NCBI RefSeq assembly: GCF_900102105.1
Contig: NZ_FNBB01000009.1
Coordinates: forward strand, 124,001-188,000
Direction: 5' to 3'
From: Agrobacterium pusense
GTDB lineage: Bacteria; Pseudomonadota; Alphaproteobacteria; Rhizobiales; Rhizobiaceae
Length of the DNA stretch: 64,000 nt
Part shown: piece by piece, positions 1 through 64,000 of the stretch
How the letters are laid out: every line of letters starts with the position of its first letter
How positions within the stretch are numbered: the first letter of the stretch is position 1
Notes under the pieces: model-generated
What the model saw: only the letters and a program-made list of their open reading frames with translations
Database searches by the model: none
Told to the model about the DNA's origin: nothing
Made by a program: the position numbers and the translations under genes

Positions 1-672
1 CGCCGGCAGGCCAGCGACGGCGAGCGGGCGGTTGGGCATCGAGACGCGACCATTGCCGCTGCAGACTATGGCGGTGTGCCATGAGGCTCCGTCCGTGCTG
101 GCCTTGATCGAAAACCCGTCATTTCCCGCCAGGCCCATCTCCGCGCGGCCGCTCCAGCCGGACTGGAACAGCAATGAGGCTGTATCGGCCCCGCCCGCCT
201 TGTTGATCGTCATGCGGTGGCTGCCGTCATTCTGCGGGTGGGTGAAAAGGCTGGCGGGGGAGGCGAGCGCCAGCCGGTTGACGGCGTCGGCCTCCGTGCC
301 GATTCCCATGCTTTCCAGCCGACCGGTGGCCGGCAGTGGCAGGTCACGCCAGCCGCCGTCGCGCAGGACGCGGTATCTGCTTTCGGCCGCAAACCATGCC
401 GTCCAGCCGGGCTGCGGTGTGATAGAGAGCCACGCGCCATCCTGCCGGAAGGCGAGCCTGCCGCCCTTGCCGGCCCAATCGCCGGCAGCGTCGGCGGAGA
501 GGAGGAAACAATCTCCCTCGGCGGCGTTTTCGGGCGGTGCGGCAACCACAGCCTTGACGACCAGCTGCACGATCGCGTCGAGCCGTTGCAGCGCCTCGTT
601 GTGGGTGACGTGTTTCTGCGCCTGCGAGGGGAGGATATAGGGAAGCTGAAGTCTCGCCGTCTGTTCGGTCAT
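1..672 (-). CDS. DUF2793 domain-containing protein (partial, C-terminus outside window)
   Basis: The reading frame opens with ATG at 670-672 and stays open for 224 codons to the window edge, so the C-terminus is missing. The N-terminus contains the motif LPYILPSQAQKHVTHNEAL, which I recognise as the start of the DUF2793 family. These proteins are seen in alphaproteobacteria, often near phage-tail-like or gene-transfer-agent genes, but the function is unknown. No signal peptide or membrane segment is visible in the part present. Its upstream neighbour is a long inverted repeat and then cysQ, so there is no operon context to use. The family call is fairly secure; no function is claimed. Confidence 0.75.
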   Translation of the reverse strand, partial: MTEQTARLQLPYILPSQAQKHVTHNEALQRLDAIVQLVVKAVVAAPPENAAEGDCFLLSADAAGDWAGKGGRLAFRQDGAWLSITPQPGWTAWFAAESRYRVLRDGGWRDLPLPATGRLESMGIGTEADAVNRLALASPASLFTHPQNDGSHRMTINKAGGADTASLLFQSGWSGRAEMGLAGNDGFSIKASTDGASWHTAIVCSGNGRVSMPNRPLAVAGLPA

Positions 673-785
673 GATGTGCCTCCCGCGCTGCGGTGTTTCG
701 TTGCGGGGGCATTGTGAGGTGGTGGCGTGGGGCGGGGATGAGCGGGGGTGGATTATTTTTTGGGGGGCCTTGGTGTGTGTGGCTT

Positions 786-944
786 TACCCCCCTCTGCCC
801 TGCCGGGCATCTCCCCCTCAAGGGGGGAGATCAGCAGGAAGCGCTACCGCCACTTCATTCGCAAACGTTGAGATGGGGGGAGACCTATCCGCGAGTCGAT
901 CTCCCCCCTTGAGGGGGAGATGCCCGGCAGGGCAGAGGGGGGTA
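786..944. repeat. RIME-like long inverted repeat, copy 1
   Basis: Two arms of about 45 bases, at 786-832 and 898-944, are near-perfect reverse complements. They carry the shared core TCTGCCCTGCCGGGCATCTC followed by a C-rich/G-rich stem. A variable spacer of about 65 bases separates them. The same element recurs at 18231, 22003 and 42755. It resembles the Rhizobium-specific intergenic mosaic elements (RIME) in layout; the family name is from memory. It fills most of the gene-free stretch 673-1011 downstream of cysQ. Confidence 0.85.
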
Positions 945-1011
945 AAGCCGCACACACCGAAGCTCACCAATGCCGCCCGTCGCAAGAGCCGCAGCAAACG
1001 CCGAGCGCCCG

Positions 1012-1800
1012 TTACCCCGCGTGTTCCACCGCCATCGCCCCTTCGGCAATGAAATCCGGATTGGCCAGCGCATCCTCGCCATCGCCCTTCACCGCATAGG
1101 TTAGCGGAAGGCCCGAGCAGTCCAGCGTCCGGCCGCCGGCGGCGCGCAGCACGGCGTCGCCCGCCGCCGTGTCCCACATCATGGTGCGGCTGAAGCGTGG
1201 GTAGATATCGGCGGCACCCTCCGCCAGCATGCAGAATTTCAGCGACGAGCCGACAGAAATACAGTCCTTCAGTCCATGTTCGGCCACGAAGGCTTCCGTT
1301 CGTGCGGTGCAGTGCGAACGGCTGATCAGCGCCACGGGGGAAGCGCCGCGCTGGCGGGCCCGGATGGGGTGGCGCGACAGAATGACGCCTTCGGCCGATA
1401 TGGCGAGTTTTTCGGCGGCGTTGCCCTCGCCGGTCCACGCCTGTCCGCGACAGGGGGCGTAAACCACACCGACCACCGGAGCGCCGTTGCGGATGAGCGC
1501 GATGTTGACGGTGAAATCATCCTTGCCGGAAATGAACTCCTTGGTTCCATCCAGCGGATCGACGAGAAAGAACTCCGCTCCGGTTTCCGGCAGGATGCCA
1601 CTCGACACGGCCTCTTCGGCGACCACCGGTATATCGGAAAAATGGGCGGCCAGGGCCGCAAGAATGATCGCTTCGGCACGCTGATCGGCTTCCGTCACCG
1701 GCGAGCAGTCATCCTTGTACGACACATGCGGGCCGGCACGGTGGACCGCCATGATGGCCTGCCCGGCGTCCAGCGCCGCTTTCGTCAATATGTCGATCAT
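1012..1800 (-). CDS. cysQ: 3'(2'),5'-bisphosphate nucleotidase CysQ
   Basis: This 262-residue cytoplasmic enzyme belongs to the inositol monophosphatase-like family. It is expected to hydrolyse 3'-phosphoadenosine 5'-phosphate, a by-product of sulfate assimilation, to AMP and phosphate. The metal-binding motif DPLDGTKEF lies near residue 81, the second acidic cluster MMWDTAAGDAVL near residue 208, and a glutamate pair (VVAEEAV) near residue 60, as expected for a magnesium-dependent phosphatase. The length matches the family. It is transcribed divergently from livH across a 335-base gap, and no sulfur gene is adjacent. An inositol phosphatase role is the alternative, but the DGTKEF motif favours CysQ. 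Confidence 0.9.
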   Translation of the reverse strand: MIDILTKAALDAGQAIMAVHRAGPHVSYKDDCSPVTEADQRAEAIILAALAAHFSDIPVVAEEAVSSGILPETGAEFFLVDPLDGTKEFISGKDDFTVNIALIRNGAPVVGVVYAPCRGQAWTGEGNAAEKLAISAEGVILSRHPIRARQRGASPVALISRSHCTARTEAFVAEHGLKDCISVGSSLKFCMLAEGAADIYPRFSRTMMWDTAAGDAVLRAAGGRTLDCSGLPLTYAVKGDGEDALANPDFIAEGAMAVEHAG

Positions 1801-2135
1801 CTCTTTGCCAATTGAATCCCGTCTGCGGGATATCGCCGTTCCGATCTTCGCTACTCCTTTGCCCGCTGCCCGTCAAATAATGGCGTCGGACAATGCTAAA
1901 ATAAGCATTCGACCGTCATTTTTTCAGCACTTCCTGCCAAAATCATGGCTCTTTTGATCGGGAAAGCGGCAGCTGGTGTGGAAATTCCAAATTTTGTGCA
2001 GGATCGCCCGTTTTTGACTTCACATTTTTAACGAACACGATATGCATTTTGAGGGTGGGGGTCTGCCTGCAAGGGCGCCCCTATAATTAACATAACGAGG
2101 CGTGGCCCATTTGAGGTCGTGCCCGGGGGAAAGAC
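1801..2135. other. Divergent intergenic region cysQ/livH
   Basis: This 335-base AT-richer stretch must hold the promoters of cysQ (minus) and the liv operon (plus). A perfect TATAAT occurs at 2082-2087, about 49 bases before livH, but no good -35 box lies 16-18 bases upstream of it, so the promoter assignment is weak. No long repeat or small gene was seen. The sequence GGGGGAAAG just before the livH ATG serves as ribosome binding site. Confidence 0.4.
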
Positions 2136-3038
<903 letters not shown>

Positions 3039-3042
3039 TCCC

Positions 3043-4440
3043 ATGGCCAATATCGCTTCCGAAAACACCTCTTCCGGCCCCAGCCTGATGGCGACAGCCG
3101 TGAAGGAGGGCCTGATTGCGGGCGTCATCTCGTTCGGCATGTTCATTCTTTATGTCGGCATCGTCACCTATCAGGACATCAACAACCAGCTGATCTGGGG
3201 CACGCGCTGGGGCCTTCTGGCGATCTTCGTCGCCGTTGCCGCCATCGGCCGCTTCCTTATGGTCGGCTTTATCAAGCCGTCGCTGGATCGTCGCAAGCTG
3301 GCCAAGGCCAAGAGCGGCGTTCTGGAGATTTCCGAGGAAAAGGGCTTTTTCCACAAGCACTTTCTGAAGCTGGCGCTGGTTCTGCTGCTGCTTTATCCCG
3401 TTATCGCGGTGCAGCTCTTCGGTTTCCAGGGCTCGCTGAAATTCGTCGACAATTTCGGCATCCAGATCCTGATCTATGTGATGCTGGCCTGGGGGTTGAA
3501 CATCGTCGTCGGCCTCGCCGGTCTGCTCGATCTCGGCTACGTCGCCTTTTATGCGGTGGGCGCCTATTCTTATGCGCTGCTCTCCAGCCAGTTCGGCCTC
3601 TCGTTTTGGGTGCTGCTGCCCGTTGCCGGCATTCTGGCAGGCTTCTGGGGCATCATCCTCGGCTTTCCGGTGCTGCGCCTGCGCGGCGACTATCTGGCAA
3701 TCGTCACGCTCGCCTTCGGTGAAATCATCCGTCTCGTGCTGCTCAACTGGACGGATGTGACCAAGGGCACTTTCGGTATTTCCGGCATCGCCAAGGCGTC
3801 GATCTTCGGCATCTGGTCGTTCGATGTCGGCGCGCCGAACAATTTCGCCAAGGCGTTCGGCCTGTCGATGTCCTCGGCCTATTACAAGATCTTCCTGTTC
3901 TACGTGATCCTGCTGCTGTGCATGCTGACGGCCTATGTCACCATCCGCCTGCGCCGCATGCCCATCGGCCGGGCGTGGGAAGCGCTGCGTGAGGACGAGA
4001 TCGCCTGCCGTTCGCTCGGCATCGATACGGTCATCACCAAGCTCACCGCTTTTGCAACGGGCGCAATGTTCGGCGGTTTTGCAGGTTCCTTCTTCGCCGC
4101 CCGTCAGGGGTTCGTTTCGCCGGAAAGCTTCGTGTTCCTCGAATCCGCCGTCATTCTCGCCATCGTCGTTCTCGGTGGCATGGGCTCGCTGACCGGCATT
4201 GCCATTGCGGCGCTCGTCATGGTCGGCGGCACCGAGCTTCTGCGCGAAATGGAGTTCCTGAAGCATGTCTTCGGGCCCGATTTCACGCCGGAACTCTATC
4301 GTATGCTGCTGTTCGGGCTTGCCATGGTCATCGTCATGCTGTTCAAGCCGCGCGGTTTCGTCGGCTCGCGTGAACCCACGGCTTTCCTTAAAGAACGCAA
4401 GGCCGTCTCCGGCAGCTTTACCAAGGAAGGTCACGGTTGA
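3043..4440 (+). CDS. livM: Branched-chain amino acid ABC transporter permease LivM
   Basis: This second HAAT permease has 465 residues from ATG 3043. Residues 1-110 form an N-terminal extension with two or three extra membrane segments, and the conserved LivM core follows, including the segment [20 protein letters not shown]. This long form is common in alphaproteobacteria. A frame upstream of the ATG is open, but the four-base gap after livH and the alignment favour ATG 3043. The stop codon overlaps the livG start by one base, showing tight coupling. It should pair with LivH as the transmembrane channel for amino acid import. Confidence 0.92.
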
Positions 4441-5318
4441 TGGCTTCCGGAACAACAACAATGACACCCAATACCACTGGCGACACGATCCTCAAGGTCG
4501 AACATCTCTCGATGCGCTTTGGCGGCCTTATGGCCATCAACGACTTCTCCTTCGAGGCGAAGCGCGGCGAGATCACCGCGTTGATCGGCCCGAACGGTGC
4601 GGGCAAGACCACGGTCTTCAACTGCATCACCGGCTTCTACAAGCCCACCATGGGCATGATCACCATGCGCCAGCAGGATGGCGAGACGCATCTACTCGAG
4701 CGCCTGCCGGATTTCGAAATCACCAAGAAGGCAAAGGTGGCGCGCACCTTCCAGAACATCCGCCTGTTTTCGGGCCTGACCGTTCTGGAAAACCTGCTGG
4801 TGGCGCAGCACAATGCGCTGATGAAGGCCTCGGGTTACACGATCCTCGGCCTTCTCGGCCTGCCCGCATACCGGCGGGCGGTGGATGCCTCTATCGAAAA
4901 AGCCAAATACTGGCTGGAAAAGGCCGATCTGATCGATCGCGCCGACGATCCGGCGGGCGATCTGCCCTATGGCGCGCAGCGCCGCCTGGAAATCGCCCGC
5001 GCCATGTGCACGGGGCCGGAACTGCTTTGCCTCGATGAGCCGGCCGCCGGTCTCAATCCGAAGGAATCCCTGGCGCTCAACACGCTGCTGCGCGGCATCC
5101 GCGACGAGGGTACGTCGCTGCTCCTCATCGAGCACGACATGTCCGTGGTGATGCAGATTTCCGACCACGTGGTGGTTCTGGAATACGGTCAGAAGATTTC
5201 CGACGGCACGCCGGACCATGTGAAGAACGACCCGAAGGTCATCGCCGCCTATCTGGGTGTCGAGGATGATGAAGTGGAAGACGTGATTGCGGAAGAACTC
5301 GACGGAGGAGCGGCCTGA
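4440..5318 (+). CDS. livG: Branched-chain amino acid ABC transporter ATP-binding protein LivG
   Basis: This 292-residue ATPase energises LivHM. The Walker A motif GPNGAGKTT is near residue 50, the family-specific ARTFQNIRLF follows near residue 105, and the Walker B LCLDEPAAGLNP is near residue 200. The signature motif reads LPYGAQRRLEIARAM rather than LSGGQ, which is usual for LivG. The start is ATG 4440, sharing one base with the livM stop; a TTG one codon earlier is less likely. The C-terminal 25 residues are acidic. Its stop also overlaps the livF start by one base. Confidence 0.93.
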   Translation: MASGTTTMTPNTTGDTILKVEHLSMRFGGLMAINDFSFEAKRGEITALIGPNGAGKTTVFNCITGFYKPTMGMITMRQQDGETHLLERLPDFEITKKAKVARTFQNIRLFSGLTVLENLLVAQHNALMKASGYTILGLLGLPAYRRAVDASIEKAKYWLEKADLIDRADDPAGDLPYGAQRRLEIARAMCTGPELLCLDEPAAGLNPKESLALNTLLRGIRDEGTSLLLIEHDMSVVMQISDHVVVLEYGQKISDGTPDHVKNDPKVIAAYLGVEDDEVEDVIAEELDGGAA

Positions 5319-6046
5319 TGTCCGGTGAACCGCTTCTGAAAGTCCAGGGTGTCGAAACCTATTATGGCAATATCCGGGCTCTGGCCGGTGTCGATGTCGA
5401 AGTGAAGAGGGGCGAAATCGTCAGCCTGATCGGCGCCAATGGCGCTGGCAAGTCGACGCTGATGATGACAATCTGCGGCAGCCCGCAGGCGCGCGCCGGC
5501 CAGGTGATCTTCGATGGCGAGGACATTACCCAGCTGCCGACCCATCTGATCGCCCGCAAGCGCATCGCCCAATCACCGGAAGGCCGCCGGATTTTCCCGC
5601 GCATGACAGTGCTGGAAAACCTGCAGATGGGCGCCAATCTCGATAACCTGAAATATTTCAAGGAAGACGTCGAGAAGATCTTCGTGATGTTTCCGCGCCT
5701 GAAGGAGCGTCAGAGCCAGCGCGGCGGCACGCTTTCCGGCGGCGAGCAGCAGATGCTCTCCATCGGCCGCGCGCTGATGGCGCGTCCGAAGCTCCTGCTG
5801 CTGGACGAGCCTTCGCTGGGTCTCGCTCCGCTGATCGTCAAGGGCATTTTCGAGGCGATCAAGAAACTCAATCAGGAAGAGGGTCTGACCGTCTTCCTCG
5901 TGGAGCAGAACGCCTTCGCCGCGCTCAAGCTTTCCGACCGTGCTTATGTGATGGTCAACGGCAAGGTGACGATGAGCGGTTCGGGCAAGGAACTGCTCGC
6001 CGATCCGCAGGTACGCGCCGCCTATCTCGAAGGCGGACGGCACTGA
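5318..6046 (+). CDS. livF: Branched-chain amino acid ABC transporter ATP-binding protein LivF
   Basis: This 242-residue second ATPase of the HAAT system is expected to form the nucleotide-binding dimer with LivG. Walker A GANGAGKST is near residue 39, the signature LSGGEQQMLSIGRALM near residue 140, and Walker B LLLLDEPSLGLAP near residue 160. The segment AQSPEGRRIFPRMTVLENL is typical of LivF. The ATG shares its first base with the stop of livG. A nine-base-pair hairpin without a T-run follows the stop at 6056-6082, possibly a stability element before the next gene. Confidence 0.93.
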   Translation: MSGEPLLKVQGVETYYGNIRALAGVDVEVKRGEIVSLIGANGAGKSTLMMTICGSPQARAGQVIFDGEDITQLPTHLIARKRIAQSPEGRRIFPRMTVLENLQMGANLDNLKYFKEDVEKIFVMFPRLKERQSQRGGTLSGGEQQMLSIGRALMARPKLLLLDEPSLGLAPLIVKGIFEAIKKLNQEEGLTVFLVEQNAFAALKLSDRAYVMVNGKVTMSGSGKELLADPQVRAAYLEGGRH

Positions 6047-6055
6047 AAGATTTTA

Positions 6056-6082
6056 CTTGCGCCGGAAATTTTGCGGCGCAAG
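6056..6082. other. Intra-operon hairpin after livF
   Basis: CTTGCGCCG at 6056-6064 and CGGCGCAAG at 6074-6082 form a perfect 9-bp stem with a 9-base loop. No run of T follows, so it is not a typical intrinsic terminator. It lies 9 bases after the livF stop and could reduce read-through or protect the 3' end of the livHMGF message. Confidence 0.5.
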
Positions 6083-6226
6083 ACTGCAAACGGCGGTCCG
6101 TCGTCCTTTGGTCAAAACCTTAAGGATCCATGGCGGGGCGTAAACAATAAAATGCCCGGCGGCAAACGACGGGACGACAGACAAGGCAGGGCCTGGGTAT
6201 TCAGCCCGGCACTGATGGGGAAAGAG

Positions 6227-6580
6227 ATGCAGGGCCTTTTTTTCGAGACGGATAACGGCGTGCGGTATGTTCTGCGCGCGTTGGTTGTTCTTCTGGGTTT
6301 CTGGACGGCTTGGCGCACCGGCAAATCCGTTGCCGACGGCTGGGGTGGTTATACGCGGGTGGTGATCTACACGCTCGCGCTGGGCGTGGTGATGCGGTTT
6401 TTGCATCACGCGCTGTTCGATGGGCCGTTCATCAACGGCTTCTACTACGTGTTTGACGTCGTTCTTCTTCTGGTTTTTTCCAGCATCGGTTTCCGCATGC
6501 GCCGGACGAGCCAGATGGTCAATAATTACTATTGGCTCTACGACCGCACGTCGGCATTTTCCTATAAAAAGAAAAATTGA
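6227..6580 (+). CDS. DUF6867 family membrane protein
   Basis: This 117-residue protein has three or four hydrophobic segments, roughly at residues 11-28, 38-60, 62-80 and 80-92. The charged tail contains NNYYWLYDRTS. I recognise it as DUF6867, a family found next to liv-type transporters in alphaproteobacteria; its function is unknown. ATG 6227 is preferred because GGGGAAAG lies just upstream and the conserved part begins there (MQGLFFET). The frame is open further upstream to 6071, but that part looks like unrelated sequence. Its place between livF and livK suggests a role with that transporter, which is inference only. Confidence 0.75.
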   Translation: MQGLFFETDNGVRYVLRALVVLLGFWTAWRTGKSVADGWGGYTRVVIYTLALGVVMRFLHHALFDGPFINGFYYVFDVVLLLVFSSIGFRMRRTSQMVNNYYWLYDRTSAFSYKKKN

Positions 6581-6699
6581 CAGCCGGTATTTTCCGGGGT
6601 CACTAATACTCGGCAGAGTGGAACGTTTCCTGTTCGGTTAAGGTGGGTACTGAACAGGTCCTCGCAAACAACCCATCCAAAGGAACTGGGAGTAAAGTA

Positions 6700-7818
6700 A
6701 TGAAGAAGTCTCTTCTTTCCGCTGTCGCGCTGACCGCCATGGTCGCGTTTGGCGGTTCGGCCTGGGCCGATGTCGTGATCGCCGTCGGCGCACCGCTGAC
6801 TGGCCCGAACGCTGCTTTCGGCGCTCAGATCCAGAAGGGTGCCGAACAGGCTGCGAAAGACATCAATGCCGCCGGCGGCATTAATGGCGAGCAGATCAAG
6901 ATCGTGCTGGGCGACGACGTATCCGACCCCAAGCAGGGTATTTCGGTCGCCAATAAATTCGTCGCTGACGGCGTGAAATTCGTTGTCGGTCACTTCAACT
7001 CCGGCGTTTCCATTCCGGCGTCCGAAGTTTACGCCGAAAACGGCATTCTCGAAATCACGCCTGCCGCGACCAACCCCGTGTTCACCGAGCGCGGTCTGTG
7101 GAACACGTTCCGCACCTGCGGCCGTGACGACCAGCAGGGCGGCATCGCCGGCAAGTATCTTGCCGATCATTTCAAGGACGCCAAGATCGCCATCATTCAC
7201 GACAAGACGCCTTACGGTCAGGGCCTTGCCGATGAAACCAAGAAGGCAGCCAATGCCGCCGGCGTGAAGGAAGCCATGTACGAAGGCGTGAATGTCGGCG
7301 ACAAGGACTTCTCGGCGCTGATCTCCAAGATGAAGGAAGCCGGCGTTTCCATCATCTACTGGGGCGGCCTGCACACCGAAGCCGGCCTCATCATCCGCCA
7401 GGCGGCTGACCAGGGCCTGAAGGCCAAGCTCGTCTCGGGCGACGGTATCGTATCGAACGAACTGGCTTCCATCGCCGGCGACGCCGTCGAAGGCACGCTC
7501 AACACCTTCGGTCCTGATCCGACACTGCGCCCTGAAAACAAGGAACTGGTAGAGAAGTTCAAGGCCGCCGGTTTCAACCCGGAAGCCTATACGCTCTACT
7601 CCTATGCAGCCCTGCAGGCGATTGCCGGCGCTGCCAAGGCAGCCGGTTCCGTGGAGCCTGAAAGGGTTGCCGAAGCGCTGAAGAAGGGTAGCTTCCCGAC
7701 GGCGCTCGGCGAGATCTCCTTCGATGAGAAGGGTGACCCGAAGCTTCCTGGCTATGTCATGTACGAGTGGAAGAAGGGTCCGGACGGCAAGTTCACCTAC
7801 ATCCAGCAGGGCAGCTAA
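6700..7818 (+). CDS. livK: Branched-chain amino acid ABC transporter substrate-binding protein
   Basis: This 372-residue periplasmic binding protein is of the Leu/Ile/Val (PBP type I) class. A Sec signal peptide covers residues 1-23 ([20 protein letters not shown]), with cleavage probably after AWA. Mature sequence begins [18 protein letters not shown], and [20 protein letters not shown] is the ligand-binding region seen in LivJ/LivK. ATG 6700 is preceded by AACTGGGAG. It sits 120 bases after the DUF6867 gene, so it may also have its own promoter for higher expression. A strong terminator follows. The gene symbol could equally be livJ. Confidence 0.92.
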
Positions 7819-7840
7819 GCCTTTTGCGACACCCTATCGA

Positions 7841-7870
7841 AGCCCGGCATCGCTGCCGGGCTTTTCTTTT
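7841..7870 (+). terminator. Rho-independent terminator of the liv operon
   Basis: The stem AGCCCGGCA / TGCCGGGCT (7841-7849 and 7854-7862) has a TCGC loop and is followed by TTTCTTTT. It lies 22 bases after the livK stop. Confidence 0.88.
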
Positions 7871-7943
7871 GCGCGACAGGCGCCACACTGGAGACAATAA
7901 GGCGAGAGACAAAACCTCCCGAAAACTGCAATGAGGGGTGGCA

Positions 7944-8660
7944 ATGGCGATGAAACGGATGGTGTCTCCAATCCTTGGTCTTGCCATGCTGGCGGTTGTG
8001 CTCGGTGGCGTTCATCTCTTCAGCAAATCCCGGACGACGCAATTGTTCGGGGATATCATTCCGAGGGTCGAGACGCCGAAGCCGATGGTGGCCCTGACGT
8101 TTGACGACGGGCCCTCGGTGCGTTTCACGCCTGAGGTCCTGGCGATCCTGAGGGAACGCGGGATCAAAGCGACCTTTTTCCTGACGGGCAAGGAAACTGA
8201 AGAAAACCTGCCGCAGGCCCGCATGATCGTCAGCGAGGGGCATCAGGTCGGCAACCACAGCTATACGCATTCCAACATGGCCTTGATGGGACTGGGCAGG
8301 GTCGGGGACGAGATCGAGCGCACCGATGCGGCCATTCGGACTGCGGGTCACAAAGGTGAGATCATGTTCCGCCCGCCCTATGGCAAGAAGCTGTTCGCCT
8401 TGCCGTTATATCTTTCCCGGCATGAGCGGAAAACAATCATGTGGGATGTCGAACCGGAATCCTATCTAGATATCGCCGAGGATGCAGCGGCTCTTGCGAA
8501 GCACGTTATCGAGCACACGGAAAACGGCTCGATCATCATCATGCATGTCATGTATCGCAGCCGCGAGACTTCACGGCAGGCCTTGCCGCTGATCATCGAT
8601 GGACTGCGTCAGCGCGGGTTCGAGTTCGTGACAGTGTCGCAGCTGCTGGAAAATCGCTGA
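7944..8660 (+). CDS. Polysaccharide deacetylase family protein (CE4/NodB fold)
   Basis: This 238-residue protein has an N-terminal membrane anchor or signal (residues 5-25) and a NodB-homology domain. The metal and catalytic motifs are all present: TFDDGP near residue 52, the histidine pair NHSYTH near residue 102, and RPPYG near residue 138, with a late MHVM replacing the usual LH motif. It should remove N-acetyl groups from a cell-surface glycan in the periplasm; the substrate is not shown. ATG 7944 follows the ribosome binding site GAGGGGTGG. Its last 52 bases overlap the convergent ATPase gene. Confidence 0.87.
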   Translation: MAMKRMVSPILGLAMLAVVLGGVHLFSKSRTTQLFGDIIPRVETPKPMVALTFDDGPSVRFTPEVLAILRERGIKATFFLTGKETEENLPQARMIVSEGHQVGNHSYTHSNMALMGLGRVGDEIERTDAAIRTAGHKGEIMFRPPYGKKLFALPLYLSRHERKTIMWDVEPESYLDIAEDAAALAKHVIEHTENGSIIIMHVMYRSRETSRQALPLIIDGLRQRGFEFVTVSQLLENR

Positions 8661-9196
8661 GACAGCTGCGCTCCGTCCAGCCGCTCCAAAATGAAGTCGG
8701 CACGCTCTTCGACGCCTGATTTCGGAAGGACGACGGTTTCATAGTCGAGAGCTTGATAATCCCTGACGAGGCGGTCGTATTCTGCCACGGCCGCGGCAAA
8801 ATCATGCCGCCGCTCCGCGTCTGCCCGATAGATTTCCGGCCAGGGCGGGGTAAGGAAGACCAGCCTGTTATAGCGATGTTCGCGTTGCAGCGTTTCGATG
8901 ACGGGGTCACCGCTGACCTCGCGTAGAGCCGAGGCGGCGTCGATCAGGCCGCGATCGAAGAAGACGGTGCCGTGCTCTGGCGCATGCTGACGGTCTTCAA
9001 GCGCCACAGAAATGGCGCGGCGCGCAAAGGCTTCGAGGTCTATCCATGGCAGGGCGGCGCCACCGTTGCGGGTTTCTTCGATGACGATGCGGCGGCCGGG
9101 TTCCTCCACGGTGGCGAAACCGCGCCGGGCGAGCTCGGCGAGAAGTGTGGATTTTCCGCCGCCGGAGCAACCGGAGAGGATGATGAAACGGTTCAT
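8609..9196 (-). CDS. AAA family ATPase (AAA_28-like, small P-loop protein)
   Basis: This 195-residue cytoplasmic protein has a Walker A motif GCSGGGKST at residues 9-17. A Walker B-like segment, TVFFDRGLIDAAS, is near residue 77, and PPWPEIYRADAERR near residue 117 resembles nucleotide kinases. It fits the AAA_28 or predicted-ATPase family that often acts as a stand-alone nucleotide or small-molecule kinase, but no substrate can be given. The 3' end overlaps the deacetylase gene on the other strand by 52 bases. An inverted repeat lies just upstream. Confidence 0.75.
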   Translation of the reverse strand: MNRFIILSGCSGGGKSTLLAELARRGFATVEEPGRRIVIEETRNGGAALPWIDLEAFARRAISVALEDRQHAPEHGTVFFDRGLIDAASALREVSGDPVIETLQREHRYNRLVFLTPPWPEIYRADAERRHDFAAAVAEYDRLVRDYQALDYETVVLPKSGVEERADFILERLDGAQLSQRFSSSCDTVTNSNPR

Positions 9197-9266
9197 GGGG
9201 GTGCGTTCCTGTATTGGGGTTCAGGGCAGGGGGTGGTGATTTTTTGGGAGGTGGGTGCCGCGTATC

Positions 9267-9394
9267 TCTTCTCCCCGCAGGGGAGAAGGTGGCCCGAAGA
9301 GCCGGATGAGGGGGCAAGCTCTCGGTCTTATCGCTACCCTCGCCCCCTCATCCCGCTGCCGCGGACTTCTCCCTGGCGGGGAGAAGAAACAAGG
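9267..9394. repeat. CTTCTCCCCG-type inverted repeat, copy 1
   Basis: The outer arms CTTCTCCCCGCAGGGGAGAA and CTTCTCCCTGGCGGGGAGAA surround an inner inverted repeat of ATGAGGGGGC and GCCCCCTCAT. The same plan recurs at 16561, 32013 and 34686. It occupies the gap between the ATPase gene and the response regulator gene. Confidence 0.82.
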
Positions 9395-9475
9395 GGTTAC
9401 CGCTCGTTCAACAAGCAGAATTTGCGTATTTGAGCGAGAATGTGTCGGAAGAGCCTACCATAATTTGGCGAGCCG

Positions 9476-10402
9476 TCACCCCTGATGCAGAATATGCGCC
9501 GCCTTGACCGCGGCAGAGGCGCGGTTCTCCACGCCGAGCTTCACATAGATCTGTTCGAGATGCTTGTTCACCGTCCGGGCCGACAGGCCGAGAATATCGC
9601 CGATATCGCGGTTGGATTTGCCCTTGGCGATCCACAAAAGCACTTCCGATTCCCGCGTGGTCAGCGCGAAATGCTCTTTCAGAAGGTGGTCATCCGACTT
9701 TTCGTTGGCGGCGGTCAGGCGAAACAGATGCTCATCCGGGCCCATCGCGCCGAGGAAGGAGAGCTGCAAGGCCGGGCGTCCGGCCTGGGTGATCGTCAGC
9801 GGTGCATCGCGACCGGTTTCGGAGGCCGCCCTTTCGCCGAGCCAGCGGCCGATATGGCTGACGACGATTTCCATGCCGTCATCCCGGCCGGTCGCAGCAT
9901 TGACGAGCCGCGTTGCCTGCGGCGTAGACCAGTGGATAGCTCCATTGGCGCGCACGGCAAGCAGGTGTCGGCCGGCGGCGTCAAGCGCCACGCGCGCGCT
10001 TTGCGCGGAACGGGCATTGGAAAGATGCACGCGGATGCGGGCGCGCAGCTCATCGATATTGATCGGCTTGGTCAGATAATCGACGCCGCCGGAGTCCAGC
10101 GCCCGCACCACATGTTCGGTCTCGGTCAGTCCCGTCATGAAAATGACGGGCACCTGCGCTACCGCCGCATTGGCCTTCAGGCGGCGGCAGGTTTCGAAAC
10201 CGTCCATGGTGGGCATGACGGCGTCGAGCAGGATGATATCGGGCGTAATGCGTTCGGCAATGTTGAGCGCGGCCTGTCCCGATGTGGCGATGAGGGCGGA
10301 AAAGCCGGACTGTTCCAGCGCATCGGTGAGGAAACCGAGCGCTTCCGGGCTGTCATCCACCAGCAATACAATGTCTCTCGGGGCCGCCGCCTGAGCGCTC
10401 AT
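9476..10402 (-). CDS. LuxR-type response regulator partner of the NCS1-kinase fusion
   Basis: This 308-residue protein has a receiver domain at residues 10-130, with acidic pocket VDD at 15-17, phospho-acceptor D60 in IILLDAVMP, and lysine in YLTKP near residue 112. A middle region (about 140-230) resembles the sensor-like segment seen before some LuxR domains. The LuxR/GerE helix-turn-helix at 243-303 contains LTTRESEVLLWIAKGKSNRD and RTVNKHLEQIYVKLGV. ATG 10402 overlaps the stop of the fused kinase gene (ATGA), so the two are translationally coupled. It is expected to bind DNA after phosphotransfer; targets are unknown. Confidence 0.9.
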   Translation of the reverse strand: MSAQAAAPRDIVLLVDDSPEALGFLTDALEQSGFSALIATSGQAALNIAERITPDIILLDAVMPTMDGFETCRRLKANAAVAQVPVIFMTGLTETEHVVRALDSGGVDYLTKPINIDELRARIRVHLSNARSAQSARVALDAAGRHLLAVRANGAIHWSTPQATRLVNAATGRDDGMEIVVSHIGRWLGERAASETGRDAPLTITQAGRPALQLSFLGAMGPDEHLFRLTAANEKSDDHLLKEHFALTTRESEVLLWIAKGKSNRDIGDILGLSARTVNKHLEQIYVKLGVENRASAAVKAAHILHQG

Positions 10403-13400
10403 GCCTTGAGGTCTCCCCTGTCACTGTCTTCGAACCGCTTGAGAAAATGCGCGTAGCCAGCCAGATCGAAAGCCTGCACATAGGCGCCGAGCTCCTGCGT
10501 GAAGGGCAGGTTTTCCGTGTTGCGAGCAAGATCGGCGAGTTTCGCTTCGATGCCGCGTATGTAGCCTATTTCGCCCAGCCGCTGCAAATCCTGGATGTGG
10601 ATGGCTCCCGGATGGACGATCTCGGCAGGCGGCTGCGGCTCCGGCGCGGGCGGCAGGTCGGTATCGTAAATCCATTTCAGCCCGAGATGCACGGCGAGCC
10701 TGTCGCAGAGGTGGCGGATATCGACCGGCTTGGCGATGGCGTCGTTGTGATTGTCATCGCCGGCACCCGCGACAGTGCCGTCGCCGATATTGGCTGAGAG
10801 CATGATGAGCGGGGCCGTCTGACCCGCCTCGCGCAGCTTCGTCACCAGCTGCCAGCCGGTCATGCCGGGCATGGAAATATCGATGAGGAAAAGATCGGGC
10901 TTCACGCCTTCGATGAGTGTGAGACATTCGGGACCGGATTGCGCCGTCAGCACGACGAAATCGAGCGGCGAAAGCACCTGCCGCATCAGCTCGCGATGAT
11001 CCTCGTTGTCATCGACCACGACGATGGTGCGGCGTGGACCGGAATAGGAGCGGATGGTCTTTTCCGGCGCCGGCGCCGTGTTTGGCCGGTGGACGGCGGA
11101 TAGCATGAGGCGCACGCGGAAGGTGGAGCCTTTGTCCTTTTCGCTGGAAACAGAAATCTCGCCGCCGAGCGTATTGGTCAGAAGCCTTGTAATCGTCAGA
11201 CCGAGGCCGAGGCCTGGCATCGGCCGCACGCTTTCGGCCTCGCCACGCTGGAAGGGTTCGTAGATGCGGGCGAGGTCTTTTTCGGCAATGCCGCGGCCGG
11301 TATCGGACACGGTGAAGCTCGCCACCTGGCTGCGATAACCGACATCGAAGGTGACGGCGCCATGATCGGTGAACTTGATGGCGTTTGAAAGCAGGTTGAC
11401 GAGGATCTGGCGCAGCCGCTTTTCATCGGTTCGCACATATTGCGGCAGAGCGGGCGAGCGGTCGTGGCGGAATTCCAGCCCCTTGGCCTGCGCCTGCGGG
11501 CGGAACATATCGACGATCTGATCGAGGAAATCCTGAATGTTGATCTCGTTGGAATAGACCTGCAGGCGGCCCGCCTCGATCTTGGAAATATCCAGCAGTC
11601 CGTCGATCAGGCCCGAGAGGTGGTCTGCCGAGCGGCGGATGACCTTGATAGCCGATTGCCGGGGAGGGGGAATGGTCTCGTCGCGCTCGAGGATCTGGGC
11701 ATAGCCGAGAACGGCATTCAGCGGCGTGCGCAGCTCGTGGCTGAGGCCGACGACATAACGGCTCTTGGCGCGGTTGGCGGCCTCAGCCGTTTCCTTGGCA
11801 TCCTGGAGGGCCGCATCTGTCTTCTTGTGGGCGGCGATTTCCTTCAAGAGCAGCGTGTTCTGGCGGGAGGATTCCTCTTCCGCCACCACCCGGCTGTCAT
11901 GGGCAAGGACGAGGAACCAGCAGACGATGCCGGCAATGACGGCGAAGACGAAAAACACGATGAGGATGGTGCGGTTCACCACATCTGCCGTTTCCGGCGA
12001 GGCCGTGCCGACCTGATGCGCGATCATGGCGAGAATGCCGCCGATGGTGGTGACGGCAATCGCCGCCGCCATGCCGTAGCGCCCGAGGCGGGTGGCGAGT
12101 TTTGCTACCAGCTGTCTCGGCAGGAAGGTCTTGGCGACGGTGGCGACCTGATAGTTCAGCTTCGCCTTCGGCTTGCACATGTCGTGACAGCGGCTGTCCA
12201 GCGAGCAGCAGAGCGAACAGATCGGCGCGGCATAGGCCGGGCACCAGGCCATGTCCTCAGGCTCGAAGGGGTGTTCGCAGATCGAGCAGGTGATGCTGCT
12301 TTCTTCGCGCCATTGCTGGCGCGGCTTGCGGGCAAGGTAGAATTTGCCCTTGGTGCCCCAGGCAATCAGCGGCGAGGCGATGAAAGCGACGATGAGTGTG
12401 AGATAGGGCGCGAGCGAGGCGGCGAGCGGGCCGAAGGTGCCGAAATGCGCCATCAGCGCAATGGTGGCGGAAAGCGCCATGGAGCCGACGCCGACGGGAT
12501 TGATATCGTAGAGATGGGCGCGCTTGAACTCGATGCCCGGCGGGGCAAGGCCGAGCGGCTTGTTGATGAAGAGATCGGCCGAGATGGTGCAGAGCCACGC
12601 CATGGCGATGATGGAGAAGATGCCGAGCGTTTCCTCAAGCAGCCGGTAGATGCCGAGTTCCATCAAGAGCAGCGCAATCGCCACATTGAACACCAGCCAG
12701 ACGACGCGGCCGGGGTGGCTGTGGGTGAGGCGGGAGAAAAAATTCGACCAAGCGAGCGACCCCGCATAGGCGTTCATGACGTTGATCTTCAGCTGCGAGA
12801 CGACCACGAAGGCGACCATCAGCAGCATTGCCGCCGTCTGGTTTGGGATCATATAACCGAAGGCGGTGAGATACATTTGGGCAGGATCGGCGGCGCGGTC
12901 GACCGAAACGCCGGAGCTGAAGGTCAGCACGACAAGGAACGAGCCGGCCAAGAGCTTCGGTACGCCGACGACAACCCAGCCCGCACCGGCCAGAAAGACG
13001 GCGAGGCGGTGGCGCAGGCGGCTTTGGCCTTCGGCGGGGAGGAAGCGGAGAAAGTCCACCTGTTCGCCGATCTGCGACATCAAAGCCAGAATGACGGCCG
13101 AGGCTGCGCCGAATTCCACGAGATTGAAATCCGCGACGGTGCCGGGCGGGCCGGACGCATGGTGAATGCCGGCAAAGGCGCGCCAGAGATCGTATTTCTC
13201 CCAGTCCATCAAGGCGATGAAGATGAAGGGCAGGATGTTGAGGACGATCCAGAAGGGCTGGGTGACGATCTGGAAACGGCTGATAAGCCGCACGCCATGG
13301 GTGACGAGCGGAATGACCATGACGGCGGAGATGATGTAGCCGATCCAGAGCGGAATGCCGAGCGCCAGTTCCAGCGCGCCGGACATGATCGACGCCTCGA

Positions 13401-13794
13401 TGGCAAAGAGCATGAAGGTGAAGGCGGCGTAAATCAGCGAGGTAATGGTGGAGCCGATGTAACCGAAGCTTGCGCCGCGTGTCAGCAGATCGATATCGAC
13501 GCCGTGGCGGATGGCATAACGGCTGATCGGAAGGCCGACGGCGAGCATGGCGACGGCGGCGACAAGGATGGCGTAAAAAGCGTTGGTGGTGCCGTAGGAA
13601 AGCGTGATTGCCCCGCCGATGGCTTCCAGCGCCAGAAAGGAAATCGCGCCGATGGCGGTGTGGGAAATGCGGTTGGAGGAAAATTGCCGGGCGCTCTTGG
13701 CGGTAAAACGCAACGCATAATCTTCCAGCGTCTGGTTGGCGACCCAGCGGTTATATTCGCGCCTGACGGGGATGATGCGTTGCCGTGCCGCCAT
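10399..13794 (-). CDS. NCS1-family permease fused to hybrid histidine kinase
   Basis: This large membrane protein has 1131 residues from ATG 13794. Residues 20-485 form an NCS1 (purine/pyrimidine/allantoin/hydantoin) permease with about 12 helices. A cysteine-rich segment (about 503-540, eight Cys including CSIC and CSLCC) resembles a zinc-binding knuckle. Two more membrane helices follow near 575-635. The kinase part has a HisKA domain with SHELRTPLNAVLGY (His about 686), an ATPase domain with NLLSNAIKF and DTGRGIAEKDL, and a receiver domain with IDISMPG (Asp about 972). The architecture resembles transporter-kinase sensors such as CbrA, but with an NCS1 module. An upstream start at 13851 is possible but would overlap the SDR gene. 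The ligand is not shown; a nucleobase or hydantoin is a guess. Confidence 0.9.
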   Translation of the reverse strand: MAARQRIIPVRREYNRWVANQTLEDYALRFTAKSARQFSSNRISHTAIGAISFLALEAIGGAITLSYGTTNAFYAILVAAVAMLAVGLPISRYAIRHGVDIDLLTRGASFGYIGSTITSLIYAAFTFMLFAIEASIMSGALELALGIPLWIGYIISAVMVIPLVTHGVRLISRFQIVTQPFWIVLNILPFIFIALMDWEKYDLWRAFAGIHHASGPPGTVADFNLVEFGAASAVILALMSQIGEQVDFLRFLPAEGQSRLRHRLAVFLAGAGWVVVGVPKLLAGSFLVVLTFSSGVSVDRAADPAQMYLTAFGYMIPNQTAAMLLMVAFVVVSQLKINVMNAYAGSLAWSNFFSRLTHSHPGRVVWLVFNVAIALLLMELGIYRLLEETLGIFSIIAMAWLCTISADLFINKPLGLAPPGIEFKRAHLYDINPVGVGSMALSATIALMAHFGTFGPLAASLAPYLTLIVAFIASPLIAWGTKGKFYLARKPRQQWREESSITCSICEHPFEPEDMAWCPAYAAPICSLCCSLDSRCHDMCKPKAKLNYQVATVAKTFLPRQLVAKLATRLGRYGMAAAIAVTTIGGILAMIAHQVGTASPETADVVNRTILIVFFVFAVIAGIVCWFLVLAHDSRVVAEEESSRQNTLLLKEIAAHKKTDAALQDAKETAEAANRAKSRYVVGLSHELRTPLNAVLGYAQILERDETIPPPRQSAIKVIRRSADHLSGLIDGLLDISKIEAGRLQVYSNEINIQDFLDQIVDMFRPQAQAKGLEFRHDRSPALPQYVRTDEKRLRQILVNLLSNAIKFTDHGAVTFDVGYRSQVASFTVSDTGRGIAEKDLARIYEPFQRGEAESVRPMPGLGLGLTITRLLTNTLGGEISVSSEKDKGSTFRVRLMLSAVHRPNTAPAPEKTIRSYSGPRRTIVVVDDNEDHRELMRQVLSPLDFVVLTAQSGPECLTLIEGVKPDLFLIDISMPGMTGWQLVTKLREAGQTAPLIMLSANIGDGTVAGAGDDNHNDAIAKPVDIRHLCDRLAVHLGLKWIYDTDLPPAPEPQPPAEIVHPGAIHIQDLQRLGEIGYIRGIEAKLADLARNTENLPFTQELGAYVQAFDLAGYAHFLKRFEDSDRGDLKA

Positions 13795-13825
13795 GCCTAC
13801 TGAGCGCCTTTCCGCCCGCGGCCTT

Positions 13826-14596
13826 TCACAGGCGCACCGACATTCCGCCATCCACCGTCAGCACATGGCCGTTGACGAAGGAGGCCGCGTCGCTGGCCAG
13901 AAACAGGGCCGCACCGGCAATCTCGTCCGGTCTGCCCCAGCGCTCCAGCGGTACACGAAGCTTGGCAAAGGCCACCATCTCAGGATTTTCGGCAAGGGCG
14001 GCGTTGGTTTCGGTGGCGAACATGCCCGGCGCAATGGCGTTGCTGGTGATGCCGCGCGCGCCATATTCCACGGCGATGGCCCGCATCAGGCCCGTCAGCC
14101 CCTGTTTGGCGACGGGATAGATCGCATCGCCCGGCCGCACGATGTGGCCAAGAATGGAGGTAATGGTGATGATGCGGCCATGGGCCTTTGCCGCCATGGC
14201 TTCCGCCGCATCGCGCGACAGGGAAATGGAGGAGGTGAGGTCTGTGCGGATCAATTCCAGCACGTCCTCGTCGCTGAACTCGGACAGCGGGCGGCGGTCG
14301 CGCGCGCCGACATTGTTGACGAGAATATCGAGGTGGCCGAGTTCGCTCATGATGCGGTGGACCAGCGCCGCCCCGGCTCTGGTATCGGCAATATCGAAGG
14401 CGGCATAATCGGCCTTTCCGCCCGCTTCGCGCAGCGTGTCAACCGCCTGTTGCAACGTCTCGGCATTGCGGCCGGTCAGCCAGACGTGGGCGCCAGCTTC
14501 GGCAAAGGCTTTGGCGATTTCAAAACCGAGGCCGCGGCCGCTGCCGGTGATGATGGCGGAGCGGTTCTTGAGGGAAAATTTGTCGAGAATGCCCAT
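13826..14596 (-). CDS. SDR family oxidoreductase (gluconate 5-dehydrogenase-like)
   Basis: This 256-residue NAD(P)-dependent short-chain dehydrogenase has the cofactor motif TGSGRGLG at residues 17-24 and NNVG at 94-97. The catalytic residues are S147, Y160 and K164 (YPVAK). The C-terminus GHVLTVDGGMSV is typical of the classical subfamily. The length is normal. It is upstream of the permease-kinase gene on the same strand with about 31 bases between, so the three may form one transcript. Closest recognisable relatives are gluconate 5-dehydrogenase and 3-oxoacyl-ACP reductase; the substrate cannot be decided. Confidence 0.85.
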   Translation of the reverse strand: MGILDKFSLKNRSAIITGSGRGLGFEIAKAFAEAGAHVWLTGRNAETLQQAVDTLREAGGKADYAAFDIADTRAGAALVHRIMSELGHLDILVNNVGARDRRPLSEFSDEDVLELIRTDLTSSISLSRDAAEAMAAKAHGRIITITSILGHIVRPGDAIYPVAKQGLTGLMRAIAVEYGARGITSNAIAPGMFATETNAALAENPEMVAFAKLRVPLERWGRPDEIAGAALFLASDAASFVNGHVLTVDGGMSVRL

Positions 14597-14773
14597 CGTT
14601 CACCTTTCTGCTCGAAAGCACATGGCCTGCTTTGAGGCACCGGGGCGAACCCTGTCCGGGTCAAGGAAGCGGCGATGCCATCGCTCAAAACCACGCAGAT
14701 GCCTGCGCCAGGATGACTATGCCGCATGTGGCGACGGGCGAAAGGTCACCTGTCCGCCTGGCCGTTCGGTGGA

Positions 14774-14809
14774 CAGAAAAATGGCGTCGCCCGGTTCGGG
14801 CGACGCCAT
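14774..14809 (-). terminator. Rho-independent terminator of glnII
   Basis: A perfect 13-bp stem, ATGGCGTCGCCCG with its complement (14781-14793 and 14797-14809) and a 3-base loop, is followed on the minus strand by TTTTTCTG. It lies 11 bases beyond the glnII stop. Confidence 0.9.
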
Positions 14810-14819
14810 CAGTTCGATA

Positions 14820-15854
14820 TCAGGCAGCAGCCGACTTTGCGAGCGGCACTTCCGCGATCGTCTTCAGAACGACGGAAGCGATCTGGTAAGGGCAGCCCTG
14901 CGAGTTCGGACGACGGTCTTCAAGGTAACCCTTGTAACCGTTGTTGACGAAAGAGTGCGGAACGCGGATCGACGCGCCACGGTCTGCCACGCCGTAGGAG
15001 AACTTGTTCCACGGAGCGGTTTCGTGCTTGCCGGTCAGGCGAAGGTGGTTGTCCGGACCGTAAACGTCGATGTGCTCTTTCCAGTTCTTGGCAAAAGCGG
15101 CCATGAGGGCTTCGAAATAGTCCTTGCCGCCAACTTCACGCATGTACTTGGTGGAGAAGTTGCAGTGCATGCCCGAACCGTTCCAGTCGGTGTCGCCGAG
15201 CGGCTTGCAATGGAATTCGACGTCGATGCCGTACTGTTCGCAAAGACGCAGCAGCAGGTAGCGAGCGATCCAGATCTGGTCGGCGGCGCGCTTGGAGCCC
15301 TTGCCGAAAATCTGGAATTCCCACTGGCCCTTGGCCACTTCGGCGTTGATGCCTTCGTGGTTGATGCCGGCTTCGAGGCAGAGATCAAGGTGCTCTTCAA
15401 CGATTTCGCGGGCAACCGAACCGACGTTCTTGAAGCCGACGCCCGTGTAGTAAGGACCCTGCGGAGCCGGGTAGCCCTGTTCCGGGAAGCCGAGCGGGCG
15501 GCCGTCCTGGTAGAAGAAATATTCCTGCTCGAAGCCGAACCATGCATCTTCGTCGTCGAGGATGGTTGCGCGGCTGTTCGACGGATGCGGGGTGACGCCA
15601 TCGGGCATCATGACTTCGCACATGACGAGCGCGCCGTTGGAGCGGGCCGGATCCGGGTAGATCGCGACGGGCTTCAGCACGCAATCGGAGGAGTGGCCTT
15701 CGGCCTGCTGCGTGGAGGAGCCATCAAAGCCCCAAAGCGGCAGCTGCTCGAGTGTCGGAAATTCATCGAATTCCTTGATCTGGGTCTTGCCGCGCAGGTT
15801 GGGGACCGGCTTGTATCCGTCCAGCCAGATGTACTCGAGTTTGAACTTAGTCAT
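14820..15854 (-). CDS. glnII: Glutamine synthetase II (eukaryotic-type)
   Basis: This 344-residue cytoplasmic enzyme condenses ammonia and glutamate using ATP. Its length matches the eukaryotic-type GSII (about 330-370) and not GSI (about 470). It shows the GSII start LEYIWLDGYKP, the substrate motif WGFDGSSTQQA near residue 42, the ATP-site segment WEFQIF near residue 178, and the glutamate-site segment DWNGSGMHCNFS near residue 223. A sigma-54-type promoter lies about 100 bases upstream and a divergent GstI-like gene beyond that, the arrangement described for Rhizobium leguminosarum. Expression is therefore expected under nitrogen limitation through NtrC. Confidence 0.96.
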   Translation of the reverse strand: MTKFKLEYIWLDGYKPVPNLRGKTQIKEFDEFPTLEQLPLWGFDGSSTQQAEGHSSDCVLKPVAIYPDPARSNGALVMCEVMMPDGVTPHPSNSRATILDDEDAWFGFEQEYFFYQDGRPLGFPEQGYPAPQGPYYTGVGFKNVGSVAREIVEEHLDLCLEAGINHEGINAEVAKGQWEFQIFGKGSKRAADQIWIARYLLLRLCEQYGIDVEFHCKPLGDTDWNGSGMHCNFSTKYMREVGGKDYFEALMAAFAKNWKEHIDVYGPDNHLRLTGKHETAPWNKFSYGVADRGASIRVPHSFVNNGYKGYLEDRRPNSQGCPYQIASVVLKTIAEVPLAKSAAA

Positions 15855-15949
15855 TACGAACCTCTCATAGGTAACAATGCGAAGCCTTGAGGCCTCCCGC
15901 GGCTTTCACCACCGGAAGCACATTCGCGTTCAAGGGCTGACCCCTAAGA

Positions 15950-15965
15950 TGCATGCCGCGTGCCA
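15950..15965 (-). promoter_or_regulatory. Sigma-54 promoter (-24/-12) of glnII
   Basis: On the minus strand the sequence TGGCACGCGGCATGCA matches the consensus TGGCAC-N5-TTGCA with one mismatch. It has the required GG-N10-GC spacing. The predicted start would give a leader of about 85 bases before the glnII ATG. NtrC-activated sigma-54 transcription is established for glnII in rhizobia. I could not identify clear NtrC sites by eye. Confidence 0.82.
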
Positions 15966-16212
15966 GATTCGCGATATCCGGCGATTTTTTCGAAAAATCT
16001 TTCAGGGTCCGTTGGCGCAGGGCCTCTGGATTTCCTGCAAAGGGGCCTCTGTTGCGACGCAGCAGGGTAAATCACCCCTCAAGTTTCATCATTGAATCCT
16101 GATAGATAGCTGGCGCCCGGCAGTCCCATGCGATGCTGCGATGCAGGAAATTCAATTGCGCGCGAGGGATTGGCATTTGCCCTAAAAACCAGCGCTTTCG
16201 GAATGGTTTTTC

Positions 16213-16241
16213 TTGTCGAAAGCACTGTCTATGCCTATATT
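16213..16241 (+). promoter_or_regulatory. Sigma-70-type promoter of gstI
   Basis: TTGTCG at 16213-16218 and TATATT at 16236-16241 are separated by exactly 17 bases. Transcription would start near 16248, leaving a leader of about 97 bases before gstI. Together with the divergent glnII promoter this accounts for most of the 490-base gap 15855-16344. Confidence 0.6.
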
Positions 16242-16344
16242 TTCCGCAACGTGATTTTTTTTTAATCAAAGGGAGCGAATCCGGCTTTCACGGGTTTGAT
16301 TCCATGACCAAGTGCTTCGATGCAAACAGAGTGGGATGACCGAA

Positions 16345-16542
16345 ATGGCGACTGGCTTTCATCGTGAGACGGCAACGATCTACCAATTCCCTGTTGGCGG
16401 GCGCGCTGGCGCGTCCAAGTTCCGTACCAATGGCTTGAGCGACCTCGAACGCGAGGCGAGAGAGCCGCATGTGGATTTTGGCTCCTGGTATCATGACGAG
16501 GCGATCCGGGACGAAGAGAGCGACCGCAAGCCGCATTCTTGA
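16345..16542 (+). CDS. gstI: GstI-like DUF2735 protein (glutamine synthetase II translational inhibitor)
   Basis: This 65-residue protein is encoded divergently from glnII. The N-terminus HRETATIYQFPVGGR and the late segment FGSWYHDEAI match my memory of the DUF2735 family. In R. leguminosarum the gene gstI, in the same position, encodes a peptide of about 63 residues that blocks translation of glnII mRNA. Position, size and motif agree, so the same role is inferred here. ATG 16345 is chosen with AGTGGG about 9 bases upstream; ATG 16336 is an alternative that would add three residues. Confidence 0.78.
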   Translation: MATGFHRETATIYQFPVGGRAGASKFRTNGLSDLEREAREPHVDFGSWYHDEAIRDEESDRKPHS

Positions 16543-16560
16543 TGTGAAACGTTGCCGCGC

Positions 16561-16686
16561 CTTTCTTCTCCCCGGTGGTGAGAAGGTGGCCGAAGGGTCG
16601 GACGAGGGGGCTAGCTCTCCGTATATCTCTGGCCTCACCCGCTCATCCGCTGCGCGGACTTCTTCCCGGCGGGGAGAAGAAACAAG
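16561..16686. repeat. CTTCTCCCCG-type inverted repeat, copy 2
   Basis: Outer arms CTTCTCCCCGGTGGTGAGAA and CTTCCCGGCGGGGAGAAGAA surround a degenerate inner pair (ACGAGGGGGC and CACCCGCTCAT). It is more diverged than the copies at 32013 and 34686. It lies between gstI and the urt promoter region and fills much of the gap 16543-16870. Confidence 0.75.
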
Positions 16687-16757
16687 CCGAGACCTCTCGG
16701 TCTACATAGGCCGCTCTGTCCGGTAGTTCCGTCTCCTGCACCTTTCGCCACCCCGCC

Positions 16758-16773
16758 TACGTCAATTGACGTA
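16758..16773. promoter_or_regulatory. Perfect 16-bp palindrome upstream of urtA (putative operator)
   Basis: TACGTCAATTGACGTA is a perfect inverted repeat about 98 bases before the urtA start. The TTGACG within it could serve as a -35 box, so a bound protein could block or help RNA polymerase. No matching regulator gene is adjacent. I do not know a described operator with this sequence, so the role is inferred from symmetry and position only. Confidence 0.5.
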
Positions 16774-16870
16774 TACGGTTTCGCGCTTACGAGATCGATA
16801 GTCCCTCCAGCAGCGGCCGAAGATGCCGCTGAGCCTCCACGAGAGGCCAACAAGGAGAGGGGTCCTTCCG

Positions 16871-18160
16871 ATGATGTTCCGCAAGACGCTCAGTGCCGCG
16901 CTGCTTGGCGCAATCCTGTCCACCACCGCCTTCCACGGCGCCTTTGCTGCCGATGACACGATTAAGGTCGGTGTGCTGCATTCTCTTTCCGGTACGATGG
17001 CCATTTCAGAAACCACGCTGAAAGACGCCATGCTGATGCTCATCGATGAGCAGAACAAGAAGGGCGGCGTGCTCGGCAAGAAGCTCGAAGCCGTCGTGGT
17101 CGATCCGGCCTCCGACTGGCCGCTTTTCGCCGAAAAGGCCCGCCAGCTGATTTCGCAGGACAAGGTCGCCGCCGTTTTCGGCTGCTGGACGTCCTCCTCG
17201 CGTAAATCCGTTCTGCCTGTTTTCGAAGAGCTGAACTCGATCCTGTTCTACCCGGTTCAGTATGAGGGTGAAGAATCCTCGCGCAACATCTTCTACACGG
17301 GTGCCGCCCCCAACCAGCAGGCCATTCCGGCCGTCGATTACCTCGCCAATACCGAAGGCGTCGAGCGCTGGGTTCTGGCCGGCACGGACTATGTCTATCC
17401 GCAGACCACCAACAAGATCCTGAAGGCCTACCTGATGTCGAAGGGCGTCAAGGAAGAGGACATCATGATCAACTACACGCCGTTCGGTCATTCCGACTGG
17501 CAGACGATCGTGTCCGATATCAAGAAATTCGGCTCGGCCGGCAAGAAGACCGCCGTTGTTTCCACGATCAATGGTGACGCCAACGTGCCCTTCTACAAGG
17601 AACTGGCCAACCAGGGCATCAAGGCCGAAGACATTCCGGTCGTCGCCTTCTCCGTGGGCGAAGAAGAGCTTGCCGGTCTCGATACCGCGCCGCTGGTCGG
17701 CCACCTTGCCGCCTGGAACTACTTCCAGTCCGTCGATGCGCCAGTCAATGCCGAGTTCATCAAGACCTGGCATGCCTTCACCAAGAACGACAAGCGCGTG
17801 ACCAACGACCCGATGGAAGCCGCCTATATCGGTTTCAACGCCTGGGTTAAGGCCGTGGAATCCGCCGGCACGACCGATACGGACAAGGTTCTCGACTCGA
17901 TCATCGGCGTTTCCGTGCCGAACCTCTCTGGCGGTTACTCCACCGTCATGCCGAACCACCACATCACCAAGCCGGTGCTGATCGGTGAAATCCAGGCTGA
18001 CGGCCAGTTCGAAATCGTGCAGCAGACGCCGCAGGTGGTGGGTGACGAATGGTCGGATTACCTGCCGGACTCGAAGGATCTGATCTCGGATTGGAGAAAG
18101 CCGATGTCCTGCGGCAACTTCAACGTGGCCACGGGCAAGTGCGGCGGCAAGGGTAGCTGA
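16871..18160 (+). CDS. urtA: Urea ABC transporter substrate-binding protein UrtA
   Basis: This 429-residue periplasmic protein begins with a Sec signal peptide (about residues 1-26, ending AFA before ADDTIKVG). The motifs VGVLHSLSGTMAISET near residue 31 and FGCWTSSSRKSVLPVFEE near residue 105 are hallmarks of UrtA, and NSILFYPVQYEGEESSRNIF continues the family pattern. A late segment with Cys (MSCGNF and KCGG) is also usual. ATG 16871, or the adjacent ATG 16874, is preceded by AAGGAGAGGGG. It is the first gene of urtABCDE and delivers urea to the UrtBC channel for use by the downstream urease. Confidence 0.96.
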   Translation: MMFRKTLSAALLGAILSTTAFHGAFAADDTIKVGVLHSLSGTMAISETTLKDAMLMLIDEQNKKGGVLGKKLEAVVVDPASDWPLFAEKARQLISQDKVAAVFGCWTSSSRKSVLPVFEELNSILFYPVQYEGEESSRNIFYTGAAPNQQAIPAVDYLANTEGVERWVLAGTDYVYPQTTNKILKAYLMSKGVKEEDIMINYTPFGHSDWQTIVSDIKKFGSAGKKTAVVSTINGDANVPFYKELANQGIKAEDIPVVAFSVGEEELAGLDTAPLVGHLAAWNYFQSVDAPVNAEFIKTWHAFTKNDKRVTNDPMEAAYIGFNAWVKAVESAGTTDTDKVLDSIIGVSVPNLSGGYSTVMPNHHITKPVLIGEIQADGQFEIVQQTPQVVGDEWSDYLPDSKDLISDWRKPMSCGNFNVATGKCGGKGS

Positions 18161-18230
18161 TTGGTGGGGGCGCTGTGATGGGCCGCTCCCTTAGTGGGGG
18201 CGGTTTTATCATTGGAAACTGAACAAGCAT

Positions 18231-18386
18231 GCCCCCCTCTGCCCTGCCGGGCATCTCCCCCACAGGTGGGGAGATCGGCAAGCGGCGAGGCCCCGCATTT
18301 CTCCTCCGTTGAGATGGGGCGATGCGAGCGCATCTTGCCGATCTCCCTCCTTGTGGGGGAGATGCCCGGCAGGGCAGAGGGGGGTA
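18231..18386. repeat. RIME-like long inverted repeat, copy 2
   Basis: Arms at about 18231-18287 and 18336-18386 share the core TCTGCCCTGCCGGGCATCTC with the copies at 786, 22003 and 42755. The element separates urtA from urtB and could form a long hairpin in the transcript. This could help keep urtA mRNA more abundant than the permease message; that is inference. Confidence 0.85.
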
Positions 18387-18435
18387 AGCCGCATACTCCT
18401 CGCCAAAAATACACCGCCGCTCCAAGGAACCCGAC

Positions 18436-20049
18436 ATGACGATCCGATCTTTTCTCGGAGCCATTCTCCTCTGGCTCACCATGGGGATCGCCGCCCAGTC
18501 CCTCGCGCAGAGCGACCCAAAGGCGCTGATCGACCAGCTCGGCACGGCTGATTTCAAGCAGGCCGAAGTGCTGATCGGGCAGATTGCCGCCACTGGCGAT
18601 GCGCGCGTGGTTCCGGCGCTGGAGGCATTTGCGGCGGGTGATCTCTACGTGCGCAAGTCAGACAATCTCGTCTTCATGACCAAACCTGCCGGTTCCGATT
18701 TCACGCTGATCGACCCGCTGACAGGTGAAAGCGCCGGCTCGGCGCCGAAGGCGACCGTTACTAAGATCAGGGTCAACAATAATCTTCGCCGCGTCATCCG
18801 CGCCGCGATGGGCGGGCTGACGTTGCTCAGCCCGGAAAAATCCGTGCGGCTTGCAGCGGCTGACGCCGTCCTGAAAGCGCCAAGCGCCGAAAATCTCGAA
18901 TTGCTGGAAGCGGCCATCGCCAAGGAAACCGATAATGAGGTGCGGACCCGGATGGAGGAGGCGCGGGCTGTCTCGCTGCTCTCCTCCGACCGCCCCCTTG
19001 AGGTGAAGAAAGAAGCGATCGCCACCATCAAGGCGCTTGGCGGGCGCGATGCGATCAGCATTCTGATGGCGGCGACGCCATCGGTCGATCCGAGCCTGAA
19101 ACCGGATGTGGACGAGGCGATTTCCAGCATCGAGAGTTCCCTTGCCTTCTGGGATTACGCGCAGAATGTCTGGTACGGCCTGTCGCTCGGCTCTGTGTTG
19201 CTGCTCGCCGCCATCGGCCTTGCCATCACCTTCGGCGTCATGGGCATTATCAACATGGCGCATGGTGAAATGGTGATGATCGGCGCCTATTCCACCTTCA
19301 TGGTGCAGGAGTTGATCCGCAGCCATTTCCCCGGCCTGTTCGACTGGTCACTGGCGATTGCCCTGCCGGCCGCCTTTCTGGTCACGGCCTGCGTCGGCCT
19401 CGTCATGGAACGCGGTGTCATCCGCTATCTCTATGGACGACCTCTGGAAACGCTGCTCGCCACTTGGGGCATCTCGCTGATCCTGCAACAGGGCGTGCGC
19501 TCCATCTTCGGCCCCACCAATCGGGAGGTCGGCAGCCCGAGCTGGATGTCCGGCTCCTTCAGCGTCGGTTATCTCAATTTCACCTGGAACCGGGTGTGGA
19601 TCGTCTGTTTCTCGCTCTCCGTCTTCTTCGCGCTTCTGGTTCTCCTGAAGCGCTCGGCCTTCGGCCTGCAGATGCGCGCCGTCACCCAGAACCGCCGCAT
19701 GGCTTCCTCCATGGGCATTCGCACGCCTTGGGTGGATGCCTTTACCTTCGCGCTCGGTTCCGGTGTCGCCGGGCTTGCGGGCGTCGCGCTGTCGCAGATC
19801 GACAATGTCTCTCCCAATCTCGGCCAGAGCTACATTATCGACAGTTTCATGGTGGTGGTGTTCGGCGGGGTCGGCAATCTCTGGGGAACGCTGGTCGGCG
19901 CCCTGTCGCTCGGTGTGCTCAACAAGTTCCTTGAGCCGACGGTGGGCGCCGTGCTCGGCAAGATCCTCGTGCTCGTTCTCATCATTCTGTTCATCCAGAA
20001 GCGGCCGCGCGGTCTCTTCGCACTCAAGGGAAGGGCGATCGAAGCATGA
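18436..20049 (+). CDS. urtB: Urea ABC transporter permease UrtB
   Basis: This 537-residue protein has a signal-like N-terminus (residues 1-25) and a soluble region with helical, HEAT-like repeats (about 26-235). A LivH-type permease domain follows (about 245-530), with AITFGVMGIINMAHGEMVMI and FGGVGNLWGTLVGALSLG. The long periplasmic N-terminal extension is the usual feature of UrtB in proteobacteria. The start ATG 18436 has AAGGAACC upstream. The last four bases overlap urtC as ATGA. It forms the urea channel with UrtC. Confidence 0.94.
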   Translation: MTIRSFLGAILLWLTMGIAAQSLAQSDPKALIDQLGTADFKQAEVLIGQIAATGDARVVPALEAFAAGDLYVRKSDNLVFMTKPAGSDFTLIDPLTGESAGSAPKATVTKIRVNNNLRRVIRAAMGGLTLLSPEKSVRLAAADAVLKAPSAENLELLEAAIAKETDNEVRTRMEEARAVSLLSSDRPLEVKKEAIATIKALGGRDAISILMAATPSVDPSLKPDVDEAISSIESSLAFWDYAQNVWYGLSLGSVLLLAAIGLAITFGVMGIINMAHGEMVMIGAYSTFMVQELIRSHFPGLFDWSLAIALPAAFLVTACVGLVMERGVIRYLYGRPLETLLATWGISLILQQGVRSIFGPTNREVGSPSWMSGSFSVGYLNFTWNRVWIVCFSLSVFFALLVLLKRSAFGLQMRAVTQNRRMASSMGIRTPWVDAFTFALGSGVAGLAGVALSQIDNVSPNLGQSYIIDSFMVVVFGGVGNLWGTLVGALSLGVLNKFLEPTVGAVLGKILVLVLIILFIQKRPRGLFALKGRAIEA

Positions 20050-21209
20050 TTACCGGCTTCCTCCTGCGCGCGCTCGATCGCCGCATTTCCATCGCCATCG
20101 GCATCATCCTTGCCATCGCCGTGCTGGTTCCCGCCTCCAACCTGCTGCTGCCAGCCGACAGCGCGTTCCGCATCCCAACCTATATCATGTCGATGCTCGG
20201 CAAATATCTGGCCTATGCGCTGCTGGCGCTCGCGCTTGATCTGGTCTGGGGTTATTGCGGCATTCTCTCGCTTGGCCACGCCGCCTTCTTTGCGCTCGGC
20301 GGTTATGCCATGGGCATGTATCTGATGCGGCAGATCGGCACGCGCGGGGTCTATGGGCATCCGGTGCTGCCTGATTTCATGGTGTTCCTCAACTGGAAGG
20401 AACTGCCGTGGTTCTGGCACGGCTTCGACATGTTCTGGTTTGCGGCGCTGATGGTGCTCGTCGTGCCGGGGCTGCTCGCCTTCGTGTTCGGCTGGTTCGC
20501 CTTCCGCTCGCGCGTCAATGGCGTTTATCTCTCGATCATTACCCAGGCGATGACCTATGCGCTGCTGCTTGCCTTCTTCCGCAACGACATGGGTTTCGGC
20601 GGCAATAATGGCCTCACCGATTTCAAGGATATTCTTGGGTATTCCGTGCAGGCTGATGGCACCCGCGCCGTGCTGTTTGCCATGACGGCGGTGATGCTGG
20701 CGCTCTCGCTTTTGATTGCATCGGGCATCGTCAATTCCAAGTTCGGCAAGGTGCTGGTGGGTGTGCGGGATGCTGAAAGCCGGGTGCGGTTCCTCGGTTT
20801 TAGGGTGGAAAACATCAAGCTCTTTACCTTCGTCGTTTCGGCGATGATGGCGGGCATTGCCGGTGCCTTGTTCGTGCCGCAGGTGGGCATCATCAATCCC
20901 GGCGAATTTTCGCCCGCCAACTCCATCGAAGTGGTGGTGTGGACGGCGGTCGGCGGGCGCGGCACGCTGATCGGGCCGATCATCGGGGCGGTGCTGGTCA
21001 ATGGTGGCAAGAGCTATTTCACCGGTGCGTTCCCGGAGTTCTGGCTGTTCGCGCTCGGCGGTCTCTTCATTGCTGTCACGCTGTTCTTCCCCAAGGGCAT
21101 CGTTGGTACCGTGCAGCATTATCTGGCCGGACGGCGGGAAAAGCGGGTTGCAAGCGCGGCGCGTGAGGCTGGCAACGACAGCGCGGTTGCGCAACAGGCG
21201 GCGGAGTAA
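20046..21209 (+). CDS. urtC: Urea ABC transporter permease UrtC
   Basis: This 387-residue LivM-type inner-membrane permease contains LALDLVWGYCGILSLGHAAF near residue 62 and WTAVGGRGTLIGPIIGAVLV near residue 300. The segment GNNGLTDFKDILG is typical of UrtC. The start overlaps the urtB stop by four bases, and urtD begins five bases after its stop. It should pair with UrtB for urea import. Length and order match urtABCDE operons of other rhizobia. Confidence 0.94.
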   Translation: MITGFLLRALDRRISIAIGIILAIAVLVPASNLLLPADSAFRIPTYIMSMLGKYLAYALLALALDLVWGYCGILSLGHAAFFALGGYAMGMYLMRQIGTRGVYGHPVLPDFMVFLNWKELPWFWHGFDMFWFAALMVLVVPGLLAFVFGWFAFRSRVNGVYLSIITQAMTYALLLAFFRNDMGFGGNNGLTDFKDILGYSVQADGTRAVLFAMTAVMLALSLLIASGIVNSKFGKVLVGVRDAESRVRFLGFRVENIKLFTFVVSAMMAGIAGALFVPQVGIINPGEFSPANSIEVVVWTAVGGRGTLIGPIIGAVLVNGGKSYFTGAFPEFWLFALGGLFIAVTLFFPKGIVGTVQHYLAGRREKRVASAAREAGNDSAVAQQAAE

Positions 21210-21213
21210 GCCC

Positions 21214-21975
21214 ATGAACACGGTTTCCGAAAACAGAACGAAAAGCCTGCTTTATCTCGATGGCGTTTCCGTTTCCTTTGATGGGTTCAGGGCGCTGAAT
21301 TCCCTCTCCTTCGTGGTGGAGCCGGGCGAACTTCGCGCCATCATCGGCCCGAATGGTGCTGGCAAAACGACGATGATGGATATCATCACCGGCAAGACGC
21401 GGCCGGATACCGGCACGGTACTCTTTGAAGACAGCATCGACCTTACCAAAAAGGACGAGGCCGACATCGCCCAGCTTGGTATCGGCCGAAAATTCCAGAA
21501 ACCGACGGTGTTTGAAAGCCATACTGTGTGGGACAATCTGGAACTGGCGCTGAACCGCAAGCGCGGCGTGTTCGCAACCCTGTTCTACCGGCTGACGGAG
21601 GAAGACAAGGCGCGCATCGAGGAAATCCTCGCCACCGTGCGGCTTGGCCACCGCCGGGGTGACCTTGCCGCCAATCTCTCGCATGGGCAGAAACAGTGGC
21701 TGGAGATTGGCATGCTGCTGGCGCAGGAGCCGAAGCTTCTCTTGGTGGATGAGCCGGTGGCGGGCATGACGGATGCGGAGACCGCTGAAACCGCGGTGCT
21801 CCTGAAGGAAATCGCCAAGACGCGTTCGGTGGTGGTGGTTGAGCACGATATGGGCTTCATCCGCGAGCTGGGGGTGAAGGTGACGTGCCTTGCGGAAGGT
21901 TCGGTGCTGGCTGAGGGGTCGATCGACTTCGTGTCGAGCGATCCTAAGGTGATCGAGAATTATCTGGGGCGGTGA
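21214..21975 (+). CDS. urtD: Urea ABC transporter ATP-binding protein UrtD
   Basis: This 253-residue ATPase has Walker A GPNGAGKTT near residue 44, the UrtD-specific IGRKFQKPTVFESHTVWDNL near residue 90, a divergent signature LSHGQKQWLEIGMLL near residue 155, and Walker B LLLVDEPVAGMT near residue 175. ATG 21214, with GGAG about 8 bases upstream, starts the recognisable sequence; the frame is open further upstream inside urtC but is not family-like. A long inverted repeat separates it from urtE. Confidence 0.94.
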   Translation: MNTVSENRTKSLLYLDGVSVSFDGFRALNSLSFVVEPGELRAIIGPNGAGKTTMMDIITGKTRPDTGTVLFEDSIDLTKKDEADIAQLGIGRKFQKPTVFESHTVWDNLELALNRKRGVFATLFYRLTEEDKARIEEILATVRLGHRRGDLAANLSHGQKQWLEIGMLLAQEPKLLLVDEPVAGMTDAETAETAVLLKEIAKTRSVVVVEHDMGFIRELGVKVTCLAEGSVLAEGSIDFVSSDPKVIENYLGR

Positions 21976-22002
21976 TGGTGGTGTTTGCGTTTGCCGTGAC
22001 CG

Positions 22003-22158
22003 TACCCCCCTCTGCCCTGCCGGGCATCTCCCCCTCAAGGGGGGAGATCAGATGCCGCCCTCGCTCGTTCCTGTGCCACGATGCTATGGGGAAGAGTGTT
22101 CGCGACTTGCCAATCTCCCCCCTTGAGGGGGAGATGCCCGGCAGGGCAGAGGGGGGTA
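22003..22158. repeat. RIME-like long inverted repeat, copy 3
   Basis: Left arm 22003-22049 and right arm about 22111-22158 share the core TCTGCCCTGCCGGGCATCTC and are near-perfect reverse complements. The element is inserted between urtD and urtE, inside an otherwise tightly packed operon. Confidence 0.88.
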
Positions 22159-22192
22159 GCGCCGCCCACCATACCGTCATTGGAGTTTCACC

Positions 22193-22888
22193 ATGCTGAC
22201 AGTCGACAACATCAACCTCCACTACGGCGCAGCGCAGGCGCTCCGCGGCGTGTCGCTGAAGGCCGAGATGGGGAAGATCACCTGCGTTCTCGGCCGCAAC
22301 GGCGTCGGCAAAAGCTCGCTTTTGCGGGCCGTGACCGGCCAGCAGGCCACCAGCGCCGGCACGATCCGTTTCGGTGATGCGGCGCTTGATGGGCTGGCGC
22401 CTTACCAGCGGGCGAAGCGCGGTGTCGGTTACGTGCCGCAGGGGCGCGAGATCTTTCCGTTGCTCAGCGTGCAGGAAAATCTGGAGAGCGGTTATGCGCC
22501 GCTGCCGCGCAAGGAGCGGTTCATCCCGGATGATATTTTCAGCCTGTTTCCGGTGCTGCAGACCATGCTGTCGCGCCGCGGCGGCGATCTCTCCGGCGGT
22601 CAGCAGCAGCAGCTTGCCATCGGCCGGGCGCTGGTGACGCGGCCGAAAATCCTCGTTCTCGACGAGCCGACCGAGGGCATCCAGCCGTCGATCATCAAGG
22701 ATATCGGCCGGGCGATCAAATATCTGCGCGATTCCACCGGCATGGCGATTTTGCTGGTTGAGCAATATCTGGATTTCTGCCGCGAACTTGCCGACTACGT
22801 CTACATCATGGACCGCGGCGAGATCGTGCATGAGGGGCTGGCAGAAACGCTGGATACGCCGGAAGCGCGGCGGCATTTGACGGTGTAA
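22193..22888 (+). CDS. urtE: Urea ABC transporter ATP-binding protein UrtE
   Basis: This 231-residue LivF-type ATPase has Walker A GRNGVGKSS near residue 36, signature LSGGQQQQLAIGRALV near residue 132, and Walker B ILVLDEPTEGIQPS near residue 154. The phrase DEPTEGIQPSII is characteristic of UrtE. ATG 22193 follows a GGAG ribosome binding site. It completes urtABCDE and forms the ATPase pair with UrtD. The 217-base gap from urtD, filled by an inverted repeat, may require read-through of a strong hairpin. Confidence 0.94.
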   Translation: MLTVDNINLHYGAAQALRGVSLKAEMGKITCVLGRNGVGKSSLLRAVTGQQATSAGTIRFGDAALDGLAPYQRAKRGVGYVPQGREIFPLLSVQENLESGYAPLPRKERFIPDDIFSLFPVLQTMLSRRGGDLSGGQQQQLAIGRALVTRPKILVLDEPTEGIQPSIIKDIGRAIKYLRDSTGMAILLVEQYLDFCRELADYVYIMDRGEIVHEGLAETLDTPEARRHLTV

Positions 22889-23130
22889 GGCTTCGCGCAC
22901 CGATCACGGCATAAAAATGGTCGATTAATATTTTGAAAGTCTATGCGCCTGCGCATGGCTTTCATGCGTAATTTTAGCGTTTCATTAAGTAAAAGCCTAT
23001 GGTATTGGGCGGATGAAATGCTGCATGCGAGACACAGGAAAAGTCTATTCGCACGCCGCGACAGTTGATCCCTTACATTCCACGCACGTCCGACGTATCG
23101 TCGGGAAACTGTGCCAATAAAGGCGTGTCA

Positions 23131-24384
23131 ATGATTCAAGACTTTGCAGTGGGCCGGGCCTCCCGGTTGGTTCGTTCCGCACGCAGCCTGCTTCTCGGGC
23201 TGGCGATCAGCGCAGGCGCAGGAGCCGCAGCGTCGGCATCGACCTGCGGTCAGGGTATTGGCCCCGGCATGGAACCGGGTCGGCATGATTTTTCCATTCT
23301 CTCTAACGGGCAAAAACGCGACGGCGTCTATTTTGTTCCATCCGCCTATGATGGAAATAAGCCCCTGCCTGTCGTATTCGATTTCCACGGCTCCAATAGC
23401 AACCCGCACGGCCAGCTGAACCGCAGCGGCTGGGACAAGCTTGCCGAGCGTGATGGTCTTGTGGTCGTCGCGCTGGCGGGCAGTTTAAACGGCGAATTGC
23501 CGGGCACCCATGCCTGGAATGTTCCCGGTGTTACAACACGCCCCGGCGGGCTGGATGAGGTGAGCTTCATTCATGAAGCGATTGCCATGGTGAAGGGCAA
23601 GTTCTGCGTCGATGAGGAACGTTTTTACGGTTCCGGTTATTCCGGCGGCGGGCGCATGCTGTCGCAATTCATCTGCACCGGAGCCAAGGATTTTAATGCC
23701 GCCGGTTTTGTCGCGTCGTTGCGCGCGGGTTATCCGCTGGAGACCGAAGGCAAATGGGCACCGGATGTGGCAAGCTGCACACCGGCGCGGCCGATGTCGA
23801 TCATCGCCTTCGCCGGGCTGAAGGATCCAGCCAACCCCTATCAGGGCGGCGGCAAATCCTACTGGCAATATAGCGGCGAGACGGCGCTGAAGCGCTGGGC
23901 CGAAATGGATGGTTGCAAGGGCGCCGCCAAAAGCAAGGTGGGCGAGAGCTTCACGGTCAATTCTTACGATGTCTGCAAGGCAGGCGCTCGTATCCAGTCC
24001 TATGTCATCAACGACTGGGACCACGCCTGGCCGCGCGCCACCATGAAGGCCGAGGTTCTGGCCGCAAACGCCGTTGTTACCCGCAAGCCGGGCGGCGAGC
24101 AGACGCCGAAAGCGGAGCCCGCCGTGGAGCGCAAGATGCCGACAGGCGAAGTGACGCGGACGGTTGATGCAGCCGAGAGAATGTGGGATTTCTTCCGTAA
24201 CACGGAAGGGCAGATGGTGGTGGACGCCGTCGTCAAGAAGGATTGCGTCGCCAAGGCCAATCCCGCTTCCGCAACCGCTTCGGAGACCGCGTGCAGCAGC
24301 AACAGCAAGCCATCAGCCCTTCCGGTTGCGAAGACGCTCAACCTGTCCGGCAACAGCGCGCCCGTGGCAGAGGACGCATTGTAA
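23131..24384 (+). CDS. Secreted esterase of the PHB depolymerase/LpqC family
   Basis: This 417-residue protein has a probable signal peptide (about residues 1-37). An alpha/beta-hydrolase esterase domain follows, with oxyanion region [11 protein letters not shown] near residue 81, nucleophile S171 in [10 protein letters not shown], and a late histidine in DWDHAWP near residue 293. This matches the polyhydroxybutyrate depolymerase/feruloyl esterase group; the true ester is unknown. The last 120 residues are low-complexity, and the 3' end overlaps the proposed ureD start by 94 bases in another frame. A small palindrome, ATGCGCCTGCGCAT, lies upstream at 22943-22956. ATG 23131 is chosen over an earlier start at 23065 because the signal peptide begins there. 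Confidence 0.75.
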
Positions 24385-25142
24385 CCAAGGCAGTTGAAGG
24401 GCGCAGCCGGCTGGAGGAACTGTTTCAGGAGGGTTGCGCCAAGATCCGTCTGCCGGAAACCTACTCGAACGAAGCAGAAGCCATTCTCATCAATTCCTCC
24501 GGCGGTTTGACCGGCGGAGACGAACTTGAATGGCAGGCAGTCGCCGGCGCCGGTACCTCGCTTGTGGTCACCACGCAGGCCTGTGAGAAGGTCTACAAGG
24601 CGTCGTCCGGCACCGCCACCGTGACCGCGCGTGTTTCCGCCGGGCCGGGTGCGAAGCTGCACTGGCTGCCGCAGGAAACGATCCTCTTCGACCGGGCGTC
24701 GCTGACGCGAAGGCTGGAAGCCGATCTTGACCAGTCCTCAGAATTCATCGCAGTCGAAGCCGTGCTGCTTGGCCGCCAGGCCATGGGCGAGGCGATGACG
24801 CACGGGCTTTTCCGCGACCGCTGGCGCATTCGCCACGGCGGCAAGCTGGTGCATGCCGAAGAACTTCTGCTTGCGGGCGAGGTGGCGGCGCTGACCGCGA
24901 AACCTGCGGTTCTGGCCGGGCAGGTTGCCTTTGCCACGCTGCTTTACATCGGGCCTCTGGCCGAGGCGCTTCTGCCTAAAATCCGGGCGATTGCCGGGGA
25001 AAGCGGCGGTGCCAGCGAGTGGCAGGGCAAGCTCGTCGTGCGCGTGTCCGCCGCTGATGGTTTCTCCTTGAGAAAATTGCTTTTTCCGATCATTTCGCTC
25101 TTGCGAAACGGCGCGCCAGTGCCGAAAGTCTGGAATCTGTAA
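24291..25142 (+). CDS. ureD: Urease accessory protein UreD
   Basis: This protein of about 283 residues acts as a chaperone with UreF and UreG to load nickel into apo-urease. Family motifs are [20 protein letters not shown] near residue 46, [14 protein letters not shown] near residue 68, the segment [11 protein letters not shown], and [16 protein letters not shown] near residue 124. The start is uncertain. GTG 24291, with GGAG five bases upstream, gives a normal family length but lies inside the esterase gene. The conserved part only begins near 24390, with no ATG available there. It is the first urease gene, 106 bases before ureA. Confidence 0.9.
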
Positions 25143-25248
25143 ACCCCTCGGATCGTCTCGTGACAGGCGTTCTCGGGGTCTGTCAAATGTCGGATCTGGT
25201 CTCCAGCAAACCTCGTTTGTGGAGCAGATGCCAAGCCGTGGGACGACG

Positions 25249-25551
25249 ATGAACCTTAGCCCAAGAGAAAAAGACAAGCTGCTGATTTCCATGGCCGCCA
25301 TGGTGGCGCGCCGCCGGCTGGAGCGCGGCGTCAAGCTGAACTATCCGGAAGCGATTGCGCTGATTACCGATTTCGTGGTGGAGGGCGCACGCGATGGCCG
25401 CGCCGTGGCCGACCTGATGGAGGCGGGCGCGCATGTGATTTCCCGTGATCAGGTGATGGACGGCATTGCCGAGATGATCCACGATGTGCAGGTGGAAGCG
25501 ACCTTCCCTGACGGCACCAAGCTGGTGACCGTTCACGAACCGATCCGGTGA
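25249..25551 (+). CDS. ureA: Urease subunit gamma
   Basis: This 100-residue subunit of the urease core begins [19 protein letters not shown] and contains the family motif [10 protein letters not shown] near residue 38. [18 protein letters not shown] closes the protein. The length is exactly that of UreA. ATG 25249 is used; an ATG 30 bases earlier is possible but the family starts here. A DUF1272 gene lies between it and ureB, so the usual ureA-ureB adjacency is broken. Confidence 0.97.
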
Positions 25552-25559
25552 GGTGACGT

Positions 25560-25817
25560 ATGGCGCTGGAACTTCGGCCCAATTGCGAATGCTGTGAGCG
25601 TGATCTAGCGCCCGACAGCGGGGACGCGATGATCTGCTCGTTCGAATGCACTTTCTGCGCCGATTGCGTGACCGGCGTGCTCAAGGGCGCGTGCCCGAAT
25701 TGCGGTGGCGAACTGGTGCGAAGGCCCGTCCGCCCGGCGGGAAAGCTCATCAATAACCCGGCATCGACAAAACGGGTGCTGAAGGCGGAAGGCTGCGCGG
25801 CAGCCACGGCCGCATAA
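25560..25817 (+). CDS. DUF1272 domain-containing small cysteine-rich protein
   Basis: This 85-residue protein has four Cys pairs or singles suggesting a zinc-binding fold: NCECCERDL near residue 8, [13 protein letters not shown] near residue 24, and [10 protein letters not shown] near residue 43. The pattern matches DUF1272, a family of unknown function. It sits 8 bases after ureA and 20 bases before ureB, so it should be co-transcribed and co-regulated with urease. A role in metal handling is conceivable but is only inference. The tail after residue 55 is simple and probably disordered. Confidence 0.82.
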
Positions 25818-25837
25818 GAACGATAAGGGGAACACCG

Positions 25838-26143
25838 ATGAAACCAGGCGAAATCATTGCCGCCGAAGGCACCATCGAACTCAATGCCGGCCAGCCGACC
25901 GTGACGATCGAAGTGGCCAATTCGGGCGACCGGCCGGTGCAGGTGGGCAGCCACTACCATTTCTTCGAGACCAATGCGGGTCTCATTTTCGATCGCGAAA
26001 AGGCGCGCGGCATGCGTCTCGATATTCCGGCCGGCACGGCGGTGCGTTTCGAGCCTGGCCAGAAGCGGGAAGTGACGCTGGTGCCGCTTTCCGGCAAGCG
26101 GGAGGTTTATGGTTTCCGTCAACAGGTCATGGGGAGGTTATGA
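25838..26143 (+). CDS. ureB: Urease subunit beta
   Basis: This 101-residue subunit contains the signature [10 protein letters not shown] near residue 36, the segment [20 protein letters not shown], and the end [16 protein letters not shown]. All match UreB (about 101 residues). It packs with UreA and UreC in the trimeric urease complex. The stop lies one base before the start of the GFA gene, and ribosome binding site GGGGAGG for that gene is within the ureB end, implying coupled translation. Confidence 0.97.
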
Positions 26144-26144
26144 A

Positions 26145-26501
26145 ATGGCGACGGCGCATTATCATGGAAGCTGCCAGTGCGGCAGCGTCAGCTTCGAGGT
26201 CGATGCCGATCTCGATCACACTGTTGTCTGCAATTGTTCGCGGTGCAAACGTCTGGGCTCCACGCTCGCCTTCGCGCCGCGTGACAAGTTCACGTTGCTT
26301 TCCGGCGAGGGCACGCTGAGTGAATATCTCTTCAACAAACACAGGATCCATCATTTTTTCTGCTCCACCTGCGGCATTGAAAGCTTTGCCTATGCCGATG
26401 GGCCTGACGGTACGCCGATGGTGGCGGTCAATGCCAATTGTCTCGATGGCGTCGATCCGCGGGCGCTGAAGCCGCAGGCTTATGACGGCGCGGCGGCCTG
26501 A
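26145..26501 (+). CDS. GFA/CENP-V family protein (DUF636)
   Basis: This 118-residue protein has the zinc ligands of the glutathione-dependent formaldehyde-activating (GFA) family: GSCQCGSVSFEV near residue 8, NCSRCKRLG near residue 32, and FFCSTCGIES near residue 70. The family includes small-molecule thiol-binding enzymes, but most members are uncharacterised. It begins one base after ureB and ends 3 bases before the next gene, so it is embedded in the urease transcript. No link to urease function is known to me. Confidence 0.85.
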   Translation: MATAHYHGSCQCGSVSFEVDADLDHTVVCNCSRCKRLGSTLAFAPRDKFTLLSGEGTLSEYLFNKHRIHHFFCSTCGIESFAYADGPDGTPMVAVNANCLDGVDPRALKPQAYDGAAA

Positions 26502-26504
26502 GCG

Positions 26505-26924
26505 ATGGCGATCAGCAAAAACAACCTCGTCACGGCCGTCGTCTTCTGCGTGACGGCAGGTCTCTCGGCGTCGGCCGCAGCGCAGACTGAGCCAAACTGC
26601 AAGGAACCGCAGACGCAGGCGGACATGACGATTTGCGCCGGCAAGGATTACGAAAAGGCCGACAAAGAGCTCAATGTCGCTTATCAGAAGCTGCGCAAGC
26701 TGCTCATCGAACGTGACAAGGCTGCGGATGCGGATGGAAAGGGTGCAACCGACGCGCTGGTGACAGCTCAGCGCGCATGGGTGGCGTTCCGTGACGCCAA
26801 TTGCGCACTTGCCGGTTTTCAGGCGCGTGGCGGCTCAATGGAGCCGATGCTGATCTCTTCCTGCCTGGCCGAGACGAGCGGCAAGCGGGCGGAAGAACTG
26901 CGCCAACTCTCGGAAGGTTTCTGA
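26505..26924 (+). CDS. LprI-like periplasmic protein (DUF1311)
   Basis: This 139-residue protein has a Sec signal peptide (about residues 1-26, ending SAAAQ). The domain of about 100 residues contains ADMTICAGKDYEKADKELN, YQKLRKLL and AQRAWVAFRDANCAL, which match the lysozyme inhibitor LprI N-terminal family. Four cysteines probably form two disulfides in the periplasm. It is embedded between GFA and the sialyltransferase-like gene. Some members inhibit lysozyme, but this is not shown here. Confidence 0.8.
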   Translation: MAISKNNLVTAVVFCVTAGLSASAAAQTEPNCKEPQTQADMTICAGKDYEKADKELNVAYQKLRKLLIERDKAADADGKGATDALVTAQRAWVAFRDANCALAGFQARGGSMEPMLISSCLAETSGKRAEELRQLSEGF

Positions 26925-26928
26925 ACCC

Positions 26929-27573
26929 ATGGGGCGGCGGATCACGATTGTCGGAAACGGGGAGCTGCCGCCAGGCGCGGCCCTGCTTATCGACCGGTCG
27001 GATATCGTCGTCCGTTTTAATGATTGCCGGTCTCTTGGGCTGGGCGGTACGCGCACCGATGTGGTGGCCGTGTGTAATACCGGGCGGCCGGGCCGTGAGA
27101 TGACCGAGGGAAGCGAATGGCGCGAGAGCCATGGTGTGCGCCAAGTCGCCGCCATCTGGTCGGTGCGCGATCCTGCGAAATTTGCCGAAATGGAACCCGG
27201 CATCCGCGCAGCCTGGCCGGAACTCACTGATTTCTGCGCCGATTATACCGGCGAATTCGCGGCCATCGCACGAGCTGGCGGCAAGAGCCATGTCGTTATT
27301 TCTCGCGGTGTGCATGAGAGGCTCGATACGGCGCTCGAAGCCTATAAGCCCGCACCATACGTCTGCCCCAGCACCGGCCTCGTTGCCATTGCCCATGTTC
27401 TTGAAAATGTCAGCGGCGATGATGACGAGGTGACGATTGCCGGTTTCAGCCACCAGGGCTGGAGCGGCCATCCCTTTACCGCCGAACAACAGCTGGTCGA
27501 TGCCCTTGCGGGAACGGGCCGGCTGACACGATTTTCTCCCATACCGATTTTCTCCGCGTCCGAAGGAGCCTGA
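26929..27573 (+). CDS. Urease-operon protein with GT29 (sialyltransferase-like) motifs
   Basis: This 214-residue protein is encoded 4 bases before ureC. It has no signal peptide or membrane segment. The start [20 protein letters not shown] continues to DIVVRFND and resembles sialyl motif L of family GT29 (VGN..L...ID..D.V.R.N). The later [13 protein letters not shown] near residue 145 plus EVTIAGF resembles motif S (PSTG.LA...EV.VYGF). HPFTAE then fits the H-x4-E of motif VS. Rhizobial genomes name it 'urease operon accessory protein', but no function is known to me. A glycosyl- or nucleotide-sugar-binding role is inferred from these motifs. Confidence 0.7.
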
Positions 27574-27577
27574 ACCC

Positions 27578-29287
27578 ATGCCATACAAGATTTCCCGCGC
27601 CGCCTATGCCGGCATGTTCGGCCCGACCGTTGGCGACAAGGTGCGTCTTGCCGATACCGAACTCTTCATCGAGATCGAGAAGGACCACACGACCTATGGC
27701 GAGGAAGTGAAATTCGGCGGTGGCAAGGTCATTCGCGACGGCATGGGCCAGAGCCAGGCGACGCGGGCAGAGGGCGCTGTCGATACCGTCATCACCAATG
27801 CCGTCATCGTTGACCATAGCGGCATCTACAAGGCAGATGTGGGCCTGAAGAACGGCCGCATTCACGCCATCGGCAAGGCGGGCAACCCGGATACGCAGCC
27901 GGGTGTCACGATCATCGTCGGTCCCTCGACGGAAGCGATTGCCGGCGAAGGCAAGATCCTGACGGCCGGCGGCATGGATGCGCATATCCACTACATCTGC
28001 CCGCAGCAGATCGAGGAAGCACTGATGAGTGGTGTGACCTGCATGCTTGGCGGCGGCTCCGGCCCGGCGCACGGCACGCTTGCCACCACCTGCACCGGCG
28101 CATGGCATATCGAGCGGATGATCGAAAGCTTCGATGCTTTCCCGATGAACCTCGCGCTTGCGGGCAAGGGCAATGCCTCTCTGCCGGCTCCGCTGGAAGA
28201 AATGATCCTCGCCGGTGCCTCCTCGCTGAAGCTGCATGAGGACTGGGGCACGACGCCCGCCGCCATCGACAATTGCCTGACGGTGGCCGACGAATATGAC
28301 GTGCAGGTGATGATCCATACCGACACGCTGAATGAAAGCGGTTTCGTGGAAGACACGGTCGCCGCTATCCGGGGCCGCACCATCCACGCTTTCCACACCG
28401 AAGGGGCGGGCGGTGGCCACGCGCCTGACATCATCAAGGTCTGCGGCAATCCCAACGTCATTCCGTCCTCGACCAACCCGACGCGGCCTTACACCGTCAA
28501 TACGCTGGCGGAACATCTCGACATGCTGATGGTTTGCCACCACCTGTCGCCGTCCATCCCCGAAGATATCGCCTTTGCCGAAAGCCGCATCCGCAAGGAA
28601 ACCATTGCGGCGGAAGATATTCTCCACGATATCGGCGCGTTTTCGATCATTTCCTCCGATAGTCAGGCCATGGGCCGTGTCGGCGAGGTGGCGATCCGCA
28701 CCTGGCAGACCGCTGACAAGATGAAGCGCCAGCGTGGCCGCCTGAAGGAAGAGACCGGCGAAAACGACAATTTCCGTGTTCGTCGTTACATCGCCAAATA
28801 TACCATCAACCCGGCCATCGCCCAGGGTGTCAGCCACGAGATCGGCTCCATTGAAGTCGGCAAGCGTGCCGATCTGGTTCTTTGGAACCCGGCGTTTTTC
28901 GGCGTGAAGCCGGAAATGGTGCTGCTCGGCGGCTCGATCGCTGCCGCGCCGATGGGCGATCCGAATGCCTCCATCCCCACGCCGCAGCCGATGCATTATC
29001 GGCCGATGTTTGCCGCCTATGGCAAGCTGCGCACCAATTCGTCGGTCACTTTCGTGTCGCAGGCGTCGCTGGATGCGGGGCTTGCGGGGCGCCTCGGGGT
29101 CGCCAAGAAGCTGTTGCCGGTGAAAAATGTGCGCGGCGGCATTTCCAAGGCCTCGATGATCCACAATTCGCTGACGCCGCATATCGAGGTTGATCCGGAG
29201 ACCTATGAAGTACGTGCGGATGGCGAGCTTCTGACCTGTGAACCGGCGACCGTGCTGCCGATGGCGCAGCGTTATTTCCTGTTCTGA
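27578..29287 (+). CDS. ureC: Urease subunit alpha (catalytic)
   Basis: This 569-residue catalytic subunit hydrolyses urea to ammonia and carbamate at a dinuclear nickel centre. Nickel ligands H136 and H138 lie in [14 protein letters not shown]. The lysine that becomes carbamylated is in [10 protein letters not shown] at about residue 218. The mobile flap with catalytic Cys/His is [20 protein letters not shown] near residue 315. The length matches the family. It starts 4 bases after the GT29-like gene. Together with ureA and ureB it makes a functional-looking urease with all key residues present. Confidence 0.98.
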
Positions 29288-29299
29288 CGGCAGGCGCTC

Positions 29300-29968
29300 T
29301 TGAGACGCCTCACACGATGGATCGGCGGCGGCCTGCTGCTGCTCCTCCTGCTTCTTGTGCTGGGCACGGTTGCGCCGCGCCCGTTTTTTGCCGAGCAGGT
29401 GGGCGAAGGCGAAAAGAGCAGGGAAATCCTGCTCTTATCCAACCCGATCCACACCGATATCGCCCTGCCGGTTGATGACGATCTGCGGCGGGTCTTTGCC
29501 GCGTTGCAGGAGGGTGGGATTGCGGTCAATCATCCAGCTGCGGCCTATCTGGTGTTCGGCTGGGGCGGCCGCTCGTTTTACATTCAGACGCCCACCTGGG
29601 CCGATTTGAAACCGATGCCGGTTCTGCGCTCTTTCACCCTGGACAGCTCCGTCATGCATGTGGATGTGACAGGTGATTTTCCCGCTGATCTCGCCGGAGT
29701 GAAACGGCTTCGAATTTCCGAAGCGGGTTATCAGCGTCTCGTCGCGGGCATCCGGGCGAGTTTTGCCGGAAACGATGACGGTGTCAGGCCGGTATCCGGC
29801 GCTGGCTACGGCCTGACGGACGCTTTTTTCGAGGCGAATGGCCAGTTTAATGCACTTGCCGGCTGTAACACGTGGTCAGCCGCGATGTTGCGGGAAGCGG
29901 GCGTTCAAACCGGTTGGTGGACGCCCTCGCCGCCGCTGTTGCGCTGGTCGATAGACCTGCACAATTGA
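29300..29968 (+). CDS. DUF2459/TIGR02117 family protein near urease
   Basis: This 222-residue protein has an N-terminal membrane anchor of leucine-rich sequence (residues 9-24) and a soluble domain. NPIHTDIALPV near residue 48, FGWGGRSFYIQTPTW near residue 86, and LAGCNTWSAAMLREAGVQTG near residue 187 mark the family. TIGR02117 was defined as a conserved protein near urease genes in rhizobia; the pattern of His, Cys and Asn suggests an enzyme fold but no reaction is known. The only reasonable start is TTG 29300, with GGCAGG upstream, 12 bases after ureC. Confidence 0.82.
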   Translation: MRRLTRWIGGGLLLLLLLLVLGTVAPRPFFAEQVGEGEKSREILLLSNPIHTDIALPVDDDLRRVFAALQEGGIAVNHPAAAYLVFGWGGRSFYIQTPTWADLKPMPVLRSFTLDSSVMHVDVTGDFPADLAGVKRLRISEAGYQRLVAGIRASFAGNDDGVRPVSGAGYGLTDAFFEANGQFNALAGCNTWSAAMLREAGVQTGWWTPSPPLLRWSIDLHN

Positions 29969-30123
29969 TCCCCAATTCCGTGCGGCATTTCGCGCATTTG
30001 GTGGCTGGAATCCGATTTTTATGCTGCACCGCAGCGCGTCTTGCGCTATGGAAACGGCAAAAGAATTCCGCGCGGATCGATCCCAAGCGATGCCTCGCAA
30101 AACGCCAGAACAGGAGACAAGAC

Positions 30124-30660
30124 ATGCTCGGCAAAAAAGTGCCCGCCGTAACCTTCCGCACGCGCGTTCGCGATGAGGCCGTTGGCGGCCCGAACCCCTT
30201 CCGTTGGCAGGACATGACCTCCGACGATTATTTCAAGGGCAAGAAGGTCGTCCTCTTTTCGCTGCCCGGCGCTTTCACGCCGACATGCTCGACCTACCAG
30301 CTTCCTGATTTCGAAAAGCTGGCGCCGGAATTCCGTGCGCTCGGCGTCGATGAAATCTATTGCCTGTCGGTCAATGATGCTTTCGTCATGAACGCCTGGG
30401 CCAAGGGTCAGAACCTCGAAAACGTCAAGGTCATCCCTGACGGTTCGGGCGAGTTCACCCGCAAGATGGGCATGCTGGTCGCCAAGGACAATCTCGGCTT
30501 CGGCATGCGCTCCTGGCGTTACGCCGCCGTCATCAACGATGGCGTCGTCGAGCAGTGGTTCGAGGAAGAAGGCTATTCGGACAATTGCGATAGCGACCCC
30601 TACGGCGTTTCCTCGCCGCAGAACATTCTGGAAAACCTGAAAAGCCGCGCTGCGGCCTGA
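30124..30660 (+). CDS. Peroxiredoxin (Prx5 type)
   Basis: This 178-residue cytoplasmic thiol peroxidase has its peroxidatic cysteine C55 in the motif PGAFTPTCSTYQLP. The segment SVNDAFVMNAWAK near residue 81 and GMRSWRYAAVINDG near residue 128 are typical of the Prx5/AhpE-like group. It reduces hydroperoxides with glutathione or thioredoxin as donors. ATG 30124 with GGAGAC upstream is used. A gap of 155 bases from the previous gene and a terminator after it suggest a separate transcript within the urease region. Confidence 0.92.
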   Translation: MLGKKVPAVTFRTRVRDEAVGGPNPFRWQDMTSDDYFKGKKVVLFSLPGAFTPTCSTYQLPDFEKLAPEFRALGVDEIYCLSVNDAFVMNAWAKGQNLENVKVIPDGSGEFTRKMGMLVAKDNLGFGMRSWRYAAVINDGVVEQWFEEEGYSDNCDSDPYGVSSPQNILENLKSRAAA

Positions 30661-30684
30661 TTTTGGTTTTGTTGTTTGAGAAAG

Positions 30685-30709
30685 GCCCGGCAGCGATGCC
30701 GGGCTTTTT
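30685..30709 (+). terminator. Rho-independent terminator of the peroxiredoxin gene
   Basis: Stem GCCCGGCA / TGCCGGGC (30685-30692 and 30697-30704) with loop GCGA is followed by TTTTTGTTTT. It would separate ureDABC and the peroxiredoxin from ureEFG. Confidence 0.9.
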
Positions 30710-30810
30710 GTTTTCCGAGGCATTGCCGCCCTGAAAACACACCTTGAAATCCCCCCGCCTATCCGTCAAAAATCAGACCCCCAAAGACTGTTTCTGAAAC
30801 GGATCATCCC

Positions 30811-31308
30811 ATGCTGCGCGTCACCTCCTATCACCCGGCCGGAACCCCTGCCGACGAGCCCTCCGGCTATGTCACGCTGGCGCATGACCAGCGGCATCTG
30901 CGCCGCAAGCTTCTGCACCTGCAGAATGACGAGATGGTGATGCTGGACCTGAAGGAAGCCGTGCTGTTTGCCCATGGCGACCTTTTGGTGGTCGAAAACG
31001 GCGATCTGATCGAGGTTCGTGCGGCGGATGAAAAGCTGTTCGAAATCAAGGCGAAGGACCGCCTTCACCTGATCGAGCTCGCCTGGCATCTGGGCAACCG
31101 GCATCTTTCGGCGCAGATCGAGGAGGAGCGTATTCTCATCCTGCGTGACCATGTCATTCGCGCCATGCTGGAAGGTCTGGGCGCCACAGTGCGCGAGGTG
31201 GAAGAGCCGTTTCAGCCGGCGCGCGGCGCTTATCACGCCCATGGCGGCCACTCGCATGGCCATGATCACGGGCACGGGCATGGCCACCACCATCATGATC
31301 ACGGCTGA
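30811..31308 (+). CDS. ureE: Urease accessory protein UreE (nickel metallochaperone)
   Basis: This 165-residue protein delivers nickel to the UreDFG-apourease complex. The N-terminal domain includes [19 protein letters not shown] near residue 23. The metal-binding domain has [10 protein letters not shown] near residue 91 and [16 protein letters not shown] near residue 110. The last 25 residues are a histidine-rich tail with 14 or more His, expected to bind extra nickel. It follows a terminator, so it may have its own promoter. UreF begins 3 bases later. Confidence 0.96.
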
Positions 31309-31311
31309 GGC

Positions 31312-31983
31312 GTGAGCGGGGAACGCGGCGTCGCCGCGCTGCTGCGCCTGATGGCCTGGATGTCGCCGGCGTTTCCTGTCGGTGGCTTTTCCTATTCGGG
31401 CGGGCTGGAAAAGACGGTGGAGGACGGGCGTGTGCGTAATGCCGCCGAGTTGAGCGGCTGGGTGGAAACGCTGCTGCGCCACGGCAGCCTGTGGAACGAT
31501 GCGGTGTTTCTCGCGCATGCCTGGCGATGCTCGCAGGATGCCGTAGCACTCGGCGAAACCGCTGATCTTGGCCGCGCGCTCGCCGGCTCGGCGGAGCGTT
31601 ATCGGGAGACCGTGCTTCTGGGGGACGCCTTCGTTTCCGCCGCCAGCGCCTGGCCGCATGCGGTTCTGGAGCTGTTGCCGAAAGAGGCTCCCTATCCCGT
31701 CGCCATAGGCGCTGTGGCCGCTGGCCACGGCGTGCCGCTGCACGAGACGCTTGCCGCCTTTCTGCATGCAGGTGTTTCACAGATCGTTTCTGCCGCTATC
31801 CGTCTCGGCGTCGCGGGCCAGAAAGATGGCGTTGCCATTCTGGCCGCAAGCGAGGCGGGGATTGCCGAGGTGGCGGCACGGGCCGTCCAGTCCACGCTTG
31901 ATGACCTCGGCAGCGCCACGATCATCGCCGATACGGCGGCAATGCGTCATGAAACTCAGGGGACGCGGCTTTTCCGGTCGTGA
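31312..31983 (+). CDS. ureF: Urease accessory protein UreF
   Basis: This 223-residue all-helical protein acts with UreD and UreG in nickel insertion, modulating the UreG GTPase. Family motifs are LMAWMSPAFPVGGFSYSGGL near residue 11 and LGDAFVSAASAWPHAVLELL near residue 103. QIVSAAIRLGVAGQKDG lies near residue 156. The start is GTG 31312, three bases after the ureE stop; the next Met is too late for the family. A long inverted repeat separates it from ureG. Confidence 0.95.
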   Translation: MSGERGVAALLRLMAWMSPAFPVGGFSYSGGLEKTVEDGRVRNAAELSGWVETLLRHGSLWNDAVFLAHAWRCSQDAVALGETADLGRALAGSAERYRETVLLGDAFVSAASAWPHAVLELLPKEAPYPVAIGAVAAGHGVPLHETLAAFLHAGVSQIVSAAIRLGVAGQKDGVAILAASEAGIAEVAARAVQSTLDDLGSATIIADTAAMRHETQGTRLFRS

Positions 31984-32012
31984 AAGCGACGGCAATCGAT
32001 GGGTGAGCGCGT

Positions 32013-32154
32013 GCCACTTGTTTCTTCTCCCCGCCGGGGAGAAGGTCGCGGCAGCGGGATGAGGGGGCTCCGGTAGAGATATCCGGAGAGCTAGCCCCCT
32101 CATCCGACCCTTCGGGCCACCTTCTCCCCGGCGGGGAGAAGAAACAAGTGGCAC
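32013..32154. repeat. CTTCTCCCCG-type inverted repeat, copy 3
   Basis: This is the most symmetrical copy. GTGCCACTTGTTTCTTCTCC at the left is the exact reverse complement of the right end, and the inner pair ATGAGGGGGCT / AGCCCCCTCAT flanks a small hairpin. It lies between ureF and ureG within a compact operon. Confidence 0.88.
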
Positions 32155-32228
32155 GATCCTTGCGTATATTTGAGCTGTTGAGTGGTTGTCGTAAGATTGG
32201 ACCACAGCATAGTGAAGGGAACAGAGTG

Positions 32229-32840
32229 ATGAAATCGGGTAATGGTCCGCTGCGCGTTGGGATTGGCGGGCCGGTCGGTTCCGGCAAGACGGCGCTGACG
32301 GAAAAGCTCTGCAAGGCGATGAGCGCCGATTATTCGGTCGCCGTCGTCACCAATGATATCTACACCAAGGAAGATGCCGAGGCACTGGTGCGCATGCAGG
32401 CTCTGCCTTCCGAAAGGATCGTCGGGGTGGAGACGGGCGGTTGCCCGCATACGGCCATTCGCGAAGATGCCACGATCAATCTGCAGGCGATTGCGGGGCT
32501 CAACCAGCGCTTTCCCGATCTCGACGTGGTCTTCATCGAATCCGGTGGCGATAACCTCGCGGCGACCTTTTCGCCTGATCTTGCCGATATCACCATCTAT
32601 GTGATTTCCGTCTGCCAGGGCGAGGAAATTCCGCGCAAGGGCGGGCCGGGCATCACCCGTTCGGACCTGCTCGTCATCAACAAGAAGGACCTTGCGCCCT
32701 ATGTCGGTGCCGATCTGACCGTCATGGACAGCGATGCGACCCGCATGCGCAACGCCATGCCGTTCGTGTTTACCGACATGAAACGGGGCGATGGCGTGGA
32801 CCGCATCGTCGGTTTCCTGAAAGAGCAGGGCGGTCTCTGA
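32229..32840 (+). CDS. ureG: Urease accessory GTPase UreG
   Basis: This 203-residue GTPase of the SIMIBI class drives nickel insertion. The P-loop [10 protein letters not shown] is near residue 14. The segment [14 protein letters not shown] is near residue 41, the metal-binding Cys-Pro-His in [12 protein letters not shown] near residue 70, [16 protein letters not shown] near residue 100, and base-recognition [15 protein letters not shown] near residue 150. ATG 32229 is used; earlier codons belong to the repeat. It completes ureDABCEFG. The metallo-beta-lactamase gene follows after 3 bases. Confidence 0.97.
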
Positions 32841-32843
32841 ACA

Positions 32844-33668
32844 ATGACGATGCCCCGCCGTTTCGGCGCTTACGAAGTTTCCCGTTTTGTCGACGGTGTC
32901 TACAAGGCACCGGTCAGCCATCTCATTCACCGCCAGGGTGCCGAAGCGCTGGCTGCGGCCCTTGCCGGCCATCACGGCGAAACAGTGGATATGGACGTCA
33001 ACTGCTTCACGCTTTCGGGACCTGAGGGCATCTGGCTGATCGATGCCGGCTGCGGCACGGCCTGGGGCGAGGCCTATGGCCATGCCCGCGCGGCTATGAT
33101 TGCCGCCGGTATTCAGCCTGATGATGTCAGCCGTGTCATCCTCACCCATATTCACGGTGATCACGCGCTGGGCCTCATCGATGGCGACCGGCCTTATTTT
33201 CCCAAGGCGGAGATATGGGTGCCGGAGGCCGATCTTGCCTTTTTCACCAATGCAGAGGCGCGAAAGACATTGCCGCCCGCCCGGCAGGGCGGTTTCGATC
33301 TGGCTGCCCGCCTGATCGATATTTGCGGCGCGATGTTGCGGCCGATCTCGGTGGGGACGGTTGCCGAGGACATAGAGGCAATCGCGGTGCCCGGTCATAC
33401 GCCCGGACAGATGGCTTACCTCATAGGAAGAGACGATAAGCGGTTGATGTTATGGGGCGATATGCTGCATGTCGGGGACATGCAGGCGGCCGATCCCGGA
33501 ATTGCTTTTGTCTATGATATCGATTCTGAACTCGCCCACGCGACGCGTCTCGAAGCGTTGTCGGCGGCGGCTGACCATGGTTGGCTGGTGTCCGGCGGCC
33601 ATCTCGGCGGCTTTTTTACGGTCGAGCGGCGGGGCGACAGTTTCGGTTTTATACCGCAGCCTGGATGA
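32844..33668 (+). CDS. Metallo-beta-lactamase-fold hydrolase
   Basis: This 274-residue protein has the zinc motif THIHGDH at residues 101-107, DAGCGTAWG near residue 67, a histidine in VPGHTPGQMAYLI near residue 179, and an aspartate in LWGDMLHVGD near residue 198. It belongs to the MBL hydrolase superfamily (quorum-lactonase and glyoxalase-type relatives). The substrate is unknown. Three bases separate it from ureG, so it should be on the urease transcript. There is no signal peptide; action is cytoplasmic. Confidence 0.87.
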   Translation: MTMPRRFGAYEVSRFVDGVYKAPVSHLIHRQGAEALAAALAGHHGETVDMDVNCFTLSGPEGIWLIDAGCGTAWGEAYGHARAAMIAAGIQPDDVSRVILTHIHGDHALGLIDGDRPYFPKAEIWVPEADLAFFTNAEARKTLPPARQGGFDLAARLIDICGAMLRPISVGTVAEDIEAIAVPGHTPGQMAYLIGRDDKRLMLWGDMLHVGDMQAADPGIAFVYDIDSELAHATRLEALSAAADHGWLVSGGHLGGFFTVERRGDSFGFIPQPG

Positions 33669-33736
33669 CTTCCGTGCAATACCCCGAAGGGCGGAATGCC
33701 TGATGGCCTCCCGCCCTTCGTCCTCTCCCCGTATTT

Positions 33737-34519
33737 TCAGATCTGTTTCAGCGCCGCCACGTCATTGACCTGGACGATGCGACCGCGCACCGTGACGCCG
33801 GACTTTTTCAGGGTGGAGAAAGCGCGGGAGAGGGCCTCCGGCGCAAGGCCGAGCTTACCGGCGAGCAGGCTTTTCTGGAACGGCAACCGCAGCGAGAAGG
33901 ATGTCGCGTCGCGCGGGCCCTGATTGATGAGGTAATGGGCGACACGCTGCGTTGCCGTCTGCAGGCGGTCATTGGCAACGCAGTCCATGGCGGCCAGCAG
34001 GCTGTTTGACAGGCAGCGCATGACGGCCTTGGCGATGGCCGGTTCCTGATCGATCAGGCTGCGCAGCCTGGTGAGTTCGAAACGCGCCACGGTGCAGCTT
34101 TCCGCCGCCTGCGCGCTGTAACGATAGGTGTCGCTACCGAAGATCAGGCATTCATTGAAGGTATCGCCGGGGCCGCTGACGCGCACGTCCGCCTCGCGGC
34201 CGTGCCTGTCCAGCCGGTAGAGCCTGACATAACCCGACAGCACGCAATAGAAATGCTGGGCCAGTTCGCCTTCCTTAAAAAGCACATGGCGGGCATTCAC
34301 ATTGGCGATGGTCGCCGCCTCCATCAGCTTCAGCGCCACCGCGTCATCCGCGATCCCGATCAAGGGCGCACGCAGCAGAATGTTCCTGTCCCTGTTGCTC
34401 AGCTTCACGGTCTTGTTCACGTCCATTCGGCTCCCGCTCAAACCTTTTGCCGGGCTGTCCGAAGCGATACGAAACCGGGGATGTTCCTTGCCCCTCACGC
34501 CCATCTGCACTGAACTCAT
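33737..34519 (-). CDS. Crp/Fnr family transcriptional regulator (FixK/DNR-like)
   Basis: This 260-residue regulator has a cyclic-nucleotide-binding-type domain (about residues 40-160) and a winged helix (about 175-255). The recognition helix reads GLAPEALSRAFSTLKKSG, with the E--SR pattern that in FNR-type proteins reads TTGAT half-sites. There is no N-terminal cysteine cluster, so direct iron-sulfur sensing as in FNR is unlikely; FixK, DNR and NnrR are closer models. ATG 34519 has GAGGAAAA upstream; ATG 34426 is an alternative giving 229 residues. A perfect FNR-type box lies upstream, implying autoregulation or control by another FNR. Confidence 0.85.
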   Translation of the reverse strand: MSSVQMGVRGKEHPRFRIASDSPAKGLSGSRMDVNKTVKLSNRDRNILLRAPLIGIADDAVALKLMEAATIANVNARHVLFKEGELAQHFYCVLSGYVRLYRLDRHGREADVRVSGPGDTFNECLIFGSDTYRYSAQAAESCTVARFELTRLRSLIDQEPAIAKAVMRCLSNSLLAAMDCVANDRLQTATQRVAHYLINQGPRDATSFSLRLPFQKSLLAGKLGLAPEALSRAFSTLKKSGVTVRGRIVQVNDVAALKQI

Positions 34520-34555
34520 CGCATTTTCCTCGACCGGCAATTCCCGATGCGAGGG

Positions 34556-34596
34556 AGACTAGCAGTTCAGGTGGAAAGCGAATTGATTTCGATCAA
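34556..34596 (-). promoter_or_regulatory. FNR/FixK box and -10 element of the Crp/Fnr gene
   Basis: TTGATTTCGATCAA at 34583-34596 is a perfect TTGAT-N4-ATCAA anaerobox. On the minus strand TAGTCT at 34561-34556 would serve as -10, with a start near 34549. The box centre then lies at about -41, the standard position for a class II activated promoter. No plus-strand gene lies nearby, so the site should serve the regulator gene itself. Confidence 0.75.
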
Positions 34597-34685
34597 ACGG
34601 GGGTGCGGCCGTTGTGAGGAAGGAAATGATGGGGCTGCTCATGCTTCCAATCACAAGGGAAATATGGAGCGAGCGCGTGCGGCAT

Positions 34686-34810
34686 ATTTCTTCTCCCCGA
34701 GGGGGAGAAGTCCGCGGCAGCGGGATGAGGGGGCGAGGGTCGAGATATCAGGAGAGCTTGCCCCCTCATCCGACCCTTCGGACCACCTTCTCCCCGGCGG
34801 GGAGAAGAAA
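34686..34810. repeat. CTTCTCCCCG-type inverted repeat, copy 4
   Basis: Outer arms TTCTTCTCCCCGAGGGGGAG and CTTCTCCCCGGCGGGGAGAA surround the inner pair ATGAGGGGGC / GCCCCCTCAT. It closely matches the copy at 32013. It lies between the divergently oriented Crp/Fnr promoter and the end of the RND gene. Confidence 0.85.
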
Positions 34811-34847
34811 CGATCCGCGATGTCGTGCTCTCCCAAAGTATATGGAA

Positions 34848-34870
34848 ACGCCGGGCACATGACCCGGCGT
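34848..34870 (-). terminator. Probable terminator of the RND efflux operon
   Basis: Stem ACGCCGGG / CCCGGCGT with a 7-base loop is followed on the minus strand by TTTCC. It sits 22 bases beyond the RND permease stop. The T-run is short, so efficiency may be moderate. Confidence 0.65.
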
Positions 34871-34892
34871 CTCAATCTTCAAGCTGCAGCAC

Positions 34893-37800
34893 TCACTCGG
34901 CGGCAAGCGGCGGCAGTCGCAATATATTGCTGCCCTTGTCCGCGGCCTTGTCGCCGCTGCCCTTTTCCATACTCGCCACCCGTGCCTCCAGCGAGGAAAG
35001 CGCCAGGCTGTTTTCGCGGGCGATCTCCGAGAGTTTCTCGTTGGAAAGGGCCTCTTCCTCCTCTTCCTTCTTGCCGACGAAACGGCCGAAGAGGTGGGCG
35101 AGCAGACGCGACAGGTCGTCCATGATCAGGAAGAAGGCCGGCACCACGATCAGCGACAGCACCGTGGAAACGATGATGCCGCCGATGACCGCAATCGCCA
35201 TCGGTGCGCGGAACGAACCGCCTTCGCCGACGCCGAGCGCGGAGGGCAACATGCCTGCCGACATGGCGATGGAGGTCATGATGATCGGGCGGGCGCGCTT
35301 GCGGCCGGCCTCCACCATGGCATGCACCCGCTCCATGCCGTGACGGCGCATTTCGATAGCGAAATCCACCAGCAGGATGGCGTTCTTGGTCACGATGCCC
35401 ATCAGCATCAGAATGCCGATGAGAACCGGCATGGAGAGCGCATTCTGGGTGATGATGAGCGCGACTGCCACGCCGCCGATGGCAAGCGGCAGCGAGAACA
35501 GGATTGTGAAGGGCTGGATGACATCCTTGAACAGCAGGATGAGCACGACCAGCACCAGCATCAGGCCAAGCAGCATGGCGTTGACAAAGCCCTGCTGCAT
35601 TTCGCCCTGCACCTTGGCGTCACCGCTTTCGGCAAGCCGAACGCTTGCCGGCAGGTTGGTTTCCGAAACGATGCGCTTGAACTCGGCCGTCGACGTATCG
35701 AGCGCCGTGCCGAAAGGCACGTCCGAGCCGATGGAGACGACGCGGTTGCGGTCGTTGCGCTTGATCGAGCTCGGGCCTTCCGAATAATCGATATCGGCCA
35801 CGCTGTAGAGCGGCACCAGCGAACCGGAGGCGGTCTTGATCTTCAAGGCGCGGATGGTGGCGAGATCGCGGCGGGTATCGAGCGAAGCCTGCACGCGGAT
35901 CGGGATCTGCCGGTCATCCAGCGAGATTTTCGTCAGCTGCGCATCGATATCACCGATGGTGGCGACGCGCACGGTCTGCGAAATCTGCTGCGGCGTGATG
36001 CCCAGGCGGGCGATCTCGTCCTTGCGCGGGCGGATCTGCAGTTCGGGACGGGGCAGAGCGCCTTCCGAGCTGACATTGGCAAGGATGGGCGAAGCGCGCA
36101 GGCGGCTTTCGAGAATGCCCACGGCGTCGTTCAGATCCTTCTCGTTGGTTGAGAGGAAGTTGAAGGAAAGCTCGCGTTCCGCGCGGTCGTTCAGCTTGAT
36201 GATGCGGACATCCGCAATGCCACGCACCTGCGCGAAAATATCCCGCTCGACATCCCATTGCGGACGTGTACGGCCCTTCTCCTCCAGCTTGGGAAGATAT
36301 TGGCCGATGAGCGGAATGGAGCCGAGCCCCTTGTTGACGAGGGTTTTCAGCAGCGAGTGATCGATATGCTCAAGGATGACATTGACGGTGGCGCGGCGCA
36401 GCTCCAGGTCCCCCTTGGGCGAAGCACCACCGAGGATGAAGACGCTTTCCACGCCGTTGATGTCACGGATCGCCTGGTAGATCTGCGTTGTCGTGCGGTC
36501 GGTCTCATCCAGCGTCGCATTGGGCGGCAGTTCAACGGACAGGGTGACGCGCGAGGCGTCATCAGGCGGCAGGAAGCTGCCGGGGACCTGGCTCAACAGC
36601 ATCACTGAGGCGATGAGGAAGGCAATCGCTCCCAATAGTGTGAGATAACGCGCCCACCATTTCCGTGTGGTAGCGGTCACCATGCGCGTATAGGCCTTCA
36701 TCAGCCTGCCGTCATTGTCGTGGTGATCGTCCATCGCGTCTTCGGCGCGCATCAGATAGGCCGCCATCAGGGGTGTGATGAGACGGGCCACTGCCAGCGA
36801 GAAGAATACCGAGAAGGCGACAGTGAGGCCGAACTGGATGAAGTACTGGCCCGGAATACCCGGCATGAACGAGACGGGCACAAAGACGGCGATGATGGTG
36901 AAGCTGGTCGCGATGACGGCAAGCCCGATTTCATCGGCTGCTTCGAGGGCCGCGCGATAGGGCGTCTTGCCCATCTTGATATGGCGGGCAATGTTCTCGA
37001 TTTCCACGATGGCGTCATCCACGAGAATACCCGTGGCGAGCGTAAGCGCGAGGAAGCTGACGAGGTTTAGCGAAAAGCCCATGATATCCATGATCCAGAA
37101 GGTCGGGATCGCGGAAAGCGGCAGCGCCACGGCGGCGATCAGTGTCGCGCGCCAGTTCCGGAGGAAGAGAAGGACCACGATAACGGCGAGGATCGCGCCT
37201 TCGATCAGCGTGTCCAGTGCGGCCTTGTAGTTGCCATAGGTGAAATAGACGGCGTCATCGACCATCTCAATCGAGACATCGGGGTGGTCCTTGCGGACCT
37301 GATCGAGACTTTGCGCGACGGTTTCGGCGACCGAAACCTCGCTCGCGCCCTTGGAGCGGAACACCGCAAAGGTGACGGCCGGATTGCCGTTGAAGCGCGA
37401 GAAGGACTTCTGCTCTTCATATGTGTCCGTAACCGTGCCGAGTTCGGAAAGCTTGACGAAGCGGCCGTTGGAAAGCGCAATCGTGGTGTTGGCAAGCTGG
37501 CTTACATCGCGTGTATCGCCCAGCGTGCGGATGGTCTGCTCGTTGCCGCCCACCTGGCCGCGGCCGGAGCCGAGGTCGATATTGGTGCCGCGCAGCTGGC
37601 TGTTCACTTCTGTCGCGGTGATGCCATAGGCATCGAGCTTTTCGGGGCTGAGCGAAACGCGCACCTCGCGGTCCGCGCCGCCGTAACGGTCGACCTTGCC
37701 GATGCCGGACTGGCCCTGCAGCGAGCGCTTGATCGTGTCATCCACGAACCAGGACAGTTCCTCCAGCGTCATGTTCGGCGAAGAGACGGCGAAGGTCTGG

Positions 37801-38213
37801 ATCGCCTGTCCCTCGACGTCGATCTTGCTGACGACGGGCACTTCGATATCGGAGGGAAGATCGCTGCGGATCTTGTCGATGGCGTCCTTGGTGTCCTGAA
37901 CCGCTTCTTCCGTCGGTTTTTCGATGCGGAACACGACCGTTGTCGTCGACTGGCCGTCGACAACGGTGGACTGAATTTCGTCGACGCCACTGATGGCGGC
38001 AACGGCGTCCTCGATCTCCTTCGTTACCTGCATCTCCAGTTCGGAGGGCGAAGCCCCGCTCTGGGTCACGGTGACGGCGACGACGGGCACGTCGATATTC
38101 GGGAAACGGGTGATCGGCAGCGTATTGAACGCCTGCATGCCGAGCATCATCAAAAGCGCGAAGCCGAGAAGCGGCGCAATCGGGTTACGGATTGACCATG
38201 CGGAGAAGTTCAT
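34893..38213 (-). CDS. RND family efflux pump inner-membrane transporter
   Basis: This 1106-residue proton-driven pump has twelve membrane helices in two repeats and two large periplasmic loops. Landmarks are the N-terminal helix followed by NTLPITRFPNIDVPVVAVTV near residue 30, the TM4 acidic pair in LATGILVDDAIVEIENIARH near residue 395, and the second-half LMGIVTKNAILLVDFAIEMR near residue 935. It belongs to the AcrB/MexF-like HAE family. The adaptor gene lies 13 bases upstream. No outer-membrane channel is adjacent, so a distant TolC is probably used. A C-terminal extension of about 80 residues is acidic and helical. Substrates are unknown. Confidence 0.93.
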   Translation of the reverse strand: MNFSAWSIRNPIAPLLGFALLMMLGMQAFNTLPITRFPNIDVPVVAVTVTQSGASPSELEMQVTKEIEDAVAAISGVDEIQSTVVDGQSTTTVVFRIEKPTEEAVQDTKDAIDKIRSDLPSDIEVPVVSKIDVEGQAIQTFAVSSPNMTLEELSWFVDDTIKRSLQGQSGIGKVDRYGGADREVRVSLSPEKLDAYGITATEVNSQLRGTNIDLGSGRGQVGGNEQTIRTLGDTRDVSQLANTTIALSNGRFVKLSELGTVTDTYEEQKSFSRFNGNPAVTFAVFRSKGASEVSVAETVAQSLDQVRKDHPDVSIEMVDDAVYFTYGNYKAALDTLIEGAILAVIVVLLFLRNWRATLIAAVALPLSAIPTFWIMDIMGFSLNLVSFLALTLATGILVDDAIVEIENIARHIKMGKTPYRAALEAADEIGLAVIATSFTIIAVFVPVSFMPGIPGQYFIQFGLTVAFSVFFSLAVARLITPLMAAYLMRAEDAMDDHHDNDGRLMKAYTRMVTATTRKWWARYLTLLGAIAFLIASVMLLSQVPGSFLPPDDASRVTLSVELPPNATLDETDRTTTQIYQAIRDINGVESVFILGGASPKGDLELRRATVNVILEHIDHSLLKTLVNKGLGSIPLIGQYLPKLEEKGRTRPQWDVERDIFAQVRGIADVRIIKLNDRAERELSFNFLSTNEKDLNDAVGILESRLRASPILANVSSEGALPRPELQIRPRKDEIARLGITPQQISQTVRVATIGDIDAQLTKISLDDRQIPIRVQASLDTRRDLATIRALKIKTASGSLVPLYSVADIDYSEGPSSIKRNDRNRVVSIGSDVPFGTALDTSTAEFKRIVSETNLPASVRLAESGDAKVQGEMQQGFVNAMLLGLMLVLVVLILLFKDVIQPFTILFSLPLAIGGVAVALIITQNALSMPVLIGILMLMGIVTKNAILLVDFAIEMRRHGMERVHAMVEAGRKRARPIIMTSIAMSAGMLPSALGVGEGGSFRAPMAIAVIGGIIVSTVLSLIVVPAFFLIMDDLSRLLAHLFGRFVGKKEEEEEALSNEKLSEIARENSLALSSLEARVASMEKGSGDKAADKGSNILRLPPLAAE

Positions 38214-38226
38214 TTCATTCCCTCAG

Positions 38227-39423
38227 TCAGTTGGACGCAGCCGTCTGGGCTTCCACCGGTCTTATCCGGTCACCATCACGCACGAATGCTCCAGCTTTCT
38301 CGACAACCTTGTCTCCAGCGGCAAGGCCGCTGACGATCTCGATGAATCCACCGTCTTCTATGCCGGTCTCGATCTTCACCTGCTTGACGACGTCGCCCTC
38401 CACCTTGCGGGTGGTCGAGCCTTCACGTCCTGAAGTGACAGCCGAGAGCGGCAAGGCAAGCGCGTTCGTCTCCTCGATCACGATCTCTGCGCTGGCATAC
38501 ATGCCCGATCGCGCCGGGCTGTTTTCCGGCAGCACCACATGCACGGAACCGAGGCGCGTCGTCGGATCGACGGTCGGCGAAACGAGGCGCACCTTGCCTT
38601 CTATTTTCGCTCTTCCGCCAGCAACCGTCAAATAGGCTTTCTGGCCGACTTTCACGTTTTGAATGTCGGTTTCGGAAAGATCGGCAACAAGTTCGATGGC
38701 GCCGTCCTTGATGACGGTGAAAAGCGGGTTTCCGGCGCCGCTGGCAATCGCGCCCACCTTGGCGTTCTTGGCTGAAACGATGCCGGCGACCGGGGTTTTC
38801 ACGCCGGTGCGCGTGAGCTTGAGATCGATATCGGCGATCTGGGCGTCAACCACCTTGATGTCGGCTTCGCCGGCGGAAACGGCCTGCTTGGCCGCATCGA
38901 GGCGAGCCTGCGCCACCTGCGCGAGGGCTTCGGTCTTTTCCGTTTCGGAAATGGAGCCTGAACCGGTCTGGCTGAGCTTGGCGGCGCGGTCGCGCTGGCG
39001 AAGGGCGTCGGCCAGATTGGCCTGCGCCTCCAGCACCTGCGCCTTGGACTGGGTGACGGAAGCTTCGGCCTTGGCCTTGTTGGCTTCGAGCTGGCTCTTT
39101 TGCAGGACGAGGCTATCGGAGGACAGGACGGCCAGAACCGCATTCGCCGCCACCCGGTCGCCGATATCGGCGTTCAACGTGTCGATCGACAGGCCGTCGA
39201 CCAGGGGCTGGACGTAGATTTCGTCCACCGGGCGGATTGTGCCTGTCGCGATAACACGGTCAACGAGGTCGCGCTTTGCGACATGCGCGACGATGATCGA
39301 GGGCACGTTCTGCTGTTTCACCGGCGCCTGCGCCTCTCCCTCCGCGGCTGCTGGAAGGGGAAGCGCCGTTGCGGACAGAAGAAGAAGGAAAAGAATGCGG
39401 TTAAATGTGACTTTATGCTGCAT
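38227..39423 (-). CDS. RND efflux periplasmic adaptor (membrane fusion protein)
   Basis: This 398-residue adaptor has a signal peptide (about residues 1-27, ending PAAAEG). A lipoyl-like segment follows with TGTIRPVDEIYVQPLVDG near residue 57. The alpha-helical hairpin (about 100-180) is rich in Ala, Lys and Gln. LTRTGVKTPVAGIVSAKNAK then re-enters the lipoyl domain. The beta-barrel domain and membrane-proximal end follow. It links the RND pump to an outer-membrane channel. ATG 39423 is chosen because the signal peptide starts there; a TTG at 39441 is possible. There is no local repressor gene. Confidence 0.9.
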   Translation of the reverse strand: MQHKVTFNRILFLLLLSATALPLPAAAEGEAQAPVKQQNVPSIIVAHVAKRDLVDRVIATGTIRPVDEIYVQPLVDGLSIDTLNADIGDRVAANAVLAVLSSDSLVLQKSQLEANKAKAEASVTQSKAQVLEAQANLADALRQRDRAAKLSQTGSGSISETEKTEALAQVAQARLDAAKQAVSAGEADIKVVDAQIADIDLKLTRTGVKTPVAGIVSAKNAKVGAIASGAGNPLFTVIKDGAIELVADLSETDIQNVKVGQKAYLTVAGGRAKIEGKVRLVSPTVDPTTRLGSVHVVLPENSPARSGMYASAEIVIEETNALALPLSAVTSGREGSTTRKVEGDVVKQVKIETGIEDGGFIEIVSGLAAGDKVVEKAGAFVRDGDRIRPVEAQTAASN

Positions 39424-39441
39424 ATGTCTTGGCTCGCGCAA

Positions 39442-39770
39442 TATCCGCTCACATGTCCTGCAGGCTGCGGCCCGTATCTTAAAAGGTCATGCGATGGCGA
39501 ATGTGAAACAAGGGATCACAATACTCCCTTTTCGATCCTCCCGATTCGAACGCCCCTCAACGCGAATCTCAAGCACCTTTGCCCTGTGCTTTTTCTACAA
39601 GATCAAATTTGGCAGTCTTGTGGGCGGGACTGTAATTCTTGTTGTCGTGCAAATCAATCCGCATAGCCACGAGGGTTGATATACATTTTTGTATAGGCCG
39701 AGGTGTTGTAATTGATTTGATGGGTTACCACTGCGTGACGCGGCCTGGAATTCTGAGAACGCTTAATACG
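39442..39770. other. Upstream region of the efflux operon
   Basis: About 330 bases with lower GC than its surroundings lie between the adaptor gene and the 39771 repeat. It must carry the efflux promoter reading leftward. A plus-strand frame from 39494 to 39679 (61 codons) is open but shows no family features, and I do not call it a gene. No clear operator could be identified by eye. Confidence 0.4.
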
Positions 39771-39857
39771 CCGTCATCCTCGGGCTTGACCCGGATCCAG
39801 GCACATCGCCGCAATCGAAACGTCGGTAGATCCTCGGGTCAAGCCTGAGGATGACGG
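39771..39857. repeat. CCGTCATCCTCGGGCTTGAC-type inverted repeat
   Basis: Left arm CCGTCATCCTCGGGCTTGAC (39771-39790, continuing to about 39797) pairs with the right arm at 39829-39857, whose reverse complement begins CCGTCATCCTCAGGCTTGAC. The spacer is about 31 bases. This is a third intergenic repeat type, found widely in alphaproteobacterial genomes according to memory. It lies at the end of two convergent-facing transcript regions. Confidence 0.75.
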
Positions 39858-39874
39858 AAGAGAGGTTGTCATTC

Positions 39875-39904
39875 AAGAAAATCGCGCGGTCATCGCCGCG
39901 CGAT
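39875..39904 (-). terminator. Rho-independent terminator of the pyrimidine operon
   Basis: Stem ATCGCGCGG / CCGCGCGAT (39881-39889 and 39896-39904) with loop TCATCG is followed on the minus strand by TTTCTTG. It lies 20 bases beyond the substrate-binding protein gene, the last gene of the operon. Confidence 0.8.
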
Positions 39905-39923
39905 ACAATCTTTTCGCCTGCGC

Positions 39924-40916
39924 CTACTTCAACGCAGCGTCGGTAATTTCGGTCGTATATGCGCCCGAGGGCTCCTTGGTGATGACGGGGTCGGAGCCGC
40001 CGCCGAGCAGGGTCTTTACTGTTCGCTCGTAATCCGCCTTGTCGAGAGCGCCCTTCGAGCCGGCCGTCAGCTTTGCCACTTCGCCCATCATGCGCTTCTG
40101 GTGCTTTTCGGTCTGCGCGCCGGAGGCGTCGTTTTCGAGAACGATATCGGCGGCCTCGTCAGGGTTTTCCTCGGCCCATTTCCAGCCCTTCATGGAGGCA
40201 CGGACGAATTTGACCATGTCCTCCTTGAACTTGGCGTCCTTCAGCTTGTCTTCGAGAACGTAGAGCCCGTCTTCCAGCGTCGCCACGCCTTCGTCTTCAT
40301 ATTTGAAGGTGACGAGGTCATCAGGCTTGATGCCGGCATCGAGGACCTGTCCATATTCATTATAGGTCATGGTGGAAATGCAGGCGGCCTGTTTCTGCAA
40401 AAGCGGATCGACGTTAAAGCCCTGTTTCAGCACGGTAACGCCATCGGCGCCGCCGGTGGTCGGAATTTTCAGGTGCGCCATCCACGACAGGAACGGATAT
40501 TCATTGCCGAAGAACCAGACGCCCAGCGTCTTGCCCTTGAAATCATCAGGCTTCTTGATGCCGGTTTCTTTCAGGCAGGTCAGCATCATGCCCGATGATT
40601 TGAATGGCTGGGCGATATTGACCAGCGGCACGCCCTTTTCACGCGTGGCAAGCGCAGACGGCATCCAGTCGACGATGACGTCGGCCCCGCCGCCGGCCAG
40701 AACCTGCGCGGGCGCAATATCCGGGCCGCCGGGCTTTATGTCGACATCCAGGCCTTCGGCTTCATAAAAGCCCTTGTCCTTGGCGACGTAATATCCGGCG
40801 AACTGCGCCTGGGTGACCCATTTCAGCTGCAGGGTGATCTTGTCGGCGGCCTGAGCGCTAAATGCGGTCAGCAGTGACGCCCCGGCAAGAAGCATGGATG
40901 CAAGTTTCATTTTCAT
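39924..40916 (-). CDS. NMT1/THI5-like ABC transporter substrate-binding protein
   Basis: This 330-residue periplasmic protein has a Sec signal peptide (about residues 1-23, ending SAQA). The mature part begins ADKITLQLKWVTQAQFAGYY, the hallmark of the NMT1/THI5-like family, which binds pyrimidine-like precursors such as HMP. GPDIAPAQVLAGGGADVIVD follows near residue 70. ATG 40916 with AAAGGGAACAG upstream is clear; the frame stays open far upstream through the permease region, but that is another gene's strand in a different frame. The operon context (dihydropyrimidinase, RutR) points to pyrimidine or hydantoin uptake. Confidence 0.9.
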   Translation of the reverse strand: MKMKLASMLLAGASLLTAFSAQAADKITLQLKWVTQAQFAGYYVAKDKGFYEAEGLDVDIKPGGPDIAPAQVLAGGGADVIVDWMPSALATREKGVPLVNIAQPFKSSGMMLTCLKETGIKKPDDFKGKTLGVWFFGNEYPFLSWMAHLKIPTTGGADGVTVLKQGFNVDPLLQKQAACISTMTYNEYGQVLDAGIKPDDLVTFKYEDEGVATLEDGLYVLEDKLKDAKFKEDMVKFVRASMKGWKWAEENPDEAADIVLENDASGAQTEKHQKRMMGEVAKLTAGSKGALDKADYERTVKTLLGGGSDPVITKEPSGAYTTEITDAALK

Positions 40917-40936
40917 CGCTGTTCCCTTTTTCGTAT

Positions 40937-41809
40937 TTACGTTCGTCCCCCACGGACGGACGGATGCCAGAAGGTGACGGCCCGTTCTGCGAGCGCCACA
41001 AGACCGTAAAAGCCCGAACCTGCGAGCGCCGCCACGGCAATCTCGGCCCAGACCATATCGACATTGCTGCGGCCCATTTCCGCCGAGATGCGGAACCCCA
41101 TGCCGACGATGGGCGTGCCGAAGAATTCCGCGACGATGGCGCCGATCAGGGCGAGCGTGGAGTTGATCTTCAGCGCGTTGAAGATGAAGGGCCAGGCGGC
41201 GGGCAGGCGCAGTTTTATCAGTGTCGGCCACCAGCCGGCAGCATAGGTGCGCATCAGGTCGCGCTCCATGTGGCTGGCGGCGGCAAGCCCCTGCACCGTG
41301 TTCACCAGCATCGGGAAGAAGGTCATGATGACGACGACGGCGACTTTCGACTGCCAGTCGAACCCGAACCACATCACCATGATGGGTGCGACGCCGACGA
41401 CCGGCAGGGCGGAGACGAAGTTGCCGATGGGCAGAAGCCCGCGTTGCAGGAAAGGCGAGCGGTCGATGAGGATGGCGACGAGGAACCCGAGGCCGCAGCC
41501 AAGGACATAACCCGTCAGTACGGATTTGATGAAGGTCTGGCGGAAATCCGCCCAGAGAATCGGTAGAGAGCCGAGAAGACGGGCGAGAATGGCGCTCGGC
41601 GCCGGCAGCAGGATGGGCGGCACGGAAAATCCGCGCACCACCCCCTCCCAGAGCACGATAATGGCGAGGCCAAAGAGGAGCGGTACGGCGAGGCGGCTTA
41701 TGCGTTTCGCTGTCTCGGAAATAAAGGCCTGGCGCACCAGCCATTCGTTGAACGCCCAGGCGGCAAGCCAGAACAGGATAGCGCCGATAAACCAGCCGGG
41801 GTTGGTCAT
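40937..41809 (-). CDS. ABC transporter permease (SsuC/ThiX type), second
   Basis: This 290-residue inner-membrane permease has about seven helices. The ATPase-contact motif is in the region YAAGWWPTLIKLRLPAAWPF near residue 205, the EAA loop of the taurine/nitrate/thiamine-precursor family. GAIVAEFFGTPIVGMGFRI follows. ATG 41809 overlaps the preceding permease stop by four bases. It should form a heterodimer channel with the product of the adjacent permease gene. The binding-protein gene follows after 20 bases. Confidence 0.9.
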   Translation of the reverse strand: MTNPGWFIGAILFWLAAWAFNEWLVRQAFISETAKRISRLAVPLLFGLAIIVLWEGVVRGFSVPPILLPAPSAILARLLGSLPILWADFRQTFIKSVLTGYVLGCGLGFLVAILIDRSPFLQRGLLPIGNFVSALPVVGVAPIMVMWFGFDWQSKVAVVVIMTFFPMLVNTVQGLAAASHMERDLMRTYAAGWWPTLIKLRLPAAWPFIFNALKINSTLALIGAIVAEFFGTPIVGMGFRISAEMGRSNVDMVWAEIAVAALAGSGFYGLVALAERAVTFWHPSVRGGRT

Positions 41810-42681
41810 GGCCGTGCTCCCATTCGCTTGAGGACGGCGGCATGGGCGACGCCGATGATCGATACCAGAATGGCGGCGACACCGGCTGCCATGAACAGCG
41901 CCGCCCATATCTGTACCGTCTGGCCATAATAGGAACCGGAGAGCAGGCGCGCGCCGAGACCGGCGACGGCCCCTGTCGGTAGTTCTCCGACGATGGCGCC
42001 GACGAGCGCGATGGCGATGGCGATCTTCAGCGAGGTGAAGAGATAGGGCAGGGCGGCGGGCCAGCGCAGCTTCCAGAAGATCTGCGCTGGTGAGGCATTA
42101 TAGGTGTGCATCAGGTCAAGCTGCAGGGTTTCGGGGCTTCTTAAGCCCTTCACCATGCCGACGACGATGGGGAAGAAAGAGAGATAGGTCGAGATCAGCG
42201 CCTTCGGCAGCAGTCCGGAAATGCCGATGGAGTTCAGGACAACGATGATCATCGGCGCGATGGCGAGAATGGGGATCGTCTGGCTGGCAATGATCCACGG
42301 CATGACGGAGCGGTCCATGGCGCGGTTATGGATGATCGCGACCGCCAGCAGGATTCCCAGCACCGCGCCGATGGCGAAACCGAGCAGCGTGGCCGAAAGC
42401 GTGACGCCGGCGTGGTAGACGAGGCTGCGCTTGGAGGTGACGGCCTTGTTGACGGTGGTATCCCAGAGTTCGGCGATGATCTGATGCGGCGCGGGGAGGA
42501 CCGGGCGCTCCTGCGCGAAGGTTTGCGGCAGGAGTTCGAGGAAGCCCGGCGTCTGGCCAGCGCGGGTGGCCTGGTCGCGGGCGAAGGGCATGTTGAGGTA
42601 GATGACGGCGAGGTGCCAGAGAATGAGGATGGCGAGGAGGATGGCGAGGATGGGGAGGACGCGGTGGCGGAGGAGGGTCAT
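41806..42681 (-). CDS. ABC transporter permease (SsuC/ThiX type), first
   Basis: This 291-residue permease starts with a membrane helix (residues 8-30), then has a 65-residue periplasmic loop and the transport core. MHTYNASPAQIFWKLRWPAA near residue 190 is the EAA loop, followed by VGAIVGELPTGAVAGLGARL. It is separated from the ATP-binding gene by a RIME-like repeat. It pairs with the other permease in the NMT1-type transporter; specificity is not visible from sequence. Confidence 0.9.
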   Translation of the reverse strand: MTLLRHRVLPILAILLAILILWHLAVIYLNMPFARDQATRAGQTPGFLELLPQTFAQERPVLPAPHQIIAELWDTTVNKAVTSKRSLVYHAGVTLSATLLGFAIGAVLGILLAVAIIHNRAMDRSVMPWIIASQTIPILAIAPMIIVVLNSIGISGLLPKALISTYLSFFPIVVGMVKGLRSPETLQLDLMHTYNASPAQIFWKLRWPAALPYLFTSLKIAIAIALVGAIVGELPTGAVAGLGARLLSGSYYGQTVQIWAALFMAAGVAAILVSIIGVAHAAVLKRMGARP

Positions 42682-42754
42682 GGGTTGGCCCTCAGTGGGT
42701 GAGGTTTATTTGCGCGTTGAGGGTGGGGCTTACCTCTAACTTGTGGGTGGAGCT

Positions 42755-42912
42755 TACCCCCCTCTGTCCTGCCGGACATCTCCCCCTCAAGGGGGGAGAT
42801 CGACTCGTGGTGGGGTCTCGCCCGTCTCAACGTTTGCGAATGAAGCGGTGGTCGCGCCTCTTGCCGATCTCCCCCCTTGAGGGGGAGATGCCCGGCAGGG
42901 CAGAGGGGGGTA
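42755..42912. repeat. RIME-like long inverted repeat, copy 4
   Basis: Left arm 42755-42801 has one paired change (TCTGTCCTGCCGGACATCTC), and the right arm at about 42866-42912 has the usual core. The compensated change in the left arm keeps its internal stem intact. It lies between the ABC ATPase gene and the first permease gene, inside the pyrimidine operon. Confidence 0.88.
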
Positions 42913-42927
42913 ACGCTGGCGCTGACC

Positions 42928-43722
42928 TCACCCCTCATAGCCATGCCCCGCCTTCAACCCCTCACGCACCCGATGCGCAATCGCCAGAAACTCCGGCGTC
43001 TCGCGAATTTCCAGCGGCCTTTCCCGAGGCAAACTGGATTCGATCACATCGGTCACCCGGCCCGGCCGCGGCGACATCACGACTATCTTGGTCGAGAGAT
43101 AAACGGCTTCCGGAATGGAATGGGTGACGAAGCAGATGGTCTTGCCGGTCGTATCCCAGAGTTTCAGCAGCTGTTCGTTCAGATGATCGCGTACGATCTC
43201 GTCCAGCGCGCCGAAGGGTTCGTCCATCAGAAGCAGGTCGGCATCGAAGGCGAGCGCGCGGGCGATGGAGGCGCGCTGCTGCATGCCGCCGGAAAGCTGC
43301 CAGGGGTATTTCTTGCCGAAGCCGTTGAGGTTGACGAGGTCCATGGTGCGGTCGATGCGCTCGCGCTGTTCGGCCTTGCTGTAACCCATGATTTCGAGCG
43401 GCAGGGCGATATTCTTTTCGATGCTGCGCCATGGATAGAGTGCGGCGGCCTGAAAGACGTAGCCGTAGGACCGGTCCTTGCGGGCATTTTCCGGCGTGGT
43501 GCCGTTGACGGTGATCTCACCCGACGTGTGTTTTTCGAGATCGGCGATGACCCGCAGAAAGGTCGTCTTGCCGCAGCCGGAAGGGCCGATGAAGGAGACG
43601 AAGTCGCCCTTTTTCACGTCGAGATCGACATTGGACAGAGCGTGAACCGGGCCGTCCCCCGTTTCGAAAGTGAGGCCCAGTTTTCTGGCGGAAACGACGG
43701 AATAGGAAGAGGCCTGGTTCAT
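42928..43722 (-). CDS. ABC transporter ATP-binding protein of the pyrimidine operon
   Basis: This 264-residue ATPase belongs to the SsuB/TauB/ThiZ family. Walker A GPSGCGKTT is near residue 45, signature LSGGMQQRASIARAL near residue 144, Walker B LLLMDEPFGALDE near residue 164, and switch histidine in FVTHSIPEAVYLS near residue 200. It energises the two permeases downstream. It starts 3 bases from the end of the NUDIX gene with a small overlap, showing co-translation. The specificity is inferred from neighbours only. Confidence 0.92.
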   Translation of the reverse strand: MNQASSYSVVSARKLGLTFETGDGPVHALSNVDLDVKKGDFVSFIGPSGCGKTTFLRVIADLEKHTSGEITVNGTTPENARKDRSYGYVFQAAALYPWRSIEKNIALPLEIMGYSKAEQRERIDRTMDLVNLNGFGKKYPWQLSGGMQQRASIARALAFDADLLLMDEPFGALDEIVRDHLNEQLLKLWDTTGKTICFVTHSIPEAVYLSTKIVVMSPRPGRVTDVIESSLPRERPLEIRETPEFLAIAHRVREGLKAGHGYEG

Positions 43723-44153
43723 CGCGACTTGGTTTCACTTTCCGTAAGTGCGGCGCGCGCCAGCGGCAGCATCTGGGTTTCCGTCAGTCTGGCGATGGTG
43801 ACGCCGGGGGTGCGGTCTAGATCGAGCCAGCGGACTTCCTCGATTTCCGCCTGCGGGGTGACCTCGGTACGAAGCCTGGCGGTGAAGGCATGGGCGACGA
43901 CATCGGCGCCCGGCTCGTTGGCGGCTTCCTCGCGAAAGATGCCCTCATAACGCGCGGCATTTTCGGGCAGCGTCAGGCCGATTTCCTCGGCCAGCTCGCG
44001 GTGAAGCGCCTGTTCCGGCGTTTCGCCCGGATCGATCTTGCCGCCCGGCTGCATGAACTGCGTGGTGCCGCGCTTGCGCACCACGAGCATCTGCCGCTTC
44101 TCGTTGAGCAGGATGGCGGCGGCGATGAGGATTTCGCGTTTCGGCTCGCTCAT
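43719..44153 (-). CDS. NUDIX hydrolase
   Basis: This 144-residue protein has a full Nudix box, with GGKIDPGETPEQALHRELAE at about residues 37-56 continuing to EIGL (G-x5-E-x7-REL-x-EE-x-G-L). It cleaves a nucleoside diphosphate linked to another group; the substrate is open. ATG 44153 is used. A GTG at 44159 would overlap the preceding stop as GTGA and is an alternative. Its position inside the pyrimidine catabolic operon suggests clean-up of a nucleotide by-product, which is inference. Confidence 0.88.
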   Translation of the reverse strand: MSEPKREILIAAAILLNEKRQMLVVRKRGTTQFMQPGGKIDPGETPEQALHRELAEEIGLTLPENAARYEGIFREEAANEPGADVVAHAFTARLRTEVTPQAEIEEVRWLDLDRTPGVTIARLTETQMLPLARAALTESETKSR

Positions 44154-44155
44154 GA

Positions 44156-45613
44156 TCACACGCCCGATGCCGGAATGCCTGTGCGTTCCACCTTGCGTGG
44201 CGATACGAGCTCCTTCCAGGTGGAAAGCGCCTGGCTGACGGCCGGATAGGGGTCGCGGGCGATGAACTGGCCGTGGCCGGCCTGTGTCTCGATGGTGCCT
44301 TCCTCGACGCTCACCAGCCCGCGCGAGAGCGTGTAGCGCGGCAGGCCTTTTACCCTGTGTCCTTCGAACACGTTGTAATCGATGGCCGATTGTTGGCTCG
44401 CGGCACTGATGGTCTTTGTAAGCGCCGGGTCCCAGACAACGATATCGGCGTCGCTGCCGACAAGGATCGCGCCTTTTCTCGGATAGATGTTGAGGATCTT
44501 GGCGATGTTGGTGGAAGTGACGGCGACGAACTCGTTCATCGTCAGCCGGCCGGTCGCCACGCCGTGGGTCCAGAGCAGCGGCATGCGGTCTTCGAGCCCG
44601 CCGGTGCCGTTCGGTATCTTGCGGAAATCACCGAGGCCGAAACGTTTCTGATCTGTGGTGAAGGCACAATGGTCGGTCGCCACACATTGCAGCGAGCCGG
44701 AGGCGAGACCCGCCCAGAGGCTGTCCTGATGCTGACGGTTGCGGAAGGGCGGTGACATCACCCGGCGGGCGGCATGGTCCCAGTCGGGATGGGCATATTC
44801 GCCTTCGTCGAGGATCAGGTGCTGGATCAGCGGCTCGCCATAAACCCGCATGCCGTTTTGCCGGGCGCGGCGGATGGCTTCATGGGCCTGTTCGCAGGAG
44901 GTGTGGACGACGTAAAGCGGCGCACCGGCCATATCGGCGATGATGATGGCGCGGTTGGTGGCCTCGCCTTCCACGGAGGGCGGGCGGGAATAGGCGTGCG
45001 CCTCCGGCCCGACATTGCCTTCCGCCATCAGTTTTTCCTGCATCTGCGCGACGATATCGCCGTTTTCCGCATGCACGAAGGGAATGGCGCCGAGCTCCGC
45101 GCAGCGCGAGAAGGAGGCGAACATCTCGTCGTCATTCACCATCAGCGCGCCTTTATAGGCCATGAAGTGCTTGAAGGAGTTGATGCCCTTTTCCTGAACC
45201 ACCGTCTTCATCTCATCGAAGACCTGTTCGCCCCACCAGGTGACGGCCATGTGGAAGGAGTAATCGCAATTGGCGCGCGTCGCCTTGTTGTCCCAGCGTT
45301 GCAGGGCATCGAGAAGCGACTGCCCCGGCTCCGGCAGGCAGAAATCCACCACCATGGTCGTGCCGCCGGAAAGCGCCGCCCGCGTGCCGCTCTCGAAATC
45401 ATCGGCGGAATAGGTGCCCATGAAGGGCATTTCCAGATGCACATGCGGATCGATGCCGCCGGGCATCACGTAACATCCGGTGGCATCCAGCACGGTGCCG
45501 CCGGTGAGATCAGGGCCGATCTCGGTGATTTTGCCATCCTCGATCTTCACATCTGCCTTGTAGGTGAGGTCGGCGGTGACGATGGTGCCGTTCTTGATGA
45601 TGGTAGCGGTCAT
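44156..45613 (-). CDS. hydA: Dihydropyrimidinase (D-hydantoinase)
   Basis: This 485-residue zinc amidohydrolase opens dihydrouracil or dihydrothymine to the N-carbamoyl-beta-amino acid. Metal ligands are in GGIDPHVHLEMPFMG near residue 56. The carbamylated lysine is in FKHFMAYKGALMV near residue 150, further His in VHAENGD near residue 183 and YVVHTSCEQAHEAI near residue 235, and Asp in CVATDHCAF near residue 314. ATG 45613 overlaps the upstream gene's stop by four bases. This is the second step of reductive pyrimidine degradation; no first-step dehydrogenase lies in the window. Confidence 0.94.
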   Translation of the reverse strand: MTATIIKNGTIVTADLTYKADVKIEDGKITEIGPDLTGGTVLDATGCYVMPGGIDPHVHLEMPFMGTYSADDFESGTRAALSGGTTMVVDFCLPEPGQSLLDALQRWDNKATRANCDYSFHMAVTWWGEQVFDEMKTVVQEKGINSFKHFMAYKGALMVNDDEMFASFSRCAELGAIPFVHAENGDIVAQMQEKLMAEGNVGPEAHAYSRPPSVEGEATNRAIIIADMAGAPLYVVHTSCEQAHEAIRRARQNGMRVYGEPLIQHLILDEGEYAHPDWDHAARRVMSPPFRNRQHQDSLWAGLASGSLQCVATDHCAFTTDQKRFGLGDFRKIPNGTGGLEDRMPLLWTHGVATGRLTMNEFVAVTSTNIAKILNIYPRKGAILVGSDADIVVWDPALTKTISAASQQSAIDYNVFEGHRVKGLPRYTLSRGLVSVEEGTIETQAGHGQFIARDPYPAVSQALSTWKELVSPRKVERTGIPASGV

Positions 45614-46857
45614 TCTACGATCTCCGCAGTCTCCAGCACGGCATGCAGCAACACGTCGCAGCCGGCCTTTGCCCATTCGGGTGAAATTTCTTCGGCCTCA
45701 TTGTGGGAAAGCCCGTCCACGCAGGGGCAGAAGATCATGGTGGAGGGGGCAACTCTGGCCGTCCAGCAGGCATCGTGGCCGGCGCCGGAGATGATGTCCA
45801 TGTGGCTGTAGCCCAGTCGTTCGGCGGCGGAGCGTACGCGCCCGACGAGGATAGGATCGAAGGTGACGGGGTCGAAATGGCCGATGGCTTCGATCGAGCA
45901 GCCGACGCCGAGTTCTTCGGCGATGGCGGGCACCTCGCGTTCGAAGATGGCGCGCATGCTGTCGAGCTTTGCCTGCGAGGGGGTTCTGAGGTCGATGGTG
46001 AAGACCACCTTGCCGGGCAGCACATTGCGGGAATTGGGCGTGAAGATCATCTGGCCGACGCCGGCGACGGCTCCCGGCTGGTGAGCCATCGCCACTTCCT
46101 GCACCTTTTCGAGGATTCGCGCCGCGGCAAGGCCGGCATTAACGCGCATCGCCATCGGGGTGGAGCCGGTATGGGCTTCCCTGCCGGTCAGCGTCACTTC
46201 CAGCCACCACAGGCCCTGGCAATGGGTGACGACGCCGATCTGCTTGTTTTCGGCCTCCAGGATCGGGCCCTGTTCGATGTGATATTCGAAATAGGCATGC
46301 ATCTTGCGCGCGCCGACCTCTTCCTCACCCAGCCAGCCGATGCGTTTCAGCTCCTCGCCATAGGTTTTGCCGTCGGTATCCGTGCGGCTATAGGCGTAAT
46401 CGAGATCGTGAATGCCGGCGAAGACCCCCGACGCCAGCATGGCAGGCGCAAAGCGGGCGCCTTCCTCGTTCGACCAGTTGGTGACGACAATGGGGTGTTT
46501 CGTGCGGATATTGAGGTCGTTCAGGCTGCGCACGACTTCCAGACCAGCCAGCACGCCAAGCACGCCGTCATATTTGCCGCCGGTCGGCTGGGTATCGAGA
46601 TGGCTGCCGATATAAACGGGGAGCGCGTCCGGGTCCTCGCCGGCGCGGGTGGCGAACATGGTGCCCATGCGGTCTACGCCCATCGTCAGGCCTGCCGCTT
46701 CGCACCAGCGCTGAAAAAGGCTGCGGCCCTCCGCATCCTCATCCGTCAACGTGCGGCGATTATTGCCGCCGGCAATGCCGGGGCCAATCTTCGCCATATC
46801 CATCAGACTATCCCACAGACGGTCGCCATTAACCGTCAAGTTCTTACCCGCCGTCAT
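45610..46857 (-). CDS. Zn-dependent N-carbamoyl amidohydrolase (beta-ureidopropionase type)
   Basis: This 415-residue M20/AmaB-family enzyme removes the carbamoyl group from N-carbamoyl-amino acids, giving ammonia and CO2. Metal-binding motifs are GSHLDTQPTGGKYDGVLGVL near residue 82, NWSNEEGARFAPAM near residue 127, and FEYHIEQGPILE near residue 190, with a late histidine in SGAGHDACW near residue 360. With the dihydropyrimidinase it would complete the last two steps of uracil breakdown to beta-alanine. Allantoate amidohydrolase is a related possibility. It is the first gene of the operon, facing RutR across the operator. Confidence 0.88.
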   Translation of the reverse strand: MTAGKNLTVNGDRLWDSLMDMAKIGPGIAGGNNRRTLTDEDAEGRSLFQRWCEAAGLTMGVDRMGTMFATRAGEDPDALPVYIGSHLDTQPTGGKYDGVLGVLAGLEVVRSLNDLNIRTKHPIVVTNWSNEEGARFAPAMLASGVFAGIHDLDYAYSRTDTDGKTYGEELKRIGWLGEEEVGARKMHAYFEYHIEQGPILEAENKQIGVVTHCQGLWWLEVTLTGREAHTGSTPMAMRVNAGLAAARILEKVQEVAMAHQPGAVAGVGQMIFTPNSRNVLPGKVVFTIDLRTPSQAKLDSMRAIFEREVPAIAEELGVGCSIEAIGHFDPVTFDPILVGRVRSAAERLGYSHMDIISGAGHDACWTARVAPSTMIFCPCVDGLSHNEAEEISPEWAKAGCDVLLHAVLETAEIVE

Positions 46858-46966
46858 GAAGTGTCGTCCTCACCCGTTTTGTTTTTATCAAAGCAAAGCT
46901 TGTGCCGTTCCCTTTTTTGCCGGTTAAGATAACAGCCATTGCCTTGTGGCGGCGATGATGGATAAA

Positions 46967-46982
46967 TTGACCGGCTGGTAAA
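46967..46982. promoter_or_regulatory. Putative RutR operator
   Basis: TTGACCGGCTGGTAAA matches the RutR consensus TTGACCA-NN-TGGTCAA at 12 of 14 defined positions. It is in the 259-base region between the amidohydrolase gene (minus) and the RutR-like gene (plus), so one dimer site could control both. In E. coli RutR releases DNA when uracil or thymine binds. Confidence 0.75.
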
Positions 46983-47116
46983 CATTGCAAATTCGCGATG
47001 GCGTCAGCAAGGGAATTTGTGACGAAACGCAGTAATTTTGCCTAAGCTATGAACGTCGATTATTTTTTAAGCATACTGTAGCGGCAATTGCATTGAAAAG
47101 AAACAGAGAGCTGAGA

Positions 47117-47758
47117 ATGGCCATACCGCGCGCAGCGAAAACACAGAAGCGGACCCGCATTCAGGAGGAAAAGCAGGAAGCGATTCTTGAAGCCGCGCTC
47201 AGTGTTTTTTCCACGAATGGTTTCCGCGGCTCCACCATCGACCAGATTGCGGAAGCGGCCGGCATGTCCAAGCCGAATGTGCTTTATTACTTCCGCACCA
47301 AGGAGGCGATGCATCGTGCGCTGATCGAGCGGGTGCTGGACACGTGGCTCGACCCGCTGCGCGCTTTCGATGCCGAGGGTAATCCTGAAAGCGAGATCCG
47401 CTCCTATATTCGTCGCAAGCTGGAAATGTCGCGCGATTTCCCGCGCGAAAGCCGGCTGTTTGCGAACGAAATACTGCAGGGCGCGCCGCATATCGAGGAT
47501 GAACTGAAGGGCCCGTTGAAACAGCTGGTGGATGAGAAGGCCGAGGTGATCCGCGCGTGGGTGAAGGCCGGGCGGATGGCCAAATGTGACCCTTACCACC
47601 TTATTTTCTCGATCTGGTCGACCACGCAGCACTATGCCGATTTCGATGTACAGGTGCGGGCGGTTCTGGGCGACAAGAATGGCGGCGAGGGACGTTTCGA
47701 AGACGCGGCCCGCCATCTGGAACAGCTTTTCATGGGCGGGTTGCGGATAAACGGCTGA
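47117..47758 (+). CDS. rutR: TetR-family regulator RutR-like
   Basis: This 213-residue repressor has the TetR DNA-binding domain at residues 20-66 (ALSVFSTNGFRGSTIDQIAE, then NVLYYFRTKEAMHRALI). The ligand domain has the RutR features SRLFANEILQGAPHI near residue 118, DPYHLIFSIWSTTQHYADFD near residue 162, and VLGDKN. It is divergent from the pyrimidine operon, with a near-consensus RutR operator between them. ATG 47117 with AGAGAG upstream is chosen over a TTG eight codons earlier. Uracil or thymine is the likely inducer. Confidence 0.9.
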   Translation: MAIPRAAKTQKRTRIQEEKQEAILEAALSVFSTNGFRGSTIDQIAEAAGMSKPNVLYYFRTKEAMHRALIERVLDTWLDPLRAFDAEGNPESEIRSYIRRKLEMSRDFPRESRLFANEILQGAPHIEDELKGPLKQLVDEKAEVIRAWVKAGRMAKCDPYHLIFSIWSTTQHYADFDVQVRAVLGDKNGGEGRFEDAARHLEQLFMGGLRING

Positions 47759-47921
47759 TCGGCGTGCTTCTCGCGATTATGTGATAAGCCCTCCGCATAA
47801 AAACATGAGGAAATTTATCACCTTTATACTTTACTCCAAAACTCATCTTTATTATGGTGCCGGCATCCCGAACGTCGGGGCCCGATATCGGGGTATCAAA
47901 AACCAACCGGCAGGTGAGGGA

Positions 47922-48347
47922 ATGGCACGCAAGGAAAAGAAGAAGGCCGAACGTGGCGGCAAGCAGGGCAAAGGCGCTCCCCAGACCGAGCGGGACGTGG
48001 CCGAACAGCAGCTTTCCGGTCCGAAAAGCTTTCTTTATGTCGGCGGCCGTGACTGTCAGGTTGCCCATCTTCGCCAGATCGCCAGCAATTTCGGCGCCGA
48101 ACTGATCCACCACGACGGCGGCCTGCGTGAGGCGGTGTCGCGCATCGATACCGTGCTTCCTTCCGTCGACTGCGTTTTCTGCCCGATCGACTGTATCAGC
48201 CACGATGCGTGTCTGCGGGTGAAGTCGGGTTGCAAGAAGTTCGGCAAGACGTTCATTCCGCTGCGCAATGGCAGCAAATCCAGTCTGGAGCGGGCGCTGC
48301 AGACGATGAATGAACGGAGCCCCAGCGATGAGCGACGAGCGCAATAA
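47922..48347 (+). CDS. DUF2325 domain-containing protein
   Basis: This 141-residue protein has a charged, Lys-rich N-terminus (residues 1-35) and a DUF2325 domain. LYVGGRDCQVAHLRQIA is near residue 38, ELIHHDGGLREAVSRID near residue 59, and a Cys-rich stretch CVFCPIDCISHDACLRVK near residue 83. The last part, IPLRNGSKSSLERAL, completes the family pattern. Six cysteines suggest metal binding, but function is unknown. It overlaps the next small gene by 20 bases. Start ATG 47922 has GGTGAGGG upstream. Confidence 0.85.
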   Translation: MARKEKKKAERGGKQGKGAPQTERDVAEQQLSGPKSFLYVGGRDCQVAHLRQIASNFGAELIHHDGGLREAVSRIDTVLPSVDCVFCPIDCISHDACLRVKSGCKKFGKTFIPLRNGSKSSLERALQTMNERSPSDERRAQ

Positions 48348-48615
48348 TTTTCCCGACGAGCACCGCACGGCGGACAGGCCGTGTGGTGTGGAACTGCACA
48401 AGATGGCCGAACAGGCGAGCGATCCGGCCACGACGGAATTTTATGACATCATCGGCGAACGCGAAAGACGCAGCCGCGCTGCCGGAAGCGGCGGCAATGT
48501 GGTGACCTTTCCTCATCAGCGCGCCCGCCAGCCGGGTGAAACGACGGCCTTTCAAACAGGGGTGGCGGCTGAAAAAGGCCGCAACATTCTGCCGTTTCGC
48601 TGGACGCGTGGTTAG
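48328..48615 (+). CDS. Small hypothetical protein
   Basis: This 95-residue hydrophilic protein overlaps the DUF2325 gene by 20 bases in another frame and reads on with similar codon style, so it is likely real. It has no membrane segment. Visible motifs are AEQASDPATTEFYDIIGERE near residue 25 and two repeats ending in VVTFPHQRARQPGE and RNILPFRWTRG, which look like the small rhizobial proteins with a conserved 'ILPF' end. I do not recognise a family. Its start ATG 48328 is supported by the coupled arrangement. Confidence 0.6.
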   Translation: MSDERNNFPDEHRTADRPCGVELHKMAEQASDPATTEFYDIIGERERRSRAAGSGGNVVTFPHQRARQPGETTAFQTGVAAEKGRNILPFRWTRG

Positions 48616-48706
48616 CGTTAAATCCTTGCCGAGAGGGCAAGATGGCGCCACGTGTGAGGGAAGCTCCGCTCGCACTCCGGGTCACGATGCAGATGCCCTA
48701 AAACAA

Positions 48707-49102
48707 TCAGCCTTTCGGCTTCAGAAACGCTCCCGCGCACAACACCAGCCAACCCGCGATCATGCCGATGCCGCCCAGCGGCGCAGCGTATGGAAACAGG
48801 CTATGGCCGGAAAAATGCCTGATAACGAGATCGCCGGCGAAGATCGCCGTGCCGAGACCGAGGATCAAGCCCGCCGGAATGGCGGTCCTGATGCGATCCG
48901 CACCGATATTGAGCGCGATAAGAACCGGCGCATGCGCCAGCGCCATGGCGGAGGCATTGCCGAGCATATAGGTTTCGCCGGTATGGGTGGCCGCGGCGGC
49001 AAGCATGACGCCGGCAGCACCCAGCAGGCTGCCCAGCAACAGAATGAAGGCCCGTAATCTGGCCCCGGGCACGGTCGCTATGATCGCGTTCTGCGTGGTC
49101 AT
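48707..49102 (-). CDS. DUF423 family membrane protein
   Basis: This 131-residue inner-membrane protein has four hydrophobic segments. GSLLGAAGVMLAAAATHTGE is near residue 22, NASAMALAHAPVLIALNIG near residue 46, LILGLGTAIFAGDLVIRHF near residue 76, and PYAAPLGGIGMIAGWLVLCA near residue 101. The pattern LGGIGMIAGWL matches DUF423, a family of unknown function. ATG 49102 overlaps the upstream haemoglobin stop by four bases, so the two are co-translated. Confidence 0.85.
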   Translation of the reverse strand: MTTQNAIIATVPGARLRAFILLLGSLLGAAGVMLAAAATHTGETYMLGNASAMALAHAPVLIALNIGADRIRTAIPAGLILGLGTAIFAGDLVIRHFSGHSLFPYAAPLGGIGMIAGWLVLCAGAFLKPKG

Positions 49103-49500
49103 TGGCTGTCCGCCTCCCGGTTCTGCATGTGAAAGGCGAGCCTCTCGATCGGGGGCCATATGATGTCGCGCAGCTTGGGATTTTCGATCGTCTCCTCCAT
49201 GGCGCGGCGGAAGCAGAGCAGCCATTCATCCCGCTCGGCAGGGCCGATTGGGGCGACGAAATGGCGGCGGCGCAGCATCGGGTGGCCGTGCTTCTCGACG
49301 TAGACCGGCGGTCCGCCAAGATATCCGGTCAGGTAATCGTAGAACTTCGCTTCGCTGCCGGAAAGATCGGCCGGGTGGATGGCGCGGCAGCGGGCTGCTT
49401 CCGGCAGGGTATCCATCAGTTGATAGAAGCGCCGGGTGAGCGCCCTGACGGTCGCATCGCCACCGATCGCTTCATAAAGGGTAATGGTCTCGCCGCTCAT
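49099..49500 (-). CDS. Group II truncated haemoglobin
   Basis: This 133-residue globin has the trHbII features: TLYEAIGGDATVRALTRRFY near residue 7, AIHPADLSGSEAKFYDYLTG near residue 40, and proximal histidine H80 in GHPMLRRRHF. A tryptophan in DEWLLCF near residue 91 is the G8 position. It should bind oxygen or nitric oxide in the cytoplasm. It is coupled to a DUF423 gene by an ATGA overlap. There is no local nitric oxide gene, though a Crp/Fnr gene lies 15 kb away. Confidence 0.92.
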   Translation of the reverse strand: MSGETITLYEAIGGDATVRALTRRFYQLMDTLPEAARCRAIHPADLSGSEAKFYDYLTGYLGGPPVYVEKHGHPMLRRRHFVAPIGPAERDEWLLCFRRAMEETIENPKLRDIIWPPIERLAFHMQNREADSQ

Positions 49501-49601
49501 AATCCGCCTCTTGTGGCCCTCCGGTCCTTATCGCTCCGTGGAGCCGGAAGAGCAACAGGGCACGGGCGGGGTGCGACATTTGGGACAGGTCAAACAGGAA
49601 A

Positions 49602-49623
49602 GATGCCGGGCAAGCCCGGCATC
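49602..49623 (-). terminator. Hairpin after the phosphomannomutase gene
   Basis: GATGCCGGGC / GCCCGGCATC is a perfect 10-bp stem with a 2-base nominal loop, 10 bases after the phosphomannomutase stop. On the minus strand it is followed by TTTCCTGTTTG, a moderate T-run. It may stop transcription before the haemoglobin gene. Confidence 0.65.
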
Positions 49624-49632
49624 CTGCGAACA

Positions 49633-51048
49633 TCACCCGAAATTACGGATGAGATCGAGCCCCTTGTTCAGCAGCGTTTCGGCCTCGTCCTGGTTGGCTG
49701 CCTCGACGTAGCAGCGCATTTCCGGAGCATTGCCGGAAGGGCGGAAGTGGATGGTGCTGCCATCGGTCAGTGCCACGCGCAGGCCGTCAATGTCGCTCAG
49801 CGCTTTGACGGTGCCCACCGGGGCGAGGAAGGCCTCGAGATTGGTCCGTGAGGCGCGCAGATGGGTCATCAGGGCGGCGCTTTTTTCCTGGGCGAAATTT
49901 TCCAGGCGGTCGGCCGCGGCCACCGGCAGATTATAGGCGGCGGCGATCTGCGACAGCGGTTTTTTCTGTTCTGCGGAGAGAAGCAGTACGGCGAGGATCG
50001 GGAGGAAGCTGTCACGCGTCGGCAGCGGTGAAAGCGGCCTGCCGTTGAGCGTGAAGGCCGATGCCGTCAGCAGGCCGCCATTGGCTTCAAAGCCCATGAC
50101 GCCATTCTTGCCGGCGGCGAGCGCCTCTGCCATGCCGGCGATGACGAAAGGCGAGCCGACTTTGGTGCGGATGACTTCGAAGGAGCCGCTCGCCTCGATG
50201 CCGGAATTGGAGGTGACGGGGGTGACGACCACGCCGGCATCGAGGAAATTGGCGGTGATGAGGCCGATGAGGTCGCCGCGCAACGGCACGCCGTTTTCAT
50301 CGGTCAGCAGCGGACGGTCGCCGTCGCCGTCGGCGGAAACAATGGCATCGAGACCGTGCTCTGGCGACCATTTCCTGAGAAGAGACAGCGTTTCCGGCGA
50401 GACTGCCTCGGTGTCCACGGGGATGAAGGTTTCGGAGCGGCCGAGCGGAACGACATCGGCGCCGTAATGGGCGAGAACGTCGACAAAGAGATCGCGCGCC
50501 ACCGTGCTATGCTGATAAACACCGATCTTGAGGCCGGAGAGAGCCTTTTCCGGCAGCAGCGCGATGTTGCGCTCGTAGAATAGTTCTGCTGCGATGGCGG
50601 AATGGTCTTCGGCAGTCGCCGTTTCGTCGCTGATGCCTTCCGCTTCGATTTCGGCGGCGAGGGCTGCGATGGCCGTCTCGTCCTGCTTGTCGATTTCGCC
50701 ATCCGGGCGGTAGAACTTGATGCCGTTGCGGTCGGCCGGGATGTGGGAGCCCGTGATCATCAGCGCGCCCGCCTTCAGCGACAGAGCATAAAGCGCCAGA
50801 GCCGGGGTAGGCACCGTGCCGCAATCGAACGGCGTGAGGCCTGCCTTTTTCAATGCCGCGATGCAGGTGGCGGACACATCGGGGCTCGAATCGCGGAAAT
50901 CGCGGCCAACGAGAATGGGGTCGCCCGCCTTTGCCTGGCCCGATGTGAGAAGGTGCTTCGCAAATGCCGTGGCATAAACGGCCGACGCTTTTCCTTTCAG
51001 ATCGACGGAGAGGCCACGAAGGCCGCTCGTTCCAAATTTCAGGCTCAT
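49633..51048 (-). CDS. Phosphomannomutase/phosphoglucomutase
   Basis: This 471-residue alpha-D-phosphohexomutase interconverts sugar 6- and 1-phosphates for nucleotide-sugar synthesis. The start MSLKFGTSGLRGLSVDL is typical. The phosphoserine is S101 in MITGSHIPADRNGIKFY, the magnesium loop is SADGDGDRPL near residue 243, the sugar-binding loop is GFEANGGLL near residue 325, and the phosphate-binding end is RPSGNAPEMRCYVEA. ATG 51048 with GGAGTTGAGA upstream is used. It sits next to the polysaccharide genes and may feed mannose or a related sugar into them. Confidence 0.92.
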   Translation of the reverse strand: MSLKFGTSGLRGLSVDLKGKASAVYATAFAKHLLTSGQAKAGDPILVGRDFRDSSPDVSATCIAALKKAGLTPFDCGTVPTPALALYALSLKAGALMITGSHIPADRNGIKFYRPDGEIDKQDETAIAALAAEIEAEGISDETATAEDHSAIAAELFYERNIALLPEKALSGLKIGVYQHSTVARDLFVDVLAHYGADVVPLGRSETFIPVDTEAVSPETLSLLRKWSPEHGLDAIVSADGDGDRPLLTDENGVPLRGDLIGLITANFLDAGVVVTPVTSNSGIEASGSFEVIRTKVGSPFVIAGMAEALAAGKNGVMGFEANGGLLTASAFTLNGRPLSPLPTRDSFLPILAVLLLSAEQKKPLSQIAAAYNLPVAAADRLENFAQEKSAALMTHLRASRTNLEAFLAPVGTVKALSDIDGLRVALTDGSTIHFRPSGNAPEMRCYVEAANQDEAETLLNKGLDLIRNFG

Positions 51049-51305
51049 TCTCAACTCCGCTTCCGTAAAATCCTTGAGGGCCAAATGGATAGTTCAAAAA
51101 TGTAACGCTTGAAAGAACCGTATCGATCCATTCACGTCAATCCTCCCCTTCCCTGTAGGCCGCGAATAGGCGATGATGACGGCAATGATGCGGGTAACCT
51201 AAAATTCACCCGTCATATTTAAACTTGCCCGTCGATAGCGGCTATGGCGACGATGAGGATCATCGGTTGCCGGCTTTTTTTGGTTCGTTCGAGTTGGATT
51301 GGCTG

Positions 51306-52928
51306 ATGTACAGGCTTCAAAAGGCGGGACATAAGCAGGTACGTCCGCTCGATGAAAAAACGGCGCCGGCCGCGAAAACTCATGGTTCCCTGCTGGATGA
51401 TCTGGTGGATGACGACGAGGTTTTCGAGCGCACGGTGCTGAAAGAGCATCTCGAGCCGAAACCGGCCGCGGCTGCCGTCGAGCCCGCTCCGGCCGCGAGA
51501 CCGGTGAAGGCGTCGTCGCCCAGCGGAAGTCTGGCCGCAGCATTGCCGGGCCTCAGCCATATCGACAGGATCGGCGTTGACGACGTCCTCATCTGGCTTC
51601 GCAGGGGCATCGTCTGGATCGTTCTGGCTATCATTCTCTGCGTCGCGGCTGCGCTCAGCTATGCGTATATGACGCCGCCACGCTACACGGCTTATACGGA
51701 TATCGTCGTCAATCCCTCCAATCTCAACGTTGTCAACGACGGCGTGTTCTCGCCGAACCAGCAGCGTGACACGCAGATTCTCGAAGTCGAAAGCAAGCTG
51801 CGCACGATCACGTCGCGCAACGTGCTGGCGCGGGTGGTGGAGGAACTGAAGCTCGATCAGGATCCGGAATTCATCAGCCCGCCGCCGCTCGCCCGGCTGA
51901 AGGCGATGTTTTCATCCAGGCCGGAAGATGGCGACAACCGGCTCGGTGCACTCCGCTCCCTCGGCGACCGGGTCGCAGCGGAACGCGACCCACGCTCCTT
52001 CGTGGTGACGCTTTCCGTCTGGACCAATGATGCCGACAAATCCGTGACGGTCTCAAAGGCCATCGTGAAGGCGTTTGAGACCGAGCTGTTCCAGACGACC
52101 TCCGACAGCAGCCAGCGTGTCGTCGACGATCTCAGGAAGCGGCTTGAGGAAATGCGCGAGAATGTTACTGCGGCTGAAAAGCGGGTGGCCGATTTCCGTC
52201 GCGAAAACGGCCTGCAGGAGAATAATGGCCAGCTTGTCAGCAACCTGGCCTCCGGTGAGCTCAATGCACAGGTTCTCGCGGCCCAGCAGCGCGTCATCCA
52301 GGAAGAATCCCGGCTGAAGCAGATGGAGGCGGCAATCGCGCAGAACCGCACGCAAAGCGATGCGATTTTCGATAGCCAGACCATGAACACGATCCGGGCG
52401 CAATACAGCACCCTGCAGCAGCAGATCGGAGCCATGACGCTGACCTACGGCGCGCGTCATCCGCGGCTGGCGACTGCAGGTGCGGAACGGGCCATGCTGG
52501 AACGCGGCATGGCCGACGAGGCGCGGCGCATTCTGCAGGCAGCAAAGACAAATGTCGCCGAAGCGCGCTCCTCGCTCGATGCGCTGCGACTGAAAGCCGT
52601 GGCGGAGCGTGCCAATGTCTTCACCGATAACGAAGCGCAGGTGCGGCTGAGGGATCTTGAGCGCGACGCCCGCTCGGCAGCGGCGATCTATGAGACCTAT
52701 CTTACCCGGTCACGCCAGCTCGCCGAACAGCAATCGATCGATTCCACCAATGTCCGCGTTATTTCGCAGCCGGTTGCGCCGAACTCCAGAAGCTGGCCGC
52801 CGGGCAAGCTGGTCTTCCTCGTCGCTGGCGGCGCGGGCGGCCTGTTTCTCGGCCTCGCCATTGCGATCGCACTCGGGCTGTGGGGTTATCTGCGCCGGGA
52901 CGATCATGCGGAAGCCGCGGCGCGTTAA
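51306..52928 (+). CDS. Wzz/GumC-type chain-length determinant without kinase domain
   Basis: This protein of about 540 residues is a polysaccharide co-polymerase. A cytoplasmic N-terminus of about 95 residues is followed by a Wzz domain with TM1 near residue 101 (IVWIVLAIILCVAAALSYAY) and the segment YTAYTDIVVNPSN. A long periplasmic coiled coil (about residues 235-430) is rich in Gln, Glu and Ala. TM2 is near residue 505 (GKLVFLVAGGAGGLFLGLAI), followed by a short tail. No Walker motifs or Tyr-rich tail are present, so the BY-kinase half of ExoP/Wzc is absent. The start is uncertain: ATG 51306 gives a complete domain; upstream starts exist. Confidence 0.8.
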   Translation: MYRLQKAGHKQVRPLDEKTAPAAKTHGSLLDDLVDDDEVFERTVLKEHLEPKPAAAAVEPAPAARPVKASSPSGSLAAALPGLSHIDRIGVDDVLIWLRRGIVWIVLAIILCVAAALSYAYMTPPRYTAYTDIVVNPSNLNVVNDGVFSPNQQRDTQILEVESKLRTITSRNVLARVVEELKLDQDPEFISPPPLARLKAMFSSRPEDGDNRLGALRSLGDRVAAERDPRSFVVTLSVWTNDADKSVTVSKAIVKAFETELFQTTSDSSQRVVDDLRKRLEEMRENVTAAEKRVADFRRENGLQENNGQLVSNLASGELNAQVLAAQQRVIQEESRLKQMEAAIAQNRTQSDAIFDSQTMNTIRAQYSTLQQQIGAMTLTYGARHPRLATAGAERAMLERGMADEARRILQAAKTNVAEARSSLDALRLKAVAERANVFTDNEAQVRLRDLERDARSAAAIYETYLTRSRQLAEQQSIDSTNVRVISQPVAPNSRSWPPGKLVFLVAGGAGGLFLGLAIAIALGLWGYLRRDDHAEAAAR

Positions 52929-52948
52929 ATCTGGGACCCCGCGCCGAC

Positions 52949-53158
52949 TTATTCTTCCGAGATCAGGCCATCATAAACTTCAAGGAGAGCGGCGGCGATG
53001 GCCGCACCCAGCGCATTGCCGGCATCGCGAATGCCTGCCTCGTCGCCATCACGGACGGAAACGGCGAGATCGGACGCCTCGTTGGCAACGATTTCCTTCG
53101 CACGTTCTATTGCCCAGAGGCCGAAATCGCCGCGGTTGTCGATTGAAATGGTTTCCAT
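52949..53158 (-). CDS. Small acidic hypothetical protein
   Basis: This protein of about 69 residues lies between the Wzz-type gene and the WecG-type gene, on the opposite strand. It contains DFGLWAIERAKEIVANEASD and a helical, Ala-rich end (AGNALGAAIAAALLEVYDGL). It has no signal peptide or membrane helix and no recognised family. ATG 53158 has AAAGG upstream; ATG 53176 would add six residues and is equally possible. Codon use resembles the neighbours, which supports a real gene. Confidence 0.55.
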   Translation of the reverse strand: METISIDNRGDFGLWAIERAKEIVANEASDLAVSVRDGDEAGIRDAGNALGAAIAAALLEVYDGLISEE

Positions 53159-53401
53159 GGCCGAGACCTTTGTCATTGATGTTTCCGTCCATTAAACCAT
53201 CGGACGCCAAACGGGAATAGGCGAGGGGAAGGTCATTCAACCAGCGGGCGTGCAATTTCCCTGCCTCAAGCGGAGGATTTATAAAAATATTAATGATAGT
53301 TCTTCGTAGTGTTTGAAGCCTTCTATTTTATGCATATGCGTGCCCATAACAATGAAACGATGCCTATCTTGGACGCCGGACAGATTATGACAGGGAGAGA
53401 G

Positions 53402-54202
53402 ATGCCGCAGACGGAGGAGACTGGTCATTCCTGGCCGGTCATTTCTCTTGCGTCCCTACCCATTACTGACGCAACCATCGATGAAACCGCGCGGGATTTC
53501 ATCCTGCGTGCAACGACGGAGCGTACGCCGGGTGCAAGGCCGTTTTATTCGACATCCGCAAACGGTCAGGTCATCGCGCTCTGCCACAACGACCGCGAAT
53601 TCGACGCCATGCTGCGGCAGGCGGACCAGATTCACGCCGATGGCATGTCGCTGGTGATCTTCTCCCGCAAGTTCTGTGCCCGGGCGTTGAGAGAACGGGT
53701 TGCAACGACGGATCTCGTCCATGCGGTGGCCAAGCGCGCCGAAGAGACGGGCAGCCGGTTTTATTTCCTCGGCGGTTCCGAAGAGGTGAACCGTGCGGCG
53801 GTCGAGGAAATGCAGAGGCTTTATCCGCGCCTCGTCTTTTCGGGACGCCATAATGGTTATTTCAGCCCGGGTCGCGGGGACGAAATCATTGCCGATATTG
53901 TCGCCTCGAAGACCGATATTCTTTGGGTCGGCTTCGGCATTCCGCTCGAGCAGCGCTTCGTTTCGCGCAATCTGGACAGGCTTTCCGGCGTCGCCGTGAT
54001 CAAGACCTGCGGCGGCCTTTTCGATTTCATTGCCGGCAAGAACAGCCGGGCGCCGCAGTGGATGCAGGATATGGGGCTGGAATGGCTCTACCGGGCGATG
54101 CTTGAGCCGAAGCGTCTTGGAAAACGTTACCTGCTGACCAATCCGATCGCCATATATTCGCTGCTGAAGTATCGCTTTGGCGCTTCGGGGCAGAACCGCT
54201 AG
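53402..54202 (+). CDS. WecG/TagA/CpsF family glycosyltransferase
   Basis: This protein of about 266 residues transfers a sugar (often N-acetylmannosaminuronate or a related residue) to a lipid-linked acceptor. Family motifs are YSTSANGQVIALCHNDREFD near residue 47, QIHADGMSLVIFSRK near residue 75, RFYFLGGSEEVN near residue 119, and WVGFGIPLEQRFVSRNLDRL near residue 177. The end AIYSLLKYRF fits too. ATG 53402 with AGGGAGAG directly upstream is chosen; the frame stays open upstream. It acts on the cytoplasmic side of the membrane in polysaccharide assembly. Confidence 0.85.
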   Translation: MPQTEETGHSWPVISLASLPITDATIDETARDFILRATTERTPGARPFYSTSANGQVIALCHNDREFDAMLRQADQIHADGMSLVIFSRKFCARALRERVATTDLVHAVAKRAEETGSRFYFLGGSEEVNRAAVEEMQRLYPRLVFSGRHNGYFSPGRGDEIIADIVASKTDILWVGFGIPLEQRFVSRNLDRLSGVAVIKTCGGLFDFIAGKNSRAPQWMQDMGLEWLYRAMLEPKRLGKRYLLTNPIAIYSLLKYRFGASGQNR

Positions 54203-54356
54203 ATCATTGCGCCGTCTTGCCCGATAAATGTAAGGTTTTTCTAACTTATTGAATCAGCGCGCTGCGGCGCCGAAACCCGTTGCAACTGCGAACGGGTGCG
54301 CTACACTGCACAAATATTACAAATTTATTCGAATCAGAGATATTTCGAGGCCACCA

Positions 54357-54605
54357 ATGGTGATTACGTCCATTTCTCTTTTCATATATGGAATTGGCAC
54401 CGTTACCTCTCTCGCCATGACCTATATTGAAGGCGCCCGCCGCGACAAGAGCTGGGATTTTTATCGGGTAACCGGCATTGTCCTTTGTTTTTTCTGGCCG
54501 GTGCTCGTACCGCTTCTCGTACTTGCGACGGCCTTTTCGTCTTTCGGTTTGCAGAAACGGCCCGCGAACCCGATGTCGTTCGGCAGGCAAAAGACACTGG
54601 GTTAA
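54357..54605 (+). CDS. Small two-helix membrane protein
   Basis: This 82-residue protein has two hydrophobic segments (about residues 3-22 and 36-60) joined by a charged loop (YIEGARRDKSWDFYRVTG). The short basic tail ends RPANPMSFGRQKTLG. No family is recognised. ATG 54357 with a GAGG ribosome binding site starts the first helix. It lies between the WecG-type gene and the convergent glycosyltransferase genes, so it may belong to the polysaccharide locus. Confidence 0.6.
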   Translation: MVITSISLFIYGIGTVTSLAMTYIEGARRDKSWDFYRVTGIVLCFFWPVLVPLLVLATAFSSFGLQKRPANPMSFGRQKTLG

Positions 54606-54626
54606 ACGTGACGGTAAGATCGGGCG

Positions 54627-55571
54627 TCAGCTCTTCTTCGCCGGCGCCTTATAGGGGGTGAGCGTGATGCCGAGGCTCGCCATCACCCGGCCCACGGACA
54701 TGAGGGGCGGATGGGTGGCGGGCAGCAGCGAACCGGTTTTCAGCAATGCGGAAACGGCGCGGAAGAGCGACAGGCACAGGCTGACGGCATTTTTGGCGGC
54801 GAGCAGCAGTCCGCCCTTCAGGCCGGGGCGGCGGGCGCGATCGATGCTGTAATTGATGATGCCGGTCCGGAGCGAGCGCTCCATGATCCAGCGCGGCGCC
54901 ATGCGGCTTTCCGGCACGTATTCGATGATGAGGGCGTTCGCATTCCAGGCGAATTTGAAACCGGCCTTGCGGCAGCGTGTGAAGAAATCCATGTCGCCGC
55001 CGCCGAGGAAGTTGAACCGCACGTCGAATTCCGGCTTCGGCAAGGTTTCGAACACTCGCCGTGAAATCAGGCAATTGCCCGAGCCGTGGATCTGGTCGAC
55101 CGGGCCGGTCGGTGCTTCTATGGAACCGAACAGCGGATGCGAAAGAACCGCCCTGGAAGCCGGGGCGTCGAATTCGCGGTTGACGGGTCCGCCGACGATA
55201 TCGGCGTCGAAGGATTTCGCCGCCGAGACCATTTGCCCAAGCCAGACGGGGGAGGCGGCCTCGTCGTCATCGATCATCAGAAACCATTGCGCCGAAGGAT
55301 AGCTCTGCCGGGCGGTGCGGAACGCCGTATTGATGGCGTAACAATTGCCCTGTGTCGGTTCTACCAGGGCCAGCCCGGCCATGTCGTTTTCGGCAAAAAA
55401 GGCGCGCGCAACAGCGAGACCCTGCTGGCCTGCACCATCATTATCGACCACGACGACCGCGAAGGGAAAATCGGCCTTCTGGGCCGCAAGCGATGCAAGT
55501 GTCTTCTTCAGGCCTTCCGGCCGGCGGAAACTGGGGATGCACACCACCGCTTCCGGCATGATCTCGGACAT
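54627..55571 (-). CDS. Glycosyltransferase family 2 protein
   Basis: This 314-residue GT-A-fold transferase has the nucleotide-sugar site VVCIPSFRRPEGLKKTLASL near residue 8, the metal motif MIDDDEA near residue 98, the acceptor-site GSGNCLISRRVFE near residue 164, and GGGDMDFFTRCRKAGFKFAW near residue 190. It has a hydrophobic C-terminal patch (about 255-275) that may contact the membrane. ATG 55571 with TAGGAG upstream is clear. It is 8 bases after another GT2 gene, so the two form a unit. Confidence 0.88.
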   Translation of the reverse strand: MSEIMPEAVVCIPSFRRPEGLKKTLASLAAQKADFPFAVVVVDNDGAGQQGLAVARAFFAENDMAGLALVEPTQGNCYAINTAFRTARQSYPSAQWFLMIDDDEAASPVWLGQMVSAAKSFDADIVGGPVNREFDAPASRAVLSHPLFGSIEAPTGPVDQIHGSGNCLISRRVFETLPKPEFDVRFNFLGGGDMDFFTRCRKAGFKFAWNANALIIEYVPESRMAPRWIMERSLRTGIINYSIDRARRPGLKGGLLLAAKNAVSLCLSLFRAVSALLKTGSLLPATHPPLMSVGRVMASLGITLTPYKAPAKKS

Positions 55572-55579
55572 GGAAACTC

Positions 55580-56491
55580 CTAAATTCCGGCAAGTGCTGC
55601 GGCGGAAAAAACGACGGCCCGGAGGCTCTGGCGCGGGCGATGGATGACGGTGTCGGCCAGTGCCGAAAAGGCTTCCCGGTAACGGCGGGCACGAAACGCC
55701 TGGGCAACGGTATAGGCGTTCATATGGTTTTCGGATTTGCGGCGAAGCCGCCCGAGCTCCTGCGGGGGAATGGCTGCGACGATGGCGGGATCGGAAAACA
55801 CGGCTTCGATTGCCGGTTCGCAATCGCGGAAGGTCAAGAGCCGATTCATCATAACGCTCGTCCGGTGAACCCGATAATCGAGGACGTGGCGGCCGGGAAG
55901 ATAAACAAAGCGGCCCGCGGCGGCCAGCCTGCACCAGCCGTACCAGTCTTCCGCATACCGCAGGGTCTCGTCGAAACCGCCGAAATCCTGGAAGATTCGG
56001 GTTTTGACCAGCATGATGCCGCCATTGACGATGAAGTTTCCGCGGAGCAGCGGCCGAAGGATGAACCCGTCAGGCTTTTCGCGGCGACGGATGAGGTTGC
56101 GACGGCCGATCTTTGCACCGTTTTCATCGATACGCTCGTAATCGCCATAAACGGCAACGACATCCGGGCCGGTGACGCCGGCGCAAAGCGCCGCGACGGC
56201 GCCAGGCTTCAGGCGGTCATCGGCATCGAGAAACATCGTCCACTCGCCACGTGCCTGCGAAAGACCGAAATTGCGAACCGCGGAAACGCCCTGTCGTCCC
56301 TGCGGCCGGGCAAGCAGTTTAACGCGCGGATCGGAAAAACCCTGCACCTTTTGCGCCGTGCTATCAGTGGAACCGTCATCAACCACCAGCACCTCGCAGA
56401 CGGTTTTGCCCTGAAGCAATGCGCTTTCGATCGCTTCCACGATGTAACGCTCGCCATTGCGAACGGGGATGACAATCGAAACGGATATCAA
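55580..56491 (-). CDS. Glycosyltransferase family 2 protein
   Basis: This 303-residue transferase starts MISVSIVIPVRNGERYIVEA, with VVDDGSTDST near residue 36, the metal motif FLDADDRLKPG near residue 87, and the acceptor region ETLRYAEDWYGWCRLAAAGR near residue 174. It starts with TTG at 56491, seven bases after a GGAG site; no ATG is available near the conserved start. It is the first of two minus-strand GT2 genes and divergent from the GH10 gene. Sugar specificity is not visible. Confidence 0.87.
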   Translation of the reverse strand: MISVSIVIPVRNGERYIVEAIESALLQGKTVCEVLVVDDGSTDSTAQKVQGFSDPRVKLLARPQGRQGVSAVRNFGLSQARGEWTMFLDADDRLKPGAVAALCAGVTGPDVVAVYGDYERIDENGAKIGRRNLIRRREKPDGFILRPLLRGNFIVNGGIMLVKTRIFQDFGGFDETLRYAEDWYGWCRLAAAGRFVYLPGRHVLDYRVHRTSVMMNRLLTFRDCEPAIEAVFSDPAIVAAIPPQELGRLRRKSENHMNAYTVAQAFRARRYREAFSALADTVIHRPRQSLRAVVFSAAALAGI

Positions 56492-56766
56492 GCTTTAAAC
56501 TCCGTGAGGCATGGGCCAAGAATTCGCACGGCGAAGTTACTACCGGATTAAGCGGCGCTGGCCAATTATGACGTGGTATAGCGGCGGTTAACCTTGCAAA
56601 TCTTTAATATCCTTTTGGCATGATCAGAATGTTATGTTTTGAGAATGGAGCGTGCCGGGTCCATCCGGATGTGCGGGAACGCTCCGACATTTTGGGCTGC
56701 GCATCGTTGCTGGCGAAAATCGATCCCGGTTTTCCCTCGATGCGCCGGGGTTGTGGAGGCGGATGA
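56492..56766. other. Divergent region between GT2 and GH10 genes
   Basis: This 275-base region holds promoters for both directions. It is AT-richer near 56560-56640, which is consistent with promoter sequence. I could not identify a regulatory motif with confidence. Confidence 0.4.
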
Positions 56767-57837
56767 ATGCGGATCGGGCGGCGGAATTTTCTGGGCGGTG
56801 CGGCAAGCGCAGGCCTTTTGCACGCCGTGACCGGCACGGCCTCTGCCGCGCAGAAAAAAACCTCGACCAAAACCGCCCCTTACGGCGCGGCCATTTATCT
56901 GCCTGACCTCACCGCCGATAGCCGCATCGGCGAGGCGATCGTGAAATATTGCTCGCGCATCACCCCCGTGACTGAAATGAAATGGGAGGTCATGCGGCCA
57001 TCGGAAGCGGTGTTCGATTTTGCGCCCGCCGATGCACTCGCCAACTTCGCGCGCCAGCACAAGCTTTCCATGCATGGCCATCCGCTGATCTGGTACGCCT
57101 CAAATGCCCCCTGGATTGCCGGCATCGGTGGCAGCGGCAAGGTCGAGAAGCTGATGGAAACCCATATCGTCAAGGTGATGGAGCGTTACGGGGATGTGGT
57201 CCATAGCTGGGACGTGGTGAACGAACCGATCCCGGATGTTCCCGGCAATGTGCGCGCCCGGCGTGACGCCTGGTATTACGGCGCCGGGCCGGACGCCATC
57301 AAGAAGGCCTTCGATATCGCCCATCAGGTCGATCCGAAAGCGCAGCTCGTTCTCAATGAATATGACGTGGAATTCGCGGTCGAAAAATCGCCGGCCAAGC
57401 GCGAGGCGTTCCGCAATCTCATTCTCGAGCTTCTGGAAAAAGGGGCGCCTATCAACGCCATCGGTCTGCAGGGGCACCTGCGCGGCGGCTGGCCGATCGC
57501 CAAGGACGAGCTTGCCGCCTTCGTGACGGAAATGCGCGGTTACGGCCTTGCCGTTCTGGTGACGGAGCTTGATGTGATGGACCAGACGCTGCCCGGTCCG
57601 GAAGCGGAACGCGATTTACTGATCAACGGTCAGGTCCGGGATTTTCTTGAGGCGGCCTCGGCCGGCGGCCCGCTTTCCTCGATCACCACATGGGGTATTT
57701 CGGACCAGTATACCTGGATCCGCTGGGCCTATCCGCGTCGTGACGGCACGGCGAACCGACCGTTGCCGCTCGACTGGAGCTTCAACGAAAAACCCATGAT
57801 GGCCATCATCAATGAATTCCGGAACCGTGGTGCGTGA
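56767..57837 (+). CDS. Exported GH10 endo-1,4-beta-xylanase-like hydrolase
   Basis: This 356-residue glycoside hydrolase carries a twin-arginine signal (RRNFLGGAASAGLLHA, residues 5-20), so it is exported folded. The acid/base glutamate is E153 in WDVVNEPIPD and the nucleophile E267 in VTELDV. The conserved TEMKWEVMRP near residue 70 and HGHPLIWY near residue 103 are also present, so activity is expected. The family hydrolyses beta-1,4 xylan-type links. In this setting it may trim or release the locus's own polysaccharide, as with other exopolysaccharide loci; that is inference. Confidence 0.93.
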   Translation: MRIGRRNFLGGAASAGLLHAVTGTASAAQKKTSTKTAPYGAAIYLPDLTADSRIGEAIVKYCSRITPVTEMKWEVMRPSEAVFDFAPADALANFARQHKLSMHGHPLIWYASNAPWIAGIGGSGKVEKLMETHIVKVMERYGDVVHSWDVVNEPIPDVPGNVRARRDAWYYGAGPDAIKKAFDIAHQVDPKAQLVLNEYDVEFAVEKSPAKREAFRNLILELLEKGAPINAIGLQGHLRGGWPIAKDELAAFVTEMRGYGLAVLVTELDVMDQTLPGPEAERDLLINGQVRDFLEAASAGGPLSSITTWGISDQYTWIRWAYPRRDGTANRPLPLDWSFNEKPMMAIINEFRNRGA

Positions 57838-57839
57838 CT

Positions 57840-58919
57840 ATGAATGCTGAAATGCCGCTTCCTCCCGTCCAGAAAGCGCTGCAGGTCAATCTGCATCCCT
57901 TCGACGCTCCGCATGCCGCATTGACGTTGCCGCATCAGCTACGGGTCTGGGGCGGACAGGTGGACCGCATTCTACTGACGGTCGATACCGGCCAGGTGGG
58001 GGCGGGTCGCTACAAGGGCAAAGGCTTCGAAGCGTCGCGCAAACGACTTTTCGACATGCTGGAGGAAATGCAGATCAACTATCCGCATCTCGTCGTCGAT
58101 ATCGTCGATTACAGTGATGAGGCGCGCAAGGCGGTGTCCGAGACCTTCTTTTCCCGGTCGGCGGTTCCCTATCCCGCCAAGGCTTTCGACGGCGGTCCTT
58201 TCCACGTCTATTTCCACGGTCTTAAACGGGCCAACGCCCGTTACGTGCTGCACATGGACAGCGACATGATGTTTGGCGGCGGCAGCCAGAGCTGGTTTTC
58301 CGAGGCGATCGCGCTGCAGAAAGCCAATCCGGATGCGCTGTGCATCACGCCGTTTTCCGGGCCGCCGACAGTGCGGGGCGATCTCGATATTTCCCGCCAT
58401 GTCGGCATGCCCGGCGTGAAGAACATTCCTGAGCCGCGCAAGTTGCCGTCGCGTATTCCCACCTGGCGCTTCGCCACCGTTTCCACACGTCTTTTCATGA
58501 TCGACATGGAACGCTTCGCCAAGCGGATCGGTTCGCTGGAACTGCTCAGGCCCGATTTCAAACGGCGCATCCGCTCCTATGCCTATAATCAGCAGCCCGT
58601 CTCGATGCCTGCTGAGGAGGTGTTGAGCACCAACATGATGCGCAGCGGCGTCTACAGGCTGGATTTTCTCGGTACGGGTAAAGGCATGTATTCACTGCAC
58701 CCGCCTTATCGCTCGCCGGAATTCTATTCGGCGCTCGCTTCCATCGTCGAGCGGATCGAAAAGGGCGATATACCCGAAGGTCAGCTCGGCGATTTCGATA
58801 TCAACGGATCGATGGTGGACTGGACCAGCGCGCTGGCGGCCAAGACACGCTCCAAACGTTACGCGAAGGCCCTGCGCCATCTGATATCGGCCAATGTGGG
58901 GCGTTTTACCAAGGCTTGA
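57840..58919 (+). CDS. Putative glycosyltransferase, family not assigned
   Basis: This protein of about 359 residues begins three bases after the GH10 gene. It has no signal peptide or membrane helix. The segment RILLTVDTGQVG near residue 44 and YVLHMDSDMMFGGG near residue 139 with a DxD motif suggest a nucleotide-sugar transferase fold (GT-A). The pattern FATVSTRLFMIDMERFAKRI near residue 213 is also conserved-looking. I do not recognise a named family. ATG 57840 is used, though a GTG at 57834 overlapping the GH10 stop is possible. Co-localisation supports a role in polysaccharide assembly. Confidence 0.65.
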   Translation: MNAEMPLPPVQKALQVNLHPFDAPHAALTLPHQLRVWGGQVDRILLTVDTGQVGAGRYKGKGFEASRKRLFDMLEEMQINYPHLVVDIVDYSDEARKAVSETFFSRSAVPYPAKAFDGGPFHVYFHGLKRANARYVLHMDSDMMFGGGSQSWFSEAIALQKANPDALCITPFSGPPTVRGDLDISRHVGMPGVKNIPEPRKLPSRIPTWRFATVSTRLFMIDMERFAKRIGSLELLRPDFKRRIRSYAYNQQPVSMPAEEVLSTNMMRSGVYRLDFLGTGKGMYSLHPPYRSPEFYSALASIVERIEKGDIPEGQLGDFDINGSMVDWTSALAAKTRSKRYAKALRHLISANVGRFTKA

Positions 58920-58955
58920 GGCGGCGGCCCGGCTGGTGCCGGTCTGCGCGGGGCC

Positions 58956-60143
58956 TCAATAATCGGTGATGAGTTTGCTCCAGCTCTCCGAGCATAGTCC
59001 GCCTATATAGATATCCCCGGCCAGCGCCCTTTCCCTCAGCAGATCGTCCCGGGTGGCCATGCAGAAATATCCGTCATGGCGGAAGCTCATGTGGTTCTGG
59101 CGGTAAAGCGCGTTGATCAGAAAGGGCTGCGCCATGCCAGTGACATGGGCGTAATTCTCACCGTCAAAATGGTGGAACAGTGTGTTGAGGACATCGTTTT
59201 CGCGGCCGGCATCACAGACGAGATTGAGCACATAGGCGGTTCGCGCCGGCTGGCCGAAAAACAGGGCGGCTCCCATGACATGACCTTCGGCCGTCTCGAT
59301 CGCCAGGCTTTTCAGTTCGCCCAGGCTCTCATTCGTCCTGCTCATGCCGATCAGCCAGTGAAATTCGTCATGGGACCATTCCGGGCGGACGGAAAAACGC
59401 TCGATCATCGGCAGCGCTGCGCGGCGGAAGGTTTCGAAATCCGCTTCTTTTACCCTGGCGCCCGGAGCCTGCTGCGGCCGGAGGCCTTTTTTCCATTTGC
59501 GCAGGACGCCGTCCACGAAGCCGAGCGCCGCCAGGGCAAGCGTTGTCTTGGCCAGTTTCGAACGGCGCGGCATGCGCAGTGCGATGGTTGAGAAGGGCTT
59601 CAGCGCCTTGTGCCATTGCAGGCTTTCGATGGGCAGCATGTTGCCGCCGGTCGCAACCCAATGGTCGGCGCTGACAGGCGAGGCTGTATCCGAAAACAGC
59701 ATGTCGTGTTTCGATGCCCGCATGCCGCGGGACAGACGCGCGGCCCCGAGTGCGCCAAGTTTTCCATCCGACGCGAAAGCACAGAGCAGGCGTGCCGTAA
59801 CGGTTCTTCCATTGGCGACAAACCGCATGGGCACGGCCAGAATGACGCTTGTCACGCCATTCTCTCCCGCATCGTAAACCACGCTGCCGTAATCCGGATC
59901 AAAAACGGGGCTGCTGAAGAACAACGTCTCTACATAGGAGCGAAAATCGAAGCTCGTCGTGGGCCCTGTCTTCCTGAATGCGCTGTTCAGCACCCGCTCG
60001 ACAGCCGGCACGTCGTCCCTGCGCATGGGGCGGACGCCGGTTGAGCTTTGCGGCGCCGGGCATCGCGTCAACTGACCGTTATCGCTATCGTCCGTCCTGG
60101 TCTGCCTCGGAACGTCCACCCTGGGTCTCCAGCCTATGCGCAT
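58956..60143 (-). CDS. GNAT-type N-acetyltransferase-like protein
   Basis: This 395-residue protein has an N-terminal GNAT-like region with VRPMRRDDVPAVERVLNSAF near residue 37, then VTSVILAVPMRFVANGRTVT near residue 97. A second half (residues 240-395) shows NESLGELKSLAIETAEGHVM and NLVCDAGRENDVLNTLFHHF. It resembles FemAB/GNAT-type acyl- or aminoacyltransferases that modify sugars. The actual substrate is unknown. It is transcribed against the polysaccharide genes, and the first 35 residues are poorly conserved-looking, so the true start may be later. Confidence 0.65.
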   Translation of the reverse strand: MRIGWRPRVDVPRQTRTDDSDNGQLTRCPAPQSSTGVRPMRRDDVPAVERVLNSAFRKTGPTTSFDFRSYVETLFFSSPVFDPDYGSVVYDAGENGVTSVILAVPMRFVANGRTVTARLLCAFASDGKLGALGAARLSRGMRASKHDMLFSDTASPVSADHWVATGGNMLPIESLQWHKALKPFSTIALRMPRRSKLAKTTLALAALGFVDGVLRKWKKGLRPQQAPGARVKEADFETFRRAALPMIERFSVRPEWSHDEFHWLIGMSRTNESLGELKSLAIETAEGHVMGAALFFGQPARTAYVLNLVCDAGRENDVLNTLFHHFDGENYAHVTGMAQPFLINALYRQNHMSFRHDGYFCMATRDDLLRERALAGDIYIGGLCSESWSKLITDY

Positions 60144-60560
60144 TTACGAAATCAACCCAAAGATATATCTTGAGTTGTTAATATACGCTAAATAGAGTAT
60201 CTGCTGGCTGCGTGAGTATACCTCCGGCATGCGAAGACGGTTCTCTTGTCGTGCAAGTAGAGGCGGGCTTTCCGGCCAGGAATTTCGTGGTAAATATTAA
60301 GGAAATCAGCGCATTAAATTTTCGATGCGAAGTTAACGCCTGAGAGCCGTTCTTCAGGGCGCAGCTTCTTTCCCGGCAGTCCTTCTCCGTTTCTAGCCCT
60401 TTGACCTCGTTCCGGAAGCGCGGTCGGAAATGACGGAATTACTATTCTTCCGTGCATTATATATAACTAAAAAATAGGATTTTGGGAGGATATTCGGGTA
60501 ACCGGATGAAGCATCGGACGGGATGGCGAGGCGGTGGAAAGAGGAAGAGAAAAACCCCTT
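60144..60560. other. Intergenic region upstream of the polymerase gene
   Basis: This roughly 415-base AT-rich region lies between the GNAT-like gene and the Wzy-like gene. It holds a run of TATATATAACT near 60460-60470, a candidate -10 region for the polymerase gene, without a clear -35. No small gene, repeat or known operator was seen. Confidence 0.4.
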
Positions 60561-61937
60561 ATGGATGCACCGCATGACGGACAGGGGCGTGGCTACTGGC
60601 GGGACGCATTGTTTTATGTGACGTTCCTGTACTTCACAGTCGGTTTTTCGCCCTATATCTCGCTCTCCTCCACCTATCTGGGGTCCGCCATGGCGGCCGG
60701 GTCCAACCTGCTCAACCAGCTCACCGCAGTCATCCTGCTCTGCAGTTTTGTGGCATTCATGGCCAGGGAGCGCTCGTTCTCCATCATCCTTGCGCCGCGC
60801 CTGCTGACAGCGGCAATTTTCGGCTGGTTTGCCTTGACCTCGCTTCTCGGTGAAGCACCATCGTTTTCTCTACGTCGGCTTGTCATGTGCGCCATCATCT
60901 GCGTGCTCGCCGGCGGGTTCCTGCAGCTGCCGCGCACCGAGCGGCATTTTACCACGCTGCTCGCCACCTGCGTCCTCATCATATTGTTCCTGTGTTATTT
61001 CGGCGTCGTCGCCCTGCCTTCGCGGTCCATTCACCTGGCAAGCGATGCGCTGGAGCCGCTGCTGGCCGGCAACTGGCGCGGGGTCTTCCAGCACAAGAAC
61101 GAGGCCGCATCGGTCATGGCGGTGCTGATCATCGTGTCGATTTATCTTTGCAGGCGCTGGTCCTTCATCGGCGGCCTCTCGGTGCTGCTGCTGTCGGTTT
61201 TCTTCCTGGTCAAGACAGGTGGCAAGACGGTGCTTGGCCTGATGCCGATCATCGTGGCAACCGGCTGGTTCATCGTTCGCTGGCCCCGGTGGCGTTATAT
61301 GGTCGTGACCCTGCTTCTTTTGTTCTGCGCGGCCGTGACCGTGGGCACCACGGTAGACCCGGTGTTTTCACAGATGCTGACGAAAATGGGCATCGACGCC
61401 AGCTTTACGGGCCGAACCGATATCTGGGCTGTCGCCATCGATTACATCCGCAAAAGCCCGATCCTCGGATATGGTTACCAGGCCTTCTGGCGCAGCGATA
61501 CGCTGATGTCGAGCTTCACCGAGGACAATAGCTGGGCGACCACCGCGCCGGCCTCCCATAGCGGCTATTTCGACCTGCTGCTGGAAGGTGGCGTGCCGGG
61601 GCTGGTTCTGGTGCTGATATGGATTTATCTGCTGCCGCTCCATAATCTCGGCAAAATGGACAGCGCCACGCGCAACAGTCCTTTGACGCGGCTTTATGTC
61701 GGCGTCTGGCTTTACGTCCTGCTATACGGCTTTCTGGAGACCCTGTTCCTTCTGAGCGCGGGTTTCGTCTGGTTTTTCCTGCTCGTCGCGATGATGGGCC
61801 TGCATCTGCAGGCCCATGCCAGCCTCGTCGAGGAAGAGGCGGAGCGGGAACCCGGCCAGTCCGGCGGCCCCGTGCGCAGTGTAGCGAAGCCGGGCGGCCC
61901 GCCTGCCGCACAACCGCAGGTCCTGCATTCCCGGTGA
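60561..61937 (+). CDS. O-antigen ligase/Wzy-like polysaccharide polymerase
   Basis: This 458-residue protein has about 11 membrane segments and a long periplasmic loop. The loop contains MGIDASFTGRTDIWAVAIDY near residue 274 and SPILGYGYQAFWRS near residue 296, the pattern of the O-antigen ligase/Wzy family (GRxxIW and GYG). NWRGVFQHKNEAASVMAVLI near residue 172 is also typical, with a HKN motif. The C-terminal 50 residues are charged and cytoplasmic. It would polymerise or ligate the repeat unit. ATG 60561 starts the recognisable part; a GTG at 60534 is possible. Confidence 0.87.
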   Translation: MDAPHDGQGRGYWRDALFYVTFLYFTVGFSPYISLSSTYLGSAMAAGSNLLNQLTAVILLCSFVAFMARERSFSIILAPRLLTAAIFGWFALTSLLGEAPSFSLRRLVMCAIICVLAGGFLQLPRTERHFTTLLATCVLIILFLCYFGVVALPSRSIHLASDALEPLLAGNWRGVFQHKNEAASVMAVLIIVSIYLCRRWSFIGGLSVLLLSVFFLVKTGGKTVLGLMPIIVATGWFIVRWPRWRYMVVTLLLLFCAAVTVGTTVDPVFSQMLTKMGIDASFTGRTDIWAVAIDYIRKSPILGYGYQAFWRSDTLMSSFTEDNSWATTAPASHSGYFDLLLEGGVPGLVLVLIWIYLLPLHNLGKMDSATRNSPLTRLYVGVWLYVLLYGFLETLFLLSAGFVWFFLLVAMMGLHLQAHASLVEEEAEREPGQSGGPVRSVAKPGGPPAAQPQVLHSR

Positions 61938-62408
61938 TGGTTCTAGATGCGCCGGCACCGCCGGCCGCGCTGCGGTCGGGTAATGATGCAAGATCACTGC
62001 TCCATACCGGTTCCATCATTTGATATCGCGGGCAGGAGCTGCACCGCGAATCCCTGTCGGCACCTGCAATTTTTCGGCGTGAAGAAATTATAAAGTTTTT
62101 GATCATAATTATTTTGCGATAAAAGGAATCGCGAGCAGCCCATTGATCGGCTCTGCTCAGCTTTTCCTCAAGATGCGGCCTGGCGCCTGGCCTTTCAGGG
62201 GCGCCATGCCACGGGGGGAGACGACCTGTGCGTATTGCGGGGACAGGCCCGGACTTTCTTCGGCGTATGCATGATGCAGAGGCAATCCCAGCCGATGATG
62301 CGGCTATCGAAGCCCTGATGACCGGGGTCCTCGACGTGCCATGCCAGCCTTGCCGAACACCTCCTGTGGCACGGGGAAGGAGCGGTTTTTTCATGACGTG
62401 AGGTTTCC
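61938..62408. other. Intergenic region before the chemotaxis receptor
   Basis: About 470 bases between the polymerase and the receptor gene. Open frames here lack family features and are not called as genes. The AT-rich part at 62080-62130 may include the receptor promoter; no repeat of the two families described is present. Confidence 0.4.
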
Positions 62409-64000
62409 GTGTCCTTTCTCCAGAACGCCAGCATCCGCACCAAAATTCTTTCCCTCATTCTGCCGATCTGCATCGTCGGTCTTGGCGCCACCGGCTTCAT
62501 GTCCGACCGCTACAAGCACGCGGACACGGCCTACTCCGATTTTATCGCCAAAGACAACGCCGCCCTGGTGGAGCTTGCCCGGGCAAACCGCAACCTGCAG
62601 TCCATGGCCTATGGTGCGTATCAGATCATGGTTTATGACGCCAATAGCCCCGACTTTAAAATCGTGAAGCAGGAATATGCGGGGGACAGGGCAGAGGTGG
62701 TAACGCGGCTGGACGATGTCAAAGCCATTTTTCCGGAAGAGACAGCAGCACTCGACAGGCTGTTGCAAGACGTCAAGGCCATTATCGCCATCACGGACAA
62801 GGCCGTGGAATTCGGTTCGGCCAACCGCAACCAGGAATCCGCTGCGGAGCTTCTGAAGGCTGACGTCGCCATGCGCGCTACGGGCGCCGACATCGCCAAT
62901 CTTCTTGACAAGCTTGCCAAGGGTGTCGTCAAGGGAAGCGACGACCTGACCGATCAGACCAATTCGACCATCCTCACCTCGCTGATGGCTGTCGGCGTTG
63001 CTTTCGCGACCGGCATTATTCTGGCGCTTTTCGTGGCTTCGCGCGGCATCACCACGCCGATTGCCCGCCTGCGCGAGCGCATGGTCTCGCTGGCCGCCGG
63101 TGAAACGACGGCGGAAATCGACGGAATGGCACGCAAAGACGAAGTCGGCCAGATGGCGCAGGCGGTTCAGGTTTTCCGTGAAAATGCCATCGAGCGCATT
63201 CGTCTCGAGCGGGAAACCGAAGCGAACCGCAGCCTGTCGGAACACGACCGGATCGACCGTGAGCAGCAGAAGGCGAAGGAAGCGGCCGACGTCAAATTCG
63301 CCGTCGACAACCTCGCTGCCGGTCTCTCGAAACTCTCCGACGGCGATGTCTCCTACCGCATCCGCGAGCCGTTCACGACAACGCTCGATACCGTGCGCAA
63401 CGATTTCAACACATCGGCGGAAAAGCTGCAGGCAGCCCTGACCCGTGTTGCGCAGAACGCCAACGGCATTGGCGCGGGGGCAAACGAAATCAAATCGGCC
63501 GCTGACGATCTGGCGAGACGTACCGAACAGCAAGCGGCGGCCGTGGAGGAAACCGCTGCGGCCCTGGAGGAGATAACCACGACCGTGCAGGATTCCACCA
63601 AACGCGCGCAGGAGGCGGGCCTGATCGTCAGTCGCGCCAAGGCGGGCGCGGAACAATCTGGCGAAGTGGTGCGCCGCGCCGTGGTCGCCATGGAGCAGAT
63701 CGCGAATTCTGCCAATGAAATCAGCAATATCATCGGGGTGATCGATGAGATCGCCTTCCAGACAAACCTGCTTGCCCTGAATGCCGGCGTGGAGGCCGCC
63801 CGCGCCGGTGAGGCCGGCAAGGGCTTCGCCGTCGTGGCCCAGGAGGTGCGCGAGCTTGCGCAACGCTCCGCCCATGCTGCCAAGGAGATCAAGGCGCTGA
63901 TCACCACCTCGAACGATCAGGTGCAGCAGGGCGTGCAGCTGGTGGGTGACACCGGCAAGGCGCTGGTGACGATCGTATCCGAAGTGCAGGAAATCAACCG
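62409..64000 (+). CDS. Methyl-accepting chemotaxis protein (partial, runs off the end)
   Basis: The frame opens at GTG 62409 with GAGG upstream and is open to the window edge (530 codons). TM1 is near residue 13 ([17 protein letters not shown]) and TM2 near residue 190 ([20 protein letters not shown]), with a helical periplasmic sensor between them. HAMP domains are near residues 215-265 and 300-350. The signalling domain has [20 protein letters not shown] at about residue 447, the canonical MCP tip. It probably transmits an attractant or repellent signal to CheA; the ligand is unknown. The C-terminus lies outside the window. Confidence 0.93.

Follow-up and report, generated by a model that had tools for sequence, protein, structure and literature searches.

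A hybrid histidine kinase with a transporter-like membrane core, encoded in a 64,000-nucleotide stretch of Agrobacterium pusense DNA (contig NZ_FNBB01000009.1, positions 124,001 to 188,000; the window), probably tells the cell when nitrogen in the form of urea or simple amides is present. On sequence grounds, a probability of roughly 0.7 is given to the reading that this protein is a receptor kinase for urea or small amides, built on an NCS1 scaffold and signalling through a LuxR-type partner and a palindromic site to the urt genes. The kinase and its partner comprise the following features:

10399..13794 (-): NCS1-type hybrid histidine kinase, 1131 aa
12355..13728 (-): membrane core of NCS1/LeuT fold, approximately residues 23-480
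12175..12288 (-): module at C503-C540 with eight Cys, invariant in a 33-row alignment
11914..12096 (-): helical, transmembrane-like segment leading from the Cys module to the kinase, about residues 567-627
11569..11766 (-): HisKA, phospho-acceptor H686
11101..11430 (-): HATPase_c
10696..11025 (-): receiver domain, D972
9476..10402 (-): REC-LuxR (GerE) response regulator, by Pfam matches to REC and the LuxR-type HTH

The kinase reading frame is open from 10399 to 13851 (-) in the ORF scan of the window, and a protein of 1131 aa is supported by the ATG at 13794 together with the lengths of untruncated relatives, mostly 1122-1134 aa among the matches listed. Pfam recognises HisKA, HATPase_c and REC, and the catalytic His, Asn and Asp of a hybrid histidine kinase are in place: in the 33-row alignment H686 is a histidine in 33/33, two HATPase_c Asn residues are identical in 33/33, and D972 occurs in all 31 members that carry REC (L060 and L061 lack the domain). 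Mean column identity, calculated over 28 sequences after exclusion of two short forms and the three nearest relatives, amounts to 0.71 in the core, 0.72 in the Cys module, 0.70 in HisKA, 0.66 in HATPase, 0.52 in REC and 0.39 at the C-terminus. A search of the window's own 5.28-Mb genome with the membrane half gives one match.

The preliminary description of this DNA had seen an NCS1-type permease fused to a hybrid kinase, and profile comparison together with the Pfam kinase domains bears this fusion out. Pfam PF02133 matched 0/33 membrane cores at E<=10, the window protein included; profile comparison and fold alignment were positive. Against an alignment led by the PF02133-positive L063, the core gave an hhalign probability of 100 (E 3.4e-43, 440 columns), and it is thus homologous to purine-cytosine permeases. 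Fold alignments place it in the LeuT-type fold, closest to CodB and Mhp1, at a fold-aligned identity of 14-15%. Uracil, hydantoin and allantoin, which are NCS1 substrates, share an N-C(=O)-N unit with urea, so that an NCS1 scaffold would be chemically sensible for a urea receptor. A stand-alone permease-like protein from Streptomyces (L200:8863-10581) is 40% identical to the sensor core; no Pfam domain is listed for its relatives.

Between the membrane core and the kinase half lies a module of eight Cys (C503, C506, C518, C526, C529, C530, C536 and C540) that are invariant in the 33-row alignment. The Prok-RING profile matches it weakly in 4/33 members (best E 0.91), and its structural model is treble-clef-like with weak matches throughout, which hints at most at a zinc-finger-like fold. 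The helical segment that follows is probably embedded in the membrane.

The distribution of the family was followed in a phylum sample of 299 Pseudomonadota genomes, 50 of which gave matches at E<=1e-3 (34/181 by genus). According to a manual count, 42 of the 50 matching genomes have strong matches (E<1e-100), the remainder being weak or partial. Outside the window's own genome there are 45 strong places, from which 32 loci in 28 genomes were taken; the 13 left out mostly belong to further members of genera already covered. A second set of named-genome loci, rich in Rhizobiaceae, consists of the best 80 of 578 confirmed stretches from a scan of GTDB genomes. The family comprises at least 8000 homologous proteins, with members named in alpha- and gammaproteobacteria; the rhizobia Sinorhizobium fredii and S. 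medicae (L087, L105) also have the locus. In both sets the next same-strand gene after the kinase is usually the response regulator (26/32 phylum-sample and 78/80 named-genome loci with our own gene caller, which may miss some). In the window the two genes overlap by ATGA and the regulator, with its REC and GerE/LuxR HTH domains, is of the NarL/FixJ type; the linked LuxR-type regulator of the preliminary description is thereby confirmed.

On its other side the kinase faces genes for urea transport and urease, which are arranged in the window as follows:

14820..15854 (-): glnII-type glutamine synthetase, separating urtA from the kinase
16758..16773 (no strand): palindrome TACGTCAATTGACGTA, predicted operator, roughly 100 bp ahead of the probable urtA start codon (ATG 16871)
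16823..18160 (+): urtA, urea ABC transporter binding protein (TIGR03407), likely start 16871, predicted target
18436..20049 (+): urtB (TIGR03409)
20046..21209 (+): urtC, by position and similarity to annotated UrtC
21001..21975 (+): urtD-type ATPase ORF, assigned from position only
22193..22888 (+): urtE-type ATPase, by position and similarity to annotated UrtE
27578..29287 (+): ureC
about 24.2-32.8 kb: further urease ORFs around ureC, named by eye

This neighbourhood is conserved. In a tally that covered urea and amide genes, other neighbours not being named systematically, urt, ure or fmdA lies near the kinase in 32/32 phylum-sample and 76/80 named-genome loci. Among the misses, L113, L124 and L144 have less than 0.8 kb of sequence upstream of the kinase, and L119 is a real one, with no urt, ure or fmd gene within its 21 kb. 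As far as our gene caller detects it, urtA is the immediate divergent neighbour in 21/32 and 44/80 loci, and a UrtA-like gene is linked to the kinase in 25/32 and 73/80. A glnII-type gene separates urtA and kinase also in L072, L076 and L128.

The conserved neighbours encode urea ABC transport, urease, formamidase and aliphatic amidase, and the ABC genes are of two types. In the first, UrtA is at least 60% identical to that of the window; in the second, a UrtA paralogue of about 38% identity is followed by the formamidase FmdA and often by FmdB and aliphatic amidase. Annotated records contain both kinds of neighbour: urt and ure in Methylosinus trichosporium OB3b, urt in Rhizobium T136, urt and formamidase on a Klebsiella plasmid, and formamidase with AmiS/UreI in Paracoccus. 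The window genome has no match to the FmdA family, and urea is therefore the expected substrate here.

Several further observations concern individual branches. Formamidase and amidase are accompanied by FmdB, a small Zn-ribbon protein, and at some loci also by a Clp-type AAA ATPase (L034:17132-17473 and L041:980-2032). Relatives of the sensor half occur on 530 plasmid records, 342 of them from Klebsiella; the Klebsiella pneumoniae plasmid pC2_001 (L199, 2900-13255), typed conjugative, carries urtABCDE and formamidase, with the site TACGTCATTTAACGTA at 8870, before urtA. In a short branch (L060, L061 and L202, the last from Paracoccus), kinases of 873-894 aa all lie beside FmdA formamidase and are followed by a separate REC-containing protein, which in L061 combines REC, HisKA and HATPase; the relay seems to be split differently in this branch.

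Kinases linked to urea genes and those linked to amide genes were compared on a 44-row tree, labelled from the neighbouring genes. The label changes 4 times, at least 3 of these changes being forced by well-supported branches, compared with a mean of 13.8 for shuffled labels; moreover, three genomes (G148, G190, G204) contain one urea-linked and one amide-linked kinase each. From both observations, the type of sensor appears to go with the pathway encoded next to it. A change from amide to urea is the preferred direction, since rows linked to amide genes turn up in all parts of the tree; the tree has a midpoint root and so displays no direction itself. One mildly convincing alignment column, G402, was the only one to shift in step with urea linkage. 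We lean slightly towards a broader view, namely that this large unnamed family, derived from NCS1, consists of receptor kinases that sense the smallest amides; urea sensors would have arisen in it from amide sensors several times, each with its own targets, and the eight-Cys module would replace STAC as coupler between the LeuT-fold core and the kinase.

The palindrome, about 105 bp ahead of the likely urtA start, is perfectly symmetrical and the only such site in the window. If 5-base arms are counted, the genome contains two copies, the second lying near unrelated ORFs. Among 113 loci, the window included, 98 had a usable urtA upstream (-300 to +150) and 15 did not. Dyad enumeration returned TACGT-N6-ACGTA in 52/66 urt-type upstreams, with variants among the 32 fmd-type ones; the best dyad in one shuffle set reached a count of 2. 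Counted over upstreams that are related by descent and thus not independent, a relaxed motif is present in 77/98 kinase-linked urtA upstreams compared with 16/9800 shuffles, and the strict consensus in 69/98 compared with 0/490 at up to 1 mismatch and in 79/98 compared with 11/490 at up to 2. As in shuffles, 3 or more mismatches separate the best site from the consensus in 19/98 urtA upstreams, including L050, L052, L057, L120 and L129. In seven urea-linked loci from three other clades the region upstream of the kinase contained no TACG-type dyad, although G136 has one before urtA; the palindrome is not universal across urea-linked clades.

Given this shared descent, stronger arguments come from genomes without the kinase and from distant amiE sites. 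When 80 of roughly 250 kinase-less sample genomes were searched, 35 had a urtA-type gene at E<=1e-30; 30 loci were taken, 29 of them with sufficient upstream sequence, and the relaxed motif was found in 0/29 urtA-type upstreams, 19 of these 29 at 64% identity or more. The kinase-less L159 has one motif copy inside the urtA coding region. Within the window's genus the kinase core is present in 39/39 genomes, 38 of which contain exactly one strict palindrome, each 1890-3155 bp from the coding region of the core. Strict sites were also sought in 42 genomes of the phylum sample, of which 41 match the kinase strongly and G170 weakly; these are largely the genomes whose loci had supplied the upstreams. 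The scan yielded 15 sites in 12 genomes and none in the other 30; a reversed control pattern gave 9 sites. Twelve of the 15 precede urtA-type genes (9), fmdA (1) or amiE (2), one of the amiE sites being on a contig other than that of the kinase, and 3 adjoin unrelated genes. Further relaxed sites precede fmdA in L041 and L044. These patterns suggest that the palindrome is the operator of the LuxR-type regulator, whose predicted action at urtA is activation.

In the mechanism proposed, the core would bind urea in urea-linked members, that of the window among them, or amides of the formamide/acetamide type in amide-linked ones. Its occupancy or transport cycling might be passed through the Cys module and the helical segment to HisKA, and phosphate would then reach the REC-LuxR partner directly or via the internal receiver. 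The regulator would bind TACGTCN4GACGTA about 100 bp before urtA and raise expression of the urea ABC transporter, probably also that of the urease genes behind urt. Linkage alone could also fit other inputs, such as ammonium status, an intermediate or UrtA itself.

The preliminary description had proposed that the protein reports a nucleobase, allantoin or hydantoin, which is at odds with neighbours for urea transport, urease, formamidase and amidase. Such a sensor would govern the use of its ligand and control urea genes because ureide breakdown yields urea. The entry titles of the NCS1 relatives CodB (cytosine transporter) and Mhp1 (hydantoin-binding transporter) speak for it, as do the names of the nearest stand-alone relatives found, purine-cytosine or allantoin permease, although these are source annotations. 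The window also holds, at 44156-47758, a dihydropyrimidinase/hydantoinase, an enzyme of the carbamoylase/allantoate-amidohydrolase type and a RutR-like regulator; they form a pyrimidine-type cluster of their own about 30 kb from the kinase, and the loci taken for comparison extend to a distance of about 10 kb. The neighbours tallied at these loci are, however, urea and amide genes, the palindrome precedes urtA, fmdA and amiE, and formamide and acetamide are, to our knowledge, not usual products of ureide breakdown. We consider this reading unlikely.

Slightly less probable still is a kinase that reads ligand-loaded UrtA or FmdD from the periplasm, with the NCS1 core as docking scaffold. The common linkage of UrtA/FmdD-type genes would suit it, but in L048, L060, L061 and L062 the kinase has urease or formamidase genes next to it and no urtA within the stretch covered, and invariant residues are spread along the whole membrane core. 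Improbable above all is a metal or redox input, for instance the nickel or zinc of the target enzymes, that is read at the eight-Cys module while the core is vestigial. The invariant Cys and the weak Prok-RING and treble-clef resemblance would favour it, yet the core is as conserved as the module, unexpectedly for a vestige, and we know of no metal which formamidase, aliphatic amidase and urease all need and which would account for the regulon.

If the broader view of the family is true, the protein would be a dedicated urea receptor kinase in the membrane. Urea sensing matters for soil nitrogen use. The family offers a candidate operator and, in the window's genus, an apparent one-promoter regulon, and the pairs of urea and amide paralogues in one genome make ligand switching in a LeuT-fold receptor directly testable.

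Members of the family have probably been recorded before. Gene lists for Dechloromonas aromatica (table 4 of PMC2907700; kinase of 1131 aa) and Ectopseudomonas guguanensis (PMC13296017) include a histidine kinase together with a receiver/LuxR gene, either next to urtA or accompanied by a second urtABCDE operon in the neighbourhood of fmdA, and size and neighbours suggest that both kinases belong here; the available parts of these lists do not mention an NCS1 domain, a role in urea sensing or an operator. In Pseudomonas veronii, an amiE-fmdA-fmdB-urtABCDE cluster has been described in a passage that suggests formamide uptake (PMC13209695). Searches of open-access literature turned up no functional study of the NCS1-kinase family. 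The NCS1 transporters CodB and Mhp1 differ in having no kinase and in their cytosine and hydantoin ligands.

Among kinases, L066 (L066:2357-4213) resembles the ErcS/YiaZ (PA1992/PP_2683) type of kinase described in PMC12997753, and its neighbouring gene suggests that it is an ErcS. It matches query residues 510-650, including the helical linker region, has HisKA, HATPase and REC, and adjoins an Fe-alcohol dehydrogenase and a regulator 41% identical to that of the window; unlike the window kinase, it has no NCS1 core, no eight-Cys module and alcohol rather than urea genes. Judged from L066, sensors of more than one kind may have become joined to the kinase half.

The transporter-fold kinases CrbS and RpuS act with regulators, CrbR and RpuR, whose action on genes for the use or uptake of acetate or pyruvate goes through a conserved repeat in the promoter, according to passages of PMC5715377 and PMC9100948. 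As in the window pair, a hybrid kinase (CrbS) is joined by a regulator of the LuxR family (CrbR); the sensors differ in being SLC5/STAC proteins, the DNA repeats are different, and these passages describe neither an NCS1 core nor an eight-Cys module. The closest parallel in layout is CbrA of Pseudomonas, an SLC5-STAC histidine kinase proposed as a transceptor in the available text of PMC13022988, and the CbrA-like transporter-sensor arrangement of the preliminary description holds, a transporter-fold membrane domain being fused to a histidine kinase in both. CbrA has an SLC5 core for histidine, a STAC linker and the sigma54-type partner CbrB (as excerpted from PMC12997753), whereas the window kinase has an NCS1 core, a Cys module, REC and a LuxR partner. 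In the cited passages, transporter-kinase fusions are SLC5/STAC proteins; the window kinase extends this idea to another transporter family and a different coupling module.
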